From assembly GCF_014197435.1 (NCBI RefSeq), contig NZ_JACIFP010000003.1, forward strand, positions 1-64,000: a DNA stretch of 64,000 bases. Direction: 5' to 3'. The notes below the pieces were generated by a model. That model had not been told where the DNA came from. It saw nothing but the letters and a program-made list of their open reading frames with translations, and ran no database searches. The DNA comes from Gordonia humi (GTDB taxonomy: Bacteria > Actinomycetota > Actinomycetes > Mycobacteriales > Mycobacteriaceae). A program made the translations under genes and the position numbers. Of the stretch, positions 1-64,000 are shown piece after piece (position 1 is the stretch's first letter; every line of letters starts with the position of its first letter).

Positions 1-108
1 GGCCTTCACTTGCGCTGATCACTGAGGTATTCATCACAACGGAAAGCCTAGGGGGATCGGTCACTTTCACTAAGGACCGAATCTGCACCGTAGGGGACCA
101 TCTGCGCA

Positions 109-706
109 GTGGCAGTCCCCCGCGGTGAAATAGCCCGGCTGGCGCGAGCCCTGCATGGAGCGCCCCGACGGACGGCGATGCCTGCTGAAGTGCTCGGAGA
201 GGTCACTAGGTCGGCCACAGAACTCATCCCTGGTGTTGCGCACGCCGGGATCACCCTCGCCCGCGGCAACCACGCACAGGTCGCCGCGTCGAACTCGAAT
301 CCACCGCCGCCACCGGCCCCTTCCCGAAACCGTCGACCGACTGCAACACGAACACGGCGAGAGACCATGCTTCAACGCGATCTGGGACAACACCACAGTC
401 CTGGTCGAGGACATGACCCGCGACGAACGATGGCCGACGTTTCTCACCGCGGTGCGTCACCACACGCCTGTCCGGTCGAGTCTGGCCATCGAGCTCTACG
501 CCACCGACCAAGAGCTGGGAGCGCTCAACCTCTACGCAGAGACAACAGGAGCGTTCACCCGCGACTCGGTCGCACTCGCCCTCAACCTTGCCAGCCACGC
601 CGCGATCGCCCTGTCCAGTGCCCGCCGCGAGGAACAGTTCGACAGCGCCGCCTATGGAGCTCTCGGAGCATTTCATGTATCGCGTCACCGACGACGGGCG
701 ATATGA
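109..706 (+). pseudogene. frameshifted GAF-domain protein remnant
   Basis: Two reading frames together give one GAF-like sensor domain. The first (about 178-300) encodes an ATELIPGVAHAGITLARG-type start typical of actinobacterial GAF-ANTAR regulators. The second (about 315-660) resumes with the rest of the domain, including NAIWDNTTVLVEDM and the ELGALNLYAE strand. A short stretch near 290-315 reads sensibly only in the third frame, so more than one indel is likely. The RNA-binding ANTAR domain that normally follows is absent; the frame ends soon after the GAF domain. I read it as a decayed one-component regulator. A 51-codon frame from ATG 654 to 809 overlaps its end and may be an unrelated fused tail. 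Confidence 0.5.
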
Positions 707-876
707 CGCCACTGAGACGGGTATGACCTCGTACTCGCGACGTCTCAGCGAGTGCGTCGACATGGTCGATGCAGTTCTCGGCGTATCAGACCGCGCTGAG
801 CGACCGTAATACCCCGGCACCCCTGCACCTGATTTGCTTCTTCGTTCTGAACTCCTGCCCTGGCGAAACAAGTAGA

Positions 877-909
877 ACGCCCGACTCCTTCTGGTAAAGA
901 GTCGGGCGT
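877..909 (-). terminator. hairpin terminator after hsp20
   Basis: A perfect 11-bp stem (877-887 with 899-909) and an 11-nt loop lie 29 bases beyond the hsp20 stop. On the minus strand the stem is followed by a T-containing run (TCTACTTGTTT), as expected of an intrinsic terminator. Confidence 0.7.
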
Positions 910-937
910 CCTGCTGATCGAACCTACCTCGAGTGCT

Positions 938-1369
938 CTATTCGGCGGCGGTCAGTTCGCGTGGCTGGCTATCGTGCTCGACCGAGATCTTGCGGGGTTT
1001 GGCCGCTTCAGCGAGCGGGATTGTCACACTAAGCACGCCGTTGTCATAGCTGGCACTGATCTTGCCCGCATCGACGCCATCACCGAGTGCGATCTGCCGA
1101 CGCAGCGACCCGGAGAATCGCTCGGTGGTCATCCATTGCACCGATTCAGCCGACCGGACCGACCGCTGGGCAGACACCGTCAACACGCCGCGATCCACAT
1201 CGAGATCAATCGAGCCCGGATCAACCCCCGGCAGATCAGCGGTCAGTAGGTAATGATCGTCGACCTTGCACAGATCCATCGGCATGAACGCCGGACCACG
1301 ACGGCGCTCCCCTTCCAGGTAGCTCGAGGTCAACGCATCCAACTGCGAGAATGGATCGAAACGAAGCAC
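938..1369 (-). CDS. hsp20: Hsp20/alpha-crystallin small heat-shock protein
   Basis: 143-residue small heat-shock chaperone, an ATP-independent holdase for unfolding cytoplasmic proteins. It opens with LRFDPFSQLD, a common Hsp20 N-terminus. The alpha-crystallin domain covers about residues 30-130, with ADLPGVDPGSIDLDVDRGVLTV in the first half and the C-terminal YDNGVLSVTIPL signature. I chose GTG at 1369 because GGAGG lies eight bases before it; the upstream GTG at 1378 has no room for a ribosome site. It is monocistronic, followed by a terminator, and preceded by HAIR- and CIRCE-like operators, so heat-shock control is strongly suggested. Family assignment is secure; benefit to the plasmid is inferred. 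Confidence 0.93.
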   Translation of the reverse strand: MLRFDPFSQLDALTSSYLEGERRRGPAFMPMDLCKVDDHYLLTADLPGVDPGSIDLDVDRGVLTVSAQRSVRSAESVQWMTTERFSGSLRRQIALGDGVDAGKISASYDNGVLSVTIPLAEAAKPRKISVEHDSQPRELTAAE

Positions 1370-1421
1370 AGCAGACACCTCCAGAAACCAGTGCCCTGGC
1401 TGTCACCAACCAAGGCGTTAA

Positions 1422-1442
1422 CTTGATCGTTGCACACTCAAC
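1422..1442 (-). promoter_or_regulatory. HAIR-like (HspR) operator
   Basis: CTTGATC-N7-ACTCAAC matches the HspR inverted repeat CTTGAGT-N7-ACTCAAG at 11 of 14 positions. It lies 53 bases upstream of the hsp20 start and next to a CIRCE-like site. Confidence 0.6.
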
Positions 1443-1443
1443 T

Positions 1444-1470
1444 CTAGCACTCGGACCATGAGAGTGCCAA
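1444..1470 (-). promoter_or_regulatory. CIRCE-like (HrcA) operator
   Basis: CTAGCACTC-N9-GAGTGCCAA differs from the CIRCE consensus TTAGCACTC-N9-GAGTGCTAA at two positions, with the exact nine-base spacer. It sits upstream of hsp20 and abuts the HAIR-like repeat. Confidence 0.75.
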
Positions 1471-1748
1471 GCAACTTGTCGTCAACAACCGGACCGCACA
1501 CGGTGTCGTCTCGACTCACTGCCGATCACGGCTCTTCCTGTCGCGCTATTGGCCCGGCGGTGACTCGAAGTCGTACGGAGACGTCATGCGCGACGCGGCG
1601 GAGCGCATGACGCGACTCCTGCAGAACGTCAAGTGAGACCGGGTGTGTGGGGCCTTCTGCTGCCCGCGGCCGGTGCCGGCGGTACGGCTACGCCGTCCCG
1701 GGCGGGTCGGGCACAGCCTCCGGCCGGGACCGCATCGAACTGAATGGA

Positions 1749-1927
1749 ACCGGCTCCGCCGGTACTGATGAACGACCATCAATACCTGGTCGTTTGTGTT
1801 GACCCCTCCATTATTTTCACCTCGTCGGTCGCCCGCAAGGGCGTGACTCGTCGCTGCGCTCCTCGGCCTACGGCTCGGAAACAATGTCCACGCGGTCGCT
1901 GCGCTCCCTTATATCGCGGACATTCTT
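1749..1927. repeat. duplicated non-coding leader, copy A
   Basis: The untranslated stretch 1471-2015 upstream of the zinc-ribbon gene holds no convincing gene. Within it, an inverted repeat ACCGGC-TCC-GCCGGT (about 1749-1763) and a 49-base block (1879-1927) resemble sequences at 12563-12578 and 12674-12722, in the same order, upstream of nrdH. The 49-base block matches at roughly 42 positions by eye. A shared leader or regulatory module for backbone operons is the likely reading. Confidence 0.55.
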
Positions 1928-2015
1928 CCCGCTCATCCCTTGCGGCCTCTCTCCTCAGCGAAAAGAACTCCGGTATCAACACAAACCGCACCTGACAACA
2001 TTCGGAGGCCACGCC

Positions 2016-2267
2016 ATGACCCAGCTCGCGAACACCGCAACGGACAACTACCCGCTATGCGACGGATGCGCCGCCGCGATCGTCAACGCCGACATGGGCG
2101 GCTTTGCGTTCGACCCCCAGATTTCCCGGCTCGTCGAGACGTTCGTCGACGCCGCCGGGATGCTCGTGCACACCGGCACGAACCCCGTTCCCGACACCGT
2201 CGAGTGGGACTGCGCGGCCTGCCGCGAACCCCAGATCGGTGACGCCGATTGGGTCACCACCCTCTAA
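2016..2267 (+). CDS. small zinc-ribbon-like plasmid protein
   Basis: 83 residues with two CxxC pairs (CDGC near residue 15 and CAAC near residue 70), which could bind one zinc ion. Between them is an acidic, helix-forming region. The start at ATG 2016 is set by GGAGG at 2004-2008. No named family recognised. It is the first gene of a co-oriented row with the 2285 gene (17-base gap) and the parB-like gene, and its leader is duplicated upstream of nrdH. A nucleic-acid or protein-binding role is a guess from the zinc motifs only. Confidence 0.7.
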   Translation: MTQLANTATDNYPLCDGCAAAIVNADMGGFAFDPQISRLVETFVDAAGMLVHTGTNPVPDTVEWDCAACREPQIGDADWVTTL

Positions 2268-2284
2268 CCCGAAAGGACACCACC

Positions 2285-2548
2285 GTGACCGCAGCAATCA
2301 TGTACCCCACCGAGGTCATCGACCGACTCATCGCCCAGTACCCCGAGCTGGTTGAGCAGGCCGGGGGCGACCCGCAGTTCGCGCTCTGGCTCGTCGATGT
2401 CGATCGTCGCCTGGCCCGTCGTATCGGCCTGGGCCACCGCGATATGCCCGACCTCGCGTGGCGAGACGCCTGGGAATCGGGCACCACCGCCCACGATGCC
2501 GCCCTCGACGCCATCGATGAATGGCGCGCCGACGGCGATCTGTTCTAA
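2285..2548 (+). CDS. hypothetical small acidic protein
   Basis: 87 residues from GTG 2285, which follows GAAAGGA by a normal spacing. It is acidic, rich in Asp and Ala, predicted mostly helical, with no membrane segment, signal peptide or recognised domain. It lies 17 bases after the zinc-ribbon gene and 90 bases before the parB-like gene; a strong hairpin in that second gap may reduce read-through. Codon use with GC-rich third positions supports real coding. Function unknown. Confidence 0.65.
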   Translation: MTAAIMYPTEVIDRLIAQYPELVEQAGGDPQFALWLVDVDRRLARRIGLGHRDMPDLAWRDAWESGTTAHDAALDAIDEWRADGDLF

Positions 2549-2570
2549 CCCGCTCCCCCTCTAGAGAAAC

Positions 2571-2605
2571 GGTCGTCCGGTCCGCAGGACCCGGACCGGA
2601 CGACC
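2571..2605 (+). terminator. perfect 14-bp hairpin before the parB-like gene
   Basis: A 14-bp perfect inverted repeat (2571-2584 with 2592-2605) with a 7-base loop. No U-tract follows, so it may be an actinobacterial-style terminator, an attenuator, or a protein-binding palindrome. Confidence 0.5.
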
Positions 2606-2638
2606 ACCCACCACGGTAAACGATCCGAAAGGCACACC

Positions 2639-4117
2639 ATGACCAGCATCATCGAAACCCGCACCGTCGACCCGACCACTGTTGTCATCGCCGACAACAT
2701 CCGCGAACCCCCCAGCCTCGACACCGATTTCGTCGACTCGGTCCGCGACGGCGTCCTGGTACCGGTCCTGGCCTACCTCGACACCGACGGCACGGTGACC
2801 GTCATCGACGGCCAGCGCCGGACCCTGGCAGCACGCGAGGCGAACCTGGCCACGATCCCGGTCTACATCATGGGCCGCGACGACGCCCTCACCGCCGACG
2901 AAGCCGACATCGAGCGCATCAGCACCCAGTTCATCACCAACGAACACCGCACCGAACTACGCCGCAGCGAACGCGCACGCGCGATCGAACAACTGTCCCT
3001 AGCCGGACTGTCCGCGACGAAGATCCGCAGCAAGAAAGCGGACATCGACCACACCCTGACCGCAGTGACAAGCCGGAACGCTCTCGACCAGCTCGACACC
3101 CACCCCGACCTGACCTTGGACCAGGCCGCGATCCTCGCCAAGTGGGACCACGACAGCGAAGCCGTCGACCGACTGCTGGACGCTCTCGAAGAAGACGGCG
3201 AAGGCGGATTCGCCCACACCGCCCAATGGTTAGAGGACACCACCGCTCAGCGCGAGGCCGTCGCCGAGGTCGCCGCGCCCCTCGACGACGGGATCGAATG
3301 GACGAGCACCGACCCGTGGGGCCGCGCGCCGAGTCTGACCCGCTATGTCACCGAGGCCGGAACCCCGGCAACCCTCGACGACGTACCCGCCGCCCACCGC
3401 CTGGCCTACATCGTGGTCGAGGAGCACAACGCCTGCTACGACACCGACGGAAACGAGGTCGGCGACACCCACGTCGATGCCACGATCGAGTGGCGCGTCC
3501 GCGACGCCACACAGATCGGCCTCATGTACGAACACGAGTGGAAGCGGCTGCACCCCGACCACAACCCGGGCGATGACATCGACCTCGACGCCGAAGCCGC
3601 CCGAGCAGCTGCACGCGCCGAAGCCGAAGCCCAGGACAAGCGCGCCACCATGCGCCGCGTCAAAGCCCTCAACAAGAAAGCCACCACAGCCCGAGAAGTA
3701 CGCCTGGCCCACATCACGAGCTGGCTCACCCGCAAGACACTCCCCAAGGACCACAAGACCGCGATCGCCCAGTTCATCGCCGAAACCATGTGGAGCCGAC
3801 ACACCATGTTCGGCACATTCCGCCAAGATGGCGACGCCGAGAAGATCACCGCAGACATGCTCGGCATCGACAAGAAAGAGCAGGTCCCCGAAATTCTCGC
3901 CGCCGCGACCGCTGACCGGGCACAGCTCATCGGCCTCGCCGTCGTCCTCGGAGCATACGAATCGACCATCGCGAAAGACTCCTGGCGCGAGACCTACTCA
4001 CGCCGAGGTAGGACCGCATACCTCGACTTTCTCGACGAAGTCACCGGGTACACCCTCACCGACATCGAGAAGGCCATGACCGGAACCCTCGACCCCGACA
4101 CCATCGACCTCGACTAG
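2639..4117 (+). CDS. ParB/sulfiredoxin-fold (ParB-N-like) protein
   Basis: 492 residues. The N-terminal 110 residues are a ParB/Srx-type domain: a site-naming region (ADNIREPP), GVLVPVLAYLDTDG, and IDGQRRTLAA near residues 55-65, the arginine-bearing nucleotide-binding box. A helical DNA-binding-like region follows (ERARAIEQLSLAGLSATKI). The remainder is charged, Ala/Glu-rich helix. It has no adjacent parA, so it may be an orphan regulator of plasmid genes rather than a segregation protein; the true parA pair is at 58564-59672. GAAAGG precedes ATG 2639. The IS5 insertion at the 3' end sits inside the original TAA stop and now yields TAG, leaving the protein complete. Confidence 0.8.
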   Translation: MTSIIETRTVDPTTVVIADNIREPPSLDTDFVDSVRDGVLVPVLAYLDTDGTVTVIDGQRRTLAAREANLATIPVYIMGRDDALTADEADIERISTQFITNEHRTELRRSERARAIEQLSLAGLSATKIRSKKADIDHTLTAVTSRNALDQLDTHPDLTLDQAAILAKWDHDSEAVDRLLDALEEDGEGGFAHTAQWLEDTTAQREAVAEVAAPLDDGIEWTSTDPWGRAPSLTRYVTEAGTPATLDDVPAAHRLAYIVVEEHNACYDTDGNEVGDTHVDATIEWRVRDATQIGLMYEHEWKRLHPDHNPGDDIDLDAEAARAAARAEAEAQDKRATMRRVKALNKKATTAREVRLAHITSWLTRKTLPKDHKTAIAQFIAETMWSRHTMFGTFRQDGDAEKITADMLGIDKKEQVPEILAAATADRAQLIGLAVVLGAYESTIAKDSWRETYSRRGRTAYLDFLDEVTGYTLTDIEKAMTGTLDPDTIDLD

Positions 4118-4668
4118 GGCGTGTCTCCCAAATGCTGTAGCCAGTTGAGGATGGCGTTCAAAGTGACGCCGGCGCGGTAGGTGATCGCGAGTTTGTCGTA
4201 GCGGGTGGCCAGTCCCCGCCATTGCTTGGACCAGGCGAAGGAGCGCTCGACAACATTTCGGTCCTTGTAGCGTTCGGCGTCGAACGACGGTGGACGGCCA
4301 CCATTGCGGCCGCGTTTCTTGCGAGAGTTGACCTGGGTGGACTTCTCCGGGATCACCACTGCGATCTGCTTGCCTCGCAGGATGGTCCGGTTGACGCCAG
4401 TCGCATAAGCCTTATCAGCCAGGACCGCGTCCGGGCGAGTCCGCGGCCGACCGGCACCGATCCGCGGAACGTAGATATCGGCGAGGACCTCGGCGAGCAT
4501 CGCCCCGTCGTTACGTTGACCACCGGTCACGATGTTCACCAACGGTCGTCCCCGGCCGTCCACGGCGCGATGAATTTTCGTGGTCAACCCGCCCCGCGAC
4601 CTACCGATCCCGTGACCTGCGGGTTCACCTCCGTCAAGGGCGAGGTTCTTGTGATTCGATGCTGCCCC
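4114..4668 (-). CDS. IS5-family transposase, catalytic ORF
   Basis: About 184 residues read in the frame reached by a +1 (or -2) shift at the G5 run. They hold the DDE core: SRGGLTTKIH, VLADKAYATGVNRTILRG, and ERYKDRNVVERSFAWSKQWR with the catalytic Glu. There is no credible own start codon, so expression as a fusion with the upstream ORF is most likely. The stop codon borrows bases from the flanking TA. Confidence 0.8.
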   Translation of the reverse strand, partial: GAASNHKNLALDGGEPAGHGIGRSRGGLTTKIHRAVDGRGRPLVNIVTGGQRNDGAMLAEVLADIYVPRIGAGRPRTRPDAVLADKAYATGVNRTILRGKQIAVVIPEKSTQVNSRKKRGRNGGRPPSFDAERYKDRNVVERSFAWSKQWRGLATRYDKLAITYRAGVTLNAILNWLQHLGDTP

Positions 4669-5091
4669 CTGTGTCCTGATCCGGGCGCGGGGTGTTTGTC
4701 GCATGCTGATGCGCACGCGCGATCGTCGCATCCACTGACAGGTTCCAGTCGATCCGCCCAGCCGCATCAGCCTCGGCGAGCACGTGTGCCAACACACGGT
4801 CCCACGTACCGTCCTGGGCGTAGCGGCGATGCCGCTTCCACACCGTCTGCCACGGCCCGAACACCTCACGAGGCAAGTCCCGCCACGGAATACCCGTCCG
4901 GTACCGATAGGCAATGCCCTCGACCACTCGCCGATGATCACCAAACGGCCGCGCTGCTCTACCCACATTCGACGGCAACAGTGGTTCGATCCGCGCCCAC
5001 TGCTCATCGGTGAAGACCTGATACCTCGAAGACGTCATCGCCACCGAAACAGCATGCCCGCCAAGCACCCCCACACTTAGGAGACACGCCC
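4117..5091 (-). mobile_element. IS5-family element, copy 1 (975 bp)
   Basis: Terminal inverted repeats GGGCGTGTCTCC / GGAGACACGCCC at 4117 and 5091, flanked by a TA duplication (4115-4116, 5092-5093). The encoded proteins are identical to those of the copy at 61757-62731, in the opposite orientation. The insertion point is within the stop codon of the parB-like gene. Confidence 0.92.
4634..5038 (-). CDS. IS5-family transposase, N-terminal ORF
   Basis: 134 residues from MTSSRYQVFTDEQW, including the DUF4096-like N-terminal part (EQWARIEPLLP, GIPWRDLP, FGPWQTVWKRH) that precedes the catalytic domain, and the first acidic region (LSVDATIARAHQH). Translation ends soon after a GGGGG run (4665-4669); the catalytic half continues in another frame. 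The same arrangement in both copies suggests a programmed shift rather than decay. Confidence 0.85.
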   Translation of the reverse strand: MTSSRYQVFTDEQWARIEPLLPSNVGRAARPFGDHRRVVEGIAYRYRTGIPWRDLPREVFGPWQTVWKRHRRYAQDGTWDRVLAHVLAEADAAGRIDWNLSVDATIARAHQHATNTPRPDQDTGGSIESQEPRP

Positions 5092-5100
5092 TAACCAACA

Positions 5101-5140
5101 GATGGCCGGGCGAGGCACACACCCTCACCCGGCCATCTTG
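5101..5140 (+). terminator. terminator of the parB-like gene, displaced by IS5
   Basis: GATGGCCGGG (5101-5110) pairs perfectly with CCCGGCCATC (5128-5137), followed by TTG. Before the IS5 insertion it lay a few bases after the parB-like stop; it is now separated from its gene by 975 bp. Confidence 0.65.
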
Positions 5141-5480
5141 CCGGCGAACTGTGTGTGTCGGCCCATCGAGGGCCGACACACTCTCGACCTCCGGTCGACA
5201 ACGGAGCGACCCTCCGGGCCGCACCTCATCCTCAGCGCACGACGACCACCTCCGCTACCGCTCCGGCAACCGCCGCACACTACGCCGCGGGTACCCGCGA
5301 CACGGACCGACCCACGGTCGCACAAACACCTCCATGTAGGTGAGGGCCGCTCTCCGCTAACGCTCCGAGCGCCCCTTACCTACCGGCCAGCAACCGCGCA
5401 ACGACATTCCACATCGCCGCGAACGACGCCGTGACCAGTAACAACACTCCGAGTTGAGACCGTGCTACAATTTCAAATGC
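5141..5480. other. gene-free, palindrome-rich stretch
   Basis: No convincing gene. It holds a 12-bp perfect hairpin (5153-5164 with 5170-5181) directly after the displaced terminator, then GC-rich imperfect repeats and a partial inverted repeat around TAGGTGAGGG/CCCTTACCTA (5335-5385). It could contain binding sites or a degenerated replication or partition locus, but nothing decides this. Confidence 0.4.
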
Positions 5481-5513
5481 AGACCCCCCCACCACACGTG
5501 GATAAGGGGGTCT
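5481..5513 (-). terminator. hairpin after the DUF3800 gene
   Basis: AGACCCCC (5481-5488) pairs with GGGGGTCT (5506-5513), 20 bases beyond the stop of the minus-strand DUF3800 gene. Moderately T-rich sequence (CATTTGAAATTG) follows on that strand. Confidence 0.55.
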
Positions 5514-5532
5514 CGCTGTATCTAAGCGAAGT

Positions 5533-6237
5533 TCACAACAACCTCTGCGGTGCCCTCAACGGATCACGCTCGGACAGAAACCTCTCGTACCAGCGCCACG
5601 CGAACTCGTGCATAGGTGGTTTGGCTACCGCCATATACGCGCTGTAGGCCACCAAGTCAGCCATCTGCACCAGCTGGGAACCAGACGAATCCAGATGAAT
5701 CGCGTCCTCAATGATCCGCCGCGAATCCAACTTCAACTGACGATGAACCCCGCGATACGAGGTATCACTACCATCGCCATCCATCACCACGAGTCCCAGA
5801 GAATGAGTGGCGCTCAACTCTCGCTCGATCCGCGATACCAAAGACGCGTAAAGGCGGCGCTTCGACTCGTGCAACTCCCGAGGTTCACCGACCATCCACA
5901 CGCTCCCCGCCCTCAAACCTTCCGTGCACCGAAGGGTCTCCAGACAATGCTCTGCGACCTCCCTACCAAAGTCCTTCAAATACGGCGTGCCGTTATGGAC
6001 ATGGCGATCTGGAATTCTCTTAGAGATACGTCCGCGACCATTAACATATTCCGTTGCATGAAGCTCGGTAGACACTGGAATAGTGAATTCTCGCCACAAC
6101 ATCTTCCGCAAACTCAGCCACGAAGATAGAACAGACGTCCACCTATCTGGGCGAAACTCGACCCACCCATAGACGGCAAGACCGGAAGGTGGATGACCTG
6201 AGTCATCCATATAAATCAGCCTGTCAAGAGTAGTCAT
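5533..6237 (-). CDS. DUF3800-domain protein
   Basis: 234 residues starting MTTLDRLIYMDDSGHP; the xDDSG motif close to the N-terminus is the hallmark of DUF3800, whose fold resembles RNase H-like nucleases. Later hallmarks are VVMDGDGSDTSY, an acidic DSS/SQLVQMADLVAYSAY block with the conserved Asp, and an ERDPLRAP tail. The start at 6237 puts the motif at the expected distance; longer upstream reading is not conserved-looking. The 3' half of a close relative lies at 24999-25189 and a more distant relative at 52655-53173. DUF3800 proteins are common on mobile elements and near defence genes, but the role here is not known. Confidence 0.8.
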   Translation of the reverse strand: MTTLDRLIYMDDSGHPPSGLAVYGWVEFRPDRWTSVLSSWLSLRKMLWREFTIPVSTELHATEYVNGRGRISKRIPDRHVHNGTPYLKDFGREVAEHCLETLRCTEGLRAGSVWMVGEPRELHESKRRLYASLVSRIERELSATHSLGLVVMDGDGSDTSYRGVHRQLKLDSRRIIEDAIHLDSSGSQLVQMADLVAYSAYMAVAKPPMHEFAWRWYERFLSERDPLRAPQRLL

Positions 6238-6555
6238 ATATCGGCAGCTTACAGGTGAACCAGGACATACAGAATCAGAGCTACCGCGGCACCAAGCCCT
6301 ACCGCACAAACGCTGCTCCCGCACAATCACCTTTACGTTGGAGTACGTCCGGGGCGGTCGCCTCGGACGTTCGTCCGCGGTTCGGGGCGTGGCTCGACAA
6401 TCACCTGTTGTCGCTGGTGGCTTGGCGTGGAAGGTCACCCCGGACCGTGACGGGTCGTTTCGGCCGCTGATTGAGATGTGTTCGCGAACTTGTCGCTGTG
6501 TAAAGGTGTGCCGGCGAAACCACCCTGACGAGCCAACCGCACACGGAAGGACAGT
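6238..6555. other. intergenic region before IS110 transposase
   Basis: 318 bases without a supported gene. It probably contains the DUF3800 promoter and, from about 6330, the left end of the IS110 element, which has no clear terminal repeats to mark its edge. GGAAGG at 6544-6549 is the ribosome site for the transposase. Confidence 0.4.
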
Positions 6556-7779
6556 ATGGACGAAAAGATCTGGGTAGGAATTGATGTCGGTCGGCATGCG
6601 CATCACGCCGCCGCGGTCGATGAGGCGGGAACGGTGCTGTGGTCTCGGCGGCTTCCCAACGATCAACCGGCGATCGAAGCGCTCATGGACCGGGTCGCCG
6701 ACATGAAATTCGTGGTGTGGGCGATCGACATGACCGCACCGGAATCGGCGCTGCTGAGGGGTGTGCTGGCTGCGCGGCGCCAGCAGATCCGCTACGTGCC
6801 CGGCCGGGTCGTGCACAGCATGACCGGTGCGTTCGCGGGTGAGGGCAAGACCGATGCCCGCGATGCGGTCGTGATCGCCCAGACAGCCCGCCTACGTGGC
6901 GATCTCGCCACCGTCTCGGCGCCCGACGACGTCGCGATCGAACTCGACCTGCTGACCGGACATCGCAACGACCTCGTCGCTGAACGTACGCGAGGCATCA
7001 ACCGCCTGCGCGGCCTGCTGACCCGCATCTTCCCTGCACTAGAACGGTGTTTCGACTACTCGACACTGACCGGTCTAACGTTCCTCACCCGCTTCGCCAC
7101 GCCATCTGCGATCGCTGCGGTCTCTGACGACGAGATCTACGACCACCTGCGCAGTCACGGCGTCCGCCGACCCACGATCCCGAAGATGATCGACAAAGCC
7201 CGTGCCGCGGCGGCCGCGCAGACCGTCACCCTGCCTGGCGAGGCGACCACAGCCCTACTGGTGCAACACGCGGCTACCTCGTTGGTCATGCTGACCCGTC
7301 AGATCGCCGACCTGGATAAGCAGATCACCGAGGTGTTCCGCCGCCACCGTCACGCACGGATTCTCGAATCCGTGCCAGGCATCGGCACCCGAAGCGGCGC
7401 TGAGCTCGTCGCGATCACCGGCGGCGACCTCACTTCGTTCGGCTCGCCCGCCAGACTCGCCGCCTACGCCGGTCTTGCTCCGGTACCGCACGACTCCGGT
7501 AACCGCCGGGGAGCCTTGCGTAGACCCCAGCGTTACCACAGAGGACTTCGCAAGGTGTTCTACATGGCCGCACTCAACAGCTCGCAACGCGACGGCCCGT
7601 CCCGCGAGTTCTACCAGCGCAAACGACGCGAGAAGCGTTCCCACGTCCACGCTCTCATCGCTCTCGCTAGACGTCTGGTTGACGTGGTCTGGGCACTGAT
7701 CCGCGACGGTAGGGTGTGGTTGCCGCGGCCGACCGTCGAGCGGGTGTCAGTCGATGAGGTGGGCGCGATGGCTGGATGA
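6556..7779 (+). CDS. IS110-family transposase (A)
   Basis: 407 residues. The N-terminal DEDD RuvC-like domain begins WVGIDVGRHAHHAAAVD and includes the KTDARDAVVIA segment; the C-terminal transposase_20 domain has VPGIGTRSGAELVAITGG followed by FGSPARLAAYAGLAPVPHDSG with the catalytic Ser region. Full length for the family. IS110 enzymes excise and insert through a circular intermediate and can be guided by a structured bridge RNA from the element's ends; such an RNA would lie in the flanks (6330-6555 or after 7779). It differs from the IS110 enzyme at 23206-24417. Confidence 0.93.
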   Translation: MDEKIWVGIDVGRHAHHAAAVDEAGTVLWSRRLPNDQPAIEALMDRVADMKFVVWAIDMTAPESALLRGVLAARRQQIRYVPGRVVHSMTGAFAGEGKTDARDAVVIAQTARLRGDLATVSAPDDVAIELDLLTGHRNDLVAERTRGINRLRGLLTRIFPALERCFDYSTLTGLTFLTRFATPSAIAAVSDDEIYDHLRSHGVRRPTIPKMIDKARAAAAAQTVTLPGEATTALLVQHAATSLVMLTRQIADLDKQITEVFRRHRHARILESVPGIGTRSGAELVAITGGDLTSFGSPARLAAYAGLAPVPHDSGNRRGALRRPQRYHRGLRKVFYMAALNSSQRDGPSREFYQRKRREKRSHVHALIALARRLVDVVWALIRDGRVWLPRPTVERVSVDEVGAMAG

Positions 7780-7817
7780 CTGGCGGGGCCGGTCAGATCT
7801 CGGCACGTGCGTGCGTA

Positions 7818-10800
7818 CTAGCGGGACACTGGATGCGTGTCGGTTCGGGTACTCGGCCACCAGCTTGCTCTGCCGACAAGTGTGGCGATGGTCGGCACAA
7901 CGATGGTGCGGACGATGAAGGTGTCGAGCAGCAGGCCGATGCCGATGATGAGTCCGACCTGGGTCATGATCGAGATGGATCCGGCCATGAGTCCGAACAT
8001 GCTGGCAGCGAAGATGAGGCCGGCCGAGGTGATGACTGATCCGGTGTTGGTGACGGTTCTCAGGACGCCGATGCGGATGTTGTTTTGGGATTCTTCGCGT
8101 AGGCGAGAGATAAGAAGCATGTTGTAGTCGGCGCCGACCGCGACGAGGACTATGAAGGCCAGTAGTGGTACGGGCCAGGCGATATCGGTTTTGAGGATGT
8201 GTTGAAAGATCAGGACACCGATACCCAGTGCCGCGGTGTAGTTGAGTATGACGGTGCCCAGAAGGTATAGCGGCGCGATGAGTGCTCGGAGTAGGAGTAT
8301 CAGGATCAGGCCGACGATGGTGAGGGTGGCCAACGCTAGGAGTCGGAAGTCTTCGGTGAGTAGACGTTGCAGATCGGCGTTGATGGCGGGGAACCCGGCT
8401 ATCGCGATGTTGGAGTCCTGCAGGGTTGTGTTCGGTCTGGCGGCGAGTGCGACATCGGTGATTGTGTCGGCCAGTTGCATGGCCTCGGTGCTGTAGGGGT
8501 CGAAGCTGGTTTGTATTGCGTAGCGCACGGTATGGCCGTCGGGCGAGACGAACTGGCGAGCGACGTCGACGAAACGGCGGTCTGCGTTGGCCTGAGGTGG
8601 GAGGTAGAAGCCGGTTGCTGAGTTTGTTCCGGCGGTCTCGCGGGCGGAGGTTTGTAGTTGTGTGGCTAGCGCGGCCATCCCGGCGAGTTGTTGAAGGTTG
8701 CTGTCGATCAGCGCGGATACACCGGCGGCGAGTTGGCGTGATCCCGCCGCGAGTTGACTGATACCTGTTTGCAGTTGGGTGAGCTTGCCGGGAAGGTCTT
8801 GGCTGCTGATGCTTCCCAGCGTGGAGCCCAGTGAGTTGACGGTGGAAGTGAGTTGGTCGGTGACTGTTGAGATCGGTGTATCCAGCTGCGCGAGTTGTGT
8901 TGACAGCGTGGCGATCTGGTCGAGGGTCCCGTTGCTCAGTAGGGCGTCGAGATTGCGGGTCTGCGCGCGCAGAGCTGCGCACTGCGGGACTTGGGTGCAC
9001 CAGGGCGCATTATCGAGGATGGGCAGGATCGAGGTCACTGTTGCCAGGGCTGCAGATGTTTGGCGGGTGAGCGCGGCCAGCTGTGGGGCATTCTGAGAAG
9101 CGCGATCGAGCGCTGGTGCAGATGCGGCGAGTTGGCGGAGTATCGGCTGGTACTGCTGAATTTGCTGCCCTGCTGTGCTTGCCTGATCGAGGATGCCGGC
9201 CAGGGGGGCCAAGTTGGTGCGTACCTGGGTGTCGAGCTGAGTAAGCCCGTCGGCGAGTTGGAATGCGCCGGTACGGAGCTGTTCGAGGTCACCTCGGCGG
9301 TTCTGGCCATCGTCGACCGCACCCGCCAGCCGGTCCCCGATCTGACCGTTCTGCCAGGACAGCTCGGCTTGCTCGAGCTTGTCCCCGGTGGGACGGGTAA
9401 CACCGATGACTCGAGTCACTCCGGGGATCTGGGATACACGTGAGGCCATTTGCTCAAGATCGGCCAGCCCGCTGGCAGTACGGAGATCGATCGGTGCATC
9501 TACAACGAGGAACTCAGTGATAGTGACGTCTTGAGGGAAATGACGGTCGAGCAACGCGTAGCCTTCGTTGCTGTCGGTTGTCGCGGGCTGCCCCTCACGA
9601 TCGTCGAAGGTGATCTGGATGCCCATCGCGAAGACGCTAAGCACGATTAGCCCGACCAGGGTTAGTGCCAGCAGAGGCACAGGACGCCGCACGACGAGCA
9701 CGGCGACGCGATTCCAGTACTTTCGGGTCAGATCTCGTCTGGGTGCGCCCCAGCCGAATCGCGCCGCCCACAGCAACACCGGTGGTAGCAGGGTGACCGT
9801 GGCGAGGAATCCGATGAGGATGGCGATCGCGCATGCCGGACCCAAGGTGGAGAACACGCTCAGCTGACCAAACACCATCGCCAAAAAGGCCAGCGCCACC
9901 GTGGCAGCTGAAGCCAGGATGACCCGTCCGATAGTTGCTGTCGCGTCCACGAGCGCAACCTCAGTGGTAGCGTCCTGGCGTAGCCGTTCGTGATAGCGAC
10001 TGATGAAAAAGACTGAGTAGTCGACCCCGGCTCCGAGCAGGATGACGGTCATGAACGCGACGGTGAACTGCGATACCGGCATACCGAGTTCGCCGAGTGC
10101 GGACAAGACCCCGCGGCCCACGCCGAGGCTGACACCGATCACCAACAACGGCACCAGCGCGGTGAACAGCGATCGGTAAACGATCAACAGAATGATCGCG
10201 ATAAGCGCCACCGTCGCCACAGTGATCACGACTAAATCGCTTTCAGCACTGACGATCTGGTCACTGAAAGTGGCCGTCGGCCCGGTGACATGGACAGTGG
10301 TGTCCGTACCGTCAAACACGCGCTGCGCGGTTTGGCGCACGGTCTCCACAGCATGCGTGGCCGTTGGCCCTCCCAAAGTTCCGGTGACCCCGACAGGCAA
10401 GTACCAGGCTTGCCCGTCCTCACTCAAGGCCTGGCCGGCCGTCGTCGGATCGGAGAGCAAATCCCGCACTGACTGCACATCGTCGAAATTTTCGCGCAAC
10501 TGCAGAACGAGCATGTCGTAGCGTTCCCGCGCCACGTCGGTGAACCCGTTCGGGTTCTCCATGGTCACGAAAACAGTGGTCTTGGCGCCCTTCTCACCGA
10601 ACGCACCACCCATCTGATCGAGTGCTTGAAACGATGGAACCCCAGCAGGGATCGGATCAACAGACTGCTGCCGCACCACCGTCTCCAGCTGGGGAAACAG
10701 TATCGCCAAGACGATACCCACAGCCACCCACGCCCCGATGACGAGGAATCTGTGCGCCAAGGTGAACCGTGCCAACCGCCCCAATGTCGTGCTGTACTCG

Positions 10801-10868
10801 CTGCGTTCCGCCAACCGGCGCGCCGCCAAGCGCCCACCACTTGGACGTTGGACCACCATACGCAGCAC
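7818..10868 (-). CDS. MmpL/RND-family transporter
   Basis: About 1016 residues with the MmpL plan: a first membrane helix (FLVIGAWVAVGIVLAILFP), a periplasmic loop, a five-helix bundle holding the MMPL motif AGVDYSVFFISRYHERL, a long Gln/Ala/Leu-rich second periplasmic coiled loop, then a second bundle with GADYNMLLISRLREE. The two Asp-Tyr pairs are the proton-relay positions of MmpL proteins. These export lipids, siderophores or hydrophobic compounds across the inner membrane. GTG 10868 or ATG 10859 could start it; GAGG suits the second. It follows the tetR gene in the same direction with a perfect palindrome between, so TetR repression and efflux of an inducer or lipid is likely. Confidence 0.9.
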   Translation of the reverse strand: MLRMVVQRPSGGRLAARRLAERSEYSTTLGRLARFTLAHRFLVIGAWVAVGIVLAILFPQLETVVRQQSVDPIPAGVPSFQALDQMGGAFGEKGAKTTVFVTMENPNGFTDVARERYDMLVLQLRENFDDVQSVRDLLSDPTTAGQALSEDGQAWYLPVGVTGTLGGPTATHAVETVRQTAQRVFDGTDTTVHVTGPTATFSDQIVSAESDLVVITVATVALIAIILLIVYRSLFTALVPLLVIGVSLGVGRGVLSALGELGMPVSQFTVAFMTVILLGAGVDYSVFFISRYHERLRQDATTEVALVDATATIGRVILASAATVALAFLAMVFGQLSVFSTLGPACAIAILIGFLATVTLLPPVLLWAARFGWGAPRRDLTRKYWNRVAVLVVRRPVPLLALTLVGLIVLSVFAMGIQITFDDREGQPATTDSNEGYALLDRHFPQDVTITEFLVVDAPIDLRTASGLADLEQMASRVSQIPGVTRVIGVTRPTGDKLEQAELSWQNGQIGDRLAGAVDDGQNRRGDLEQLRTGAFQLADGLTQLDTQVRTNLAPLAGILDQASTAGQQIQQYQPILRQLAASAPALDRASQNAPQLAALTRQTSAALATVTSILPILDNAPWCTQVPQCAALRAQTRNLDALLSNGTLDQIATLSTQLAQLDTPISTVTDQLTSTVNSLGSTLGSISSQDLPGKLTQLQTGISQLAAGSRQLAAGVSALIDSNLQQLAGMAALATQLQTSARETAGTNSATGFYLPPQANADRRFVDVARQFVSPDGHTVRYAIQTSFDPYSTEAMQLADTITDVALAARPNTTLQDSNIAIAGFPAINADLQRLLTEDFRLLALATLTIVGLILILLLRALIAPLYLLGTVILNYTAALGIGVLIFQHILKTDIAWPVPLLAFIVLVAVGADYNMLLISRLREESQNNIRIGVLRTVTNTGSVITSAGLIFAASMFGLMAGSISIMTQVGLIIGIGLLLDTFIVRTIVVPTIATLVGRASWWPSTRTDTHPVSR

Positions 10869-10910
10869 CTCACCCTCGACCCAGCCCGTCTACGAAACCG
10901 ACGGTATCGT

Positions 10911-10931
10911 TACGGTACTAGCAGTACCGTA
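10911..10931 (-). promoter_or_regulatory. TetR-type operator between tetR and mmpL
   Basis: A perfect palindrome: TACGGTACT (10911-10919), three bases AGC, AGTACCGTA (10923-10931). It lies between the tetR stop and the mmpL start. Related TACCG/CGGTA half-sites recur at 10902-10906 and in the gap before the thioesterase (11627-11662), where a second site may control tetR and the thioesterase. Confidence 0.75.
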
Positions 10932-10945
10932 GATGGGGAAGGAGG

Positions 10946-11572
10946 TCAGGAGGTTTGGTGTCGCCGGTGGGCCATGAGGAAATCGTCGACAAGCTGTTCG
11001 AGATCGCCAACGGTCATCGACCGAATGCCCGTGAGCTTGGCAAAGACAAGGGGGCCCGCCAGTTGAGTGACTGCCATGGTCAAATCGAGGTCGCCGAGCT
11101 CCGCCGTGGCCACGTCACTCGTCAAAACTCGATCGAATGGTTCTCGATACTGCTCGACGACTCGACGACGCAGTGGCGCGAGCGCGTTCTGATCCCCGTC
11201 GGATTGCCCGGATTGCCGGGGCTGCTCGGGAAGCATTGCCAACCATGCCAGCGTCGTCAACTGCAGCGGTGCCTGCTCAATAAGCTCAGCCTGCCGCTGC
11301 ATCAGCTTCAGCAGGTCATCACGGATCGACGTCGTCGTCTCGGGGGTCTCGGCCTGAGGCAACAATCGCTCGAAGGCAGCCGCCACCAGATCTGTGGAGC
11401 TCTCGAAGTGACGATACAAGGTGGTGCGAGCAACACGAGACAGTCGAGTGACCGCCTCCACGGTAACGGCTTCGACCCCGCCACTGTTCAGCAAGGTCAC
11501 CGCAGCATCCAACAAACGCTGACGCGACCGAACCCGCCTCGGGTCAACATCGTCGGAATCGATGGTTTCCAC
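10946..11572 (-). CDS. TetR/AcrR-family transcriptional regulator
   Basis: 208 residues from GTG 11572 (GGGAG nearby; a longer GTG start at 11617 is possible). The N-terminal helix-turn-helix is clear: RQRLLDAAVTLLNSGG, then VEAVTRLSRVARTTLYRHF, about residues 15-60. The C-terminal ligand domain is typical in length. The downstream mmpL gene, the intervening palindrome and the divergent thioesterase point to autoregulation and control of both neighbours. Ligand unknown. Confidence 0.9.
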   Translation of the reverse strand: METIDSDDVDPRRVRSRQRLLDAAVTLLNSGGVEAVTVEAVTRLSRVARTTLYRHFESSTDLVAAAFERLLPQAETPETTTSIRDDLLKLMQRQAELIEQAPLQLTTLAWLAMLPEQPRQSGQSDGDQNALAPLRRRVVEQYREPFDRVLTSDVATAELGDLDLTMAVTQLAGPLVFAKLTGIRSMTVGDLEQLVDDFLMAHRRHQTS

Positions 11573-11686
11573 CTGGCCACTCCCTATATAGCCAAAATCA
11601 CGAACCCCTGACTGCACAACAATACCGTCGGTAACAGAGCGAAACTGCCAGTGGCGGTACCGATTGAAGGCTCAGAAAGGTCACTT

Positions 11687-12163
11687 ATGAGGGGCGACAA
11701 ACCACTACCAGCACACGCACCATGGTGCATGGGATGCGGCGAAGACAACCCCAATGGCCTGCACCTCGAGGTACACCTGCACGGCGACCACGTCTACGCC
11801 GACCTGCAATTCGACGAGCGCCACTCAGGAGCCCCGGGACTCGCCCACGGCGGAGCCATCTCAGCGGCATGCGATGACATCATGGGTTTCACCCTGTGGA
11901 TCGCCGAGACACCCGCAGTCACCCGAACCCTCACCGTGGAGTATCGACGCCCGGTCCCACTGCACACCCCCGTGCACATCACCGCCTCCCTCGTCGACGA
12001 AACCGACCGCGCGCTCTTCATCGAAGCCAACGGTACTGTCGGCGACACAACCTATTTCGCCGCAGAAGCGGTCTTCGTAAAGGTCGACTTGAGTCATTTT
12101 CTTCGTCACGGAGACTGGGGCGCCACAGCAGACCTCATCACCAGATTCTTTCAGGCCGACTAG
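11687..12163 (+). CDS. PaaI-type hotdog-fold thioesterase
   Basis: 158 residues. The hotdog core is visible: WCMGCGEDNPNGLHL near residue 10 (a Cys-rich start common in actinobacterial members), then GLAHGGAISAACDDIMGF near residue 50, the catalytic HGG and Asp of PaaI-like acyl-CoA thioesterases, and TLTVEYRRPVPL. ATG 11687 follows GAAAGG. It is divergent from tetR-mmpL and shares their control region, so it may release an acyl group from CoA in the process the MmpL transporter serves. The substrate cannot be told from sequence. Confidence 0.87.
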   Translation: MRGDKPLPAHAPWCMGCGEDNPNGLHLEVHLHGDHVYADLQFDERHSGAPGLAHGGAISAACDDIMGFTLWIAETPAVTRTLTVEYRRPVPLHTPVHITASLVDETDRALFIEANGTVGDTTYFAAEAVFVKVDLSHFLRHGDWGATADLITRFFQAD

Positions 12164-12894
12164 CGACCGCCAGGCACGCCACCAAGCAGAAGAGTCGCCC
12201 CGCATCCACCAGCTGGCCCATCCTTGCGCACCCGCATTGAGATCCCAACCGAGTGGTCAACAAGGGGCACTGCGCGCGAGCCTTGCGCCAAGACCAGCCC
12301 TGCCGAACCCAGCGCTACGATTAACCGATGCCTGCGACCTCCGGCCGCCAACCGGCATCGTCGCTCACGCGCGCCATCCGGCACGCGCAGCGTCCGAACC
12401 GGCACAGCCGGTACTCCCACCACTACAAGCCGATACGACCGGCGATCCTGTCCGCTCGTGTGAACGTCGTGTCCACCGACCCGGTCAACGCACGCGACCA
12501 CAACCGCGTCGCCGCCGCAACGGCCGCGCCTCCCCGTGCCCTCGCATACGCTCAGGCGCCGAACCGGCTACCGCCGGTACTCACCCTCACACGAATAGGC
12601 GGGACTACACCGCCCATTCCCTGATCGCCGAATTGGCACAAGCGGCTGCCGGTTACTGTCAAACCGCTCCGATAAACAATCACCACGCGGTCGCTTCGCT
12701 CCCTTATTTCGCGGCAATTCTTTCTCTCCACTCATTTGACAGTAACCGCCACCCGTGACGGCGGCATATATCAGGAAAAGGGTACGCATAACGGGCATAT
12801 AATATCGGTTCACCTATTGCCTGTACCCCCTTATTCGAATACAATAGAAGACACACTACGAATCGCTTGACTCTCACTGGCAGGATACGAAGCA
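12164..12894. other. 731-base gene-free region before nrdH
   Basis: No reading frame with convincing coding character. It holds the second copy of the duplicated leader (12563-12722). The last 130 bases are clearly less GC-rich, with TATAAT at 12799-12804 as a possible -10 box, and lead into nrdH. Confidence 0.5.
12563..12722. repeat. duplicated non-coding leader, copy B
   Basis: ACCGGC-TACC-GCCGGT near 12563-12578 and the 49-base block 12674-12722 parallel copy A (1749-1763 and 1879-1927) in order, though the spacing between the two blocks differs. It precedes the nrdH block as copy A precedes the zinc-ribbon block. Confidence 0.55.
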
Positions 12895-13161
12895 ATGAGC
12901 GCACAGACTCCCACCATCACCGTTTACACCAAGCCTGCATGCGTCCAGTGCAACGCCACCTATAAAGCACTCGACAAAGCCGAAATTGACTACACAGTGA
13001 TCGATATCACCGCCGACGAGAATGCCCGCGACTACGTCATGAGCTTGGGATACCTGCAAGCCCCTGTTGTCGTCGTCGACGAGGACACCCACTGGTCCGG
13101 CTTCCGCCCCGAACGCATCCGGCAGCTCGCCGTGGCAGCGTCGCCCTGCGTCGCCTCATAG
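12895..13161 (+). CDS. nrdH: NrdH-type glutaredoxin-like protein
   Basis: 88 residues of thioredoxin fold. YTKPACVQCNATYKAL carries the CVQC redox pair; GYLQAPVVVV supplies the cis-proline region; HWSGFRPERI is the C-terminal NrdH signature. NrdH gives electrons to class Ib ribonucleotide reductase and is itself reduced by thioredoxin reductase. ATG 12895 follows AGGA. No nrdE, nrdF or nrdI lies nearby, so this is a plasmid-borne orphan, a known habit of actinobacterial plasmids and phages, perhaps aiding nucleotide supply during replication. It begins a row of co-oriented backbone genes. Confidence 0.88.
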   Translation: MSAQTPTITVYTKPACVQCNATYKALDKAEIDYTVIDITADENARDYVMSLGYLQAPVVVVDEDTHWSGFRPERIRQLAVAASPCVAS

Positions 13162-13175
13162 AGAAAGGTTCTGCC

Positions 13176-13853
13176 ATGTTCGGCACCGAGCAGACACCGA
13201 TGGTCGAATCGGCCAGCACCACAGGCGATGACACCCCGACAGGTATCGACGATGCCTCGGTCGACCTTCCCGACACCGTCCCCGCCGACACCATCGACGA
13301 CCACGACACCACCGACGACATCGACGCGCAGATCCGCGGCGAGCTCGAGTTCCTGACGTCCCTGGTCTGGGCACCGGACACCGCGGCAGCGATCGCCGCC
13401 CTCGTCGGTGATCACCAGCACCGCGCAGCCGGCACGGCAGCCGAGTCCCGCATCCCCCTGGCACACCTACACTCATTCTTCCTGTACGCACCGCACACCA
13501 CCGTGTTCACCACCGTGATCGAACTCGTCGACGAAGGCAGCCCCGTCACCCCGGCCATCCTCGCCGCTCGCATCGGCATGACCGACCGACGCCTACGCCC
13601 GACTCTCCTAGCCATCGCCGCACCCACCGGCCACGGTCCACTACCCGGCGGCGCCGACGTCCCCTACCTCGCCCGCGCGATCGTCGACGCCTACTACCGC
13701 CGCGGCTACACCGCACTCCTATCAACGATGCAGCACGCCCTGGCCGAGGCAGACACCGACGACCTCGCCGGACACTGGCGCACCCTCACCAACCACCAAC
13801 AAGACGCCGAACGCCGGCGCCTGGCCATCGCCGATGCCCTGGCCCGGCTGTAA
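13176..13853 (+). CDS. DnaB N-terminal-domain-like protein
   Basis: 225 residues. A very acidic N-terminal tail (about residues 1-55, rich in Asp/Thr) precedes a helical region that resembles the DnaB replicative-helicase N domain: FFLYAPHTTVFTTVIELVDEG, then VTPAILAARI and a YLARAIVDAYYRR helix. There is no helicase ATPase domain, so it is a stand-alone adapter-like version. It could interact with primase or with host DnaB in plasmid replication (inference). GAAAGG precedes ATG 13176; the gap to nrdH is 14 bases. Confidence 0.65.
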   Translation: MFGTEQTPMVESASTTGDDTPTGIDDASVDLPDTVPADTIDDHDTTDDIDAQIRGELEFLTSLVWAPDTAAAIAALVGDHQHRAAGTAAESRIPLAHLHSFFLYAPHTTVFTTVIELVDEGSPVTPAILAARIGMTDRRLRPTLLAIAAPTGHGPLPGGADVPYLARAIVDAYYRRGYTALLSTMQHALAEADTDDLAGHWRTLTNHQQDAERRRLAIADALARL

Positions 13854-13871
13854 CGAGAGGACCACACGTCG

Positions 13872-14522
13872 ATGCGCGCCACCCACCTCGAGCACGTCAC
13901 CACCCACCGCAGCGGACTCCGAGTCCCCTACCTGCTCGCCGGGTGCGCCAGTGTCACCGACCGGTCGCCCTTGGTCGAGCTGTACGTCGACGAGGGCGGT
14001 CGCCTTTTGACCCGCCGCCATCCCACCGAACCGCGAGCGCTCATGGTGTGTATCCGCCACGACGACACCCCGGTGTGGATCAACGTCGACTATCTGGCCC
14101 ACCGCAACTGCGATGACTGCATCGACCGATGGCATGCCCGAGGACTCGAATACCAGAAGGTTGCCGCCGCCGCGCCGGATGCGACGCTGTTCGCGCGAAC
14201 AACCCTGTCCACCACCGACGGACACGGAGACAACGTGTATCTGCATGCCAGGGAACTACCCGACCTTCCCGGAACCTCGACTGAGACTATCCAGGGCACC
14301 CCTGCACATGACCCCCGGACACGGGAGGATTCGGTGTCCACACCAGCTGCCCAGTTGCAGGACGAAGATGATGCCGCGCGGCTGCGCGACGAGGGTCGTA
14401 GCTGGTCTCTCGTCGCGCAGACGCTCGGCGTCACCGAAGACACCGCACGCCTCCTCGCCGCCGCGAGCGACCGCCGAGTCGCCGACCTGCACCAACGCCA
14501 ACACGCACTCTTCGACCTCTAG
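13872..14522 (+). CDS. hypothetical protein with C-terminal HTH-like helices
   Basis: 216 residues, no recognised family. The N-terminal half is a beta-rich domain with a CDDC motif (RNCDDCIDRWHARG, near residue 78) that might bind metal. The C-terminal part from about residue 155 (DEDDAARLRDEGRSWSLVAQTLGVTEDTARLL) looks like a helix-turn-helix of the kind that scans a start-up sequence. It follows the DnaB-N-like gene by 18 bases with GAGAGGA as ribosome site. A DNA-binding accessory role is a guess. Confidence 0.6.
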   Translation: MRATHLEHVTTHRSGLRVPYLLAGCASVTDRSPLVELYVDEGGRLLTRRHPTEPRALMVCIRHDDTPVWINVDYLAHRNCDDCIDRWHARGLEYQKVAAAAPDATLFARTTLSTTDGHGDNVYLHARELPDLPGTSTETIQGTPAHDPRTREDSVSTPAAQLQDEDDAARLRDEGRSWSLVAQTLGVTEDTARLLAAASDRRVADLHQRQHALFDL

Positions 14523-14563
14523 GCCACGCCCGTGATCAGGTGTGACGAGAAGGGATCGCTCTG

Positions 14564-14782
14564 ATGAGCCTCACGTTTGAACAGCAGCACGCTGACCTGC
14601 TCGACCGCTTGAACCCGGCCGAGCGGCGCGCGGTATCCCAGTCTTTTGCGAACGGGATCCTTGAGGGCTGGACACCGACCCGCAGCGATGTTGAGCTCCT
14701 GGTGCGTCACACCCTCGGTGAGCTGACCGAGGACGAATATCGTGCGCAGGTTATTGCGGCTGCGGCCGCACGTCATCGATGA
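14564..14782 (+). CDS. VbhA-like antitoxin candidate 1
   Basis: 72 residues. NPAERRAVSQSFANGILEG, then PTRSDVELLVRHTLGELTEDEYRAQVI, follows the antitoxin-VbhA pattern: a helix with an S-x-x-x-E/G inhibitory segment (here SFANGILEG), then a helical pair. These proteins block Fic AMP-transferases by placing a Glu in the ATP site. It lies 53 bases before a second VbhA-like gene and upstream of a Fic gene. GAAGGGA precedes ATG 14564. Confidence 0.65.
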   Translation: MSLTFEQQHADLLDRLNPAERRAVSQSFANGILEGWTPTRSDVELLVRHTLGELTEDEYRAQVIAAAAARHR

Positions 14783-14835
14783 CCCGTATACGCGATCTAG
14801 CAGGTAGAATATGAGTAACCCAGGAGGAAGGACAC

Positions 14836-15036
14836 GTGATGGCATCACCGATCACGACCAGTCGTGAGGCAGACGAGCTCGCCACTGCGGCAGCGACCGC
14901 CGGCCACGTGATGGCCGGTATGCCTCCGACCGGTGCAGACCTCGCCGCGGCCCGCCGCGTCGCGCGCGGACAGAGCACAGCAGAACAAGAAGCAGATCGG
15001 ATGTATGCGGAGATCGTTGCCCGACGCACCCGATGA
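14836..15036 (+). CDS. VbhA-like antitoxin candidate 2
   Basis: 66 residues, start GTG 14836 (AGGAGGAAGG just upstream; ATG 14839 is the alternative). TAAATAGHVMAGMPPTGADL followed by ARRVARGQSTAEQEADRMYAEIV matches the VbhA layout. It overlaps the fic start by 4 bases (ATGA), the usual coupling of antitoxin and Fic toxin. This is therefore the more likely direct partner of the Fic protein; gene 14564 may be a duplicate or have another role. Confidence 0.68.
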   Translation: MMASPITTSREADELATAAATAGHVMAGMPPTGADLAAARRVARGQSTAEQEADRMYAEIVARRTR

Positions 15037-15286
15037 ATGACCCAGGCAAAGCCGCGGAGGTTCTACCCAACCTCCGCGGCTTTACTGATCCGGCAGAGCT
15101 CGCCGAGTACGAACGCCACGCGGCCTACATTCGCGTTGACCAACTTGAGCGCCACCCGAATCTGGTGACCGGTGATTTCGACTTCGCGCATCTACAGCGC
15201 ATCCACCAATTCATTCTGCAAGACGTGTACGGGTGGGCAGGCTCGCCTCGCCAGTCCGGCCAAGACACCACCGCGTTCGGTATGGC
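15033..15286 (+). pseudogene. fic: Fic-family toxin, 5' fragment cut by ISL3
   Basis: About 84 native residues remain. They contain the Fic N-terminal helices: YIRVDQLERHPNLVTGDFDFAHLQRIHQFILQDVYGWAG is split here only for reference; its key signature is the LQRIHQFILQDVYGWAG helix with a following RQSGQDTTAF loop. The conserved catalytic HPFxxGNG motif would lie further on and is lost. Reading continues into the antisense of the first ISL3 copy and stops at 15482. No 3' part is found beyond the array at 19656, so the insertion was accompanied by deletion or rearrangement. Confidence 0.8.
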
Positions 15287-16739
15287 GGCTCTTCGTATTT
15301 CAGAGTGCGTTGATGCGGTCGGCGAGCTGACCGGAGTGCAGCAGGGACCGAAATATGTAGTGGTCGAGGTTCCGGAAGCCTTGCGCGATCCCGCGCAGGT
15401 GTTCCAGGCGCCCGTTGACGGCTTCAACGGGCCCGTTGGAGACGCCGACGTCGAAATAGGCGAGGATCTCGGCGCGGCGTGACCACAAGGTGCGTCCGAG
15501 CTGGGCGAGTTCCTCTAATCCGTCGGGCAGACCCTTCTGGATGCGTTTGAGCAACTTGAACATCAACTTCTTGCCCTCCCTCCGTCGCGGATGTTCGTAG
15601 GCGGCGATCACCTGCAGATACACCTGATAGGTGACCTCGACGACGGCGTGCTCATCGTGGCTGGTCAACGCCTCGAACAAGGTGATCTTCTGCTTGTCAG
15701 TCAACAACGCGGGGCGGGTCCGCAGAATCCGCCGAATCTTGTACAGCGGATCACCGGTGCGGCCGCGATGCCCGCACGTGGCCTGCTGGACCCGGGTGCG
15801 GCACCGATCGAGCTTGTCCCCGGCCAACGCCACGACGTGGAACGGGTCCATCACGATCCGCGCCGCCGGCAACTCTTCGGCGGTCGCAGTCTTGTAGCCA
15901 GTGAACCCGTCCATCGCCACGACCTTCACCCGATCACGAAACACCTGGTCACGACCGTCGAGCCACGTTTTCAACACTTGTTTGGAGCGGCCGGCGATCA
16001 TGTCGAGCAGCCGGGCCGGGCCGGTCCCGTCGACCACGGGTGTGAGGTCGATCAGGACGGTGACCCAACTCGACTCGCCGTGCCCACGGACGTGTTTCCA
16101 CTTGTGCTCATCGACGCCCAGGTGCCGGACGCCGTCGAGGTGGGCGCCGGTGTAGACCAGGGCGCGTGCCGCGGACAGGGCGGCCAGGTTGACGACCTTC
16201 CACGCGATCCCGAGGTTGGCGGCGACTGCCGCGACGCTCATCTTGTCGACCACGATGCGTTGCACGATCCAACGGGCACACCTGCTGGTCATCACGGCTC
16301 GAGGCTCGACGATGCCGGTGATGTCGGCACGGAAGATCGACCTCGCACAGTCCACGGTCTCGCACACGAATCGGGGGACTGCGATACGCAGCAGGACCGG
16401 ATGCCCGGCCGCGGGGATGTCGGTGACGACACGTTCGGTGTGATCACGCAGGCGGCCGGCGATTCCGCAGGCCGGACAGTGTTGATCAGGATCGAGAACC
16501 CGGCACCAGATGTGGGTGCGGTCGGCCGAGTCGACGGCGGCGTCGGTGATCGTGACGCCGAGCTCGACCGTCCGGCAGATCGTGTCAGCAACATCAGAAG
16601 TAGGCTGGTGCATGGGTCCTGTGCGTTCGAGAGGGTTTGTGTGAGAACTTCCATTCTCGCACCACAGGACCCGCCTACATGTTGTGGTCACTGCTCCCGC
16701 CGACGATCACCAGCTACGCACTCTCACATCCGAAGAGCC
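15287..16739 (-). mobile_element. ISL3-family element, copy 1 of tandem array
   Basis: 1453 bp with ends GGCTCTTCG and CGAAGAGCC. It cuts the fic gene. A 5-base spacer GGTAT (16740-16744) separates it from copy 2; the same five bases occur at 15279-15283 in fic. Confidence 0.92.
15300..16613 (-). CDS. ISL3-family transposase, copy 1
   Basis: 437 residues from ATG 16613, with an upstream in-frame extension to 16691 that lacks family character. The N-terminal zinc-binding region is HCPACGIAGRLRDH plus RFVCETVDCARSIF (about residues 45-95). The DDE domain follows: LGVDEHKWKHVRGH (first Asp), VVAMDGFTGYKTA (second Asp) and ILAYFDVGVSNGPVEAVNG (Glu). The three transposases of the array are identical in sequence. 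Confidence 0.93.
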   Translation of the reverse strand: MHQPTSDVADTICRTVELGVTITDAAVDSADRTHIWCRVLDPDQHCPACGIAGRLRDHTERVVTDIPAAGHPVLLRIAVPRFVCETVDCARSIFRADITGIVEPRAVMTSRCARWIVQRIVVDKMSVAAVAANLGIAWKVVNLAALSAARALVYTGAHLDGVRHLGVDEHKWKHVRGHGESSWVTVLIDLTPVVDGTGPARLLDMIAGRSKQVLKTWLDGRDQVFRDRVKVVAMDGFTGYKTATAEELPAARIVMDPFHVVALAGDKLDRCRTRVQQATCGHRGRTGDPLYKIRRILRTRPALLTDKQKITLFEALTSHDEHAVVEVTYQVYLQVIAAYEHPRRREGKKLMFKLLKRIQKGLPDGLEELAQLGRTLWSRRAEILAYFDVGVSNGPVEAVNGRLEHLRGIAQGFRNLDHYIFRSLLHSGQLADRINAL

Positions 16740-16744
16740 GGTAT

Positions 16745-18197
16745 GGCTCTTCGTATTTCAGAGTGCGTTGATGCGGTCGGCGAGCTGACCGGAGTGCAGC
16801 AGGGACCGAAATATGTAGTGGTCGAGGTTCCGGAAGCCTTGCGCGATCCCGCGCAGGTGTTCCAGGCGCCCGTTGACGGCTTCAACGGGCCCGTTGGAGA
16901 CGCCGACGTCGAAATAGGCGAGGATCTCGGCGCGGCGTGACCACAAGGTGCGTCCGAGCTGGGCGAGTTCCTCTAATCCGTCGGGCAGACCCTTCTGGAT
17001 GCGTTTGAGCAACTTGAACATCAACTTCTTGCCCTCCCTCCGTCGCGGATGTTCGTAGGCGGCGATCACCTGCAGATACACCTGATAGGTGACCTCGACG
17101 ACGGCGTGCTCATCGTGGCTGGTCAACGCCTCGAACAAGGTGATCTTCTGCTTGTCAGTCAACAACGCGGGGCGGGTCCGCAGAATCCGCCGAATCTTGT
17201 ACAGCGGATCACCGGTGCGGCCGCGATGCCCGCACGTGGCCTGCTGGACCCGGGTGCGGCACCGATCGAGCTTGTCCCCGGCCAACGCCACGACGTGGAA
17301 CGGGTCCATCACGATCCGCGCCGCCGGCAACTCTTCGGCGGTCGCAGTCTTGTAGCCAGTGAACCCGTCCATCGCCACGACCTTCACCCGATCACGAAAC
17401 ACCTGGTCACGACCGTCGAGCCACGTTTTCAACACTTGTTTGGAGCGGCCGGCGATCATGTCGAGCAGCCGGGCCGGGCCGGTCCCGTCGACCACGGGTG
17501 TGAGGTCGATCAGGACGGTGACCCAACTCGACTCGCCGTGCCCACGGACGTGTTTCCACTTGTGCTCATCGACGCCCAGGTGCCGGACGCCGTCGAGGTG
17601 GGCGCCGGTGTAGACCAGGGCGCGTGCCGCGGACAGGGCGGCCAGGTTGACGACCTTCCACGCGATCCCGAGGTTGGCGGCGACTGCCGCGACGCTCATC
17701 TTGTCGACCACGATGCGTTGCACGATCCAACGGGCACACCTGCTGGTCATCACGGCTCGAGGCTCGACGATGCCGGTGATGTCGGCACGGAAGATCGACC
17801 TCGCACAGTCCACGGTCTCGCACACGAATCGGGGGACTGCGATACGCAGCAGGACCGGATGCCCGGCCGCGGGGATGTCGGTGACGACACGTTCGGTGTG
17901 ATCACGCAGGCGGCCGGCGATTCCGCAGGCCGGACAGTGTTGATCAGGATCGAGAACCCGGCACCAGATGTGGGTGCGGTCGGCCGAGTCGACGGCGGCG
18001 TCGGTGATCGTGACGCCGAGCTCGACCGTCCGGCAGATCGTGTCAGCAACATCAGAAGTAGGCTGGTGCATGGGTCCTGTGCGTTCGAGAGGGTTTGTGT
18101 GAGAACTTCCATTCTCGCACCACAGGACCCGCCTACATGTTGTGGTCACTGCTCCCGCCGACGATCACCAGCTACGCACTCTCACATCCGAAGAGCC
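16745..18197 (-). mobile_element. ISL3-family element, copy 2 of tandem array
   Basis: Second 1453-bp unit, offset exactly 1458 bases from copy 1, with the spacer GGTAT on both sides (16740-16744 and 18198-18202). Confidence 0.92.
16758..18071 (-). CDS. ISL3-family transposase, copy 2
   Basis: Identical in protein sequence to the first copy (437 residues), with the same zinc-binding N-terminus and DDE catalytic core. It has no obvious regulatory difference, since its upstream sequence is the same. Confidence 0.93.
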   Translation of the reverse strand: MHQPTSDVADTICRTVELGVTITDAAVDSADRTHIWCRVLDPDQHCPACGIAGRLRDHTERVVTDIPAAGHPVLLRIAVPRFVCETVDCARSIFRADITGIVEPRAVMTSRCARWIVQRIVVDKMSVAAVAANLGIAWKVVNLAALSAARALVYTGAHLDGVRHLGVDEHKWKHVRGHGESSWVTVLIDLTPVVDGTGPARLLDMIAGRSKQVLKTWLDGRDQVFRDRVKVVAMDGFTGYKTATAEELPAARIVMDPFHVVALAGDKLDRCRTRVQQATCGHRGRTGDPLYKIRRILRTRPALLTDKQKITLFEALTSHDEHAVVEVTYQVYLQVIAAYEHPRRREGKKLMFKLLKRIQKGLPDGLEELAQLGRTLWSRRAEILAYFDVGVSNGPVEAVNGRLEHLRGIAQGFRNLDHYIFRSLLHSGQLADRINAL

Positions 18198-18202
18198 GGT
18201 AT

Positions 18203-19655
18203 GGCTCTTCGTATTTCAGAGTGCGTTGATGCGGTCGGCGAGCTGACCGGAGTGCAGCAGGGACCGAAATATGTAGTGGTCGAGGTTCCGGAAGCCTTGC
18301 GCGATCCCGCGCAGGTGTTCCAGGCGCCCGTTGACGGCTTCAACGGGCCCGTTGGAGACGCCGACGTCGAAATAGGCGAGGATCTCGGCGCGGCGTGACC
18401 ACAAGGTGCGTCCGAGCTGGGCGAGTTCCTCTAATCCGTCGGGCAGACCCTTCTGGATGCGTTTGAGCAACTTGAACATCAACTTCTTGCCCTCCCTCCG
18501 TCGCGGATGTTCGTAGGCGGCGATCACCTGCAGATACACCTGATAGGTGACCTCGACGACGGCGTGCTCATCGTGGCTGGTCAACGCCTCGAACAAGGTG
18601 ATCTTCTGCTTGTCAGTCAACAACGCGGGGCGGGTCCGCAGAATCCGCCGAATCTTGTACAGCGGATCACCGGTGCGGCCGCGATGCCCGCACGTGGCCT
18701 GCTGGACCCGGGTGCGGCACCGATCGAGCTTGTCCCCGGCCAACGCCACGACGTGGAACGGGTCCATCACGATCCGCGCCGCCGGCAACTCTTCGGCGGT
18801 CGCAGTCTTGTAGCCAGTGAACCCGTCCATCGCCACGACCTTCACCCGATCACGAAACACCTGGTCACGACCGTCGAGCCACGTTTTCAACACTTGTTTG
18901 GAGCGGCCGGCGATCATGTCGAGCAGCCGGGCCGGGCCGGTCCCGTCGACCACGGGTGTGAGGTCGATCAGGACGGTGACCCAACTCGACTCGCCGTGCC
19001 CACGGACGTGTTTCCACTTGTGCTCATCGACGCCCAGGTGCCGGACGCCGTCGAGGTGGGCGCCGGTGTAGACCAGGGCGCGTGCCGCGGACAGGGCGGC
19101 CAGGTTGACGACCTTCCACGCGATCCCGAGGTTGGCGGCGACTGCCGCGACGCTCATCTTGTCGACCACGATGCGTTGCACGATCCAACGGGCACACCTG
19201 CTGGTCATCACGGCTCGAGGCTCGACGATGCCGGTGATGTCGGCACGGAAGATCGACCTCGCACAGTCCACGGTCTCGCACACGAATCGGGGGACTGCGA
19301 TACGCAGCAGGACCGGATGCCCGGCCGCGGGGATGTCGGTGACGACACGTTCGGTGTGATCACGCAGGCGGCCGGCGATTCCGCAGGCCGGACAGTGTTG
19401 ATCAGGATCGAGAACCCGGCACCAGATGTGGGTGCGGTCGGCCGAGTCGACGGCGGCGTCGGTGATCGTGACGCCGAGCTCGACCGTCCGGCAGATCGTG
19501 TCAGCAACATCAGAAGTAGGCTGGTGCATGGGTCCTGTGCGTTCGAGAGGGTTTGTGTGAGAACTTCCATTCTCGCACCACAGGACCCGCCTACATGTTG
19601 TGGTCACTGCTCCCGCCGACGATCACCAGCTACGCACTCTCACATCCGAAGAGCC
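18203..19655 (-). mobile_element. ISL3-family element, copy 3 of tandem array
   Basis: Third 1453-bp unit. Its right end CGAAGAGCC stops at 19655 and adjoins the headless metallo-hydrolase gene. The eight bases to the right (AGATAAGC) do not match the eight to the left of copy 1 (GGTATGGC), so the usual ISL3 8-bp duplication is missing across the array. Confidence 0.9.
18216..19529 (-). CDS. ISL3-family transposase, copy 3
   Basis: 437 residues, identical to the other two. The antisense strand carries a long open frame (18507-19661) that is only a shadow of this gene, although it supplies an in-frame ATG (19600) reading into the metallo-hydrolase. Confidence 0.93.
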   Translation of the reverse strand: MHQPTSDVADTICRTVELGVTITDAAVDSADRTHIWCRVLDPDQHCPACGIAGRLRDHTERVVTDIPAAGHPVLLRIAVPRFVCETVDCARSIFRADITGIVEPRAVMTSRCARWIVQRIVVDKMSVAAVAANLGIAWKVVNLAALSAARALVYTGAHLDGVRHLGVDEHKWKHVRGHGESSWVTVLIDLTPVVDGTGPARLLDMIAGRSKQVLKTWLDGRDQVFRDRVKVVAMDGFTGYKTATAEELPAARIVMDPFHVVALAGDKLDRCRTRVQQATCGHRGRTGDPLYKIRRILRTRPALLTDKQKITLFEALTSHDEHAVVEVTYQVYLQVIAAYEHPRRREGKKLMFKLLKRIQKGLPDGLEELAQLGRTLWSRRAEILAYFDVGVSNGPVEAVNGRLEHLRGIAQGFRNLDHYIFRSLLHSGQLADRINAL

Positions 19656-20352
19656 AGATAAGCTTGTCGAATGGATATTAGGCAAAGAGGTGACGCTACG
19701 GTACATTTATCTCTCGCACGGACACTTTGATCATTGGATATCCGCAGGATATATTGCAGGACACTTCCCGGGGGTGCAGATTATTTCAGCTCCCGAGGTG
19801 AAAGCCGATATTGAGAGTCAACGCGCGAACGGGGAGAGCTTCCGTGATCAGTGGGCGGTGCTGTTTCAAGAGCCGATTCCGCCAGCTGAAACCTTTGGTT
19901 TCGAGGTGCTGACTCCGGAACGAAACATTGTGCGGGTTGGGGACTACGAATTCAGTATACATAGCGTGGGGCACTCGGACGGCGACGATACGACAGTGTT
20001 GCACGTAGCACCATTGAATTTAGTTGTAGCAGGTGACGTTGTGTACAACAACGTTCACCAAATGTTTGCTGAGGCACCGGGGGGAGGGTTTGCAGCTTGG
20101 CGGAGCGCGATCGACCTTGTCGAGAGTCTCGAGCCTGAAATAATTATTGCTGGACACAGGGACTATAGTCGGTCGGACGAGGCTGGGAAGCTTCTTGCTG
20201 AGACCCGCGACTATTTAGGGGTCGCCGAGCGCGTCCTTGCGACGGAGAACACGAGAGAAGGAATCTTTAGAGCAATGACCGAAGCGTTCCCCGGGCGACT
20301 TAACCCGTTCGTCCCCTTGTTCTGTGCAGATATACTTCTTCAGAGTGCTTAG
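19656..20352 (+). pseudogene. MBL-fold metallo-hydrolase, 5' end removed by ISL3
   Basis: About 231 native residues. The metal ligands are in order: SHGHFDH (HxHxDH), GHSDGDD, VVAGDVVYN (bridging Asp) and IIAGHRD, so most of the catalytic site survives. The N-terminal beta strands before SHGHFDH are shortened because the ISL3 array ends at 19655; an ATG at 19600 inside the IS could give a chimaeric start. The DNA is visibly poorer in G+C than its surroundings, as is the HxlR gene after it, which suggests recent transfer. The hydrolase was probably regulated by the HxlR partner. Substrate unknown; resembles non-beta-lactamase hydrolases. Confidence 0.8.
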
Positions 20353-20358
20353 GCGGAT

Positions 20359-20736
20359 GTGAACAACCTTCCGCAGAGCGTCACTGGAGAAGCGTACGAA
20401 TCTAACGAGATTTCCGACAAACAGGTCTTGACGCTCCCGTGGTGTCCATACTTCGGCGCTGCCGCAGATCTACTCAGCCGTAGGTGGGCTCTAGCGATTC
20501 TGCGTGCACTCATGGCTAAGCCGTTGCGCTTCAATGAGATATCTTCGAACATTCCTAGAATTACCGACCGGATTCTCTCGCAGAGGTTGCGAGAACTGGA
20601 GGGGGCGGGTTTAGTCGCCAAACCCCATGCCCGCGGTGAATGTTATCGATTAACAAATCGCGCCGAAGAATTGTGGCCTGTATTTGTCGCGATCAATCGC
20701 TGGGCGATCTCTGTTGATGCTGCAGCGTGGCGCTAG
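20359..20736 (+). CDS. HxlR-family transcriptional regulator
   Basis: 125 residues from GTG 20359, six bases after the hydrolase stop. CPYFGAAADLLSRRWALAIL is the HxlR entry, with the conserved Cys and the G/D-x-x-x-R-W block; then FNEISSNIPRITDRILSQRL is the recognition helix and ELEGAGLV the wing. HxlR proteins often sense electrophiles or aldehydes through the Cys. Its G+C content is low compared with most of the window. It likely regulates the linked MBL hydrolase. Confidence 0.88.
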   Translation: MNNLPQSVTGEAYESNEISDKQVLTLPWCPYFGAAADLLSRRWALAILRALMAKPLRFNEISSNIPRITDRILSQRLRELEGAGLVAKPHARGECYRLTNRAEELWPVFVAINRWAISVDAAAWR

Positions 20737-20786
20737 TGTTGCGTGTCGTTAATTAGTTTATTGTTGTCGGGTTGAGAGAATTGGTT

Positions 20787-20936
20787 ATGGCGAATACTCC
20801 AGCCCCGGCCCTGGAACTGCGTGATGGTGATGCGGACGAGCTCGCAGCGTCGAAGGCCGAGCGGACCAAGCTTGAGACGGAGCGGGACATTCTCCGTCAG
20901 GCGGCGAAGTATTTCGCCGGGGAGACGAACTGGTGA
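20787..20936 (+). CDS. IS3-family OrfA, short C-terminal part (element a)
   Basis: 49 residues, mostly the C-terminal leucine-zipper-like coiled coil ending ERDILRQAAKYFAGETNW, a very typical IS3 OrfA end. The helix-turn-helix half is missing, so it is probably truncated. Its TGA overlaps the OrfB GTG by four bases. Confidence 0.7.
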   Translation: MANTPAPALELRDGDADELAASKAERTKLETERDILRQAAKYFAGETNW

Positions 20937-21829
20937 ACCGCTTCCAGTTCGTCGAGGACCACAAGGACGCCTACGGCGTGAAGCGGTTGTGTGAGGTCAT
21001 CGAGATCGCGAGGTCCTCGTTCTACGCGTGGCTGGCCGCCGCGCCCGGGCGGGAGGCCAGAGCCGCAGCGGATCAGGCCCTGGCGGCGCGGATCCGCCGA
21101 GTGCAGGACCCTGAACAGGGCGGCGATCGCGCCTACGGAGCACCGCGTGTCACAGCCGACCTGAACGAGGGCGTTGCCGCGGCCGAACGGGTGAACCACA
21201 AGCGGGTCGCGCGGGTGATGGGTGAGCACCAGTTCGCGGGGATCCGGTTGCGTCGCCGTGTGAAGACGACGATCCCGGACCAGTCCGGGCACCGGTTCCC
21301 CGACCTCATCGAACGCGACTTCTCCGTCGGCGAGCCCGGCCGCCGCTACGTGGGCGACATCACCTACCTGCCGATCGCGGACGGCTCGAACCTCTACCTC
21401 GCCACCTGCATCGACCTGGGCTCACGCAAGCTTACCGGCTGGCAGATCGCCGCCCACATGCGCACCGAACTCGTCGAGGACACTCTCCGCGCCGCGGTGC
21501 GTGAGCGGGGTTCCCTGGCCGGCGCCGTGTTCCACTCGGACCACGGCAGCGTCTACACCTCGAAGGCCTACGTCAACCTCTGCAAGCGGTTGAAGGTCAT
21601 CCAGTCCATGGGTGCGGTCGGGTCGAGTGCCGACAACTCACTCGCGGAGAGCTTCAACGCCGCGCTCAAACGCGAACTCCTCGAGGGCCGTCCGGCGTTC
21701 GGCGACCAGGCCACTACATACCGATCGGTGTTCCGGTGGGCGAACCGCTACAACACCCGAAGGCGCCACTCCGCGATCGGCAACATCACCCCTGGCGTGT
21801 CCCCCGTGAACCGGTCCAGGTTGTTTTAG
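20933..21829 (+). CDS. IS3-family OrfB transposase (element a)
   Basis: 298 residues. The N-terminal HTH_21-like part (YGVKRLCEVIEIARSSFYAW, RAYGAPRVTADL) precedes the rve integrase core: GRRYVGDITYLP (first Asp), AGAVFHSDHGSVYTS (second Asp) and SSADNSLAESFNAALKRELL (Glu). Length and residues are intact. The element's ends are not obvious and OrfA is truncated, so mobility is doubtful. It is distinct from the four-copy IS3 element. Confidence 0.9.
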   Translation: MNRFQFVEDHKDAYGVKRLCEVIEIARSSFYAWLAAAPGREARAAADQALAARIRRVQDPEQGGDRAYGAPRVTADLNEGVAAAERVNHKRVARVMGEHQFAGIRLRRRVKTTIPDQSGHRFPDLIERDFSVGEPGRRYVGDITYLPIADGSNLYLATCIDLGSRKLTGWQIAAHMRTELVEDTLRAAVRERGSLAGAVFHSDHGSVYTSKAYVNLCKRLKVIQSMGAVGSSADNSLAESFNAALKRELLEGRPAFGDQATTYRSVFRWANRYNTRRRHSAIGNITPGVSPVNRSRLF

Positions 21830-21865
21830 AGTCCTGATTGCCCTGATGAGGGCAGAGAAGGGACG

Positions 21866-21931
21866 ATGAATAACATGGCAGGACGCAAGCGTCACTCGGC
21901 TGAGGACATCGTGCGCAAGCGCGCTGCACCG
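21866..21931 (+). pseudogene. IS3-family OrfA N-terminal scrap
   Basis: MAGRKRHSAEDIVRK at the start of this frame is a textbook IS3 OrfA N-terminus. It breaks off after about 18 residues into unrelated Arg/Pro-rich sequence. A leftover of another IS3 element. Confidence 0.7.
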
Positions 21932-21950
21932 CCAGCCTCACGCACGACGA

Positions 21951-21992
21951 GGCCGCCCCGCCGCGACACTGACAGTCGCAGACGGGGCGGCC
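21951..21992. terminator. long GC-rich hairpin
   Basis: A perfect 10-bp stem GGCCGCCCCG/CGGGGCGGCC (21951-21960, 21983-21992), extended inside by GCGAC/GTCGC. It sits at the scrambled junction between IS3 remnants; there is no U-run. A terminator or an IS end are both possible. Confidence 0.45.
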
Positions 21993-22003
21993 CCAGGATG
22001 TGA

Positions 22004-22120
22004 AGGTGAGCGGGTTACCGGCTCATCGCGCTTGCTGACATGCAGTACGAGAGCGCCTACTGGTCGACCCACACCGTCACCAGCTACCGTGAGAACCCGG
22101 TCCCCGCAAACGCTGGAACC
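22004..22120 (+). other. gene-end fragment, unidentified
   Basis: A reading frame without a start ends in SYRENPVPANAGT and stops at the TGA formed with the left end of the IS3 element at 22121. It looks like the C-terminus of a broken gene, possibly of IS origin. Source not recognised. Confidence 0.35.
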
Positions 22121-22169
22121 TGAAGCGCCCTGGGTTTAGTTCCGAGTCTGATGAAGGAGAATCGGAAAC

Positions 22170-22484
22170 ATGCCTAAGAAGTTCAGTGCGGAGACCCGCG
22201 ACCGCGCGGTACGGATGGTCTACGACCGTCAGGCCCTGGAAGGGGGCCCGCGAGCAGAGTCGATCCGCGCTGTGGCGCCGCAGCTGGGGGTCGGTGTGGA
22301 AACCCTGCGGATCTGGTGCAACCGTTACGGTCCGACCGACGCACACGCCGACCCGCAGGAGTCGCTCGAGCAGGAGAATCGCCGACTTCGCCGCGAACTG
22401 GCCGAATCACGCCGAGCGAACGAGATCTTGAAAGCGGCGTCGGCGTTTTTCGCCGCGGAACTCGACCGCCCCACGACGAAATGA
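22170..22484 (+). CDS. IS3-family OrfA (element b)
   Basis: 104 residues: FSAETRDRAVRMVYDRQ, then a helix-turn-helix (VAPQLGVGVETLRIWCNRY) and a C-terminal coiled coil (LEQENRRLRRELAESRRANEILKAAS). Intact. Its TGA overlaps the OrfB ATG by four bases (ATGA), the normal IS3 arrangement for coupling or frameshifting. Confidence 0.88.
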   Translation: MPKKFSAETRDRAVRMVYDRQALEGGPRAESIRAVAPQLGVGVETLRIWCNRYGPTDAHADPQESLEQENRRLRRELAESRRANEILKAASAFFAAELDRPTTK

Positions 22485-22900
22485 TCGCGTTCATCGACAC
22501 GTACCGCGATCAGTTCGGGGTCGAGGCCATCTGCCGGGTACTCCAGACGGCAGATTGTGGGTTTCTCACCTCCCGTGGCTATCGAGCCGCGAAATCCCGT
22601 CCGGCCAGCACTCGAGCGGTGCGTGATCGAATGCTGATCGAGGACATGCAGCGGATTCACGCCGAGAACTACAGCGTGTACGGATACCGCAAGATGCATC
22701 ACGCGATGCGCCGAGCCGGCTGGGACATCGGTCGAGATCAGACCGCCAGGCTAATGAAAACCGCTGGCCTGCACGGAGTTCGTCGGGGCCGCACGCCTAT
22801 GACTACCACCCGAGCTGAGTCGCCCGATGGCCGCCCGGATCTGGTCAAGCGCGAGTTCGCCGCGGCCGGTCCGAACCGCTTGTGGGTCGCCGACATCACC
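22481..22900 (+). pseudogene. IS3-family OrfB 5' part (element b)
   Basis: 140 residues of OrfB, ending NRLWVADIT, the strand carrying the first catalytic Asp. It is cut immediately afterwards by the IS110 insertion, which supplies a TAA. The continuation is at 24474. Confidence 0.85.
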
Positions 22901-24473
22901 TAATGGGAGTGTCGGGTCCGCACATCTGGGCGGGACGACATGGCGGCTGGTGGGTGGTCACTGAGATTTTACCGATTCCGGTGCATGGTTGAACCGAGCT
23001 GCTGGTGGGTGATTACTGACAGTTGAGTTCACGGATGCGTGCCGAGGTCTGAACGTAGACGGTGACCCCATCAGTCCGCCGCGGAGGTGCGTGTTCGGCT
23101 TGTGAGATGCCGCACCGAGAGTGCCGCCATTAGGTCGCCGCCCGCTCTCCGAGCTCATCGATTCGCCGGACCTACTGGCGGATGGCATCGGAAAGGATGT
23201 GCTCGATGATCACGTGCGGTATCGACTGGGCCGAGGACCATCACGACATAGCGTTGATGGACGACTCCGGCTTCATCATTGAACGTCGGCGAATCACTCA
23301 TGACCCCAACGGTTTTGCCGAACTCCTGGCGATGGTCGCTGACCATGGCGGCACTGCGGACGACGTGCCGATCGCGATCGAGACCGATAAGAATCTTCTG
23401 GTTGTGGCGTTGGCTGGCGCGGGTTTCACCGTGTATCCGATCAATCCGCGGGCCGTCGCGCGGTACCGCGAACGCCACGGACAGGCGGGCAACAAGTCCG
23501 ATTCGCGTGATGCCGCGGTGCTCGCCGACATCGTGCGCACTGACCGTCACCAGCATCGTCGGCTGCCAGCCAACAGCGAGCAGCAGCAGGCGATCAAGGC
23601 GCTGGCGCGTCAGCATCAGGAAGCGATCTGGGCGCAGAATCAGACGATCAGTCGGCTGCGTTCGGTGCTACTGGAGTTCTATCCTCAAGCGTTGCAAGCA
23701 TTTCCGAAGCTCAAGCACCGAGCGGCGATGGAGGTTCTTTCAATAGCGCCCACCCCCACGGATGCGGCGAAGCTGACTCGCCCGCGGATCAGCAACGCGC
23801 TCAAAAGGGTTGGCCGACGCAACGACCCCGCCCTGGTAACCCAGATCCATAGCGATCTGCACGCCCCCGGGCTGCGGCAGCCGGATGCTGTGGAGGTGGC
23901 CTTAGGTCATACCGTAGCCAGTCTGGTCGCGATCATCGTGGCGATGCTCGATGCCGTCGCAGTGCTCGAGCGTGAACTCGTCACCGCATTCGCCGAGCAT
24001 CCTCAAGCGGACATCATCGACTCGGTCCCCGGCCTCGGAGGTGTTCTCGGTGCGCGTATTCTCGCCGAAATCGGCGATGACCCAAAGCGCTTCAGCTCAC
24101 CAACGGGACTGCGATCTTTCGCAGGAACAGCGCCGGTGACGATCGCGTCAGGCCGCTCGCACTACGTCAAGGCCCGCAAAGTCCGCAACAGGCGTCTGGC
24201 CGATGCCTGCCACTGGTGGGCGTTCGCAGCGCTGACATGGTCAGCGCCGGCCCGCGAGTACTACGACCATCGCCGTGCTGTCGGAGACCACCACAACGCC
24301 GCACTGCGAGCCTTGGCCAACAAGCTCCTCGGGCGCCTGTGGTGGTGCCTGCAGCACGATCAATCCTGGGACGACACTGCCGCGTGGCCGCGAGCTGCCA
24401 CACCCGCCGCCGCGTAACCCCGAACACCAACCACCACCACTGCCTACTTGACATCTGACTGGCGTGGGATGTC
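22901..24473 (+). mobile_element. IS110-family element nested in IS3 element b
   Basis: Boundaries inferred by rejoining OrfB: ...GCCGACATCACC (to 22900) continues as TATGTTCGCATC (from 24474), giving ADIT-YVRI in one frame. The insert is 1573 bp, has no clear terminal repeats, and leaves about 300 bases (22901-23205) before its transposase, where a bridge-RNA gene could lie. Confidence 0.8.
23206..24417 (+). CDS. IS110-family transposase (B)
   Basis: 403 residues from ATG 23206 (GAAAGGA eight bases before). The RuvC-like DEDD domain starts ITCGIDWAEDHHDIALMDD and continues with YPINPRAVARYRER and KSDSRDAAVLADIVRTD. The C-terminal transposase_20 domain has VPGLGGVLGARILAEIGD and FSSPTGLRSFAGTAPVTIASG with the serine. 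Full length and clearly different from transposase A at 6556. Confidence 0.92.
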   Translation: MITCGIDWAEDHHDIALMDDSGFIIERRRITHDPNGFAELLAMVADHGGTADDVPIAIETDKNLLVVALAGAGFTVYPINPRAVARYRERHGQAGNKSDSRDAAVLADIVRTDRHQHRRLPANSEQQQAIKALARQHQEAIWAQNQTISRLRSVLLEFYPQALQAFPKLKHRAAMEVLSIAPTPTDAAKLTRPRISNALKRVGRRNDPALVTQIHSDLHAPGLRQPDAVEVALGHTVASLVAIIVAMLDAVAVLERELVTAFAEHPQADIIDSVPGLGGVLGARILAEIGDDPKRFSSPTGLRSFAGTAPVTIASGRSHYVKARKVRNRRLADACHWWAFAALTWSAPAREYYDHRRAVGDHHNAALRALANKLLGRLWWCLQHDQSWDDTAAWPRAATPAAA

Positions 24474-24968
24474 TATGTTCGCATCCCGACGGGTTTCTGC
24501 TACACGGCGTTCATCACTGATGTATGCACCCGCAAGATCGTAGGCTGGGCCGTCGCGGCGACTCTGCACACGCAGTCTCTGCCGATGCAGGCCCTCGAGC
24601 AAGCACTGATCACCACGAAAGTGCACAAGACTGGCGGCGGTCTGATCCACCACAGCGACCACGGCAGTCAATACGTATCGCTGGCGTACTCCGATGCGCT
24701 CATCACCGCCGGCGTGCGCGCCTCGGTCGGGACCGTCGGCGACAGCTACGACAATGCTCTGGCAGAGACTGTCAACGGCCTCTACAAGGCCGAACTCATC
24801 CACCGTGAGCGGATCTGGCCAACGGTGACCGCGGTCGAGATTGCGACGCTGGGCTGGGTCAGCTGGTGGAACAACACGCGCCTGCACGAAGCGCTCAACT
24901 ATCGGACACCCGCCGAGGTCGAAGCGTCGTACACTCACCCCACGACGACCGCGCCCGCGACCGTCTAA
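24474..24968 (+). pseudogene. IS3-family OrfB 3' part (element b)
   Basis: 164 residues that continue OrfB after the IS110 insertion: YVRIPTGFCYTAFITDVCTRK, LIHHSDHGSQYVSLAYSD (second Asp), SYDNALAETVNGLYKAELI (Glu). With the 5' part it makes a full-length transposase, so the gene was intact before the nested insertion. Confidence 0.87.
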
Positions 24969-24998
24969 CCACGGAACTAAACCCAGGGCGCTTCAACC

Positions 24999-25189
24999 AA
25001 CTAACCGAGCCTCCAGCAAACCCGGGGCGATTCAACTCGGGGATTTCTCGGCTCGTGCAGACGGCCGACCTCGTTGCGTGGTCGGCCAACGCTCACGTCG
25101 ACAAGCGCCGCCATAACGAGGTTGCGTGGGACTGGTACGCCAACTACCTCGCAGAACGAGACCCACATCGCGCACCCTTGGAAGCGTAA
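24999..25189 (+). pseudogene. 3' fragment of a DUF3800-like gene
   Basis: The last 47 codons (SRLVQTADLVAWSANAHVDK, EVAWDWYANYLAERDPHRAPLEA in two pieces) match the C-terminus of the DUF3800 protein at 5533-6237 (SQLVQMADLVAYSAY, ERDPLRAP). The upstream part is replaced by the IS3 element b and other IS debris. A second, broken member of the family. Confidence 0.75.
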
Positions 25190-25271
25190 GGCCCCAGGAA
25201 ACAGCGAGACCGCTCGTGTGCGCTGCTGTGTGGCCTGGTGTTGTCCCTGGTAATGCGTGCCCCGGCGGGCA

Positions 25272-26477
25272 TCATGCAGGGACGAGCCGCACTGGAAGCG
25301 TGTTCCATGTTTGTAGTGAGTTGTTGTATCCCCGTTCCGGTGTGCCGGCCAACTCCAGGTGTTCGACCCGGTCAGCCAGGGCGGTGAGCAGGACTTCGGC
25401 CTCCAGTCGTGCGACGTGTTGACCGACACACTGGTGGAGGCCCATGCCGAAGCCGACGTGGCCGGAGGGATCGCGGCCCAGGTCGAAGTTGTTTGGTGCA
25501 TCCCATCGCCGTGGGTCACGGTTGCCCGCTCCGATCAGGAGCATCATCTTCTGGTGGGGGCCGATTGTGGTGCCGAGGAACTCGACGGGATCATCGCCGG
25601 TGGTGTGGAAGACGATCTGCAAGGGTGAGGCCCATCGCACAGCTTCATCGAATGCACGCCGCGCAAGACCCGGGTCTTTACGTAGAAGCTGCCACTGCTC
25701 TGGGTGGGTTGCGAAGGCGTGCAGAATGGCTGCGATTCCGTGCACTGTGGTGTCGATGCCCGCGGAGACGAGCGAGCGAACCACCAAAGGGGCTTGTTCC
25801 AAGGTGATTTCACCTCGGTCAGCGGCCTCCCAGATGCTCGCGCCGAATCCTCCGGGTGCGAGATTCTCGCGTCGGCACAATGTGGTGACCCACGCCGACA
25901 GTTGCGTCAGCCGCGTTGCGCTCTTCTCGAAGAGCGCGTTCTGCGGACCGAAAGCGTTGAACACGAGATCACCGTAGGCGAGTAGGTCGCGGCGTCGCTC
26001 AGGCGGCAATCCGACTGCATCGGGAAAGACCTTGAGCGGGAACGGCGCGGCCAACTCGTTCATGGCGTCGATGACTCCGCCGCGGGCCAGCACCTGGTCG
26101 ACGCTCTGTTCGGCTTCCGCGAGCCATTCGGACCGCAGGCGTCGCAGCACCCGTGTGCTGAGCACTTCGGTCAGCACACGGCGGGGTGCGTCGTGCACGG
26201 GCGGGTCGGCCTCGGTAGGTAGAGCCGGTGGTCTCCAGGGCTTTTCGACGTGGAAGTTGGCCAATCCTACGCCTGCTCCGACATGGAAGTGTTGCCAGTC
26301 GGCCAGCACCTCCCGGATGACGTCGTAGCGGCCGGTGGCGTAGACGTCCAAAGCGCTGAGGTAGACCACCGGGCCGGCCTCACGCACCCGCTGTTGCACG
26401 GGCAGGCGATCGATCAGATGCTCCTCGGCGTACGGATCGTCGTCGACGACGGGAGGAGTGAGTACGGGAGTCGTCAT
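25272..26477 (-). CDS. cytochrome P450 (CYP199-like)
   Basis: 401 residues from ATG 26477 (GGAG 6 bases before). P450 signatures in order: I-helix SAGIDTTVHG (about 235-244), ExxR as EAVR, and the heme loop GFGMGLHQCVGQHVARLE with Cys350 as the axial thiolate. The loop GxHQCVGQ-VARLE is that of CYP199-type enzymes, which hydroxylate or O-demethylate para-substituted benzoates and cinnamates (family knowledge; the match is by eye). It is the last gene of an operon directly after a reductase that carries flavin and [2Fe-2S], its natural electron donor. Soluble, bacterial class I. Substrate inferred as an aromatic or ketone-derived carboxylate. Confidence 0.9.
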   Translation of the reverse strand: MTTPVLTPPVVDDDPYAEEHLIDRLPVQQRVREAGPVVYLSALDVYATGRYDVIREVLADWQHFHVGAGVGLANFHVEKPWRPPALPTEADPPVHDAPRRVLTEVLSTRVLRRLRSEWLAEAEQSVDQVLARGGVIDAMNELAAPFPLKVFPDAVGLPPERRRDLLAYGDLVFNAFGPQNALFEKSATRLTQLSAWVTTLCRRENLAPGGFGASIWEAADRGEITLEQAPLVVRSLVSAGIDTTVHGIAAILHAFATHPEQWQLLRKDPGLARRAFDEAVRWASPLQIVFHTTGDDPVEFLGTTIGPHQKMMLLIGAGNRDPRRWDAPNNFDLGRDPSGHVGFGMGLHQCVGQHVARLEAEVLLTALADRVEHLELAGTPERGYNNSLQTWNTLPVRLVPA

Positions 26478-26501
26478 GTGGTACTCCAAAGAACGAGATT
26501 A

Positions 26502-27479
26502 TCAGGCATCGAGGGTCAGGGTTGAGGTGTGGGCCCGCGAAACGCACACAAGAATGCAGTCCCCGGCATCCCTGTCGGTCTCGCTTAACATGCTGTCGCG
26601 GTGATCTGGCCGGCCGGCGAGTACGGCGACCTCGCATGTCCCGCAGGTGCCCTGTCGACACGACGAGAGCACCCCGACTCCCGCTTGAGCCATGGCATCG
26701 AGAATGCTGGTGCCCGGTGCCACCGGGAGGTCGAGTCCACTGCGCTGCAGATGGACCACGAAAGGACGATCATCGGCGCGGCGGCCCGCGCCGTTGACAA
26801 ACCGCTCGGTGTGCAATGTGTGCGGCAGCCAATTCGCCGAGGCGCGCTCCGCTGCGTCCAGCAAACCGGCTGGGCCGCAACAGTAGACACGTGTCCCCTT
26901 CTCTATATCCCCAACCCAGTCGGCAATGTCGGGCCGGCCGAACTCGTTCTCGGGAACCAGGTCCACGTGACCCCGTGCGTCGGTGAGTTCGTCTGCAAAG
27001 GCCATCGACCGACGCCAACGCCCACCGTAGAGCAGCTTCCAGGGAATCTTCAGTCGATCAGCCTGTTGGATCATCGGCAGCAGCGGCGTGATACCGATGC
27101 CACCGGCGATGAACAGATACCGCTCGGCCGGGACCAGATGGAAGTGGTTACGCGGCCCCCCGAAACCCAATATCTGCCCCTCGGCGAGTTGAGTGTGAAT
27201 CCACTCTGACCCGCCGGAACCGGCGGTTTCGCGCAGGACAGCGATCCGATAGGTGTACGCATCCCAGCGATCACCGCACAGGGAGTACTGACGCACCAGC
27301 CCGTTCGGCAGTATCACGTCGATGTGTGAGCCCGGCGTCCACGGGGGCAGCCGCCGACCTGTCGGATCGGCGAGGGTCACCGCGACCACTCCCTCGGCGA
27401 CCACCTCGACACCGACGACCTGAATCGATGTGGCGTCGGTGTCGAGGCCCGCTCGTGCCGCCGCCACCGCAGTATTCAT
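26502..27479 (-). CDS. phthalate-dioxygenase-type FMN/[2Fe-2S] reductase
   Basis: 325 residues. Three domains in order: FMN-binding (PNGLVRQYSLCGD, near residues 59-71), NADH-binding (AGGIGITPLLPM and CCGPAGLLDAAER) and a C-terminal plant-type ferredoxin domain with C274, C279, C282 and C312 (CRQGTCGTC ... LVC). It passes electrons from NAD(P)H to an oxygenase. It sits between the BVMO and the P450 (4-base overlap with the BVMO stop; 24 bases to P450) and is the likely donor for the P450 rather than for the self-sufficient BVMO. Confidence 0.92.
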   Translation of the reverse strand: MNTAVAAARAGLDTDATSIQVVGVEVVAEGVVAVTLADPTGRRLPPWTPGSHIDVILPNGLVRQYSLCGDRWDAYTYRIAVLRETAGSGGSEWIHTQLAEGQILGFGGPRNHFHLVPAERYLFIAGGIGITPLLPMIQQADRLKIPWKLLYGGRWRRSMAFADELTDARGHVDLVPENEFGRPDIADWVGDIEKGTRVYCCGPAGLLDAAERASANWLPHTLHTERFVNGAGRRADDRPFVVHLQRSGLDLPVAPGTSILDAMAQAGVGVLSSCRQGTCGTCEVAVLAGRPDHRDSMLSETDRDAGDCILVCVSRAHTSTLTLDA

Positions 27480-29467
27480 CGGTTCTCCCGCATGGGTAGA
27501 TCGTGGAAGTCGAATGCGGTCAGGTCCGGCTTCCGGGTCAAATCGTAGAACTCATGCAAGGAGTAGGGCCACACCTGCGACGCTCGGCCATGTCGGTTCT
27601 GGTACCACGTTTCAATTGTGGCTACGCCCCACGCTCGGCGCCGGTTACCCTCGTCCACCCAGTCACAGAACTCGTCCACGGCATCTGTATGCGGCGACAT
27701 CGATGCCCGTCCCGATCGCAACAGCTCGCCGATGCACTCGACGGTGTACTCCGCCGAGCACTCGGCCATGAAAAGTGAACTGCCATTGACGACTACACCG
27801 GTGTTGGGCCCCATCAGCATGAACAGATTCGGGAAGTGAGGGACCGTGATACCGAGATATCCGCGGGCATCACCGTCCCACATCTGATGCAGGTCTTGTC
27901 CCTGCGCACCGGTGATCGTCATGGGTTCCAGGTAGTCCGACGCCCGGAAGCCGGTGGCGTAGACGATCACGTCCACTTCGTGGAGCCGCCCGTCGGCGGT
28001 GCGGATCCCGGTGGGCTCGATCGAGGCGATCCCGTCAGTGATCAGGTCCACGTGAGGTTTCTTCAACGCCGCCGCCCAGACCCCGTTGTCGCGGGTCATT
28101 CGCTTGACACCCGGCGGATAGGTCGGGGTCATTTTCTCCAGCAGGTCGGGGTCGCCGTCGAGCTGTGCGCGCAGATGCTCGATCAACTGCGCGCGCAGGT
28201 GCGCGTTGTTGGCCGACGTGGTGGCAGGGTCGGTCCAGTCGGGATCGACGTCGACGAAGGGCAGACGTCCCTCGTTGGCGAGCCAGAACTGCCAGAACCG
28301 GTACCAGCGCCCGTAATACGGGACGTGCCGTAGCAACCACTGCATCCCCTCCGGAATGTCGTTGTGGTATCCGGGTGTCGGCAGCATCCAGGGCGCGTGC
28401 CGCTGGAAGACCGACAGATGGTCGACCTGATCTGCGATCGAGGGCACGATCTGGTAGGCGCTGGCGCCGGTGCCGATGACGGCGACCCGCCGTCCGGCCA
28501 GCTCGACATTCTGGTCCCAACGGGAGGAATGAAAAGCTGTCCCGCCGAAGCTGTCCCGTCCCGGTATGTCGGGAATGTTGGGAAGGTTGAGCTGGCCGAC
28601 GGCGGTGATCACCGCGTGGAACTTCAGCTGTTGCTCGGCCCCATGCGCATCTCGGACGGTCACTGTCCAGATCTGCTCGTCGGAGTCGAAGGCCAGCGCG
28701 GTGACCTCGGTGTTGAAGCGAATATTCGGACGCAAACCGAACGCGGCCGACACGTCCTGCAGGTAGCCCTCGATTTCCGGTTGCGTCGAGAATGCCTGGG
28801 GCCAATCCGGTTTCTGCGCGAACGAATAGCTGTAGGCAAAGTTCGGGGTGTCCAGACGGCATCCGGGATAGACGTTCTCCCACCATGTTCCACCGACCTC
28901 GGCATTCTTGTCGAATACCACGTAGCTCACCGAGGCCTGGCTCAGTCGGTGCGCTGCCGCCATGCCGGAGATCCCCGCACCTATCACCGCGACGGTGAAG
29001 TCCCGGTCGGGGGCCACGTCGTCTTTGGTCCATCGGGGCGCACCGTAATCCTTGGGGATCCCGAGTTCATGGCGCAACAGCGGAAGCTGTTCATCACCGG
29101 CATCTTTGGTGATGAAGCGCACGATGTCGGCGAGCAACTCCTCCGTCGGTTGCGCGGCGGGTATCGATCCACGGTCACGGAGTTGTCTCAGTCCATCGAA
29201 AGCCAGCTCGCGGGCCCGTTCCTGAGCCCGAGGAGTCAAGCCGCCCTGCGCCGCGATCACAGCGTCCATCGGTGGGAGTGGGGGCTTGACCGACTCTTCC
29301 AAGATCGAGGGGTCGGCGTTGACGTGTGCCAATGCTGCCAGTAGAGCCGGTAATTCGGCGTGCTCGAGCGCCGCGCGCAGGAAGTCGTCGTCCTCGACGA
29401 TCGGCACGAAACTGTTGTACTGCTCTGCAGTGTCGGCCGCAGCGATCGGTGAAGCCGTGTAGGTCAT
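27476..29467 (-). CDS. Baeyer-Villiger monooxygenase, HAPMO-like
   Basis: 663 residues. An N-terminal helical extension of about 150 residues precedes FAD Rossmann fold GAGISGMAAAHR (163-174). The BVMO fingerprint FGGTAFHSSRWD spans 307-318, and the NADPH fold GTGASAYQI follows near 332. Such an extension and the phrase APRWTKDDVAPDRDFTVAVIGAG resemble 4-hydroxyacetophenone monooxygenase, an FAD/NADPH enzyme that turns aryl ketones into esters. ATG 29467 overlaps the stop of the upstream hydrolase by 4 bases and its stop overlaps the reductase start by 4. The adjacent hydrolase would split the ester or lactone product. Class is certain, substrate inferred. Confidence 0.92.
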   Translation of the reverse strand: MTYTASPIAAADTAEQYNSFVPIVEDDDFLRAALEHAELPALLAALAHVNADPSILEESVKPPLPPMDAVIAAQGGLTPRAQERARELAFDGLRQLRDRGSIPAAQPTEELLADIVRFITKDAGDEQLPLLRHELGIPKDYGAPRWTKDDVAPDRDFTVAVIGAGISGMAAAHRLSQASVSYVVFDKNAEVGGTWWENVYPGCRLDTPNFAYSYSFAQKPDWPQAFSTQPEIEGYLQDVSAAFGLRPNIRFNTEVTALAFDSDEQIWTVTVRDAHGAEQQLKFHAVITAVGQLNLPNIPDIPGRDSFGGTAFHSSRWDQNVELAGRRVAVIGTGASAYQIVPSIADQVDHLSVFQRHAPWMLPTPGYHNDIPEGMQWLLRHVPYYGRWYRFWQFWLANEGRLPFVDVDPDWTDPATTSANNAHLRAQLIEHLRAQLDGDPDLLEKMTPTYPPGVKRMTRDNGVWAAALKKPHVDLITDGIASIEPTGIRTADGRLHEVDVIVYATGFRASDYLEPMTITGAQGQDLHQMWDGDARGYLGITVPHFPNLFMLMGPNTGVVVNGSSLFMAECSAEYTVECIGELLRSGRASMSPHTDAVDEFCDWVDEGNRRRAWGVATIETWYQNRHGRASQVWPYSLHEFYDLTRKPDLTAFDFHDLPMRENR

Positions 29468-30303
29468 GCCGGGTCCTTGGTCAGATAGTCGATCACGATC
29501 TGGGCGGTCTCGACCGGCGACTCGATATTCGGTTCGTGTGCACCGTCGACCTCGAGCGCGGTGATCGCCGGGGACAGGTCGGCCAGCTTTCTCGCCCAAC
29601 CACTTTCGAGCAACACGTCGTCACGTCCCTCGATCAACAGCAGCGGGGTGGTGACCGCTGCCAGATTGTCCAGGAAGGGGTCGGCTGCCGGCGTTCTGGT
29701 CACCGATGGATTGCTGAGTCTGGGGGCGGTCATCGCCTCCCAGTGTCCCGGGATCAAGCTGTTCTCGTAGCGGGCTCGGACATGAGCGTCCATCCCGGCG
29801 GTGCTACGAACCGTCAGGCCAGTCATCTTCTCGGCGTCCTCGAGGCTGGGCGTGTAGTCGGCCAACGCGGCCACACCTTCGGGCAGACGGTACGGCCCGC
29901 CGGTACCCGAGATGCTGATGGCCTTGCTCACCGGCCACGGTTGCGCCGGGTCGGCCACGGCGCGCAGAACCACGGAACCACCGAATGAGGCACCCACGAA
30001 GTGCGCTCGCGACACCCCGAGTTCGGCACAGAAGGCGGCAAGGTGAGCCACCCGAGGCAGATACGGTGGGCGGTCGAGGAACACGACTTTATCGGTGCCG
30101 CCCCAACCGAGCAGATCCGGTGCCAGTACGTGGAACCGCTCGGCGAGCGGGGCGATCATCTCCCCCCAGCACAATTCGGCGGTACTCCCGAAACCGCCGT
30201 CATGTACCAGGACGACCGTCTCGGAACCTGACGTGCCGGCTTCCAGGTAGGTGGTGGTGAATCCGCCGGCGGTGACTGACTTCTGCTCGTAGGCGTTCCT
30301 CAT
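29464..30303 (-). CDS. alpha/beta-hydrolase (ester/lactone)
   Basis: 279 residues. The nucleophile elbow is VGASFGGS with Ser106, the oxyanion loop HDGGFGS, the Asp in IEGRDDVLLE and His in DGAHEPNIE: a complete triad. It overlaps the BVMO by 4 bases and precedes it, matching the pairing in ketone degradation where a hydrolase opens the ester or lactone. Relatives include meta-cleavage product hydrolases (MhpC-like), so a C-C hydrolase is an alternative. 60 bases separate it from the SDR upstream. Confidence 0.9.
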   Translation of the reverse strand: MRNAYEQKSVTAGGFTTTYLEAGTSGSETVVLVHDGGFGSTAELCWGEMIAPLAERFHVLAPDLLGWGGTDKVVFLDRPPYLPRVAHLAAFCAELGVSRAHFVGASFGGSVVLRAVADPAQPWPVSKAISISGTGGPYRLPEGVAALADYTPSLEDAEKMTGLTVRSTAGMDAHVRARYENSLIPGHWEAMTAPRLSNPSVTRTPAADPFLDNLAAVTTPLLLIEGRDDVLLESGWARKLADLSPAITALEVDGAHEPNIESPVETAQIVIDYLTKDPA

Positions 30304-30363
30304 GTGTCATCTCTTTCTTCGCTGTGCTCGCACCCGGAACCCAGGGCCGAGCTGAGTTGTTGT

Positions 30364-31053
30364 TCAGTTCTTGACCGAGCCGCCGTCGACACACAGCGTC
30401 TGCCCGGTGACGAAGGCTGCTTGGTCGGACAGCAGGAACAGCACCGGACCGACTATGTCGTCGGGGTGGGCACGCCTCTTGAGCGCTCGGGTGGCGATGT
30501 TCGCCTCCTCGGTGTGCGCCATCCGCGCGATCATCGGTGTGGCGGTGATCCCTGGGCTGATGACGTTGACAGTGATCTCGTCCTCACCCAGTTCCTCGGC
30601 GAGGCAGCGCGCGAATCCGATGACGCCGGCCTTGGACGCGACGTAGGCGAAGAGATTGCGCGACCCTTTGAAGACCGTCCCGGAGGCGAACAGCACGATC
30701 CGGCCTCCTCGCGGCATGAGCGGGACAACAGCCTGGGCCAGCGCGATCGTTCCCTCGAGATTGGTGCGCAGGATCTGTTCCCACTCGGCTCGTTCGGTCT
30801 GCCGGAAGGACGACCACTGCCCCCTCGCGGCGCAATGGACGAGGTTGTCCACCGGGTGTCCGCCGAGTTCGGCGACGATTGAGTCGATGCCTTCGGGGCT
30901 GCCCAGATCGGCACGAATGTACTGCGCAGCACCGTGCCGTTCGGGAGGTGCGGCGATGTCGACGATGATGACTCGGTGTCCTTCGGCGATCAGCGCTGCG
31001 GCCACTGCTGCGCCGATACCGCTGGCACCACCGGTGACAACAGATGTGGTCAT
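30364..31053 (-). CDS. short-chain dehydrogenase/reductase (SDR 1)
   Basis: 229 residues. Classical SDR: TGGASGIG cofactor motif near the N-terminus, an aromatic-rich NLVHCAA strand, the catalytic YVASK, and PGIT near residue 170. It ends CVDGG. It overlaps the upstream hydrolase by 4 bases (ATGA). It probably oxidises an alcohol to the ketone that the BVMO attacks, or reduces the reverse, with NAD(P). Substrate not visible. Confidence 0.9.
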   Translation of the reverse strand: MTTSVVTGGASGIGAAVAAALIAEGHRVIIVDIAAPPERHGAAQYIRADLGSPEGIDSIVAELGGHPVDNLVHCAARGQWSSFRQTERAEWEQILRTNLEGTIALAQAVVPLMPRGGRIVLFASGTVFKGSRNLFAYVASKAGVIGFARCLAEELGEDEITVNVISPGITATPMIARMAHTEEANIATRALKRRAHPDDIVGPVLFLLSDQAAFVTGQTLCVDGGSVKN

Positions 31054-31835
31054 CGCCCTACCGGCTCTCGGGAGGTGTCGTCGACTCGTGCGATGAACTC
31101 GGTGACCACGTCGTTGAACGACGAAGGATTCTCGACACACGACAGGTGGCCGGCCGCGGGGATGGATGCCAGGGTCGACCCGGCGACGTTGTCGAGGATT
31201 GTCTGGGTTCGTTCCATCGGTACCTTCAGGTCGGAGTCTCCGATCACCACTAACGTCGGGCTGGTGATGGCGGCCAGGTCGGCGGTCACGTCGGCGAAGA
31301 ATGTCGCCTTGGCCGAAGCCAGGTAGGCGGCGGCGGACATACTGCCGATCGCCGAGACCAGATTCGTGTAGTCGGCATCGTCGACTCGGCGGGTGAGCGT
31401 CTCCTCGAGGTACCTGGTTGCGTACGCCGCCATCCCGGTGGCCTCTATCGCGGTGGACGCCGACTGCACCCTGTCCGCGGCAGCCTCCCGGGGCAGGCGG
31501 GCAAAGGTGTTCGCGGCAATCACACTGCTGACATTGCCCGGATGTGTCGCCGCATAGGCGAGCGCTTGGATGCCGCCCATCGACAGTCCGACCAGATGTA
31601 CCGGACCACACGTGCTCACGAGCCGGTGCAGATCGTCGACCCAGCCGCCGACGGTGACCGTTCCGGTGAGTGGGGTGCGGCCGTGTCCGTTGCTGTCGGG
31701 TGCGACGACGTGGTGGTTGTGCTCCAGGTGTGCCACCTGGTGGCGCCAGAGGCGACTGTCGGTTCCGAGGCTGTGCAGCAACACCACCGTCGAACGACGG
31801 TCTGCAGCGACCGATACGGTCGGTTGTGCGGTCAT
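31050..31835 (-). CDS. alpha/beta-hydrolase, 3-oxoadipate enol-lactonase-like
   Basis: 261 residues from ATG 31835 (GGAA upstream). A GTG at 31886 that overlaps the tautomerase stop (GTGA) is an alternative start. The domain has HSLGTDSRLW, the nucleophile GLSMGGIQ, Asp in VIGDSDLKVP and His in AAGHLSCVE. The overall layout is that of PcaD, which opens enol-lactones. Its neighbours are a 4-OT-type tautomerase and an SDR, so it likely acts on a ring-derived lactone in this pathway. Confidence 0.88.
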   Translation of the reverse strand: MTAQPTVSVAADRRSTVVLLHSLGTDSRLWRHQVAHLEHNHHVVAPDSNGHGRTPLTGTVTVGGWVDDLHRLVSTCGPVHLVGLSMGGIQALAYAATHPGNVSSVIAANTFARLPREAAADRVQSASTAIEATGMAAYATRYLEETLTRRVDDADYTNLVSAIGSMSAAAYLASAKATFFADVTADLAAITSPTLVVIGDSDLKVPMERTQTILDNVAGSTLASIPAAGHLSCVENPSSFNDVVTEFIARVDDTSREPVGR

Positions 31836-31882
31836 GATTTCCTTCGTTGCGAGCGTGGGTGGCACGCGATGACGTGGGGCAT

Positions 31883-32074
31883 TCACTTGTTTCGGTTGGC
31901 CAGGCTCTGTCCGCCGATTCCCCAGCGTTCGGCAGGTGTCTGGTCGATCAAGACCTGGACAGACGAGGCCGTGGCATTGGTGATCGACACATACACCTCC
32001 GTGATCGATGCGATCAGCTGGTCGATCTGTTCAGCAGACAGGGGGGATGCGTGTTTGACGTTGATGATCGGCAT
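31883..32074 (-). CDS. 4-oxalocrotonate tautomerase family protein
   Basis: 63 residues: the catalytic Pro1 after the initiator Met (MPIINVKHASPLSAEQ), typical of the small beta-alpha-beta tautomerase monomers that form hexamers. It has the RWGIGG-type C-terminal turn. These convert enol to keto forms in catabolism. 2 bases separate it from the MFS stop upstream; it overlaps the possible GTG start of the next gene. Confidence 0.87.
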   Translation of the reverse strand: MPIINVKHASPLSAEQIDQLIASITEVYVSITNATASSVQVLIDQTPAERWGIGGQSLANRNK

Positions 32075-32076
32075 GA

Positions 32077-33507
32077 TTAGGTCGCCTTCTCTGTGTGCTG
32101 GACTTCCGGTGCAATCCGGGGCCTATGTGCGGATTCGATTTGCGAGTGAAAGTGTTGCTCGTCGGTGTGGTGGGTGGTCGACGTGGTGCCGGCATTCTCG
32201 CCCAACCCGAGATGCTTCGTCTCACCGGCGATGAAGGCGCCCAGAACCATGACGATGGCCGCGACCGAGATACCAATGGCGAGACGGATGGTCACCACAT
32301 CCATACCAGGGGTGATGGCGGTGACGATCGCCGGCGTCACCCCTCCGATGGCGAAACCGATATTCCAACACAATCCGGTGCCGGTGGCACGGATCGATGT
32401 CGGGAATCGCTCGTTGAGAAAGATCAAGATAGGTGCCGAGGCCGCCATCATCACAATTGCAATCGCCGTTGATGCCACCGCCACCGAAATAACCTGGTCG
32501 GCACCGAGATTCGACATCCACAGATAGAGCGTCGGCAGAATAACCACACCAGGAATTCCTATTCCCAGGATGACCGAGCGACGTCCGTACCGGTCGCTGA
32601 GTACACCGCCGAGTAGCCCCCCGGCGATGACACCGATGTTGGCGATGACCAAGATGATTGCTGCCGTGGATGATTCGATCCCCAAGCCCTTGCCGTAGAA
32701 GGTGGGGAAGAAGCCGACCGTCAGATAATAGGTGGTGGCACCACCGGCGGCGATCGCGATGTTCACGAATGTGCGTCCGCGATTGGCGCGACCGAAGATC
32801 TCGGCGAGAGGCGAGGACTTCGCTGCGGCCCCGGAAACCTGCACGGCACCTTGCCACAGCGGTGATTCCTCGGTGTGCCGATACACGAAGAAGCTGAAGG
32901 CGGCCGTGACCAAGCCGGTGAAGAACATGATCCGCCACCCGTAGAGGCTGAAATCATCGTCGGGTACCAGTGAGGTGACCAGGAAGTAGACCGCCGACGC
33001 CACCACGGCACCGGCCCCTGCCCCGCCACCGGCCACCAGCCCGGACATCAGTCCGCGATGCTCTGGGGATACGGTCTCGGTGCCAAGCGTGTGGGTGGAC
33101 GCAACAACGCCGCCGACGAATACACCCTGTGCCATACGCAGAATCAGAAACAGCAGCGGGGCGAGCACTCCCGCGACGGCGTAAGTCGGGATCGCGCCCA
33201 TCAACGCCGTCGAGACGCCGACACCGAGAACCGCATAGAGCATTGCCCGCTTCCGACCGTTGCGGTCGGCGTAACCGCCGAAAACCGCCGATCCCAATGG
33301 CCGCAGGATCAACGTGACGGCAAACGACACGTACACGAATGACAACTGCAGCATGTCGTTGCCCGAGGGCACCAGTTGCGGACCGATCGTGGTGGCGACG
33401 TAGAGGATGATCGTCAGATCGTATAAGTCCATCGCCCAACCGGTCAGTGATGCTATGCCCGCCGCGCGTACTCGCTTGCGATACTCCGCGGTGTGTTCTG
33501 TTTCCAA
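32077..33507 (-). CDS. MFS transporter (metabolite:H+ symporter type)
   Basis: About 476 residues and 12 hydrophobic helices. MFS marks: GYADRNGRKRAM loop (between helices 2 and 3), GVVAST, and the repeated DRYGRRS in the second half. Its C-terminus is His/Glu-rich and hydrophilic. AGGAGG lies five bases before TTG 33507; a GTG at 33534 is the alternative. It is the promoter-proximal gene of the catabolic operon and would take up the substrate or an acid related to it. The closest family style is the MHS group. Confidence 0.88.
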   Translation of the reverse strand: METEHTAEYRKRVRAAGIASLTGWAMDLYDLTIILYVATTIGPQLVPSGNDMLQLSFVYVSFAVTLILRPLGSAVFGGYADRNGRKRAMLYAVLGVGVSTALMGAIPTYAVAGVLAPLLFLILRMAQGVFVGGVVASTHTLGTETVSPEHRGLMSGLVAGGGAGAGAVVASAVYFLVTSLVPDDDFSLYGWRIMFFTGLVTAAFSFFVYRHTEESPLWQGAVQVSGAAAKSSPLAEIFGRANRGRTFVNIAIAAGGATTYYLTVGFFPTFYGKGLGIESSTAAIILVIANIGVIAGGLLGGVLSDRYGRRSVILGIGIPGVVILPTLYLWMSNLGADQVISVAVASTAIAIVMMAASAPILIFLNERFPTSIRATGTGLCWNIGFAIGGVTPAIVTAITPGMDVVTIRLAIGISVAAIVMVLGAFIAGETKHLGLGENAGTTSTTHHTDEQHFHSQIESAHRPRIAPEVQHTEKAT

Positions 33508-33629
33508 GGCCGCCTCCTGAGTGAGCCCCACCACACTGTGTGGCTTGGCGTGACATTACGGCCCACTTTCCCCAGTGTTCAACTATGGTTCCTTTATGCG
33601 AAACAGATTCACTAGAGAGGTGTGCCGGT

Positions 33630-34421
33630 ATGGAGAACACCGCTGATAGCCCGGGCTCCCGAACACTGTCGTCGGTCGATCGGGCGCTATCGGTGATCGA
33701 GTTGCTGGCGGAGAACAACGGCTTGACCGTCACTCAGCTCGCAAACCGCTTGGGCACTGGGAAGGCAACAGCTTTTCGACTCGCCAAGACACTGGTCGAG
33801 CGCGGATGGGCGGAGAAGGACGAGGAGCTGCGGTACCGGTTGGGGCCGAGTGCTCTGAGTCTGTCCCCCGGGGTCCAGAACGGTACCGATCTGCGTCGCC
33901 AGCTCTACCCGATCCTGCAGGAACTGCAAGATGCGACCGGCGAGACGATCCACCTCACCGTCTTGCGTGGTCGGCACATCGTCTACGTCGAGCAACTGGT
34001 CTCCCCGAAGCCGGTGCATTCGGTGAGCACACTGGGGGGTCGTTCTCCCGCCCATTGCGTGTCGCCGGGTCTGGCCCAACTCGCCCTGTTGCCCGAGGCC
34101 GCCCGCAAATGGGTGGTGTCGACGCCACTGCGCAGATACACCGAGCATTCGGTGGTGGACCCAGACGCGGTCCTCGCCGAACTGGTTCGGGTCCGCGAGC
34201 GAGGGTACGCGATTAACAAGGGCACTTTTCGAGCCGACGTGGGTGGGGTGGGTGCGGCGGTACTCGACGCACGAGGCCGCCCGCGCGCAGGATTGTCGGT
34301 GTGCATGCCGATCTTTCGTATGCAGAGCACCGACCTCGCCGAAATCGGGAATCTGTTGCGAACCAAGGCCGTCGATGCGCAGCGTCGTCTCGATCTGGGC
34401 CTTCATGTACCCGGCTGGTAG
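33630..34421 (+). CDS. IclR-family transcriptional regulator
   Basis: 263 residues. The N-terminal wHTH covers SSVDRALSVIELLAENNG, TVTQLANRLGTGKATAFRL and a wing (RYRLGPSAL); the IclR effector domain follows, with RGRHIVYVEQL and SPAHCVSPGLAQLALLPE and a C-terminal GYAINKGTFRADVGGVGAAV. GAGAGG precedes ATG 33630. It is divergent from the MFS-led operon, whose start is 122 bases away, so it likely senses the pathway substrate and controls that promoter. Confidence 0.93.
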   Translation: MENTADSPGSRTLSSVDRALSVIELLAENNGLTVTQLANRLGTGKATAFRLAKTLVERGWAEKDEELRYRLGPSALSLSPGVQNGTDLRRQLYPILQELQDATGETIHLTVLRGRHIVYVEQLVSPKPVHSVSTLGGRSPAHCVSPGLAQLALLPEAARKWVVSTPLRRYTEHSVVDPDAVLAELVRVRERGYAINKGTFRADVGGVGAAVLDARGRPRAGLSVCMPIFRMQSTDLAEIGNLLRTKAVDAQRRLDLGLHVPGW

Positions 34422-34492
34422 CAGATCAATAACGGTATCGCCCAACGGAACACCCAGGCCCCCAAGGTCATCATGGATGGTTGGCTTGTCTG

Positions 34493-35308
34493 ATGACCGA
34501 GATGCAGAGGAACAGTTCTACGAGTGACGACCACACCGGACGTTGCTATCTCATCACCGGGGCTGGTTCCGGTATCGGGCGAGCGGTGGCCCTCCGGGTC
34601 GCTGCCGCAGGCGCGGGTGTCGCCTTGGCCGACAAAGATTTTCGTGGTGCCAGCGCGGTGGCCTCCGACATCGTCGCCGCGGGTGGCACCGCAGTGGCAC
34701 TCAAGGTGGACATCAGCGACGAGGCGCAAGTACAGCAGATGATCCTCGACGCCGTCGCGGAGTTCGGGGCCCTCCACGGGGCTTTCAACAACGCGGGTAT
34801 CGCGGCAGCCGGTGACTATGCCTTCGGAACGCCGCTCACCGACATCGAGGCCACCGACTTTCGCGCGATGATCGAGGTGAATACCACCGGATTGTTCCTG
34901 TGCCTCAAGCACGAGTTGCGAGTCATGCGTCAGGCCGGCACGTCGATCGTGAACACCGCGTCGGCCGCGGGTCTCATCGGTATGCCGCAGGGAGCGCCGT
35001 ACGTCGCGTCAAAGCATGCCGCCGTCGGCCTGACCAAGGCCGCCGCCCTCGAGGCGGCCCCGCGCGATGTGCGGGTCAATTCGATCTGCCCGGGCTACAC
35101 GGAAACCCCCATGCTCCTCGCCAACGCCACCACCACGGGCAGACAACGGCGAGTGGATTCCACTCCCCTCGGCAGACTCGGCCAACCCGAGGAGATCGCG
35201 GAGATCGCGGCATGGTTGCTGTCCCCCGCGTCGTCATTCATGACCGGATCCAATATCGCTATCGACGGTGGTCTCACTGCTGGCGGATCGACCATAGGCG
35301 CGGGGTGA
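34493..35308 (+). CDS. short-chain dehydrogenase/reductase (SDR 2)
   Basis: 271 residues. ITGAGSGIGRAVALR is the cofactor motif near residue 21; NNAGIA, then catalytic YVASK, then PGYTETPM follow. C-terminal region ends with the usual GSNIAIDGGLTAGG. It follows the IclR gene by 71 bases on the same strand, facing away from the main operon. It probably supports the same pathway through an alcohol/ketone step. Its 3' end lies 123 bases before an IS3 copy. Confidence 0.9.
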   Translation: MTEMQRNSSTSDDHTGRCYLITGAGSGIGRAVALRVAAAGAGVALADKDFRGASAVASDIVAAGGTAVALKVDISDEAQVQQMILDAVAEFGALHGAFNNAGIAAAGDYAFGTPLTDIEATDFRAMIEVNTTGLFLCLKHELRVMRQAGTSIVNTASAAGLIGMPQGAPYVASKHAAVGLTKAAALEAAPRDVRVNSICPGYTETPMLLANATTTGRQRRVDSTPLGRLGQPEEIAEIAAWLLSPASSFMTGSNIAIDGGLTAGGSTIGAG

Positions 35309-35501
35309 CGTGCCGCAGCACCCAAAAAGCGATGATCGCCTACGTTTGGCAAACTCTCCTACGTTATCGGCATTTCAAAACGGTTTTGACAGAGCGGGTT
35401 TCGAGAGCTGCTGACATAGGAGTTCGTCACGGGGGCTGGTGCACGAGTTGGTGACATCTGATCTGGCTTGCCCTGCCGGGGCGGCCTGGAAGGATGTTGT
35501 T

Positions 35502-35810
35502 GTGCCCAAGCCCTATCCCCAGGAGTTCCGCGACGACGTTGTTCGCGTCGCTCAGAATCGTGAAGACGGTGTGACGCTCGAGCAGATCGCCGCCGACTTC
35601 GGTATCCATCCCATGACGTTGCAGAAGTGGATTCGCAAGGCCGACGTGGAGGCCGGGATCAAGCCCGGCACGACCGCCGCGGCATCCCAGGAGCTCCGGG
35701 AGGCCAAGCGGCGTGTGCGACTGCTGGAGCAGGAGAACGAGGTCCTGCGCCGCGCTGCTGCCTACCTGTCCCAGGCGAATCTGCCGGGAAAAGGTGGTAC
35801 CCGCTCGTGA
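35502..35810 (+). CDS. IS3-family OrfA, element c copy 1
   Basis: 102 residues from GTG 35502. It has the OrfA helix-turn-helix (VTLEQIAADFGIHPMTLQKW, about residues 27-46) and a coiled coil (RLLEQENEVLRRAAAYLSQ). Its TGA overlaps OrfB by 4 bases (GTGA). Expression of an OrfAB fusion by a -1 frameshift is normal for the family. Confidence 0.88.
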   Translation: MPKPYPQEFRDDVVRVAQNREDGVTLEQIAADFGIHPMTLQKWIRKADVEAGIKPGTTAAASQELREAKRRVRLLEQENEVLRRAAAYLSQANLPGKGGTRS

Positions 35811-36667
35811 GCGAGCTCGCCGCTGACGGCATCCCCGTCACGGTGGCGTGCCGGGTACTCAAGATCGCTCGTCAGCCCTACTACCGATGGCTCAAGAACC
35901 CGGTCACCGATGCCGAACTCGCCGAGGCGTACCGGGCCAACGCCCTGTTCGACGCGCACCGAGAGGATCCGGAATTCGGCTACCGCTACCTGGCCGATGA
36001 AGCTGAGACCGCGGGCGAGAAGATGTGCCGGCGCACCGCCTGGCGAATCTGCTCAACCGGTGGCTGGACCAGTGCCATCAGCAAGAAGGGCCGCGGCAAG
36101 CATCGCAAGGCCGGCCCACCCGTGCACGACGATCTCGTCGAGCGAGACTTCGCCGCCGTGGGCCCGAACGAGCTGTGGCTCACCGACATCACCGAGCACT
36201 GGACGGCGGCGGGAAAGCTGTACCTGTGCGCGATCAAGGACGTCTATTCGGGCCGCATCGTCGGGTATTCGATCGACTCCAGGATGAAGTCCTGCCTGGC
36301 CGTGGCCGCACTGAACAGCGCCGTCGCCAGGCGGGGCGACGTCACAGGCTGCGTCCTACACAGCGATAGAGGATCTCAATTTCGCTCGAAGAAGATGCAG
36401 AAGGCTATCACCCGGCACGGCATGCTCGGGTCGATGGGAAGGGTCGGCGCTGCCGGGGACAACGCGGCCATGGAGAGCTTCTTTTCACTGCTACAGAACA
36501 ACGTCCTCGACCGCCGATCCTGGGCCACCAGAGACGAGCTCCGGGCCGCCATCGTGCACTGGATCGAACGCACCTACCACCGCCGCAGACGACAAGACCG
36601 CCTCGGCAGATTGACCCCCATCGAATTCGAGACAATCATCAACCACGAGGCCCCTCAGGCCGCGTGA
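35807..36667 (+). CDS. IS3-family OrfB transposase, element c copy 1
   Basis: 286 residues. The rve core is complete: NELWLTDITEHW (Asp), CVLHSDRGSQFRS (Asp), DNAAMESFFSLLQ (Glu). The N-terminal HTH_21 region has EFGYRYLADEAE. The reading frame extends upstream as an open shadow of OrfA; the GTG overlap or the frameshift is the true start. Confidence 0.9.
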   Translation: MSELAADGIPVTVACRVLKIARQPYYRWLKNPVTDAELAEAYRANALFDAHREDPEFGYRYLADEAETAGEKMCRRTAWRICSTGGWTSAISKKGRGKHRKAGPPVHDDLVERDFAAVGPNELWLTDITEHWTAAGKLYLCAIKDVYSGRIVGYSIDSRMKSCLAVAALNSAVARRGDVTGCVLHSDRGSQFRSKKMQKAITRHGMLGSMGRVGAAGDNAAMESFFSLLQNNVLDRRSWATRDELRAAIVHWIERTYHRRRRQDRLGRLTPIEFETIINHEAPQAA

Positions 36668-36825
36668 CTAACCGTGTCACCTAACCGTGCATCAGCCCCC
36701 ATCACCACAGAACTGACCCACAGACACACCAGCATCGAGACCACACGTATCCGCAGGTCACAGCAGTACCGATCACAGATCGAAACCCAAATGCAGCCAC
36801 ACACCTCTTGCATTAAGGTCACGAA

Positions 36826-36845
36826 ACGATAACGCCTGCTATCGT
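36826..36845 (+). promoter_or_regulatory. inverted repeat upstream of the relaxase gene
   Basis: ACGATA-N8-TATCGT, 77 bases before the relaxase start, in a 220-base gene-free stretch that follows IS copy 1. An inverted repeat close to a MobF gene is a candidate for part of oriT or a regulator site; no nic site is recognised. Confidence 0.4.
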
Positions 36846-36921
36846 CGGGGTATCCCGGCCCCGCGGTAGACACACCGCCGCGGGCGGCCAGGGCGAGATT
36901 TCGGTGAGGTGGTGATCGGCG

Positions 36922-39900
36922 ATGATGAGCTTGCACAAGCTCTCCGCCGGTGACGGCTACGAATACCTGACCCGCCAAGTCGCAGCACAGGATTCGACCG
37001 AACTAGGTCAGAACACGTTGGAGTCCTACTACTCCGCCGAGGGCGAAGCACCGGGCCGCTGGCTCGGCGAAGGACTGGCCGCGTTCGACGACATTCATCG
37101 CGGTGACCTGGTCACCAGCGAGCACATGAAGGCCCTGTGGGGCGAAGGCCGCCACCCCAACGCCGATGCGATCGAGCAGCAGCTGATCGAGCACGGGCAC
37201 TCCGCGCAGTACGCGCTCGCCGCGACGAAACTCGGCACCCCGTTCAAGATCTATGAGGGCGCACCCGAGTTCACCAAGGCCGTCGCCCAGGCGTTCGCCG
37301 CCCACAACGAACAGGCCGGGAACCGGCGTAGCGACGCGATCGACCCGGACACCCGCGCCCACATCCGCACCCAGGTCGCCCACGAGATGTTCGCGAAAGA
37401 GTTCGGTCGCACCGCGATCGATGAACGCGAACTATCCGGATGGATCGCCCGCCAATCACGCAAGAAGACGACCGCCGTCGCCGGATATGACCTCACCTTC
37501 TCCCCCGTCAAGTCCGTCTCGACCCTGTGGGCAGTGGCTCCTCGGGAGGTCGCGCAGCGGATCGAAGCCGCCCACCAAGCCGCCGTGGAAAAGACCCTCG
37601 CATCTCTAGAACGCGAAGTCGCCTACACCCGTACTGGTTCCAACGGCGCCGCGCGCGTGCAGGCCCAAGGACTCATCGCGGCCGCGTTCACGCACCGCGA
37701 TTCCCGCGCCGGAGACCCCGACCTGCACACACACGTTCCGATCTCGAACAAGGTGCATTACCAAGGCGACGACAAGATCTGGCGGTGGGGCGCACTCGAC
37801 GGAAAGCCGCTGCACCGTCTCGCGGTCGCGGCCTCTGAGGAGTACAACACTCGTCTGGAAGCGGAGATTATCGCCGCGTTCCCGCAGGCCCGTTTCGCCG
37901 ACCGCGACCCCGGTGTGCGGGGTAAGCGACCGGTCCGCGAGCTTGTCGGCGTCTCACCAGATCTGATGAACCGATGGTCCGCGCGTACCCGCGCGATCGA
38001 GGACCGCACCGCGCAGCTGATCGGCACGTTCCAGTCCGAACACGGCCGTGAGCCGACCGCCGTCGAGCACATTGCGCTACGTCAGCAGGCCAACCTCGAC
38101 ACCCGCGAAGCCAAACACGAACCCCGCTCGCTGGCCGATCAGCGCGCCACCTGGCACGCGCAGGCACTCGATCAACTCGGCAGCCCCGCCGCACTGCACG
38201 CGATGATCTCGGCAGGGTTGGGCCGCACCACAGACGAGATCTCGCCCGAGTTGGCCACCCAGATGCGTCGCCTGCGCGGGCACCTGACACTGACGATGAA
38301 CCCGGTCGAGGCCGCACGGCTGTGCGCCAACAATGACGAGATTCGCCGCCGGGCGCTCGACCATATCCGCGCCTACGGTCCGCATGTGGCGGGACTGGTC
38401 GACGCCGAAGCTCGCGCCTACGGACAGATCGCCATCGACACGATCAGCGCTACCCGCTCGGTATGGAAGGCCAGCCACGTCCGCGCCGAAGCCATGCGCC
38501 AAGCCCGCATCCTCGGTATCGACCCGGCCATGATTACCGCGGTAGCCGACCACATCACCACCGCAGCGCTTGATGAACACAGCGTGCAGCTGACCAACAG
38601 CCGCACCCGATCAGACCTCGGTGAACCCGCCATGTTGCGCGATGCCGACGGCGCATCGGTATTCACCGAACGTGGCCTCGATGACTACACCAGCCCGGCC
38701 GTGCTGGCCGCAGAACGGCGCATCGTCGATGCCGCGAGCGATCACCACGGGCAGCGGATCGATGGTGTGCACGTCGACATCGCGTTGCTGGAACAGGAAG
38801 CGAACACGTTCGCGCTCAACGCCGGACAGGCCGAACTCGTCCGCCAGTTCGCCACCAAAGGGGTCCGCTTCCACCTCGCGTTGGCCCCGGCCGGCACCGG
38901 GAAAACATCGGCGATGTCGGCGTTCTCGAACGCCTGGACCTCGGCCGGGGGCACCGTCATCGGGTTGGCACCGACCGCCGACGCCGCACAAGTACTCGCC
39001 GCCGATATCGGCCGCCAGACCGACACTCTCGACAAGTACGCGCACATCGTGCGCGCACTCGATGCCGCCGGAGACGACGAGAACGAGCGCGCCCGCATCC
39101 TCGAATCCGCACCGGAATGGTTCACCACCATCGGCCCGGGAACGGTCATCCTCATCGACGAAGTCGGCATGGCATCGACCTGCACCCTCGACCCCGTCGT
39201 GCACCACGCACTCGCAGCCGGTGCCGACATCAAAGCCGTAGGAGATGACCAGCAGCTCGCCTCCGTTGCGGCCGGAGGTGTCCTGCGCGATGTCGCCGAA
39301 CTCGGCGACACCCTCACCCTGCACGAGGTGATGCGGTTCGCCGACCCCACCGAAGGCAAAGCGTCCTTGGCGTTGCGGGAGGGCAACGATGAGGCGATCG
39401 GCTACTACATCGACCACCAACGCGTGCACGTCACCGCCGACACCGTTGCAGCCGAGGCCGCCTACACCGCGTGGCGCACAGACATACAAGCCGGGCACGC
39501 CTCGGTGCTGTTGGCCCCCACCGGTGACACCGTCCGCGCCCTGAACCAGCGTGCCCGCGCCGACCGGCTGGCCGATACCCCGCCGACCTTGCGCGACAAA
39601 CTCGCCGGACGTACCCGCGAACTGACTCTCGCTGACGGTCTCGCCGCGAGTGTCGGTGACACCATCCGCACCCGCCGCAACGATCGCCGCCTCCGCTTGT
39701 CCTCGACTGATTTCGTGCGCAACGGCTACCGGTGGACGATCGAGAAAGTCGGTACAGATGGCACCCTGACCGTCCGGCATGAACGCTCGAACGCGCGCAT
39801 CATTTTGCCCGCCGACTACGTCGCCGAGCACTGCGAACTCGGCTACGCCGGCACTATCCACTCCGCGCAAGGCATGACCGTCGGATCACGCGGGAAGCAG

Positions 39901-41724
39901 CAGGGAACCTGCCACATCGTCGGCGCGGACAGCCTCGACCGGCAGATGCTGTACGTCGCGATGACCCGCGGTGTCGACGCCAACCACCTGTACCTGGGTA
40001 CGAGCGAGGCCGACCCGCACAAGATCATTTTCGACCGGGCACAGCGCCCGCCGACCGCCGTCGACATGCTCCGACAGATCATCGACCGCGACGGACGTCA
40101 GACTTCCGCGTCCACGATCGCGCGCACCGATAGCCGTGCTGCGACGCATCTGGCGCACGCCGCCGACAGTTACGCGACCGCCGTCGCCGCGATCGCCGAA
40201 ACCCACCTCGGTACCGGTGTCATGACCGCGATCGACCACGCCGCCGACACCCTGCATCTTGGCCTGACCGAGCACGAGGGATGGCCGGCCCTGCGCAAGC
40301 AACTGGCCGCGATCGCCCTGTCGGCACCCGACGGCGTCGACCCCGCTACCCACGCGGCCGAGCAGCTGCACACCGCGATCGGCCGCCGCGAACTGTCCAC
40401 TGCTACCGACGCCGCGGCGGTGATCTCCTGGCGACTGGACCCCACCACTGGCACCGAGACGGGTGGGCCGTTGCCGTGGCTGCCCGAGATCCCGGCGGCC
40501 CTCGCCGAGCATCCGCAGTACGGGGACTACCTCGCGCGGCGCGCGGAACTGGTCGGCGACCTCGCTCGTTCGGTTCGCGACGAAGCCGCCGATCACAGAC
40601 TGCCGTGGCAGGCACGCACCGCTGGTATCGACCGCGAGCTGGTCGCCGACGTCGCCGTGTTCCGCGCCGCCCACAACATCGCGGACAGCGATCACCGGCC
40701 GCTCGGTGATACTCAGCTCGGCACCGCATCGCGGCGCGCGCAGGACGCCCTCGCCGATCGCCTCGGCAACTCCCGCGACACCGACACCGGTCGGTGGGAG
40801 GAGACCGCACGCCGGATCGACCCGCATCTCCTCGATGACCTGTACTGGCCCGAACTCGCCCGGCACCTCGACACCGCCGACCAGCGTGGAATCGACGTCG
40901 AACCCATCCTCGAACGCGCCGCCACCGACCACATGCTGCCGACCGAGACACCTGCGTCCGCGCTCTACTGGCGTATGGCCGACGACCTCGCGGCAGACCC
41001 CATCGACGCCGCCCGCGTCCACCTCGACTCCGCGAACACCGCACTCGCTGACCATCGCCTAGCGGCGCTTGCGCCCACAGTCGGCGTCGAACACACCACC
41101 CGGTGGGGTGCCTCCGATCATCGAGACGATCTGTCGACCGCGCTCGCGGCCGCGCACGCGACAACCGGTATGGCCCCCGAGCATCTACTCGCCGCAGCCG
41201 GAACAACCCGCGCCGACGCGGAGGTGACCGCACGGCTGCGCGGACTCGCCGGAACCTCACAGCCGCGACTTGCGCCTACCGCGTTGCCCGGTGACGACCC
41301 GACGCTCATCGAGGCCGCCACCACGGCGCACGAACGCTACCGCGCACTCATCGCCGCCGCACGAACCGATCTCGACCGCAACCCGCCGCACTGGCTCACC
41401 CAGCAACTCGGTACCCGACCGGCAAGCGTCGACGGCGCCAACGCATGGGACGCCGCCCGCACCGCACTCCTGGACTACCACGCCGAATACGGGCGCGGCG
41501 ACGAAGCACTCCCCGCGCTCCCGGCCACCGCGAGCCCAGCCCAAACCCGGGCACACACACTCGCCGCCGACCGCCTCGAACGCGTCCGCCGCCAAGAACA
41601 CATCGACCGACTCACCCAGCTCGAACACCAACGCCAACAACACCTCGTCGAACAAGAACGCCGAGCCCAAGAACAACACCTGCCACCACCGGACATGCAC
41701 CACAACCAAGGCCGCCACATGTGA
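36922..41724 (+). CDS. traA: MobF relaxase-helicase (TraA/TrwC family)
   Basis: 1600 residues. The relaxase domain begins with the GYEYLTRQV region where MobF enzymes carry the nicking tyrosines, then DLTFSPVKSVSTLW and the metal-binding HRDSRAGDPDLHTH (about 253-275, the 3-His signature). The helicase domain has Walker A LAPAGTGKTSAMS (about 654-666), Walker B VILIDEVGMAST (about 741-752) and a UvrD-like C-terminal motif (GTIHSAQGMTVG, then MLYVAMTRGVDANHLYLG). A long Ala/Arg-rich tail follows. It would cut oriT and unwind the transferred strand. Start at ATG 36922 or 36925. Intact, unlike the coupling-protein gene at 54410-56640. Confidence 0.95.
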   Translation: MMSLHKLSAGDGYEYLTRQVAAQDSTELGQNTLESYYSAEGEAPGRWLGEGLAAFDDIHRGDLVTSEHMKALWGEGRHPNADAIEQQLIEHGHSAQYALAATKLGTPFKIYEGAPEFTKAVAQAFAAHNEQAGNRRSDAIDPDTRAHIRTQVAHEMFAKEFGRTAIDERELSGWIARQSRKKTTAVAGYDLTFSPVKSVSTLWAVAPREVAQRIEAAHQAAVEKTLASLEREVAYTRTGSNGAARVQAQGLIAAAFTHRDSRAGDPDLHTHVPISNKVHYQGDDKIWRWGALDGKPLHRLAVAASEEYNTRLEAEIIAAFPQARFADRDPGVRGKRPVRELVGVSPDLMNRWSARTRAIEDRTAQLIGTFQSEHGREPTAVEHIALRQQANLDTREAKHEPRSLADQRATWHAQALDQLGSPAALHAMISAGLGRTTDEISPELATQMRRLRGHLTLTMNPVEAARLCANNDEIRRRALDHIRAYGPHVAGLVDAEARAYGQIAIDTISATRSVWKASHVRAEAMRQARILGIDPAMITAVADHITTAALDEHSVQLTNSRTRSDLGEPAMLRDADGASVFTERGLDDYTSPAVLAAERRIVDAASDHHGQRIDGVHVDIALLEQEANTFALNAGQAELVRQFATKGVRFHLALAPAGTGKTSAMSAFSNAWTSAGGTVIGLAPTADAAQVLAADIGRQTDTLDKYAHIVRALDAAGDDENERARILESAPEWFTTIGPGTVILIDEVGMASTCTLDPVVHHALAAGADIKAVGDDQQLASVAAGGVLRDVAELGDTLTLHEVMRFADPTEGKASLALREGNDEAIGYYIDHQRVHVTADTVAAEAAYTAWRTDIQAGHASVLLAPTGDTVRALNQRARADRLADTPPTLRDKLAGRTRELTLADGLAASVGDTIRTRRNDRRLRLSSTDFVRNGYRWTIEKVGTDGTLTVRHERSNARIILPADYVAEHCELGYAGTIHSAQGMTVGSRGKQQGTCHIVGADSLDRQMLYVAMTRGVDANHLYLGTSEADPHKIIFDRAQRPPTAVDMLRQIIDRDGRQTSASTIARTDSRAATHLAHAADSYATAVAAIAETHLGTGVMTAIDHAADTLHLGLTEHEGWPALRKQLAAIALSAPDGVDPATHAAEQLHTAIGRRELSTATDAAAVISWRLDPTTGTETGGPLPWLPEIPAALAEHPQYGDYLARRAELVGDLARSVRDEAADHRLPWQARTAGIDRELVADVAVFRAAHNIADSDHRPLGDTQLGTASRRAQDALADRLGNSRDTDTGRWEETARRIDPHLLDDLYWPELARHLDTADQRGIDVEPILERAATDHMLPTETPASALYWRMADDLAADPIDAARVHLDSANTALADHRLAALAPTVGVEHTTRWGASDHRDDLSTALAAAHATTGMAPEHLLAAAGTTRADAEVTARLRGLAGTSQPRLAPTALPGDDPTLIEAATTAHERYRALIAAARTDLDRNPPHWLTQQLGTRPASVDGANAWDAARTALLDYHAEYGRGDEALPALPATASPAQTRAHTLAADRLERVRRQEHIDRLTQLEHQRQQHLVEQERRAQEQHLPPPDMHHNQGRHM

Positions 41725-41781
41725 TCACGTGAACCGTCCTGGGTCTGGTGGAGACCGTGAACGCACCAGGAGAATGCGATC

Positions 41782-41877
41782 ATGGCAGCACCACGCAAGT
41801 TCGATCAGGAGACCCGCGAGCGGGCCGTCCGGACGTACTACGAGCAATTGAAGGACAACGACGGCACTCCGCCTTAG
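41782..41877 (+). pseudogene. IS3-family OrfA N-terminal scrap
   Basis: MAAPRKFDQETRERAVRTYYEQ, then a stop after 31 residues: the first helix of an IS3 OrfA, cut short. The preceding 40 bases (GAACCGTCCTGGGTCTGGTGG) look like the left end of the element. It lies directly after the relaxase. Confidence 0.7.
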
Positions 41878-42743
41878 GGATGCGAACTCCGATAGAGTTC
41901 GAATTGCTACACTAATCCACCCCCAACTGTGGCCTGATAACAAGCAAGACGACTCCGCCAAACTCGGGACACATCACTGGTGCTCGAGGCACGTGCTATG
42001 CCTACTGTTGGGTGGCTTACTCCGTGCGAGTAAGCAATGCTTTTGCGACGGAGGACGCGTTCGCGATGCCGGTGCGGTTGCAGAGCCAGCGGCTGGTTGC
42101 CGCGAGCGCGTGGACGTCGATCCCGGTCTCGATCCCCATCCCGTCGAGCATCCACACCAGGTCTTCGGTCGCGAGGTTTCCAGTGGCTCCTCGCGCGTAC
42201 GGGCAGCGGCCGATCCCGCCCGCGGACGTGTCGAACTCGGCGATTCCGGCCTGTAGCGATGTGTGTACGTTGGCCAAGCCCTGACCGTAGGTATCGTGCA
42301 AGTGCATGGCGAGTTGATCGGCGTTGCCACCAGCGTCAAGGATCGCGTCCACGACGGCATCTACGTCGCCGGGGGTTCCGACACCGATGGTGTCGGCGAT
42401 CGATATCGAATCGCATCCGCTCTCAAGCAGACTCATGGCGCAGTCCGCAACTTGTTCAGGATCGACGTCGCCTTCCCACGGATCGCCGAATGCCATCGAG
42501 ACGTAACCGCGTACTGCAAGCCCGACTGCGCTCGCCGATCGCGCGATGGTGGATGCCCGCCGCAGTGCCGTGTCGCGGTCGGCGTTTAGGTTCTTTTCAG
42601 CGAACGTCTGTGTAGCCGAGGCAAACACGGCGATCTCGCCGATACCGGAGGCCAGTGCCCGGTCCAGCCCGCGCGCGTTGGGAACCAATGCGACCGAGCG
42701 CATCACCGACCGGGGCTGATGCACGGTTAGGTGACACGGTTAG

Positions 42744-43604
42744 TCACGCGGCCTGAGGGGCCTCGTGGTTGATGATTGTCTCGAATTCGATGGGGGTCAA
42801 TCTGCCGAGGCGGTCTTGTCGTCTGCGGCGGTGGTAGGTGCGTTCGATCCAGTGCACGATGGCGGCCCGGAGCTCGTCTCTGGTGGCCCAGGATCGGCGG
42901 TCGAGGACGTTGTTCTGTAGCAGTGAAAAGAAGCTCTCCATGGCCGCGTTGTCCCCGGCAGCGCCGACCCTTCCCATCGACCCGAGCATGCCGTGCCGGG
43001 TGATAGCCTTCTGCATCTTCTTCGAGCGAAATTGAGATCCTCTATCGCTGTGTAGGACGCAGCCTGTGACGTCGCCCCGCCTGGCGACGGCGCTGTTCAG
43101 TGCGGCCACGGCCAGGCAGGACTTCATCCTGGAGTCGATCGAATACCCGACGATGCGGCCCGAATAGACGTCCTTGATCGCGCACAGGTACAGCTTTCCC
43201 GCCGCCGTCCAGTGCTCGGTGATGTCGGTGAGCCACAGCTCGTTCGGGCCCACGGCGGCGAAGTCTCGCTCGACGAGATCGTCGTGCACGGGTGGGCCGG
43301 CCTTGCGATGCTTGCCGCGGCCCTTCTTGCTGATGGCACTGGTCCAGCCACCGGTTGAGCAGATTCGCCAGGCGGTGCGCCGGCACATCTTCTCGCCCGC
43401 GGTCTCAGCTTCATCGGCCAGGTAGCGGTAGCCGAATTCCGGATCCTCTCGGTGCGCGTCGAACAGGGCGTTGGCCCGGTACGCCTCGGCGAGTTCGGCA
43501 TCGGTGACCGGGTTCTTGAGCCATCGGTAGTAGGGCTGACGAGCGATCTTGAGTACCCGGCACGCCACCGTGACGGGGATGCCGTCAGCGGCGAGCTCGC
43601 TCAC
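42744..43604 (-). CDS. IS3-family OrfB transposase, element c copy 2
   Basis: 286 residues, identical to copy 1, with all three DDE positions. Intact element with duplications, so probably still mobile. Confidence 0.9.
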   Translation of the reverse strand: MSELAADGIPVTVACRVLKIARQPYYRWLKNPVTDAELAEAYRANALFDAHREDPEFGYRYLADEAETAGEKMCRRTAWRICSTGGWTSAISKKGRGKHRKAGPPVHDDLVERDFAAVGPNELWLTDITEHWTAAGKLYLCAIKDVYSGRIVGYSIDSRMKSCLAVAALNSAVARRGDVTGCVLHSDRGSQFRSKKMQKAITRHGMLGSMGRVGAAGDNAAMESFFSLLQNNVLDRRSWATRDELRAAIVHWIERTYHRRRRQDRLGRLTPIEFETIINHEAPQAA

Positions 43605-43909
43605 GAGCGGGTACCACCTTTTCCCGGCAGATTCGCCTGGGACAGGTAGGCAGCAGCGCGGCGCAGGACCTCGTTCTCCTGCTCCAGCAGTCGCACACGC
43701 CGCTTGGCCTCCCGGAGCTCCTGGGATGCCGCGGCGGTCGTGCCGGGCTTGATCCCGGCCTCCACGTCGGCCTTGCGAATCCACTTCTGCAACGTCATGG
43801 GATGGATACCGAAGTCGGCGGCGATCTGCTCGAGCGTCACACCGTCTTCACGATTCTGAGCGACGCGAACAACGTCGTCGCGGAACTCCTGGGGATAGGG
43901 CTTGGGCAC
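43601..43909 (-). CDS. IS3-family OrfA, element c copy 2
   Basis: 102 residues, identical to OrfA of copy 1, with the same GTG start and overlap with OrfB. Intact. Confidence 0.88.
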   Translation of the reverse strand: MPKPYPQEFRDDVVRVAQNREDGVTLEQIAADFGIHPMTLQKWIRKADVEAGIKPGTTAAASQELREAKRRVRLLEQENEVLRRAAAYLSQANLPGKGGTRS

Positions 43910-44262
43910 AACAACATCCTTCCAGGCCGCCCCGGCAGGGCAAGCCAGATCAGATGTCACCAACTCGTGCACCAGCCCCACCAACCCGGATCCCGGTCGA
44001 GGCGGGCGATCACCTCCTCCGCGTCTGCGAGCTGCGGAATCCAGCTCGGTGAGACAAAGCTCGACACCTCGACAGTATCGACCCCTGCCGATTGCAGACG
44101 TCGACAGAACTCGACCTTGACTTCAGTCGGCACTAACTCGTTCTCTGCTTGTAAACCGTCCCTTGGGCCGACCTCGTAGATCCGAACATGTTTGGGCATT
44201 TCTGACGTCGAGTTGATCACTTCGTTTCCTGTCGCGTATGTTCTCGCCTCCGATGCGGCCGT

Positions 44263-45654
44263 TCATCCGAGGAATGCCGGAACGGAGAGGACCGCGATGT
44301 AGTAGGCCATGCACTGCACACCTGCGTGCATTCCTATTGTCTTGTTGAGCAGTCCGCCGATCAGTCCGACGCTCAGTAGGACCAGAATGCCGTATGCTCC
44401 GCCTTCGTAGAGGGAGACGACGAGGACGAGGCCTACGAATGCGCCGATGACTGCTTCATGGCTGAGGTGGCGAGCGACCCATACTGCGGCGGGTCGCGCG
44501 TACCGCATCGTGAGCGGGAAGGCGATGGCACCCGCCGCGAGTACGCCGATCATCGCGAACACCAGGAACTCGGGGGCGGTGAGCAGACTGTGCAGATTGT
44601 GGAGGTCGACGCCATCGCCGCCGACGGTGTACACCGGGGGCGCATTGAAAAGCGGCGCTGCCGCTCCGGCAGCGATCGGGCTCAGCGGAAGGTCGATGGC
44701 CACCAACGGAATCAGTGTCTCCGCAAGATAGGTCGAGTCGGTTACTCCATTCCGGACCGCGATAGTCCGCGACAGCCGAACATAGGCTTGTTTGGCGCGC
44801 GCGCTGACGATCTCACCGACGAGAACAGCCATCGCGAGCGGGCTGACGAAGAACGTCAGGCTGGTGACTGCCGCCGACGACGCGGTGAGACCGGCCTCGC
44901 TGCGGGTCAGCGATCGGAATGGATTCAGCCGTGCGAGTGACCGGCCGCCGATCGCCGACGTGGGCTCGGGGGCGATGGTGAACACCGGACGAGACCTGGT
45001 CGGGAGTTTACTCCGAGTCAATGGCGAGATGAGGCCGACCAAGTCGACGACCATCGGCCCGACTGCGAGTCCGACGAAGAAACTGATCGACAGCGTCTTG
45101 TCGATCTGCTGATCGACAAATGAGTTGAGGCCGACAATCATCGCGGTCAGCGGCACCAATGCCAGGACCGACGCCCATCGGCCACGCGAGAGATACGCGA
45201 TGCCCACGGCAACAGCGGGGAAGACGTAGGGTATCGCCTCGCGTAGCGGATCGGAAACTTTGGCCAGGAGAGCAGCACAGAGTACTGCGATCGGAACCGC
45301 GAGTAGCGCGGCGAGAAATGCGGCGGAGATCATCTTGCGTAGGGCGACGTGCGGTACGCCGAGCGCCCGCAGATGGGCGGCTTCTTCCATCAGGGCGATC
45401 GCCATGGTGTCGCCGGGTATTCCGAGCAAGGTCGTCGGCACCGCGTGGGTCATATGTTTAGCGCACGCGCCGGCGATGAAGAATGCGAGAACACCTGATG
45501 GCGGTACCCCGAGGAGAACAACCGCTAATGTCAGCGGAGCGAGTGTCGCAGTCTCGTCAGTTCCTGAGATCAGCCCGAGTAGCGCGAAGATCACGGCCCC
45601 AGCGAGTCCGGCGAGGATCGCGGGAACGAGCGCGCTAATGATGTCGGCGATCAC
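44263..45654 (-). CDS. TctA-like tricarboxylate transporter permease
   Basis: 463 residues and about ten hydrophobic helices. The N-terminal repeat with ISGTDETATLAPLTLAVVLLG then VPTTLLGIPGDTMAIALMEEA matches the TctA permease of tripartite tricarboxylate transporters, whose signature is a G-x-P-G loop followed by an A-rich stretch; a second such repeat lies toward the C-terminus. Normally TctA works with a four-helix TctB and a periplasmic TctC. Here only a two-helix partner precedes it (4-base overlap), and no binding protein is present. A carboxylate uptake role is likely. The next gene is the interrupted lyase, 42 bases on. Confidence 0.75.
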   Translation of the reverse strand: MIADIISALVPAILAGLAGAVIFALLGLISGTDETATLAPLTLAVVLLGVPPSGVLAFFIAGACAKHMTHAVPTTLLGIPGDTMAIALMEEAAHLRALGVPHVALRKMISAAFLAALLAVPIAVLCAALLAKVSDPLREAIPYVFPAVAVGIAYLSRGRWASVLALVPLTAMIVGLNSFVDQQIDKTLSISFFVGLAVGPMVVDLVGLISPLTRSKLPTRSRPVFTIAPEPTSAIGGRSLARLNPFRSLTRSEAGLTASSAAVTSLTFFVSPLAMAVLVGEIVSARAKQAYVRLSRTIAVRNGVTDSTYLAETLIPLVAIDLPLSPIAAGAAAPLFNAPPVYTVGGDGVDLHNLHSLLTAPEFLVFAMIGVLAAGAIAFPLTMRYARPAAVWVARHLSHEAVIGAFVGLVLVVSLYEGGAYGILVLLSVGLIGGLLNKTIGMHAGVQCMAYYIAVLSVPAFLG

Positions 45655-46151
45655 CGTTCCGCCTCGCCCTCGGTGCCGTTGTCCGCCGGTTCTCGCTTCT
45701 GCGTGGCTTCAGCCTCGGCGAACAGGTCATACAGGCCCATCGCCTCGAGCTCAGCGCACTCGTCCGGTTTCAGTTCGTCCACCGAGCCGAGACCGTTCGG
45801 GGCTGAGCGAAGGGCGGCGATGGCCGCCTCCTGTTCAGTGGTCCCGATCGTTTCCTCGCGGAAGATCCGCACTGGCGGAAACAGTCGTGCGCACACCACT
45901 CCGACGCACAGGCAGGCACCGAGCCCGATGAGCATCGCGTACGTGCGTGCCAGCGACGTGTTCTCCATCACCGCGGTCAGGATCGCCTGACTCCCCAGAA
46001 ACGCCGGCACGGAGATGATGATCCCGAGCACGACTGCGAAGGCGACGTTGCGGCGATCGACGACGTCGCCCCAGACCTCGGCGAGGCGTGAATCGGCGTC
46101 GTGCACGCCCTGGTCGGCCGTCTCGTCGATGCGTCCGGTCATCACGGTCAC
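45651..46151 (-). CDS. two-helix membrane protein, TctB-position
   Basis: 166 residues, no recognised family. Two hydrophobic helices (NVAFAVVLGIIISVPAFLGS around residue 35 and YAMLIGLGACLCVGVVCARL around 70) are followed by a hydrophilic, Glu-rich tail. It overlaps the aldehyde dehydrogenase (GTGA) and the TctA-like permease (ATGA), so it is tightly coupled to the permease. It may be a small subunit taking the place of TctB, although TctB usually has four helices. Start GTG 46151; ATG four codons in is possible. Confidence 0.65.
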   Translation of the reverse strand: MTVMTGRIDETADQGVHDADSRLAEVWGDVVDRRNVAFAVVLGIIISVPAFLGSQAILTAVMENTSLARTYAMLIGLGACLCVGVVCARLFPPVRIFREETIGTTEQEAAIAALRSAPNGLGSVDELKPDECAELEAMGLYDLFAEAEATQKREPADNGTEGEAER

Positions 46152-47644
46152 CGCTTCGCGATGTCGATGAACAGGGTACGACTGCGGGTGTACTCGGTGA
46201 ACGCCTCGATACCCTTCTCACGTCCGTATCCGCTGTCGCGTGTCCCGCCGAACGGCAACTCCACCCCGCCGCCCGGCGCGTACCCGTTCACGAATGTCTG
46301 GCCCACGTCGAGGCTCCTCGCCACTCGTAGCGCACGGTCCACGTCACGGCTCCACACCGCTGCGGTGAGCCCGTAACGGGAGTCGAGAGCGGCTTCGACG
46401 GCCTCCTGTTCGCCATCGACAGAGGTGATCGCGAGAACAGGTCCGAACACCTCCTCGTGAAACAGCGTCGACGTCCGCGAGACGTTATCGAAGAGCATCG
46501 GGGCGACGAAAGAGCCTGCGGCGGGCACATCTGCGACTGTTGCCGCACTGACCGCACCCTCTGCTTCGGCCATAGCCGCGAGATCGCGAACGCGCGCTGC
46601 CTGAGACGCCGAGATGACCGGGCCGACCTCTGGATCAGTCAGTCCTAGACCCAGACTTGCCGATTCGAAGTACGGGCGAAGGGCGGCGACCACGTCGTCG
46701 TGTGCTCGCTGGTCGACGATGACCCGGGTTCCCGCGGTACAGGTCTGGCCGGCGTGAAGTAGCAGGGCGCGTGCGATCACCGGCACAGCCCGATCCAGAT
46801 CGGCGTCGTCGAACACAATGTGTGCGGACTTTCCGCCCAGCTCTAGCAGTACCGGTCGACCACGATCGGCACACGCGCGGGCCACCGCTCGACCGGTGCG
46901 GACCGATCCGGTGAACGACACGTGGTCCACCTCGGTGTGCCCGGTCAGTGCCGCTCCTGCGTTCGCGCCGCCGGGAACGACGTTAAACACACCGTCGGGG
47001 ATCCCCGCGACGGTAGCCAGACGTGCATAACACAGAGCAACCAACGGTGCCTCGTCGGCGGGCTTCACAACGGCTGCGTTTCCGACAGCGAGCGACGCGG
47101 CCACCGACCTTGCCGTGATCTGGGCGGGGTAGTTCCACGGCACGATGTGCCCGGTGACCCCGTGGGGCACGCGCTCGACCACGGCGAGCGAACCGTCGCC
47201 GAGGGGGATGCTGTCGCCGAGGAAACCCTCGACCGCGCCGCCATAGAACTCGAAATATCGTGCCGCTGCGGCGATATCGGATCGCCCCTGGGTGATCGGT
47301 TTGCCGGTGTCGCGCGTCTCGAGCCGAGCGAGGACATCAGCGTGTTCGCGGACGAGGTCGGCGAGTCTACGCAACCGGCGGCCCCGTTCCGCCGGGGCGA
47401 GTGCCGCCCATGTGGGAGCCGACGCGCGCGCGGTGTGAACCGCTTGGTCGATCTCCTCTGTGGCAGCGGTGCCGACTCGAGCGAGCGGAGCCCCGGTGGC
47501 CGGGTCCAGGTCGGTAGACCATTCCCTCGGTTCGACGGTGCGGCCGCCGATCTCCAATCCGAACTCGCCGGGCAACGGCACACTGTGGTCGGCCAATGCT
47601 CCTGCAAGGCCGGCGAGGAAGGCCGATACGGAATGGTCAGTCAT
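46148..47644 (-). CDS. NAD(P)-dependent aldehyde dehydrogenase
   Basis: 498 residues, full length for the superfamily. PWNYPAQI (Asn and cofactor region), FTGSVRTGRAVA, the general base in LELGGKSAHIV and the catalytic Cys in HAGQTCTAGTR, followed by EVFGPVLAI near residue 395 are all present. It oxidises an aldehyde to an acid; in this operon it follows an alcohol dehydrogenase and precedes a transporter. The closest group by eye is betaine/aromatic aldehyde dehydrogenases. Its stop overlaps the next gene by 4 bases. Confidence 0.95.
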   Translation of the reverse strand: MTDHSVSAFLAGLAGALADHSVPLPGEFGLEIGGRTVEPREWSTDLDPATGAPLARVGTAATEEIDQAVHTARASAPTWAALAPAERGRRLRRLADLVREHADVLARLETRDTGKPITQGRSDIAAAARYFEFYGGAVEGFLGDSIPLGDGSLAVVERVPHGVTGHIVPWNYPAQITARSVAASLAVGNAAVVKPADEAPLVALCYARLATVAGIPDGVFNVVPGGANAGAALTGHTEVDHVSFTGSVRTGRAVARACADRGRPVLLELGGKSAHIVFDDADLDRAVPVIARALLLHAGQTCTAGTRVIVDQRAHDDVVAALRPYFESASLGLGLTDPEVGPVISASQAARVRDLAAMAEAEGAVSAATVADVPAAGSFVAPMLFDNVSRTSTLFHEEVFGPVLAITSVDGEQEAVEAALDSRYGLTAAVWSRDVDRALRVARSLDVGQTFVNGYAPGGGVELPFGGTRDSGYGREKGIEAFTEYTRSRTLFIDIAKR

Positions 47645-47708
47645 GAGTTCTCCTTAAGTTTCCTGTCTGTGCGTCTGGGGTAGCCGTGGGGCGTCATGGA
47701 TGTGCCGA

Positions 47709-48818
47709 CTACGGCCGGATGACCGGCTTGATCTCGTCCATCCGTCGCATCGCCGCCATCGCATCCGCAACCTGGTCGAGTCGATAGCTCCGGCCGAGGA
47801 GACGGTCCCAATCGAAACGGTTCTGATAGCGGTCAAGGAACCTCAGCGCGGTGTCATAGTCGCCGATACGGCCGCTCATCGACCCGACGAGGGTGACTCC
47901 ACGGGTAACGATGGTGGCGACATCCACCGGTTGGGCCGCGCCGCCGAGGGTCCCCATCACCACATACCGGCCGCCGCGCGCCATCATCTGGACGCCTTCG
48001 GCAACCACTCCTGGGACTCCGGCCAGTTCGAAGGCGATCGAGGCGCCGCGCTCAGTGATCGACCTGACCGCGTCGACGCGGGCCTTCGGCGGTTCGGCCG
48101 GATCGACGACGACGGTGTGGGTGGCGCCCCATTCGCGGGCGAGCTCAAGACGGTCGGCGGGACCGCCGACGACGACCAGCTTCCGTGGATCGCGCAGCGA
48201 GAGCATCGCGGTTGCGAAGAGCCCGAGTGGTCCAGCTCCTTGCACGACCACGGTGTCATCGTGGCCGATCGGTCCGGCTACCTGGAGCGAGCGGACCACG
48301 GTGCGCAGTGCGCAACTGCCTGCGGCCGCCCAGTCCGACTGCACGCCGTCGGGAACTCGGATCCGACCCGCCGCCGGACGTACTATCGCGTGATCGGCAA
48401 ACGTTCCGGTGAAATGCGGAGGTGCGGCGCAACTGGTCAGGTAGGCGATATACCGGTCGGCGCAGAGGAGCTCGTCGCCGAGCACGGTGCATTCATAGCA
48501 GTGGCCACAGGAGATATGGGACCAGACAACGCGGTCGCCGACTGCGACCGACTGGCCGACACTGTCCACCTCGGCACCCGCGCCGATCTCGACCACTCGG
48601 CCCGCCATCTCATGGCCTAGAATCATCGGCGGCTCGACCGGCAGCGCGAGATGTCCTTGCCAGGCGTGCACGTCCGAGCCGCACACAGTGGCGGCCTCGA
48701 TCTCGACGATCAGTCCGCCCGGTTCGGCGGACGGTAGGTCGAACTCGCGCACGACGAAGTCCGCGCCATGTTCGACCATGACGGCCGCACGTCCCAGAGT
48801 CCTCGACATCTGAGTCAC
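47709..48818 (-). CDS. zinc-dependent alcohol dehydrogenase (MDR)
   Basis: 369 residues. Catalytic zinc ligands: Cys in VCGSDVHAW and the GHE of ILGHEMAGRVVE; structural zinc from four Cys in SCGHCYECTVLGDELLC. The Rossmann motif is QGAGPLGLFATAML. It oxidises an alcohol with NAD(P). It overlaps the CoA-transferase by 4 bases and is followed by aldehyde dehydrogenase after a 64-base gap. Confidence 0.93.
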   Translation of the reverse strand: MTQMSRTLGRAAVMVEHGADFVVREFDLPSAEPGGLIVEIEAATVCGSDVHAWQGHLALPVEPPMILGHEMAGRVVEIGAGAEVDSVGQSVAVGDRVVWSHISCGHCYECTVLGDELLCADRYIAYLTSCAAPPHFTGTFADHAIVRPAAGRIRVPDGVQSDWAAAGSCALRTVVRSLQVAGPIGHDDTVVVQGAGPLGLFATAMLSLRDPRKLVVVGGPADRLELAREWGATHTVVVDPAEPPKARVDAVRSITERGASIAFELAGVPGVVAEGVQMMARGGRYVVMGTLGGAAQPVDVATIVTRGVTLVGSMSGRIGDYDTALRFLDRYQNRFDWDRLLGRSYRLDQVADAMAAMRRMDEIKPVIRP

Positions 48819-49987
48819 CCCTTTCGGTTCTGAGCCGCTGCACTCGCGCAGTCGGCCCCTCGGTTCAGTTCAGCGAACACCTCAGCCGTATGTTCGCCGA
48901 GCTGGGGAGCACGCCAGAGCGGCCGGGTGTCACTGCCCGACAGCGGGGATCGGCTGAACGGAATGCCGTCGTGGTGTTCGAAGAGCGACAAGGCCAGCGC
49001 CTGTTCGCCACTGGCAGTGTCGGCTGCCGAGGCCACCTCGGCGACGAGTACCCCGTGATCGCGCAACACGGTCACCACGTCGCCGGCGCAGCGATGGCTG
49101 ATAGACCGGTGAATCACGGTCTCGACGTCGGTGCGAGCGTTGATTCGGCCGGCATTCGTCGACCAGGCGGCGTCGATCTCGGCCGGGTCGATGCCGAGAC
49201 CTCCGACGAGCCGGGTGAACATCGCGTCATTGGTGGCCCCGAGCACAACGAAGCCGTCCACTACTTCGAAGGCCCGGTAGGGCACGATCGTCGGATGGCC
49301 ACTGCCCCACCGATCGGGCGTCGTTCCGTCGGCGGCCGAGCCCGCGATGAGAGTGCCGAGGGAACTGACCGCCGTGGCAAAGAGTGATGTGTCCACCCGG
49401 CGTCCCACCCCGGTACGGGCGCGCTCGGCCAGGGCCGCGCACACGCCGGTCGACAGGGCCAGACCGGTTGCGATGTCGACCATCGCGACGCCGAACCGGA
49501 CCGGGGCCGCGCCGGGCATACCGGTGACGTCCATCAAGCCGGACTCCGCCTCAACGATGACTTCGGTGCCGGCGGCGTCAGCTAGCGGGCCAGATGTACC
49601 GAAGCCGGTGATAGATCCGTAGATCAGACCAGGGAACGCGGCCATCATCTCGTCGGCACCGATGCCCAGGCGGTCAGCGACACCTGGCCGGAAGTTCTCG
49701 ACCAGAACGTCGGCTGTCGATACCAGTTGCCGTGCGGCCAGCCGCCCCTCACTCGACCCCAAGTCCAGCGTCACACTTCGTTTTCCCCGGTTCACCGCGG
49801 CGAAGTAGGCGCTCGATCCGTTCACCGACGCCGGCCCCCAGGCTCGGGTCTCGTCGCCAACAGCAGGCATCTCCACCTTGATGACGTCGGCTCCGAGTTC
49901 AGCGAGAGTCATCGTCGCGTAAGGTCCTGACAACACTCTGGTGAAATCAATGACACGCACGCCACTCAGCGGCTCAAATCTTGACAC
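48815..49987 (-). CDS. family III CoA-transferase (CaiB/BaiF)
   Basis: 390 residues with the family layout: LSGVRVIDFTRVLSGPYAT start, ELGADVIKVE, VNRGKRSVTLDL, VENFRPGVADRLG and the catalytic-region Asp in VAMVDIATGLAL. It moves CoA from a donor acyl-CoA to a carboxylate. It is the first gene of the operon, so CoA activation of the acid made by the two dehydrogenases, followed by lyase cleavage, is the likely job. Divergent from the LysR gene. Confidence 0.93.
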   Translation of the reverse strand: MSRFEPLSGVRVIDFTRVLSGPYATMTLAELGADVIKVEMPAVGDETRAWGPASVNGSSAYFAAVNRGKRSVTLDLGSSEGRLAARQLVSTADVLVENFRPGVADRLGIGADEMMAAFPGLIYGSITGFGTSGPLADAAGTEVIVEAESGLMDVTGMPGAAPVRFGVAMVDIATGLALSTGVCAALAERARTGVGRRVDTSLFATAVSSLGTLIAGSAADGTTPDRWGSGHPTIVPYRAFEVVDGFVVLGATNDAMFTRLVGGLGIDPAEIDAAWSTNAGRINARTDVETVIHRSISHRCAGDVVTVLRDHGVLVAEVASAADTASGEQALALSLFEHHDGIPFSRSPLSGSDTRPLWRAPQLGEHTAEVFAELNRGADCASAAAQNRKG

Positions 49988-50112
49988 CTCAGGTTCCTCG
50001 CCTTCTCTTCATACTCCTTGACCCGAGACCAGTGAGTCATCCAGCGCAGCTCACGATTAGTGAACCGCATCACTCAGGTTCGAGGGCTAGACAACATTCT
50101 AGGAAGATATAA

Positions 50113-50138
50113 ATGCATCCACTGCGCAAGAAATGCAT
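50113..50138. promoter_or_regulatory. paired ATGCAT sites in LysR/operon divergent promoter
   Basis: AAATGCATC occurs twice (50111-50119 and 50131-50139), each holding the palindrome ATGCAT, 14 bases apart between the palindromes. The 170-base gap lies between the CoA-transferase start and the LysR start. The pattern suits binding by a LysR-type regulator dimer; a TATA-rich segment (AGATATAAAT) flanks it. Confidence 0.55.
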
Positions 50139-50157
50139 CGATTAATATCAGTGACTC

Positions 50158-51087
50158 ATGAATAGTTTGGAGTCACGAGTCAGCCTGCGAGACTTGGAGT
50201 TAGTGGCGGCAGTGGCTGCGTGTCGCAGCTTCACCGACGCCGCCATCATGTGTCACATGTCTCAGAGCAGCCTCAGCCGAGCAGTCAATCGCACCGAGCA
50301 CCGACTCGGCGTCCGACTATTCGAACGCACAACACGGTCGGTCACTCCGACCCCCTCGGGTGCGGAACTAATCAGACTCGGACGCCGCGTCCTAGAGGGT
50401 CACCGGTCTGCGATGCGGGAGTTCGAGCTGTTTCGCGACGGGATGGGCGGAACCGTGCGGATCGCCGCGATCCCATCCGCCGCGGCCGTTCTCCTTCCTC
50501 TGCTCGTGCGGGAGGCCAATGAACGGTATCCGGGAATCCGAATCGAGATCATGGATTCCCTCGCCCAGGTGGCTCTAGCAGGGCTCCTGAATGGCGATGT
50601 TGACATCGCCATCACCACATCCAGCAACCTTCCCGACTCCGTGCTCTACACCGAGCTACTCGAAGACAGATTCGCCGTCATACATTGCAGCGACCACCCG
50701 TTCACCACACAAAAGCAGGTGACCTGGGCCGAGCTCGCTCGCGAATCACTAGTTATGTTCGACGGCAACAGCAGCATCCGGACACTAACCGACGCGGCAC
50801 TGACCGAAATCGGCGCATCGGCGGATATAACTGCTGAAGCGAGTAGCATCCCCGTCATCGCCGGTTTCGTCTCCGCCGGCATCGGCGTCGCCGCCGTCCC
50901 CGGACTTGTCACCCCACTGATGATGGCTCCGGGCATCCACTCAACCCCACTAGGCACGCCCGCCGTTGTGCGCCACGTCGGTATCGCGCAGATTCTCGGG
51001 CGATCGGAGTCCCCCGCATGCACTCAGATCGTGGCTCTGCTCCGTGAGATCACCACCACCAACACCGCACACCCAATTCAGGACTGA
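50158..51087 (+). CDS. LysR-family transcriptional regulator
   Basis: 309 residues. LysR helix-turn-helix: LRDLELVAAVAACRSFTDAA, SQSSLSRAVNRTEHRLGVRLF and ERTTRSVTPTPSGAELI (about residues 10-70); the effector domain follows with VRIAAIPSAAAVLLP and GDVDIAI. It is divergent from the CoA-transferase operon, so it likely controls that operon and itself, with a pathway acid or CoA ester as inducer (inference). An IS256-type element begins about 60 bases after its stop. Confidence 0.94.
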   Translation: MNSLESRVSLRDLELVAAVAACRSFTDAAIMCHMSQSSLSRAVNRTEHRLGVRLFERTTRSVTPTPSGAELIRLGRRVLEGHRSAMREFELFRDGMGGTVRIAAIPSAAAVLLPLLVREANERYPGIRIEIMDSLAQVALAGLLNGDVDIAITTSSNLPDSVLYTELLEDRFAVIHCSDHPFTTQKQVTWAELARESLVMFDGNSSIRTLTDAALTEIGASADITAEASSIPVIAGFVSAGIGVAAVPGLVTPLMMAPGIHSTPLGTPAVVRHVGIAQILGRSESPACTQIVALLREITTTNTAHPIQD

Positions 51088-51148
51088 AAGAACTGCGGAA
51101 CCGATAGAGGCATCACATCGGGGACCAACCGAGGCACGAACTCGCGCG

Positions 51149-52532
51149 GGGGTCTGTCCGATAAACGGTGTGTGAGGTCCGGCAGTCTTCATCAGTGGGT
51201 GGTTCTTTCGAACCGTCCGGCGAAGGTGATCGCGAACGCGTTCAGTGCGGGCTTCCACCTGATCACCCAGCGTGCCCTGCCCCCCGCCGGTCGGGGCAAG
51301 CGACCTCGTCACGAGATACAGGCATTTCAGCGCGGCGGCCTCGTTGGGGAAGTGTCCACGGGCACGGACGGCTCGCCGGTAACGGGCGTTGATCGACTCG
51401 ATCGCGTTGGTCGCGGGAGATCACCCGGCGGATCTCGATCTCGACGTCGTACTCAAGGAACGGCACGAACTCCGCCCAACTGTTGCGCCAGAGCTGCACG
51501 ATCGCGGGATACCGGTCGCCCCACTCGGCGAACCGGTCTTTCGCCGCAGCCTCGGACGGGGCCGTGCAACCGGCTTGATCGCCTTCACGATTGCGTCCCG
51601 ATGCTGCCGGCCAGCGTAACGGAAGCTGTTACGAATGAGGTGCACGATGCACTGCTGCACAACCGTCTGCTCCCACGTGGTGTTGATCGCCTCGGAGAGT
51701 CCCTTCAGCCCGTCGCGGACTGCGATCAGGACGTCCTCGACACCGCGGTTCTTCAACTCGGTGAACACCTGCAACCAGAACCTCGCGCCCTCCGCCCCCT
51801 CACCGGCCCAGATCCCCAGGATCTCGCGTTCCCCGTTCACGGTCACACCCATGACGACGTAGAACGCCGTGTTGCGGACCTGCCCATCACGAACCCTCAC
51901 CACGATCGCATCGACAAAGATCACCGGATAGATCAGATCCAACAGGCGGGAAGACCATTCGGCGAGCTCGCCCGTGGCTTTCTCCGTGATCCTGCTGATC
52001 GTGTCCTTGGAGACCTTCGCCCATAGACCTCGTCGAAGTGCGCGGCGATCTCCCCGGTCGTCAACCCCCGAGCGGTCAATGACAGCACGATCTGATCGAC
52101 ACCGTCCAGCCGTCACTTACGCTTGGGGACGATGACCGGCTCGAACGACCCGTCCCGGTCCCTGGGCACCTCGATCTCGACCGGGCCGATCTCCGTCAGC
52201 ACAGTCTTCGTCTGGGTCCCGTTGCGCATGTTCTCGCCGATCGGGGTGCCGCCGTGGTCGTGACCGAGATGCTCGGTCAGTTCCGCTTCCAGCGCGGTCT
52301 CGAGCACGTTCTTCGTGAGTTGGCTGAGCAGGCCGCCCGGCCCGGTCAGGCTTACGCCCTGTTCTCGTGCTTGCGCGAGCAGACGTTCTGCGAGTTCTTT
52401 CTGATCGATGATCTCTCCGGTCACGGGATCAATCATCATCTCCTCGTCAACGACGACATCGGTCGTGTCAGACACGGCCATCTCCTTTCGGATCAGGCCG
52501 GATCCTCACACACCGTTTTTCGTACAGTCCCC
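51149..52532 (-). mobile_element. IS256-family element, decayed
   Basis: Imperfect inverted ends GTCTGTCCGATAAACGGTGT near 51151 and GACTGTACGAAAAACGGTGT (reverse complement) near 52531 bound a frameshifted IS256-type transposase. Edges are uncertain by one or two bases because of flanking G/C runs. Confidence 0.8.
51263..52481 (-). pseudogene. IS256-family transposase with frameshifts
   Basis: The N-terminal part (52113-52481) has the mutator-type start ELTEHLGHDHGG and EIEVPRDRDGSFEP; it breaks at a stop near 52113. The middle part (from 52116) reads PVIFVDAIVVRVRDGQVRN (first Asp), GIWAGEGAEGARFW and LIAVRDGLKGLSEAI (second Asp). Another break near 51540 sends the final portion (QLWRNSWAEFVPFLEYD) into a third frame. 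At least two disruptions: inactive. Confidence 0.88.
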
Positions 52533-52654
52533 AACCAGGGCCGCCACATGCAGTCGCACCGCTCGTCAACGGCTCACATGCTCCCGCGGCTGACCGGGGC
52601 GCGGAAACCCGCGTCGTAACCTCATGTGCGAATGAAACCGCTCTGGAAGGTGTC

Positions 52655-53173
52655 GTGGTGATTGGGTTTGTCGACGAGTCGAAAGTCAAGGGACTGTTAG
52701 TGGCGTGCACGGTCGTCAACCCGGCAGACCTTGCCGCGACCCGCCGCGCGCTCAACGACCTGCGCATGAAGGGGCAGCGTCGCATCCACTTCACCAAGGA
52801 GTCGGACTCTCGTCGACGTGCGATCTGCTCGATGCTGTGCACACTCGACGTTGAGGTAACGATCTACAAGGCGCGCGATCGCGACCCACGCGTTGCCCGC
52901 GCGGCCGCGCTGGCTGCTGTCGTCGCCGACCTCGCCGCCGCCAACGCCACGCAACTCATCATCGAACGTGATGATCCCGCCGCCGCCGCCGACCGGGCAA
53001 CGCTCTACCGTGCCGTGCATGATCACGGAGTACCGAATCTGTCCTACGATCTACGACGCCCGCACGAAGAACCCGGACTGTGGATCTCCGACGCCGTTGC
53101 CTGGTGTTACACGAAGGACCGGCAATGGCGCGGCCGCGTTCAGCCACTGATCAAAGCTGTGCGTGAGGTGTAG
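52655..53173 (+). CDS. DUF3800-like small protein
   Basis: 172 residues from GTG 52655 (GGAAGG upstream). VIGFVDESKVKG carries the DE(S) motif in the DUF3800 position; RRIHFTKESDSRR and LIIERDDPAAA correspond to the middle acidic strands, and PGLWISDAVAWCYTKD fits the final Asp-bearing helix. It looks like a shorter, divergent DUF3800 relative, the third such protein here. It stands at the start of the transfer-gene block, facing the other way. Confidence 0.6.
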   Translation: MVIGFVDESKVKGLLVACTVVNPADLAATRRALNDLRMKGQRRIHFTKESDSRRRAICSMLCTLDVEVTIYKARDRDPRVARAAALAAVVADLAAANATQLIIERDDPAAAADRATLYRAVHDHGVPNLSYDLRRPHEEPGLWISDAVAWCYTKDRQWRGRVQPLIKAVREV

Positions 53174-53495
53174 ACGACTGGTCCAGAATGCGCGAAACCC
53201 GGCTCACCAACCGTCCGGATGGCTGCCGGGTCACTTCCCGAAGGCTACTGCCTGGGCACCAACATCATAGCGCCCACTCGGGGACTTGTTCAACAGTGCA
53301 CAAGTGGTGACGGCAGGAGGAAGGCGTGCCGGGCATACGGTCGCTGTTCCGGGCGGGGAACAACAGTGACCGTCGGCCCGGGGCCGTTCCTCCTGCCGTC
53401 GGGGAGCGGCTGCCCTCTGGGGCACCCGAACCCTTCCGGGTCCGGCAGAGGGAAACCGCTGGTCTGAGATGGCGCGACTGACCGCGCCGCCGCGA
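53174..53495. other. gene-free hairpin-rich gap
   Basis: About 320 bases without a supported gene. Small inverted repeats occur, for example TGTTCC/GGAACA (53345-53350 and 53357-53362) and CCCTCTG/CAGAGGG near 53412-53455. This region lies between convergent genes, so it may hold terminators for both. Confidence 0.4.
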
Positions 53496-53741
53496 TCAGG
53501 TCAGGTCACTGCGCTGCTCGCGCTGCGCGGAGGGGAGATAATGCAGGTCTCCGCCGGGCAGCCGACGTATGTCGGCTCGTCGCCGGAGTGCGTTCCAGCG
53601 GCGGCGGTCAGATCGCAGCCGCACGAGCGCCACCATCAACACCATGACGCAGAGCGCGACGATCACCGCCAACGCCCCTAGGTCGAAGAACGGCGTCCAA
53701 TCGGTTCCGATGCTTGGATTGACCTGCATCTGGCCGGTCAT
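53496..53741 (-). CDS. small single-pass membrane protein
   Basis: 81 residues. One strong hydrophobic helix (ALAVIVALCVMVLMVALVRL, about 24-43) followed by a basic stretch RLRSDRRRWNALRRR, so the C-terminus is probably cytoplasmic. AGGAGG lies 7 bases before ATG 53741, an unusually good ribosome site. It follows the 53835 gene on the same strand after 93 bases and belongs with transfer-region genes; no family recognised. Confidence 0.7.
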   Translation of the reverse strand: MTGQMQVNPSIGTDWTPFFDLGALAVIVALCVMVLMVALVRLRSDRRRWNALRRRADIRRLPGGDLHYLPSAQREQRSDLT

Positions 53742-53834
53742 GGTAGGTCCTCCTGGTCAGGATCGAGTAGGGCGGGAACGAACTCGTCGGAGTCGGGATC
53801 GAAGGTCCACCACCGCTCGTCGACGAGGAAGCAT

Positions 53835-54413
53835 TCAGCGGGGCTCGCCCTCGTCGACTCGGGCAGGGCGTGCCTTCCCCGCGATCATGAGTTCATTCAT
53901 CTGTCCTGGTGCGATCGAGGGCTCCTCGACCGGCCCAGGCGCAGCTGGTGCAGGTTCGCGTCGTTGTGCGAGGTCGGTGTCGATCCAGTCGCCGAGTTCG
54001 GGTGGGAGGCCGCGGTAGGGCGGGGCGTCGAGTTTGCGGCACTGGTTGATATCGCAGCTTGCTATACCGAAGTCGCGGACGATCGCCAGGAACGGCCGTA
54101 GGTACTGGGTGTGCCAGGAGGCCATGTCGGGCCAGTACGGGCGTCCGGTCTTCCCCTCGGCGTGGATCTGTGTGTAGGCAGCTCGGTGCGCGGTCATCAG
54201 CGCGGTCAGCTCCTCGACCAGGCGCGGGTGGCGGTACCAGCAGGGCGGGATCTTCTCGATGATCTCGTAGCGGTAGCGCAGCCAGTCGACCCACCGTACG
54301 AGCTCGTCCCACAGACGCGCCGCGGCGACCCGGTCGAGACTGTCCCAACAGAATCGAGACGGCCGGAACACGTCGGCACGCATCTGGTCGACATCGATGT
54401 CGTCAATGCTCAT
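53835..54413 (-). CDS. conserved transfer-region protein of unknown function
   Basis: 192 residues, soluble, mainly helical, with many aromatic residues (WDELVRWVDWLRYRYEIIE; PPCWYRHPRLVEELTALM; WPDMASWHTQYLRPFL). There is no signal peptide or membrane helix. Its start overlaps the stop of the TraG gene by four bases, so it was translated with the coupling protein and probably has a related function in conjugation. Family not recognised. Confidence 0.7.
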   Translation of the reverse strand: MSIDDIDVDQMRADVFRPSRFCWDSLDRVAAARLWDELVRWVDWLRYRYEIIEKIPPCWYRHPRLVEELTALMTAHRAAYTQIHAEGKTGRPYWPDMASWHTQYLRPFLAIVRDFGIASCDINQCRKLDAPPYRGLPPELGDWIDTDLAQRREPAPAAPGPVEEPSIAPGQMNELMIAGKARPARVDEGEPR

Positions 54414-55192
54414 CGCAGCTGTCCTGCCGTCCTCAGATCCGCCAGGTCAGCGTCAGTGTTGCCGGTAGCGCGGATGTGCTCGAACAGAGCGGTCGAGTCG
54501 GTGACCGCCGCAGCGTGCTCGGGTCGGTCCCACACGGTCGGCAGGTGCACGATGACCGGACGGGTGTTCCGGTAGATCATCAAGGCTTGATCTTCCGGGA
54601 GTTCGCGGATCTCTTGGGGACTGAGCACTCGTCGTTCGCGGACATCACCGGGCCGCTCTGATTGCGGCTCCATCCAGGTCCCGAACAGACGCGAGACCGA
54701 TTCGAGTTCGTCGATGTCGCCCAGGCCCGGCAGAATCATCCGGTTCGGTGCGTTGATCGTGAACTCTTCACCGGCATATTGGCCCCACCGTTTGATGTTC
54801 TGGATCCGGTTGTGTGCGAACGCCCAGATACTGATACCGCGGCCGCCGGAGTCGGTCATTTTCCCGGGCAGGTCCGGTATCGGCGCGATGTTGTTGACCT
54901 CGTCGAGGACCAGTCGGGCGGGAACCGTAAGGCGCAGGCTCGGCTCTCGTTGAGAGGCCAGATCCAGAATCGAGTAGACCTCGCTGGTCATAGCCGCGAC
55001 GATCGGTGCAGCCTTGGGTTGAGTGGACTGACACGCCAGGTACAGGGTGTTCGCGCCGTCGAGCACGAACGCTTCCAGGTCGATGGATTGGTCGGCCGGG
55101 ACGTCGACCATGCGGCGGATCGCCGGGTCAGCGAGGGGGTCGAGCATCGTGGTCGCGGTGGAGAACACATCCGAGACCGATGAGGACTGCGA
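54410..55192 (-). pseudogene. TraG/VirD4 coupling protein, 3' part
   Basis: About 260 residues of the ATPase of a type IV coupling protein: LYLACQSTQPKAAPIVAAMT, Walker B region RLVLDEVNNIAPIPDLP, SIWAFAHNRIQNIKRWG and FTINAPNRMILPGLGDIDEL with the later DQALMIYRNTRPVIVHLP. It is cut by IS3 copy 3 at 55193. The protein would deliver relaxase-DNA to the secretion channel at the membrane. With the 5' part also truncated, the gene is dead. Confidence 0.87.
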
Positions 55193-55265
55193 GTCGGGGC
55201 TGGTGCACGAGTTGGTGACATCTGATCTGGCTTGCCCTGCCGGGGCGGCCTGGAAGGATGTTGTT

Positions 55266-55574
55266 GTGCCCAAGCCCTATCCCCAGGAGTTCCGCGACGA
55301 CGTTGTTCGCGTCGCTCAGAATCGTGAAGACGGTGTGACGCTCGAGCAGATCGCCGCCGACTTCGGTATCCATCCCATGACGTTGCAGAAGTGGATTCGC
55401 AAGGCCGACGTGGAGGCCGGGATCAAGCCCGGCACGACCGCCGCGGCATCCCAGGAGCTCCGGGAGGCCAAGCGGCGTGTGCGACTGCTGGAGCAGGAGA
55501 ACGAGGTCCTGCGCCGCGCTGCTGCCTACCTGTCCCAGGCGAATCTGCCGGGAAAAGGTGGTACCCGCTCGTGA
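55266..55574 (+). CDS. IS3-family OrfA, element c copy 3
   Basis: 102 residues, identical to copy 1 OrfA, same GTG start and GTGA overlap. Confidence 0.88.
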   Translation: MPKPYPQEFRDDVVRVAQNREDGVTLEQIAADFGIHPMTLQKWIRKADVEAGIKPGTTAAASQELREAKRRVRLLEQENEVLRRAAAYLSQANLPGKGGTRS

Positions 55575-56431
55575 GCGAGCTCGCCGCTGACGGCATCCCC
55601 GTCACGGTGGCGTGCCGGGTACTCAAGATCGCTCGTCAGCCCTACTACCGATGGCTCAAGAACCCGGTCACCGATGCCGAACTCGCCGAGGCGTACCGGG
55701 CCAACGCCCTGTTCGACGCGCACCGAGAGGATCCGGAATTCGGCTACCGCTACCTGGCCGATGAAGCTGAGACCGCGGGCGAGAAGATGTGCCGGCGCAC
55801 CGCCTGGCGAATCTGCTCAACCGGTGGCTGGACCAGTGCCATCAGCAAGAAGGGCCGCGGCAAGCATCGCAAGGCCGGCCCACCCGTGCACGACGATCTC
55901 GTCGAGCGAGACTTCGCCGCCGTGGGCCCGAACGAGCTGTGGCTCACCGACATCACCGAGCACTGGACGGCGGCGGGAAAGCTGTACCTGTGCGCGATCA
56001 AGGACGTCTATTCGGGCCGCATCGTCGGGTATTCGATCGACTCCAGGATGAAGTCCTGCCTGGCCGTGGCCGCACTGAACAGCGCCGTCGCCAGGCGGGG
56101 CGACGTCACAGGCTGCGTCCTACACAGCGATAGAGGATCTCAATTTCGCTCGAAGAAGATGCAGAAGGCTATCACCCGGCACGGCATGCTCGGGTCGATG
56201 GGAAGGGTCGGCGCTGCCGGGGACAACGCGGCCATGGAGAGCTTCTTTTCACTGCTACAGAACAACGTCCTCGACCGCCGATCCTGGGCCACCAGAGACG
56301 AGCTCCGGGCCGCCATCGTGCACTGGATCGAACGCACCTACCACCGCCGCAGACGACAAGACCGCCTCGGCAGATTGACCCCCATCGAATTCGAGACAAT
56401 CATCAACCACGAGGCCCCTCAGGCCGCGTGA
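55571..56431 (+). CDS. IS3-family OrfB transposase, element c copy 3
   Basis: 286 residues, identical to copy 1 OrfB with all DDE residues; intact. Confidence 0.9.
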   Translation: MSELAADGIPVTVACRVLKIARQPYYRWLKNPVTDAELAEAYRANALFDAHREDPEFGYRYLADEAETAGEKMCRRTAWRICSTGGWTSAISKKGRGKHRKAGPPVHDDLVERDFAAVGPNELWLTDITEHWTAAGKLYLCAIKDVYSGRIVGYSIDSRMKSCLAVAALNSAVARRGDVTGCVLHSDRGSQFRSKKMQKAITRHGMLGSMGRVGAAGDNAAMESFFSLLQNNVLDRRSWATRDELRAAIVHWIERTYHRRRRQDRLGRLTPIEFETIINHEAPQAA

Positions 56432-56463
56432 CTAACCGTGTCACCTAACCGTGCATCAGCCCC

Positions 56464-56640
56464 GTCCATCAGATTGCGTAGGTCGCTGGCCCATTCGGGA
56501 TAGTGCGCGGCCAGGATCTGATACGGCTGGGCAACGTCCATCGTGCTTATCCACTGACGAACCTCCATCAACGACCGGCCGTCGATCGCGGCCGCCATCA
56601 TCGCGCACCGCAACACCGTCGCACCGCGGGGTCTCCCCAA
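56464..56640 (-). pseudogene. TraG/VirD4 coupling protein, internal 5' fragment
   Basis: About 58 residues (RGATVLRCAMMAAAIDG, EVRQWISTMDVAQPYQIL, HYPEWASDLRNLMDG) that precede the 3' part in frame when IS3 copy 3 is removed. Upstream of about 56640 the family sequence, including the Walker A motif and the membrane helices, is absent. So the gene was already 5'-truncated or rearranged. Confidence 0.75.
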
Positions 56641-56729
56641 AAGTTCGAGTCCTTCACACTGCCACCGGCGTGTCGGTCACTAATCCTGGGCAAGTTGTAG
56701 TGCAAGCTACTGCTTGGAGGAGGAAGATA

Positions 56730-56942
56730 ATGGCAGACCCGAGGGTGAAGACCCATACAGCACATATGAGTTTCCGTGTTCCAGAGGCGGTCAAGTCTGC
56801 AGCACGGCAAGGCGCAGCCGATGCTGGGATGAGCCTCACAGACTGGATTACCCTGCTCATCGCGCAGGGGGCTGACCAAGTTGATCTGATTCCCAACCGA
56901 CTCAAAAAGCAGGAGGAGCTCGACTTTCAACTAACAGCTTAG
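56730..56942 (+). CDS. small ribbon-helix-helix-like protein
   Basis: 70 residues. HMSFRVPEAVKSAARQGAADAGMSLTDW in outline (key parts MSFRVPEAVKSAA and GMSLTDWITLLIA) is the strand-helix-helix pattern of RHH regulators and MobC/CopG-like plasmid proteins. GGAGGAGGAAG lies directly before ATG 56730. A perfect terminator follows, so it is a single-gene unit just upstream of rep. It may repress rep or act as an accessory to transfer. Its base composition is less GC-rich than its neighbours. Confidence 0.7.
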   Translation: MADPRVKTHTAHMSFRVPEAVKSAARQGAADAGMSLTDWITLLIAQGADQVDLIPNRLKKQEELDFQLTA

Positions 56943-56947
56943 AAATA

Positions 56948-56982
56948 CGAGTTCCTCCGGTCGGGCAAACCGGAGGAACTCG
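56948..56982 (+). terminator. perfect 14-bp terminator hairpin
   Basis: CGAGTTCCTCCGGT (56948-56961) pairs perfectly with ACCGGAGGAACTCG (56969-56982), six bases after the stop at 56942, followed by TGAAAATT. Confidence 0.75.
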
Positions 56983-56996
56983 TGAAAATTAGATCG

Positions 56997-57018
56997 AGTC
57001 TGGGCTGCAACCCAGACT
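56997..57018 (+). promoter_or_regulatory. hairpin in the rep leader
   Basis: AGTCTGGG/CCCAGACT with a six-base loop, 21 bases before the TTG start of the rep candidate. Could be a translational or copy-control structure. Confidence 0.4.
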
Positions 57019-57039
57019 AGCTACCCCGAAGGGACAGTC

Positions 57040-58368
57040 TTGGCGGACTGGTCTCAGGGTAGCGCGCACCCTGATGCTGTTTCAACCGTAGCCACATATT
57101 TGCGTGGCGGCGTGTCGTCGACGGCGCGCTCGACCCTTGTGGTCGACGTCGACACCACCACTCCCCTACCCCGCCCTATGCCGGTGTCGGGGCCTCGCTC
57201 GGCTGCCCTCTACGCGCGTGCGTGCGGCACCCGCCTCTACCGCGGGTCCTCGCCGCTCCTCCGCCGCCGCGGGCAGATACGCACCGGGCCGTACCTGCTG
57301 CGCTCACTCGGCATCCACCGACCCTCGACGCTCGCACTCCCCCCAGACGCACACCAAGGCATCGCGTGCTGGACCACCGACATCGACTGGCTCATGAAAG
57401 CCGACATCGCCTACCAACTCCACTACCGGACCGTCCGTCCCCTGGTCTGCGACGTCCACGGCCGCGGCGGCGTCAGCCGCAAAGCCTTCCGCGCCGTCTG
57501 CGCAGCCCGCGCACACTTCGCCGACTGGACCAACGGACGAGGCAGCCGCCCAGCGGTCGCCACCCTCCAGGCCATCACCGGACTATCCAAAGCCGTCATC
57601 CAACGCGCTACCCGCCTCATGCGAGCCCTCGGCCTAGCCACCGAAATCATGCGCGGCCGCCAACGCACCTACCGCGAACGCATGGCCTCCTGGCGCGTCC
57701 GCGACAAAGGTCGCGGATGGGCGTCAGTGTGGGCGCTGCACCCGCCCCGTAATCCACAGGTCAACCAGCTCAAAGAACGCCTCGATCCCCGCCCGAACAA
57801 GTCGGTGACACCCCATCCCCGAAGGGGTCCCTTTAGGGCCCTATCTCACGAAAGATTTCACTCACTAGAGCACGACACAGGCTCCGCCTGTGAAGAAAAG
57901 CGCCGCGCTCCGCGCGACAGCACCGACGAAAGGGCTGGGTCGAAGCGGAAACATCGTGCAGTCGATCCACAAGCGGTCAAACTCGCCGCTCACTGGCTCT
58001 CAGACCCACAAACACCGCGCTGGGCACACCGACACTCGGCCAAAGGCTGGGCACCACTGCTGACCGCACCAGCAGCCCACAACTGGGTATCAGCCGACAT
58101 CAACCAACTCATCCGCGACTACCGAGGCATCACCGGACACTGGATCGCCACCGACCCACACCACCCCATCAAACTCCTCGCCGGCATCCTCAAATGGCAC
58201 GGTAAGGACAACCTCGACGACCGACCCGCAGCCGCCATCCTCGCCCAAGAGACTGAGGCCCAGGCTCGGCGCACATTGATCGCAGGATGCCGACGATGCA
58301 GCGAGTACGGCTGGATCATCGATGATTCTGGACTTGAAGCCGAGCCTGTCGTCCGATGCAGTCACTAA
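57040..58368 (+). CDS. rep: plasmid replication initiator candidate (Rep)
   Basis: 442 residues from TTG 57040 (GAAGGGA upstream). Central region (about 165-205) looks like a winged helix: RPAVATLQAITGLSKAVIQR, then ATRLMRALGLATEIM. The C-terminal region from about 315 (VDPQAVKLAAHWLSD, WAHRHSAKGWAPLL) is a second helical domain, ending with a CRRCSEYGW zinc-like motif. It resembles Rep proteins of actinobacterial theta plasmids in layout, and its position upstream of repeat-rich AT DNA and parA supports that reading. It could instead be a large HTH regulator. A low-complexity link at residues 265-310 joins the halves. Confidence 0.6.
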   Translation: MADWSQGSAHPDAVSTVATYLRGGVSSTARSTLVVDVDTTTPLPRPMPVSGPRSAALYARACGTRLYRGSSPLLRRRGQIRTGPYLLRSLGIHRPSTLALPPDAHQGIACWTTDIDWLMKADIAYQLHYRTVRPLVCDVHGRGGVSRKAFRAVCAARAHFADWTNGRGSRPAVATLQAITGLSKAVIQRATRLMRALGLATEIMRGRQRTYRERMASWRVRDKGRGWASVWALHPPRNPQVNQLKERLDPRPNKSVTPHPRRGPFRALSHERFHSLEHDTGSACEEKRRAPRDSTDERAGSKRKHRAVDPQAVKLAAHWLSDPQTPRWAHRHSAKGWAPLLTAPAAHNWVSADINQLIRDYRGITGHWIATDPHHPIKLLAGILKWHGKDNLDDRPAAAILAQETEAQARRTLIAGCRRCSEYGWIIDDSGLEAEPVVRCSH

Positions 58369-58563
58369 CTTAGCTGTACTATCTTAGCTAGCTAACCTAG
58401 CTATTGTGCCCCGACTCACTCGGCTGCCTGGGAAAATGAATATAGCTAGCGTAGCTAGCACACCTATTATTGCATCTGTACCTAGGTACGCTAGAGTGTC
58501 TGCCATAGCCCGTCGAGCGAGCCTCGATTGAGTAGCGATTCAAACTAGAAGGAGGCATCGGTA
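58369..58563. repeat. TAGCTA-rich repeat cluster between rep and parA
   Basis: TAGCT/AGCTA units recur: TTAGCTGTACTATCTTAGCT (58373-58392), AGCTAACCTAGCTATT (58391-58406), ATAGCTAGCGTAGCTAGCAC (58442-58461), and CTAGGTACGCTAG near 58482. A further block GGCTAGCTTCCCTAGCTACC follows the small gene after parA (59667-59686). The DNA is AT-richer than the surroundings. This arrangement suits a partition centromere (parS), iterons of an origin, or both. Confidence 0.6.
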
Positions 58564-59340
58564 ATGCAGCCACGCAAGATTGCTTTTGCAAACCAAAAGG
58601 GAGGCGTCGGTAAAACCGCGACGACCTTAGGGCTTGCGTCCGCTGCTGCAGCCCAAGGTATTGACGTGCTGGTCGTGGATGCCGACCCCCAGGGAAACAG
58701 CACCAACGGACTGTCCGCGAGCCTCGAGGAGGGACAGTTGACGACTTTCGACCTCATGAACTCAACCCAAACGGGAAGAGCTGCCGAGGCTATCGTGGCA
58801 ACCGAGTGGGATCACGTTGACCTGATCCCGACTGATTCCCAGCTCGCAAATATCGAGTCGGACGGGTCAAACGACCTGATTTTCCGCCTTGACATCGCGT
58901 TCGAAGGGGTGGACCTGAGCAGCTACGGACTCGTTCTATTTGACTGCCCACCCTCGCTGGGCAAGATTCTATTCTCAGTCCTCTGTGCTGCCGACGGCGT
59001 TGTCGCGGTGACAGAGCCGACCATCGACGCCGTCGACGGCGTTGTGAAGCTGTCAGAGACAATCGAGTTAGTTCGCCGACGGCCGAACCCGAGCCTCGCG
59101 TTCGACAAGATCGTCGTCAGCCGAAAGCGGGGGACAGGTGAGCACTCGTTCCGTGAGGGCGAGCTTCGCTCCGAGTTTGGCGATCTCGTCGCCAGGACGG
59201 TCATCCCGGACCTCGCCGCACGCCAGGACGCGCATAGCGCCCGAACGCCGATACACAAGCACAAAGGAGGGAAGTCGCTCCGCCTTCAAGTCGCGTACGA
59301 CGATCTCCTCCAGGAACTTCGACAGGAGGTCTCAGCATGA
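58564..59340 (+). CDS. parA: ParA-family partition ATPase
   Basis: 258 residues. Deviant Walker A NQKGGVGKTATTLGL (about residue 10-24), Walker A' VVDADPQGNSTNG (about 37-49), and Walker B LVLFDCPPSLGKIL are all in place. It belongs to the short, no-HTH ParA type (Ib-like), which pairs with a small RHH centromere binder. GGAGG lies before ATG 58564, and its stop overlaps the next gene by four bases. It moves plasmid copies apart on nucleoid-bound gradients. Confidence 0.95.
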   Translation: MQPRKIAFANQKGGVGKTATTLGLASAAAAQGIDVLVVDADPQGNSTNGLSASLEEGQLTTFDLMNSTQTGRAAEAIVATEWDHVDLIPTDSQLANIESDGSNDLIFRLDIAFEGVDLSSYGLVLFDCPPSLGKILFSVLCAADGVVAVTEPTIDAVDGVVKLSETIELVRRRPNPSLAFDKIVVSRKRGTGEHSFREGELRSEFGDLVARTVIPDLAARQDAHSARTPIHKHKGGKSLRLQVAYDDLLQELRQEVSA

Positions 59341-59672
59341 CCGTCGAACGCAAGCCTGCAATTTCGCGCATCACCAAGCATCCAGCAGAGGATCTTCCTG
59401 AACGCCCTGGCGCCGAACCCGCACGTAGCGCTCCTGGGCATCAAGAGCCGATGCGCCCGTACTCAACTGCCGAGGTCCCGTCGGACGGCGGGGGAGAGGT
59501 AGAGCGGTTCAGCGATCAGCTCAACACCAAGATGCGGCCGAGTACCAGGCGTGCTCTAGGGGAAGCCATCATCGTTCACGAGTACCGCAGCGGATCGAAA
59601 GCCAGCATCCAATCAGTGATCGATGCGGCGATCCTCGAATACATCGACAAACACGACCTCAAGCGTGGCTAG
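59337..59672 (+). CDS. small centromere-binding partner of ParA (RHH type)
   Basis: 111 residues. The first 45 are polar and Pro-rich, probably disordered, the place where type Ib ParB proteins carry an Arg finger for ParA. The C-terminal part (FSDQLNTKMRPSTRRALGEAI, then SIQSVIDAAILEYI) is an RHH-like DNA-binding fold. Overlap with parA of 4 bases (ATGA). It probably binds the TAGCTA repeats on either side. Confidence 0.78.
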   Translation: MTVERKPAISRITKHPAEDLPERPGAEPARSAPGHQEPMRPYSTAEVPSDGGGEVERFSDQLNTKMRPSTRRALGEAIIVHEYRSGSKASIQSVIDAAILEYIDKHDLKRG

Positions 59673-59778
59673 CTTCCCTAGCTACCCTTGGTATGTTCAG
59701 TCCACTTAGGTATAGAACTGCGCTAACGCGGCGCTCGCGTACCTGACTAATCGAATGGGTGTTCGATACAGTGTGTAG

Positions 59779-60165
59779 GTGAATGAGAAGCAAGGTGGTG
59801 GCCCGGTCCGTGGCATCTCGTCGCAGACCGGGCCACCGCTTCGTTTGCAGTGGGAGACCGGAAGCAGGGTCATCCATCTCTACGATCCGCCGGAGCCGGT
59901 ATCGATCTCCATGCGCTCGATCGACCCTGTTATCGGACAGCCAGGCTACAGCTCCTCGCCCACGCATCCGAGTCTGCGCGTGCGTGCCGCCGGTATCCGC
60001 GTCGAACCGGCCGTGGACGGGTACTTACTTACGGCAGTGCGACCTTCAGACGGCCAGTGGAGGGCGATAGTGCACATCGAACTACGCAGCGCGAACGGCC
60101 GAACCGGGATACAAGTCCCGGTGTGGGTACAGCCAGAAGCTGTCCGCAGAAAGGAAGATCTGTGA
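59779..60165 (+). CDS. hypothetical protein
   Basis: 128 residues from GTG 59779. Beta-rich sequence with an LQWETGSRVIHLYDPPEP start and WRAIVHIELRSANGRTGIQVPVWV end; no signal peptide or transmembrane helix and no family recognised. Its stop overlaps the start of the 60162 gene (GTGA), so the two form a small operon downstream of the par genes. Confidence 0.55.
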   Translation: MNEKQGGGPVRGISSQTGPPLRLQWETGSRVIHLYDPPEPVSISMRSIDPVIGQPGYSSSPTHPSLRVRAAGIRVEPAVDGYLLTAVRPSDGQWRAIVHIELRSANGRTGIQVPVWVQPEAVRRKEDL

Positions 60166-60374
60166 CCGAAGATGTAGAGACAGCAGGTGGGGGAGTGATC
60201 GACCGCAAGTCCAACCGCGGCCGCCGACGGCGCCCGGTGTCGAACTGCATCGCGATCGTGCGACCGCCCGGCGGCCCGACCGCGATTAGGGTGGTCGTCA
60301 GCGACGAGCTCGGCCAGGCGCAGTGGTTCCCGATCACGTCACAGTTCTCGACCACAGAGAACGAAGGGGGCTGA
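60162..60374 (+). pseudogene. hypothetical protein, 3' end cut by IS3 copy 4
   Basis: About 68 native residues (GTG 60162 after GGAAG), basic RKSNRGRRRRPVSNCIAIV followed by beta strands. The last codons and TGA (60372-60374) lie in the IS end beginning at 60367, so the native C-terminus is lost. Function unknown. Confidence 0.6.
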
Positions 60375-60398
60375 TGCACGGTTAGGTGACACGGTTAG

Positions 60399-61259
60399 TC
60401 ACGCGGCCTGAGGGGCCTCGTGGTTGATGATTGTCTCGAATTCGATGGGGGTCAATCTGCCGAGGCGGTCTTGTCGTCTGCGGCGGTGGTAGGTGCGTTC
60501 GATCCAGTGCACGATGGCGGCCCGGAGCTCGTCTCTGGTGGCCCAGGATCGGCGGTCGAGGACGTTGTTCTGTAGCAGTGAAAAGAAGCTCTCCATGGCC
60601 GCGTTGTCCCCGGCAGCGCCGACCCTTCCCATCGACCCGAGCATGCCGTGCCGGGTGATAGCCTTCTGCATCTTCTTCGAGCGAAATTGAGATCCTCTAT
60701 CGCTGTGTAGGACGCAGCCTGTGACGTCGCCCCGCCTGGCGACGGCGCTGTTCAGTGCGGCCACGGCCAGGCAGGACTTCATCCTGGAGTCGATCGAATA
60801 CCCGACGATGCGGCCCGAATAGACGTCCTTGATCGCGCACAGGTACAGCTTTCCCGCCGCCGTCCAGTGCTCGGTGATGTCGGTGAGCCACAGCTCGTTC
60901 GGGCCCACGGCGGCGAAGTCTCGCTCGACGAGATCGTCGTGCACGGGTGGGCCGGCCTTGCGATGCTTGCCGCGGCCCTTCTTGCTGATGGCACTGGTCC
61001 AGCCACCGGTTGAGCAGATTCGCCAGGCGGTGCGCCGGCACATCTTCTCGCCCGCGGTCTCAGCTTCATCGGCCAGGTAGCGGTAGCCGAATTCCGGATC
61101 CTCTCGGTGCGCGTCGAACAGGGCGTTGGCCCGGTACGCCTCGGCGAGTTCGGCATCGGTGACCGGGTTCTTGAGCCATCGGTAGTAGGGCTGACGAGCG
61201 ATCTTGAGTACCCGGCACGCCACCGTGACGGGGATGCCGTCAGCGGCGAGCTCGCTCAC
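60399..61259 (-). CDS. IS3-family OrfB transposase, element c copy 4
   Basis: 286 residues, identical to the other OrfB copies, with DDE residues intact. Confidence 0.9.
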   Translation of the reverse strand: MSELAADGIPVTVACRVLKIARQPYYRWLKNPVTDAELAEAYRANALFDAHREDPEFGYRYLADEAETAGEKMCRRTAWRICSTGGWTSAISKKGRGKHRKAGPPVHDDLVERDFAAVGPNELWLTDITEHWTAAGKLYLCAIKDVYSGRIVGYSIDSRMKSCLAVAALNSAVARRGDVTGCVLHSDRGSQFRSKKMQKAITRHGMLGSMGRVGAAGDNAAMESFFSLLQNNVLDRRSWATRDELRAAIVHWIERTYHRRRRQDRLGRLTPIEFETIINHEAPQAA

Positions 61260-61564
61260 GAGCGGGTACCACCTTTTCCCGGCAGATTCGCCTGGGACAG
61301 GTAGGCAGCAGCGCGGCGCAGGACCTCGTTCTCCTGCTCCAGCAGTCGCACACGCCGCTTGGCCTCCCGGAGCTCCTGGGATGCCGCGGCGGTCGTGCCG
61401 GGCTTGATCCCGGCCTCCACGTCGGCCTTGCGAATCCACTTCTGCAACGTCATGGGATGGATACCGAAGTCGGCGGCGATCTGCTCGAGCGTCACACCGT
61501 CTTCACGATTCTGAGCGACGCGAACAACGTCGTCGCGGAACTCCTGGGGATAGGGCTTGGGCAC
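61256..61564 (-). CDS. IS3-family OrfA, element c copy 4
   Basis: 102 residues, identical to the other OrfA copies; intact. Confidence 0.88.
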   Translation of the reverse strand: MPKPYPQEFRDDVVRVAQNREDGVTLEQIAADFGIHPMTLQKWIRKADVEAGIKPGTTAAASQELREAKRRVRLLEQENEVLRRAAAYLSQANLPGKGGTRS

Positions 61565-61756
61565 AACAACATCCTTCCAGGCCGCCCCGGCAGGGCAAGC
61601 CAGATCAGATGTCACCAACTCGTGCACCAGCCCCGATCGAACGAGTGTCCGCTAATCCTGACATTTGATGGACTAGTGCTCGCCGATCCGGTCCTCCTGG
61701 GAGTGGCGCCCAGTCCACGCTGAGCGCTAACTCGCTTGGTTGCTGTGCGACCTCTA

Positions 61757-62731
61757 GGGCGTGTCTCCTAAGTGTGGGGGTGCTTGGCGGGCATGCTGTT
61801 TCGGTGGCGATGACGTCTTCGAGGTATCAGGTCTTCACCGATGAGCAGTGGGCGCGGATCGAACCACTGTTGCCGTCGAATGTGGGTAGAGCAGCGCGGC
61901 CGTTTGGTGATCATCGGCGAGTGGTCGAGGGCATTGCCTATCGGTACCGGACGGGTATTCCGTGGCGGGACTTGCCTCGTGAGGTGTTCGGGCCGTGGCA
62001 GACGGTGTGGAAGCGGCATCGCCGCTACGCCCAGGACGGTACGTGGGACCGTGTGTTGGCACACGTGCTCGCCGAGGCTGATGCGGCTGGGCGGATCGAC
62101 TGGAACCTGTCAGTGGATGCGACGATCGCGCGTGCGCATCAGCATGCGACAAACACCCCGCGCCCGGATCAGGACACAGGGGGCAGCATCGAATCACAAG
62201 AACCTCGCCCTTGACGGAGGTGAACCCGCAGGTCACGGGATCGGTAGGTCGCGGGGCGGGTTGACCACGAAAATTCATCGCGCCGTGGACGGCCGGGGAC
62301 GACCGTTGGTGAACATCGTGACCGGTGGTCAACGTAACGACGGGGCGATGCTCGCCGAGGTCCTCGCCGATATCTACGTTCCGCGGATCGGTGCCGGTCG
62401 GCCGCGGACTCGCCCGGACGCGGTCCTGGCTGATAAGGCTTATGCGACTGGCGTCAACCGGACCATCCTGCGAGGCAAGCAGATCGCAGTGGTGATCCCG
62501 GAGAAGTCCACCCAGGTCAACTCTCGCAAGAAACGCGGCCGCAATGGTGGCCGTCCACCGTCGTTCGACGCCGAACGCTACAAGGACCGAAATGTTGTCG
62601 AGCGCTCCTTCGCCTGGTCCAAGCAATGGCGGGGACTGGCCACCCGCTACGACAAACTCGCGATCACCTACCGCGCCGGCGTCACTTTGAACGCCATCCT
62701 CAACTGGCTACAGCATTTGGGAGACACGCCC
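61757..62731 (+). mobile_element. IS5-family element, copy 2 (975 bp)
   Basis: Same ends and proteins as copy 1 at 4117-5091, opposite orientation, with a TA duplication at 61755-61756 and 62732-62733. The 122 bases between IS3 copy 4 and this element hold no gene. Confidence 0.93.
61810..62214 (+). CDS. IS5-family transposase, N-terminal ORF (copy 2)
   Basis: 134 residues from ATG 61810, identical to copy 1, ending after the GGGGG run at 62179-62183 where reading must shift for the catalytic half. Confidence 0.85.
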   Translation: MTSSRYQVFTDEQWARIEPLLPSNVGRAARPFGDHRRVVEGIAYRYRTGIPWRDLPREVFGPWQTVWKRHRRYAQDGTWDRVLAHVLAEADAAGRIDWNLSVDATIARAHQHATNTPRPDQDTGGSIESQEPRP

Positions 62732-62734
62732 TAG
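62180..62734 (+). CDS. IS5-family transposase, catalytic ORF (copy 2)
   Basis: About 184 residues, identical to copy 1 catalytic half (VLADKAYATGVNR, ERYKDRNVVERSFAW). No own start; likely made by the +1/-2 shift. The stop TAG uses the flanking TA. Confidence 0.8.
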   Translation, partial: GAASNHKNLALDGGEPAGHGIGRSRGGLTTKIHRAVDGRGRPLVNIVTGGQRNDGAMLAEVLADIYVPRIGAGRPRTRPDAVLADKAYATGVNRTILRGKQIAVVIPEKSTQVNSRKKRGRNGGRPPSFDAERYKDRNVVERSFAWSKQWRGLATRYDKLAITYRAGVTLNAILNWLQHLGDTP

Positions 62735-62774
62735 CTGCGGGATGCGAACGGGTGACTGATCACCGACCGGAATC

Positions 62775-63461
62775 TTACGATTCGGGCACCGCTGCCGTGA
62801 TGAAGTAGTCTGCTGCGGACATAATGTGTTGCCGCACAGTGTGCTCGACCCTGTCTGCATCCTTGGCGCGTAACGCATCGAGAATTGCGCGGTGGTCGTC
62901 CAGGCGCTTCATCATGGTGGTTTGGTCGTGCTGAACGATCTCGTTGACTGCTCGCCATCGTCGGGATGGTCCGAACGCGGTGACATTGGCGGCCAGCGCG
63001 GTGATGATTTCGTTGCCGCTTGCATCTTGCAGCTTCTGATCGAACTCACTTGCGAGCCGCAATACCTCCCGTGTTTCTCCTGCCGTTGCGGCCTTCTCCA
63101 TTCGGTCGACAACCTGCTGAAGGTGGTCGACCTCCGAGTCTGAGATCTTCGTGGTTGCGAATCGGGCGGCGATCGCCCGCAGGCATGCTTCGGTGTATGC
63201 GAGTTCATGAAGGGTCTCGGTCGTCGGTTGTGAGACCCGCACGGTTCGCGGGCCTGTGCGCTCGATGAGGCGTTCCTGTTCAAGGCGCCGTATAGCTTCT
63301 CGTACGGGGGTTGGGCTCACGCCCAGGCTGCTGGCGAGCGCGCGCTCGGTGATGCGCTCGCCTGGCAGGAGGCGGCCGAGTTCGATGCTGTCGCGTAGAG
63401 CTTGGTACGTGCGTTCGGCCAGTGTTGATCCCGCCTGAACAGCAGCAAGTTTTCCGGCCAC
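62775..63461 (-). CDS. GntR-family (FCD type) transcriptional regulator
   Basis: 228 residues. The winged helix is ERTYQALRDSIELGRLLPGERI followed by ALASSLGVSPTPVREAIRRLEQ (outline; about residues 15-70), the standard GntR N-terminus. The FCD ligand domain has the metal-binding Asp/His pattern (SEFDQKLQDASGN, DDHRAILDALRAKD, VRQHI). It is divergent from a citrate-type transporter gene whose start is 229 bases away, so it probably regulates carboxylate uptake. Confidence 0.93.
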   Translation of the reverse strand: MAGKLAAVQAGSTLAERTYQALRDSIELGRLLPGERITERALASSLGVSPTPVREAIRRLEQERLIERTGPRTVRVSQPTTETLHELAYTEACLRAIAARFATTKISDSEVDHLQQVVDRMEKAATAGETREVLRLASEFDQKLQDASGNEIITALAANVTAFGPSRRWRAVNEIVQHDQTTMMKRLDDHRAILDALRAKDADRVEHTVRQHIMSAADYFITAAVPES

Positions 63462-63689
63462 GTCATCCTTCCGATTGGCGAAGTCCCACTATAGCAAAAC
63501 GAAAATCGAAAGTACGGCTCTGAGCTGCACAGATGAAACTATGGAAGCGTTTGCTATTGCATAATTGGCCGTGGGTGTGGTGTGCTATCTGTCACCACGG
63601 CGGTCAGTTACCTCGCCGTCTCACGTTTCACTGTTACGCGCCGTGTACCGGGTCTGACCCTGGTTCGGCGTACTTCCTGAGGAGGCGCG
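63462..63689. promoter_or_regulatory. divergent promoter region gntR / citrate transporter
   Basis: 228 gene-free bases, with an AT-rich segment (CTATAGCAAAACGAAAATCG, 63491-63510) that likely holds the promoters. A GntR operator is expected here but no clear palindrome was found. Confidence 0.45.
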
Positions 63690-64000
63690 ATGGCCGTAGC
63701 CGGCTTCGCCATGATCGGTATCTTCATGGCCCTGGTCATGGGTAAGAAAGTCGTACCGATGGTGGCCTTTATTGTTGTGCCACTTACCTTCGCGGTAGCC
63801 ATGGGGGCTGGCCCGGATGTCGGTGGATACGTCATCGAGAGCCTCCAAGATCTTGCGCCGGTCGTAGCGCTATTGACTTTCGCGATCTTGTATTTCTCCA
63901 CCATGATCGATGCGGGTCTGTTCAACCCGCTGATCCGAAAAGTGTTGTCCGTCACGGGAGAAGATCCCCTACGGATTCTCCTGGGTACTGCAGTTCTGGC
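63690..64000 (+). CDS. CitMHS-family citrate transporter, partial
   Basis: The first 103 residues, running off the window. VAGFAMIGIFMALVMGKK is the first helix; VPMVAFIVVPLTFAVAMG follows; then LLTFAILYFSTMIDAGLFNPLIRKVL is the conserved CitMHS segment. These are secondary transporters for divalent-metal citrate with protons. GAGGAGG lies before ATG 63690. The GntR gene divergent to it is a likely regulator. Confidence 0.88.
   Translation, partial: MAVAGFAMIGIFMALVMGKKVVPMVAFIVVPLTFAVAMGAGPDVGGYVIESLQDLAPVVALLTFAILYFSTMIDAGLFNPLIRKVLSVTGEDPLRILLGTAVL

Follow-up and report, generated by a model that had tools for sequence, protein, structure and literature searches.

The locus examined here raises the question of whether a Baeyer-Villiger monooxygenase (BVMO), a cytochrome P450 and the hydrolases, dehydrogenases and regulator around them form a single catabolic unit and, if so, what compound this unit degrades. 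We addressed this in a 64,000-nucleotide stretch of DNA from Gordonia humi, called the window below.

Organization of the ten-gene locus

The locus consists of ten genes, all open with zero internal stops (Table 1). Eight lie head-to-tail on the minus strand between 25272 and 33507, and the genes for an IclR-family regulator and a second short-chain dehydrogenase (SDR2) are divergent from them (33630-35308). The first-pass annotation had described co-linear genes in named families, divergent from IclR, that form a catabolic operon equipped with a dedicated regulator and importer. Family models assigned all ten genes, and our results support this description. The claim that most genes have 4-base overlaps is barely right. 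Such overlaps (GTGA/ATGA) occur at four of seven junctions: tautomerase/PcaD-like (31883-31886), PcaD-like/SDR1 (31050-31053), BVMO-side hydrolase/BVMO (29464-29467) and BVMO/reductase (27476-27479). This count assumes the GTG start for the PcaD-like gene, on which the first overlap depends, and falls to three of seven with the alternative ATG at 31835. At the remaining junctions the genes are spaced apart, by 2 bp between MFS and tautomerase, by 60 bp between SDR1 and hydrolase, and by 24 bp between reductase and P450. The MFS importer and the P450 probably start at TTG 33507 and ATG 26477 because AGGAGG or GGAG is found upstream.

Table 1. Features of the locus, with positions in the window.
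Feature	Position	Strand	Remarks
Cytochrome P450, CYP199 family	25272..26477	-	401 aa from ATG 26477; heme motif FGMGLHQCVG
Phthalate-dioxygenase-reductase-type reductase	26502..27479	-	325 aa; C-terminal [2Fe-2S] CRQGTCGTC; 2pia, E 4.2e-57
Type I BVMO	27476..29467	-	663 aa; N-terminal extension of ~150 residues; GAGISG, GTGASA, FGGTAFHSSRWD
Alpha/beta hydrolase (BVMO-side)	29464..30303	-	279 aa; GASFGG nucleophile motif; nearest solved relatives are meta-cleavage-product hydrolases
Short-chain dehydrogenase 1 (SDR1)	30364..31053	-	229 aa; YxxxK present
PcaD (3-oxoadipate enol-lactonase)-like alpha/beta hydrolase	31050..31886	-	278 aa; alternative start ATG 31835; TIGR02427
4-Oxalocrotonate-tautomerase-family protein	31883..32074	-	63 aa; Pro beside initiator Met; PF01361
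MFS importer	32077..33507	-	476 aa from TTG 33507; AGGAGG upstream; best curated model metabolite/H+ symporter
Putative operator-like imperfect palindrome, IclR/MFS intergenic region	33588..33604	-	GTTTCGCATAAAGGAAC
IclR-family regulator	33630..34421	+	263 aa; divergent
Short-chain dehydrogenase 2 (SDR2)	34481..35308	+	275 aa; alternative start ATG 34493 (271 aa)

Type I BVMOs are recognized by two GxGxxG-type motifs with the fingerprint FxGxxxHxxxW[PD] between them, and HAPMO-like members carry an N-terminal extension of about 150 residues. In the window protein the motifs are at positions 163 and 332 with the fingerprint at 307, and the first Rossmann motif, at residue 163, leaves an extension of the HAPMO-like kind. 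The best solved structural match was cyclohexanone monooxygenase, and more distant relatives, at most 61% identical, bear the jgi label "4-hydroxyacetophenone monooxygenase", which is annotation only. Because the solved match and the database names disagree, the BVMO does not reveal the substrate class. The reductase also matched 6kbh, a P450 with a fused reductase (E 1.3e-77), and is presumed to be the redox partner of the CYP199 P450. The earlier description of a long BVMO and of a P450 with a phthalate-dioxygenase-reductase-type partner held up.

The tautomerase belongs to the 4-oxalocrotonate tautomerase family, scoring 50.7 bits against PF01361 (cut-off 22) and sharing the Met-Pro start in five of five aligned sequences. 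By contrast, the PcaD-like hydrolase scored 145.1 bits, below the curated TIGR02427 cut-off of 255.85, and falls outside PcaD as defined by that model. SDR2 gave sub-threshold matches to 4-hydroxycyclohexanecarboxylate dehydrogenases among 223 mostly generic SDR models. The importer was closest to TIGR00883 (213 bits, below the curated cut-off of 443), and its best models (TIGR00883, ProP, TcuC and the shikimate transporter) are carriers of charged metabolites. The palindrome has counterparts in the four aligned relatives. Its pattern, picked after these relatives were aligned, matched once in the window against 0.12 matches expected, and 11 of 100 shuffles contained one.

Recurrence and mobility of the unit

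Gene order was identical in all eight loci, the window included, whose BVMO was at least 68% identical and whose surroundings were examined; these loci were collected via the BVMO. The PcaD-like hydrolase and the tautomerase were present in all eight and an adjacent SDR2 in seven. Orthologues of the window proteins showed 49-75% protein identity across the loci, and the named hosts of the ten-gene unit are Pseudonocardia, Nocardia, Prescottella and Rhodococcus. We found no flanking genes common to the four relatives compared. This is a sharply bounded, recurring ten-gene unit for which we found no assigned substrate. Dioxygenases matching PF04444 occurred in all five genomes with the ten-gene unit, which was uninformative because catechol dioxygenases share this family.

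The operon was absent from view in 20 further loci with BVMOs of 37-56% identity, ten of which have only 1.5 kb of flank and one (L016) only about 1 kb. In three of the ten short loci (L029, L032 and L036) a 38-41% identical relative of the BVMO-side hydrolase adjoins the BVMO; about 1.5 kb of flank in L042 (51% BVMO) contained no relative of the tautomerase, the PcaD-like hydrolase or the BVMO-side hydrolase. Scans around three distant BVMOs covered 7 ORFs in L011, 10 in L012 and 3 in L013; among the genes found were a MarR regulator, an amidase, SDRs and ABC importers. Of the three loci, L013 from Sphingobium, with the order BVMO-SDR-hydrolase-aldehyde dehydrogenase, is the only one to fit a ketone logic, and it points to no particular substrate.

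One copy of the ten-gene unit is on a Rhodococcus plasmid typed as conjugative; a plasmid of R. pyridinivorans 4-4 carries the operon. A scan for transposases and relaxases showed that the window copy has IS elements on either side and that its contig also encodes a TrwC relaxase. When plasmids were searched for near-identical DNA, no record covered 80% of the operon, the best being a 5% stretch at 72%; at the protein level, one record among 61 had a BVMO of 60-80% identity. The operon is horizontally mobile. This mobility, the recurrence in other actinobacteria and the placement of the P450 in CYP199 go beyond the earlier reading. R. pyridinivorans 4-4 was isolated on coumarin as the only carbon source (PMC9138218). 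Since the main text of that report contains no occurrence of P450, Baeyer-Villiger or monooxygenase, we draw nothing about the operon from this isolation.

The P450 belongs to an Ala87 clade of CYP199

P450s more than 40% identical to named members of a family are placed in that family. The window P450 is 58.1% identical to PbdA, 52.3% to CYP199A2 and 50.5% to CYP199A4 and is thus a CYP199. In PbdA numbering it has Ala87, Pro89, Thr90, Leu288, Val291 and His293. P450s with Ala87, including this one, form a single monophyletic clade (34 of 34 tips, support 1.0). In the alignment of the matches listed, A87, P89, T90 and H293 were found in 28 of 28 clade members, and S87, V288, F291 and R293 in all 92 other P450s. 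The change of Ser87 to Ala is accompanied by five linked changes, at 89, 90, 288, 291 and 293. The Phe-Asn-Ala-Phe segment and Ala241/Thr245 are retained in the alignments.

PbdA is a 4-methoxybenzoate demethylase whose carboxylate ligands are Arg84, Ser87 and Ser237; among these, removal of Ser87 costs the most affinity (PMC11530827). All 28 listed Ala87 members keep Arg84 and Ser237 of the benzoate O-demethylase ligand set, with Ala in place of Ser87, and Arg236 is likewise invariant. Some carboxylate grip thus remains, and the window P450 is predicted from these residues to have lost part of the acid-binding grip used by its characterized relatives. In PbdA itself, S87A weakened binding of 4-methoxybenzoate (3.8 to 50 uM), tightened that of 4-methoxyacetophenone (37 to 14 uM), made turnover of 4-methoxybenzaldehyde possible and left about 30% of the activity on 4-methoxybenzoate (PMC11530827; the activity from its Table 3). 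The same source reports that PbdA and the variants tested at clamp residues 84, 87 and 237 bound 4-methoxyacetophenone with zero turnover, and that CYP199A4 turned it over at only 0.25% of the benzoate rate (PMC11530827).

Among the matches listed, eight of the 28 Ala87 P450s apparently share an assembly with a BVMO, judged by an equal length of the longest contig, neighboring genes being seen for a minority of the 28. All nine Ser87-type loci that were fetched, out of ten available, contained a reductase, a P450 and an IclR gene, and none contained a relative of the operon-type tautomerase or hydrolases, even at E 1e-3. We predict that the Ala87 clade should favor neutral carbonyl compounds over benzoates. 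Its natural set of changes (87, 89, 90, 288, 291 and 293) may show what turnover of 4-methoxyacetophenone needs beyond clamp mutations.

Proposed pathway and alternatives

We propose that this is a self-contained, inducible, mobile operon that probably degrades a para-substituted cyclic or aryl ketone, or its source alcohol or methyl ether, by a general ketone-BVMO-hydrolase mechanism; the confidence expressed here applies to the mechanism and to neither specific substrate. The IclR regulator would act on the 17-bp palindrome to govern both directions, and the MFS protein would bring in a polar precursor. The ketone would be formed from a secondary alcohol by SDR1, and by SDR2. The P450 and its reductase would oxidize the para substituent by O-dealkylation or hydroxylation, gripping the substrate through a neutral carbonyl or hydroxyl and not by a full carboxylate clamp. 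The BVMO would then insert oxygen beside the carbonyl, one or both alpha/beta hydrolases would cleave the resulting ester or lactone, and the tautomerase would handle the enol or enone so released. The hydrolase acting after the BVMO and the role of the tautomerase are guesses. Three observations weigh against the proposal: the importer's likeness to carriers of charged metabolites, the invariance of Arg84, Arg236 and Ser237, and the zero turnover of 4-methoxyacetophenone by PbdA and its variants. Demethylases that act on ketones, like BVMO routes, are of interest for lignin streams.

Within the ketone class, two substrates are equally likely, each a tentative choice: a 4-alkoxyphenyl ketone, and an alicyclic ketone, of p-menthane or another type, that is opened by way of a lactone. 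The second overlaps the general mechanism and, as an account of the whole operon, is a credible minority reading. The P450 would hydroxylate a p-menthane-like or substituted cyclohexane ring, an SDR would form the ketone or enone and the BVMO an (enol-)lactone, which the PcaD-like enzyme would open before the tautomerase converts the enol and SDR2 oxidizes the product. This gives every gene a use, including the PcaD-like hydrolase and tautomerase found in all eight loci, and is consistent with ten conserved genes that lack a ring-cleaving dioxygenase, with the cyclohexanone monooxygenase match and with the sub-threshold SDR2 matches. Against it, flat para-substituted benzoates are the substrates of the characterized CYP199 enzymes that PMC11530827 names, and neither the Phe-Asn-Ala-Phe segment nor Ala241/Thr245 has changed.

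The P450 substrate could instead still be a carboxylate of larger or different shape, such as an aryl-alkanoate or cyclohexane carboxylate, imported as the acid by the MFS protein and held by Arg84, Arg236 and Ser237. The invariance of these residues, the importer's kinship to charged-metabolite carriers and the activity left in PbdA S87A argue for this. We consider it unlikely given that the loss costliest to PbdA affinity (PMC11530827) is fixed in the clade and that five other positions change along with it. A bolder proposal, which we regard as possible but doubtful, is that a natural CYP199 lineage traded part of its carboxylate clamp for activity on a neutral ketone, or on the corresponding alcohol. 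The P450 would then serve a new, mobile pathway for opening ketones that uses no ring-cleaving dioxygenase and in which the ring or side chain is opened by the BVMO together with the tautomerase and the enol-lactonase-like hydrolase.

An aryl ketone substrate, one of the classes put forward for testing in the first-pass annotation, is plausible as a class but fits the gene content incompletely. Its simplest form is a classical 4-hydroxyacetophenone-type pathway with added demethylation, from 4-methoxyacetophenone through 4-hydroxyacetophenone and 4-hydroxyphenyl acetate to hydroquinone and acetate. The BVMO extension, the jgi label on its relatives and the P450's kinship to CYP199 demethylases point that way, but the tautomerase, PcaD-like hydrolase and SDR2 would be left over. 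The ten conserved genes include no hydroquinone or hydroxyquinol dioxygenase, nor any other ring-cleaving dioxygenase. The importer is most like carriers of a kind that a neutral ketone would not need. The failure of PbdA variants, S87A included, to demethylate 4-methoxyacetophenone (PMC11530827) also counts against this route, which we judge improbable. A chance assembly or biosynthetic tailoring set, to which the flanking IS elements might point, is very hard to credit: the shared order in eight of eight loci refutes chance assembly, the four loci compared showed no common flanking genes, and an importer with an IclR regulator is usual in catabolic operons.

Relationship to known systems

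The hap genes of Pseudomonas fluorescens ACB, which encode the 4-hydroxyacetophenone pathway, likewise comprise a BVMO with an N-terminal extension and a nearby esterase-type hydrolase. The window differs in having the P450 pair, tautomerase, PcaD-like enzyme, two SDRs and MFS importer. In the hap pathway hydroquinone ring-cleavage genes accompany the BVMO and esterase, whereas the ten genes have no ring-cleaving dioxygenase and the four relatives no common flanking gene. The camphor, cineole and cyclohexanone pathways follow the same logic of P450 or dehydrogenase, BVMO and lactone hydrolase but use other P450 families and are not known to include a tautomerase.

The first-pass annotation did not recognize this combination as a described pathway, and among the matches listed in the openly licensed PMC literature we found no paper describing the operon. 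BVMO gene clusters are listed for R. opacus 1CP (PMC13101518), but we could not link them to the window operon. The Hpe acetovanillone pathway of Rhodococcus rhodochrous GD02 is also actinobacterial aryl-ketone catabolism but relies on a kinase together with a biotin-dependent carboxylase, and its abstract names no BVMO (PMC9618137). The closest relative of the P450 module is PbdAB of Rhodococcus RHA1 (PMC11530827), which shares the CYP199 (58% identical) and reductase gene pair, with an IclR gene nearby in the fetched Ser87-type loci. The window P450 differs from it by Ala at position 87 with the five linked changes and by its place inside a BVMO operon.

Organization and conservation of the operon

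The operon contains a run of eight minus-strand genes (25272-33507) predicted to encode an MFS transporter, a tautomerase, a PcaD-like hydrolase, a short-chain dehydrogenase (SDR1), an alpha/beta hydrolase, a Baeyer-Villiger monooxygenase (BVMO), an FMN-type/[2Fe-2S] reductase, and a P450, in that order. Genes for an IclR regulator and a second short-chain dehydrogenase (SDR2) are divergent on the plus strand. Four of the seven junctions in the eight-gene run are 4-base overlaps, and the remaining gaps are 2, 60, and 24 bp. In the four relatives aligned, counterparts of GTTTCGCATAAAGGAAC occur at the same intergenic region. The pattern GTTYCNCNNNNNGGAAY, picked after alignment of these relatives' intergenic regions, has one match in the window versus 0.12 expected, with at least one match in 11 of 100 shuffles.

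Searching genome contigs with the BVMO yielded 14 loci, to which a search across 301 genomes of the family added more. The ten operon proteins were compared by tblastn, and one annotated plasmid was read for its gene order. This order is kept in all eight loci, the window included, that have a BVMO at least 68% identical. SDR2 adjoins the operon in seven of the eight; in the Prescottella defluvii locus the protein closest to SDR2 is an SDR of 34% identity approximately 13 kb away. The BVMO of P. agglutinans is split over two reading frames at about 11050, either naturally or by sequencing error. Relative to the window, the P450 is 68-74% identical, the BVMO 68-71%, and SDR1 and the alpha/beta hydrolase beside the BVMO 70-75%; the PcaD-like protein and tautomerase are less conserved (49-60%).

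The operon is a rare unit: an operon-level BVMO (at least 68%) occurs in 5/301 family genomes (any BVMO-like match, 276/301), and in 394 genomes of the class this level is reached by the window's own BVMO alone, with one further match at 51%. Within the genus, the operon P450 is confined to the host (1/59 genomes), since the closest other P450 reaches 60% identity and Ser87 is found in all nine further genomes listed. The genus is probably Gordonia, because another of its genomes, G674, encodes a P450 all of whose 393 eight-residue words are present in a protein named as from Gordonia rhizosphera. The P450s of L010 and L015 are 95% identical though named as different genera, which suggests transfer. 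Flanking ORFs of L009, L010, L014, and L015 (at least 110 aa and picked by length, so that some genes may be missed) showed no cross-match at E 1e-20.

Among 20 loci with a 37-56% BVMO, the operon was absent in the DNA compared, which for ten comprised 1.5 kb of flank. In three of them (L029, L032, L036), a protein 38-41% identical to the operon's BVMO-side hydrolase is encoded next to the BVMO, which supports a predicted role for this hydrolase after the BVMO. Locus L013 has a run of BVMO, SDR, an alpha/beta hydrolase unlike the operon's, and aldehyde dehydrogenase.

Features of the window and loci containing the operon
Feature	Position or locus	Detail
IS3-type element, P450 side of operon	22121-24995	perfect 24-bp terminal inverted repeats
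IS110-type transposase gene	23182-24417	interrupts the IS3-type element
GTTTCGCATAAAGGAAC	33588-33604	between IclR and MFS
IS3-type transposase pair, SDR2 side	35439-36667	directly beside operon
Three further ORFs, IS3-type transposase	42744-43784, 55391-56431, 60399-61439	same 346-aa transposase as recurs from the pair beside the operon
Operon locus	window	
Operon locus	L009	Pseudonocardia kunmingensis
Operon locus	L010	Nocardia australiensis
Operon locus	L014	Prescottella defluvii
Operon locus	L015	Prescottella agglutinans
Operon loci	L043, L044	genomes G153, G222
Operon locus	L062	plasmid p_4-4_A, Rhodococcus pyridinivorans 4-4, typed conjugative

The operon contig

The window spans the first 64 kb of a contig of 113,536 bases, one of three in a 5.09-Mb assembly. 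We take this contig for a plasmid because it encodes a TrwC-type relaxase/helicase (36922-41724), a ParA-type ATPase, and a TraG/TraD-like protein. Three ISL3-type transposase genes encoding identical 463-aa proteins lie in direct tandem 1458 bp apart (15300-19607).

The P450 active site

The best solved match of the operon P450 is the 4-methoxybenzoate demethylase PbdA (9g9q, E 5e-155; 58.1% identity), followed by CYP199A2 (52.3%) and CYP199A4 (50.5%). Wolf et al. (PMC11530827) showed that the substrate carboxylate is held by Arg84, Ser87, and Ser237. We use PbdA numbering with Arg84 set at WRPPS; Phe173 and Phe176 of that paper fall elsewhere by this count, and we give no numbers in that segment.

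Residues were counted in the best 120 of 3796 database matches at E 1e-100 or better. Among these 120, 28, counting the window's own, have Ala87, and every one of the 28 also has Pro89, Thr90, and His293. At position 288 they carry Leu (25) or Phe (3), and at 291 they carry Val (25) or Trp (3). Ser87, Val288, Phe291, and Arg293 are present in each of the remaining 92, along with Leu90 in 91 and Leu (83) or Val (9) at 89. Arg84, Arg236, Ser237, Ala241, and Thr245 are identical in all 120. In a FastTree phylogeny built from 140 sequences, all 34 tips with Ala87 (28 database matches and six loci, some the same protein twice) form a single clade with support of 1.0. The host chromosome encodes another P450 (G000:C1:4613570-4614757), 45% identical to the operon P450.

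Nine Ser87-type loci served as controls (G670, at a contig end, was left out; L066 has 3 kb on one side). All nine have the reductase and P450 with an IclR gene nearby, and none has a relative of the operon tautomerase, PcaD-like hydrolase, or BVMO-side hydrolase at E 1e-3. Distant SDRs (30-34%) occur in four and a 31% BVMO lies about 7 kb away in one. Thus, in the loci examined, Ala87 tracks the BVMO operon (8/8, where the L062 P450 was recognized from its annotation and from 71% identity, and its residue 87 was taken from database match P0124, whose contig is equally long) and Ser87 tracks the stand-alone set (9/9). Eight of the 28 listed Ala87 matches have a longest contig of the same length as that of a listed BVMO match, and these are partly the operon loci already counted.

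Possible substrates

The data show the gene order, protein families, conservation, active-site change, and mobile setting of the operon, whereas every reaction proposed for its enzymes is inferred. A BVMO can feasibly convert an enone to an enol-lactone. An enol or enol-lactone intermediate would suit the tautomerase and PcaD-like enzyme, so ring opening of an alicyclic or terpenoid ketone gains weight as a rival pathway. The active-site change speaks for a P450 substrate other than a plain benzoate; in PbdA, S87A lowered affinity for benzoate and raised it for 4-methoxyacetophenone (PMC11530827). A simple reading in which the substrate is an aryl ketone is opposed by the turnover of 4-methoxyacetophenone in the same study (none by any PbdA variant, and by CYP199A4 at 0.25% of its benzoate rate), by retention of Arg84 and Arg236 in the operon P450 clade, and by the importer's best-scoring models, which are carriers of charged metabolites.

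The operon follows an already familiar logic of ketone degradation in a new form and does not represent a novel type of system; it matters as a bounded mobile unit with a testable P450 prediction.

Other genes on the contig

A second catabolic-looking set (44263-51087) comprises a TctA-type transporter, aldehyde and alcohol dehydrogenases, a CoA-transferase III, and a LysR regulator, and a large MMPL-family membrane protein is encoded at 7818-10868. Outside the window on the same contig, locus L045 encodes an AtuA-family (acyclic terpene utilisation) protein (1127-2536); L045 and a further locus, L046, also encode a CoA-transferase, MFS proteins, an alcohol dehydrogenase, and an AMP-ligase (10 ORFs scanned).
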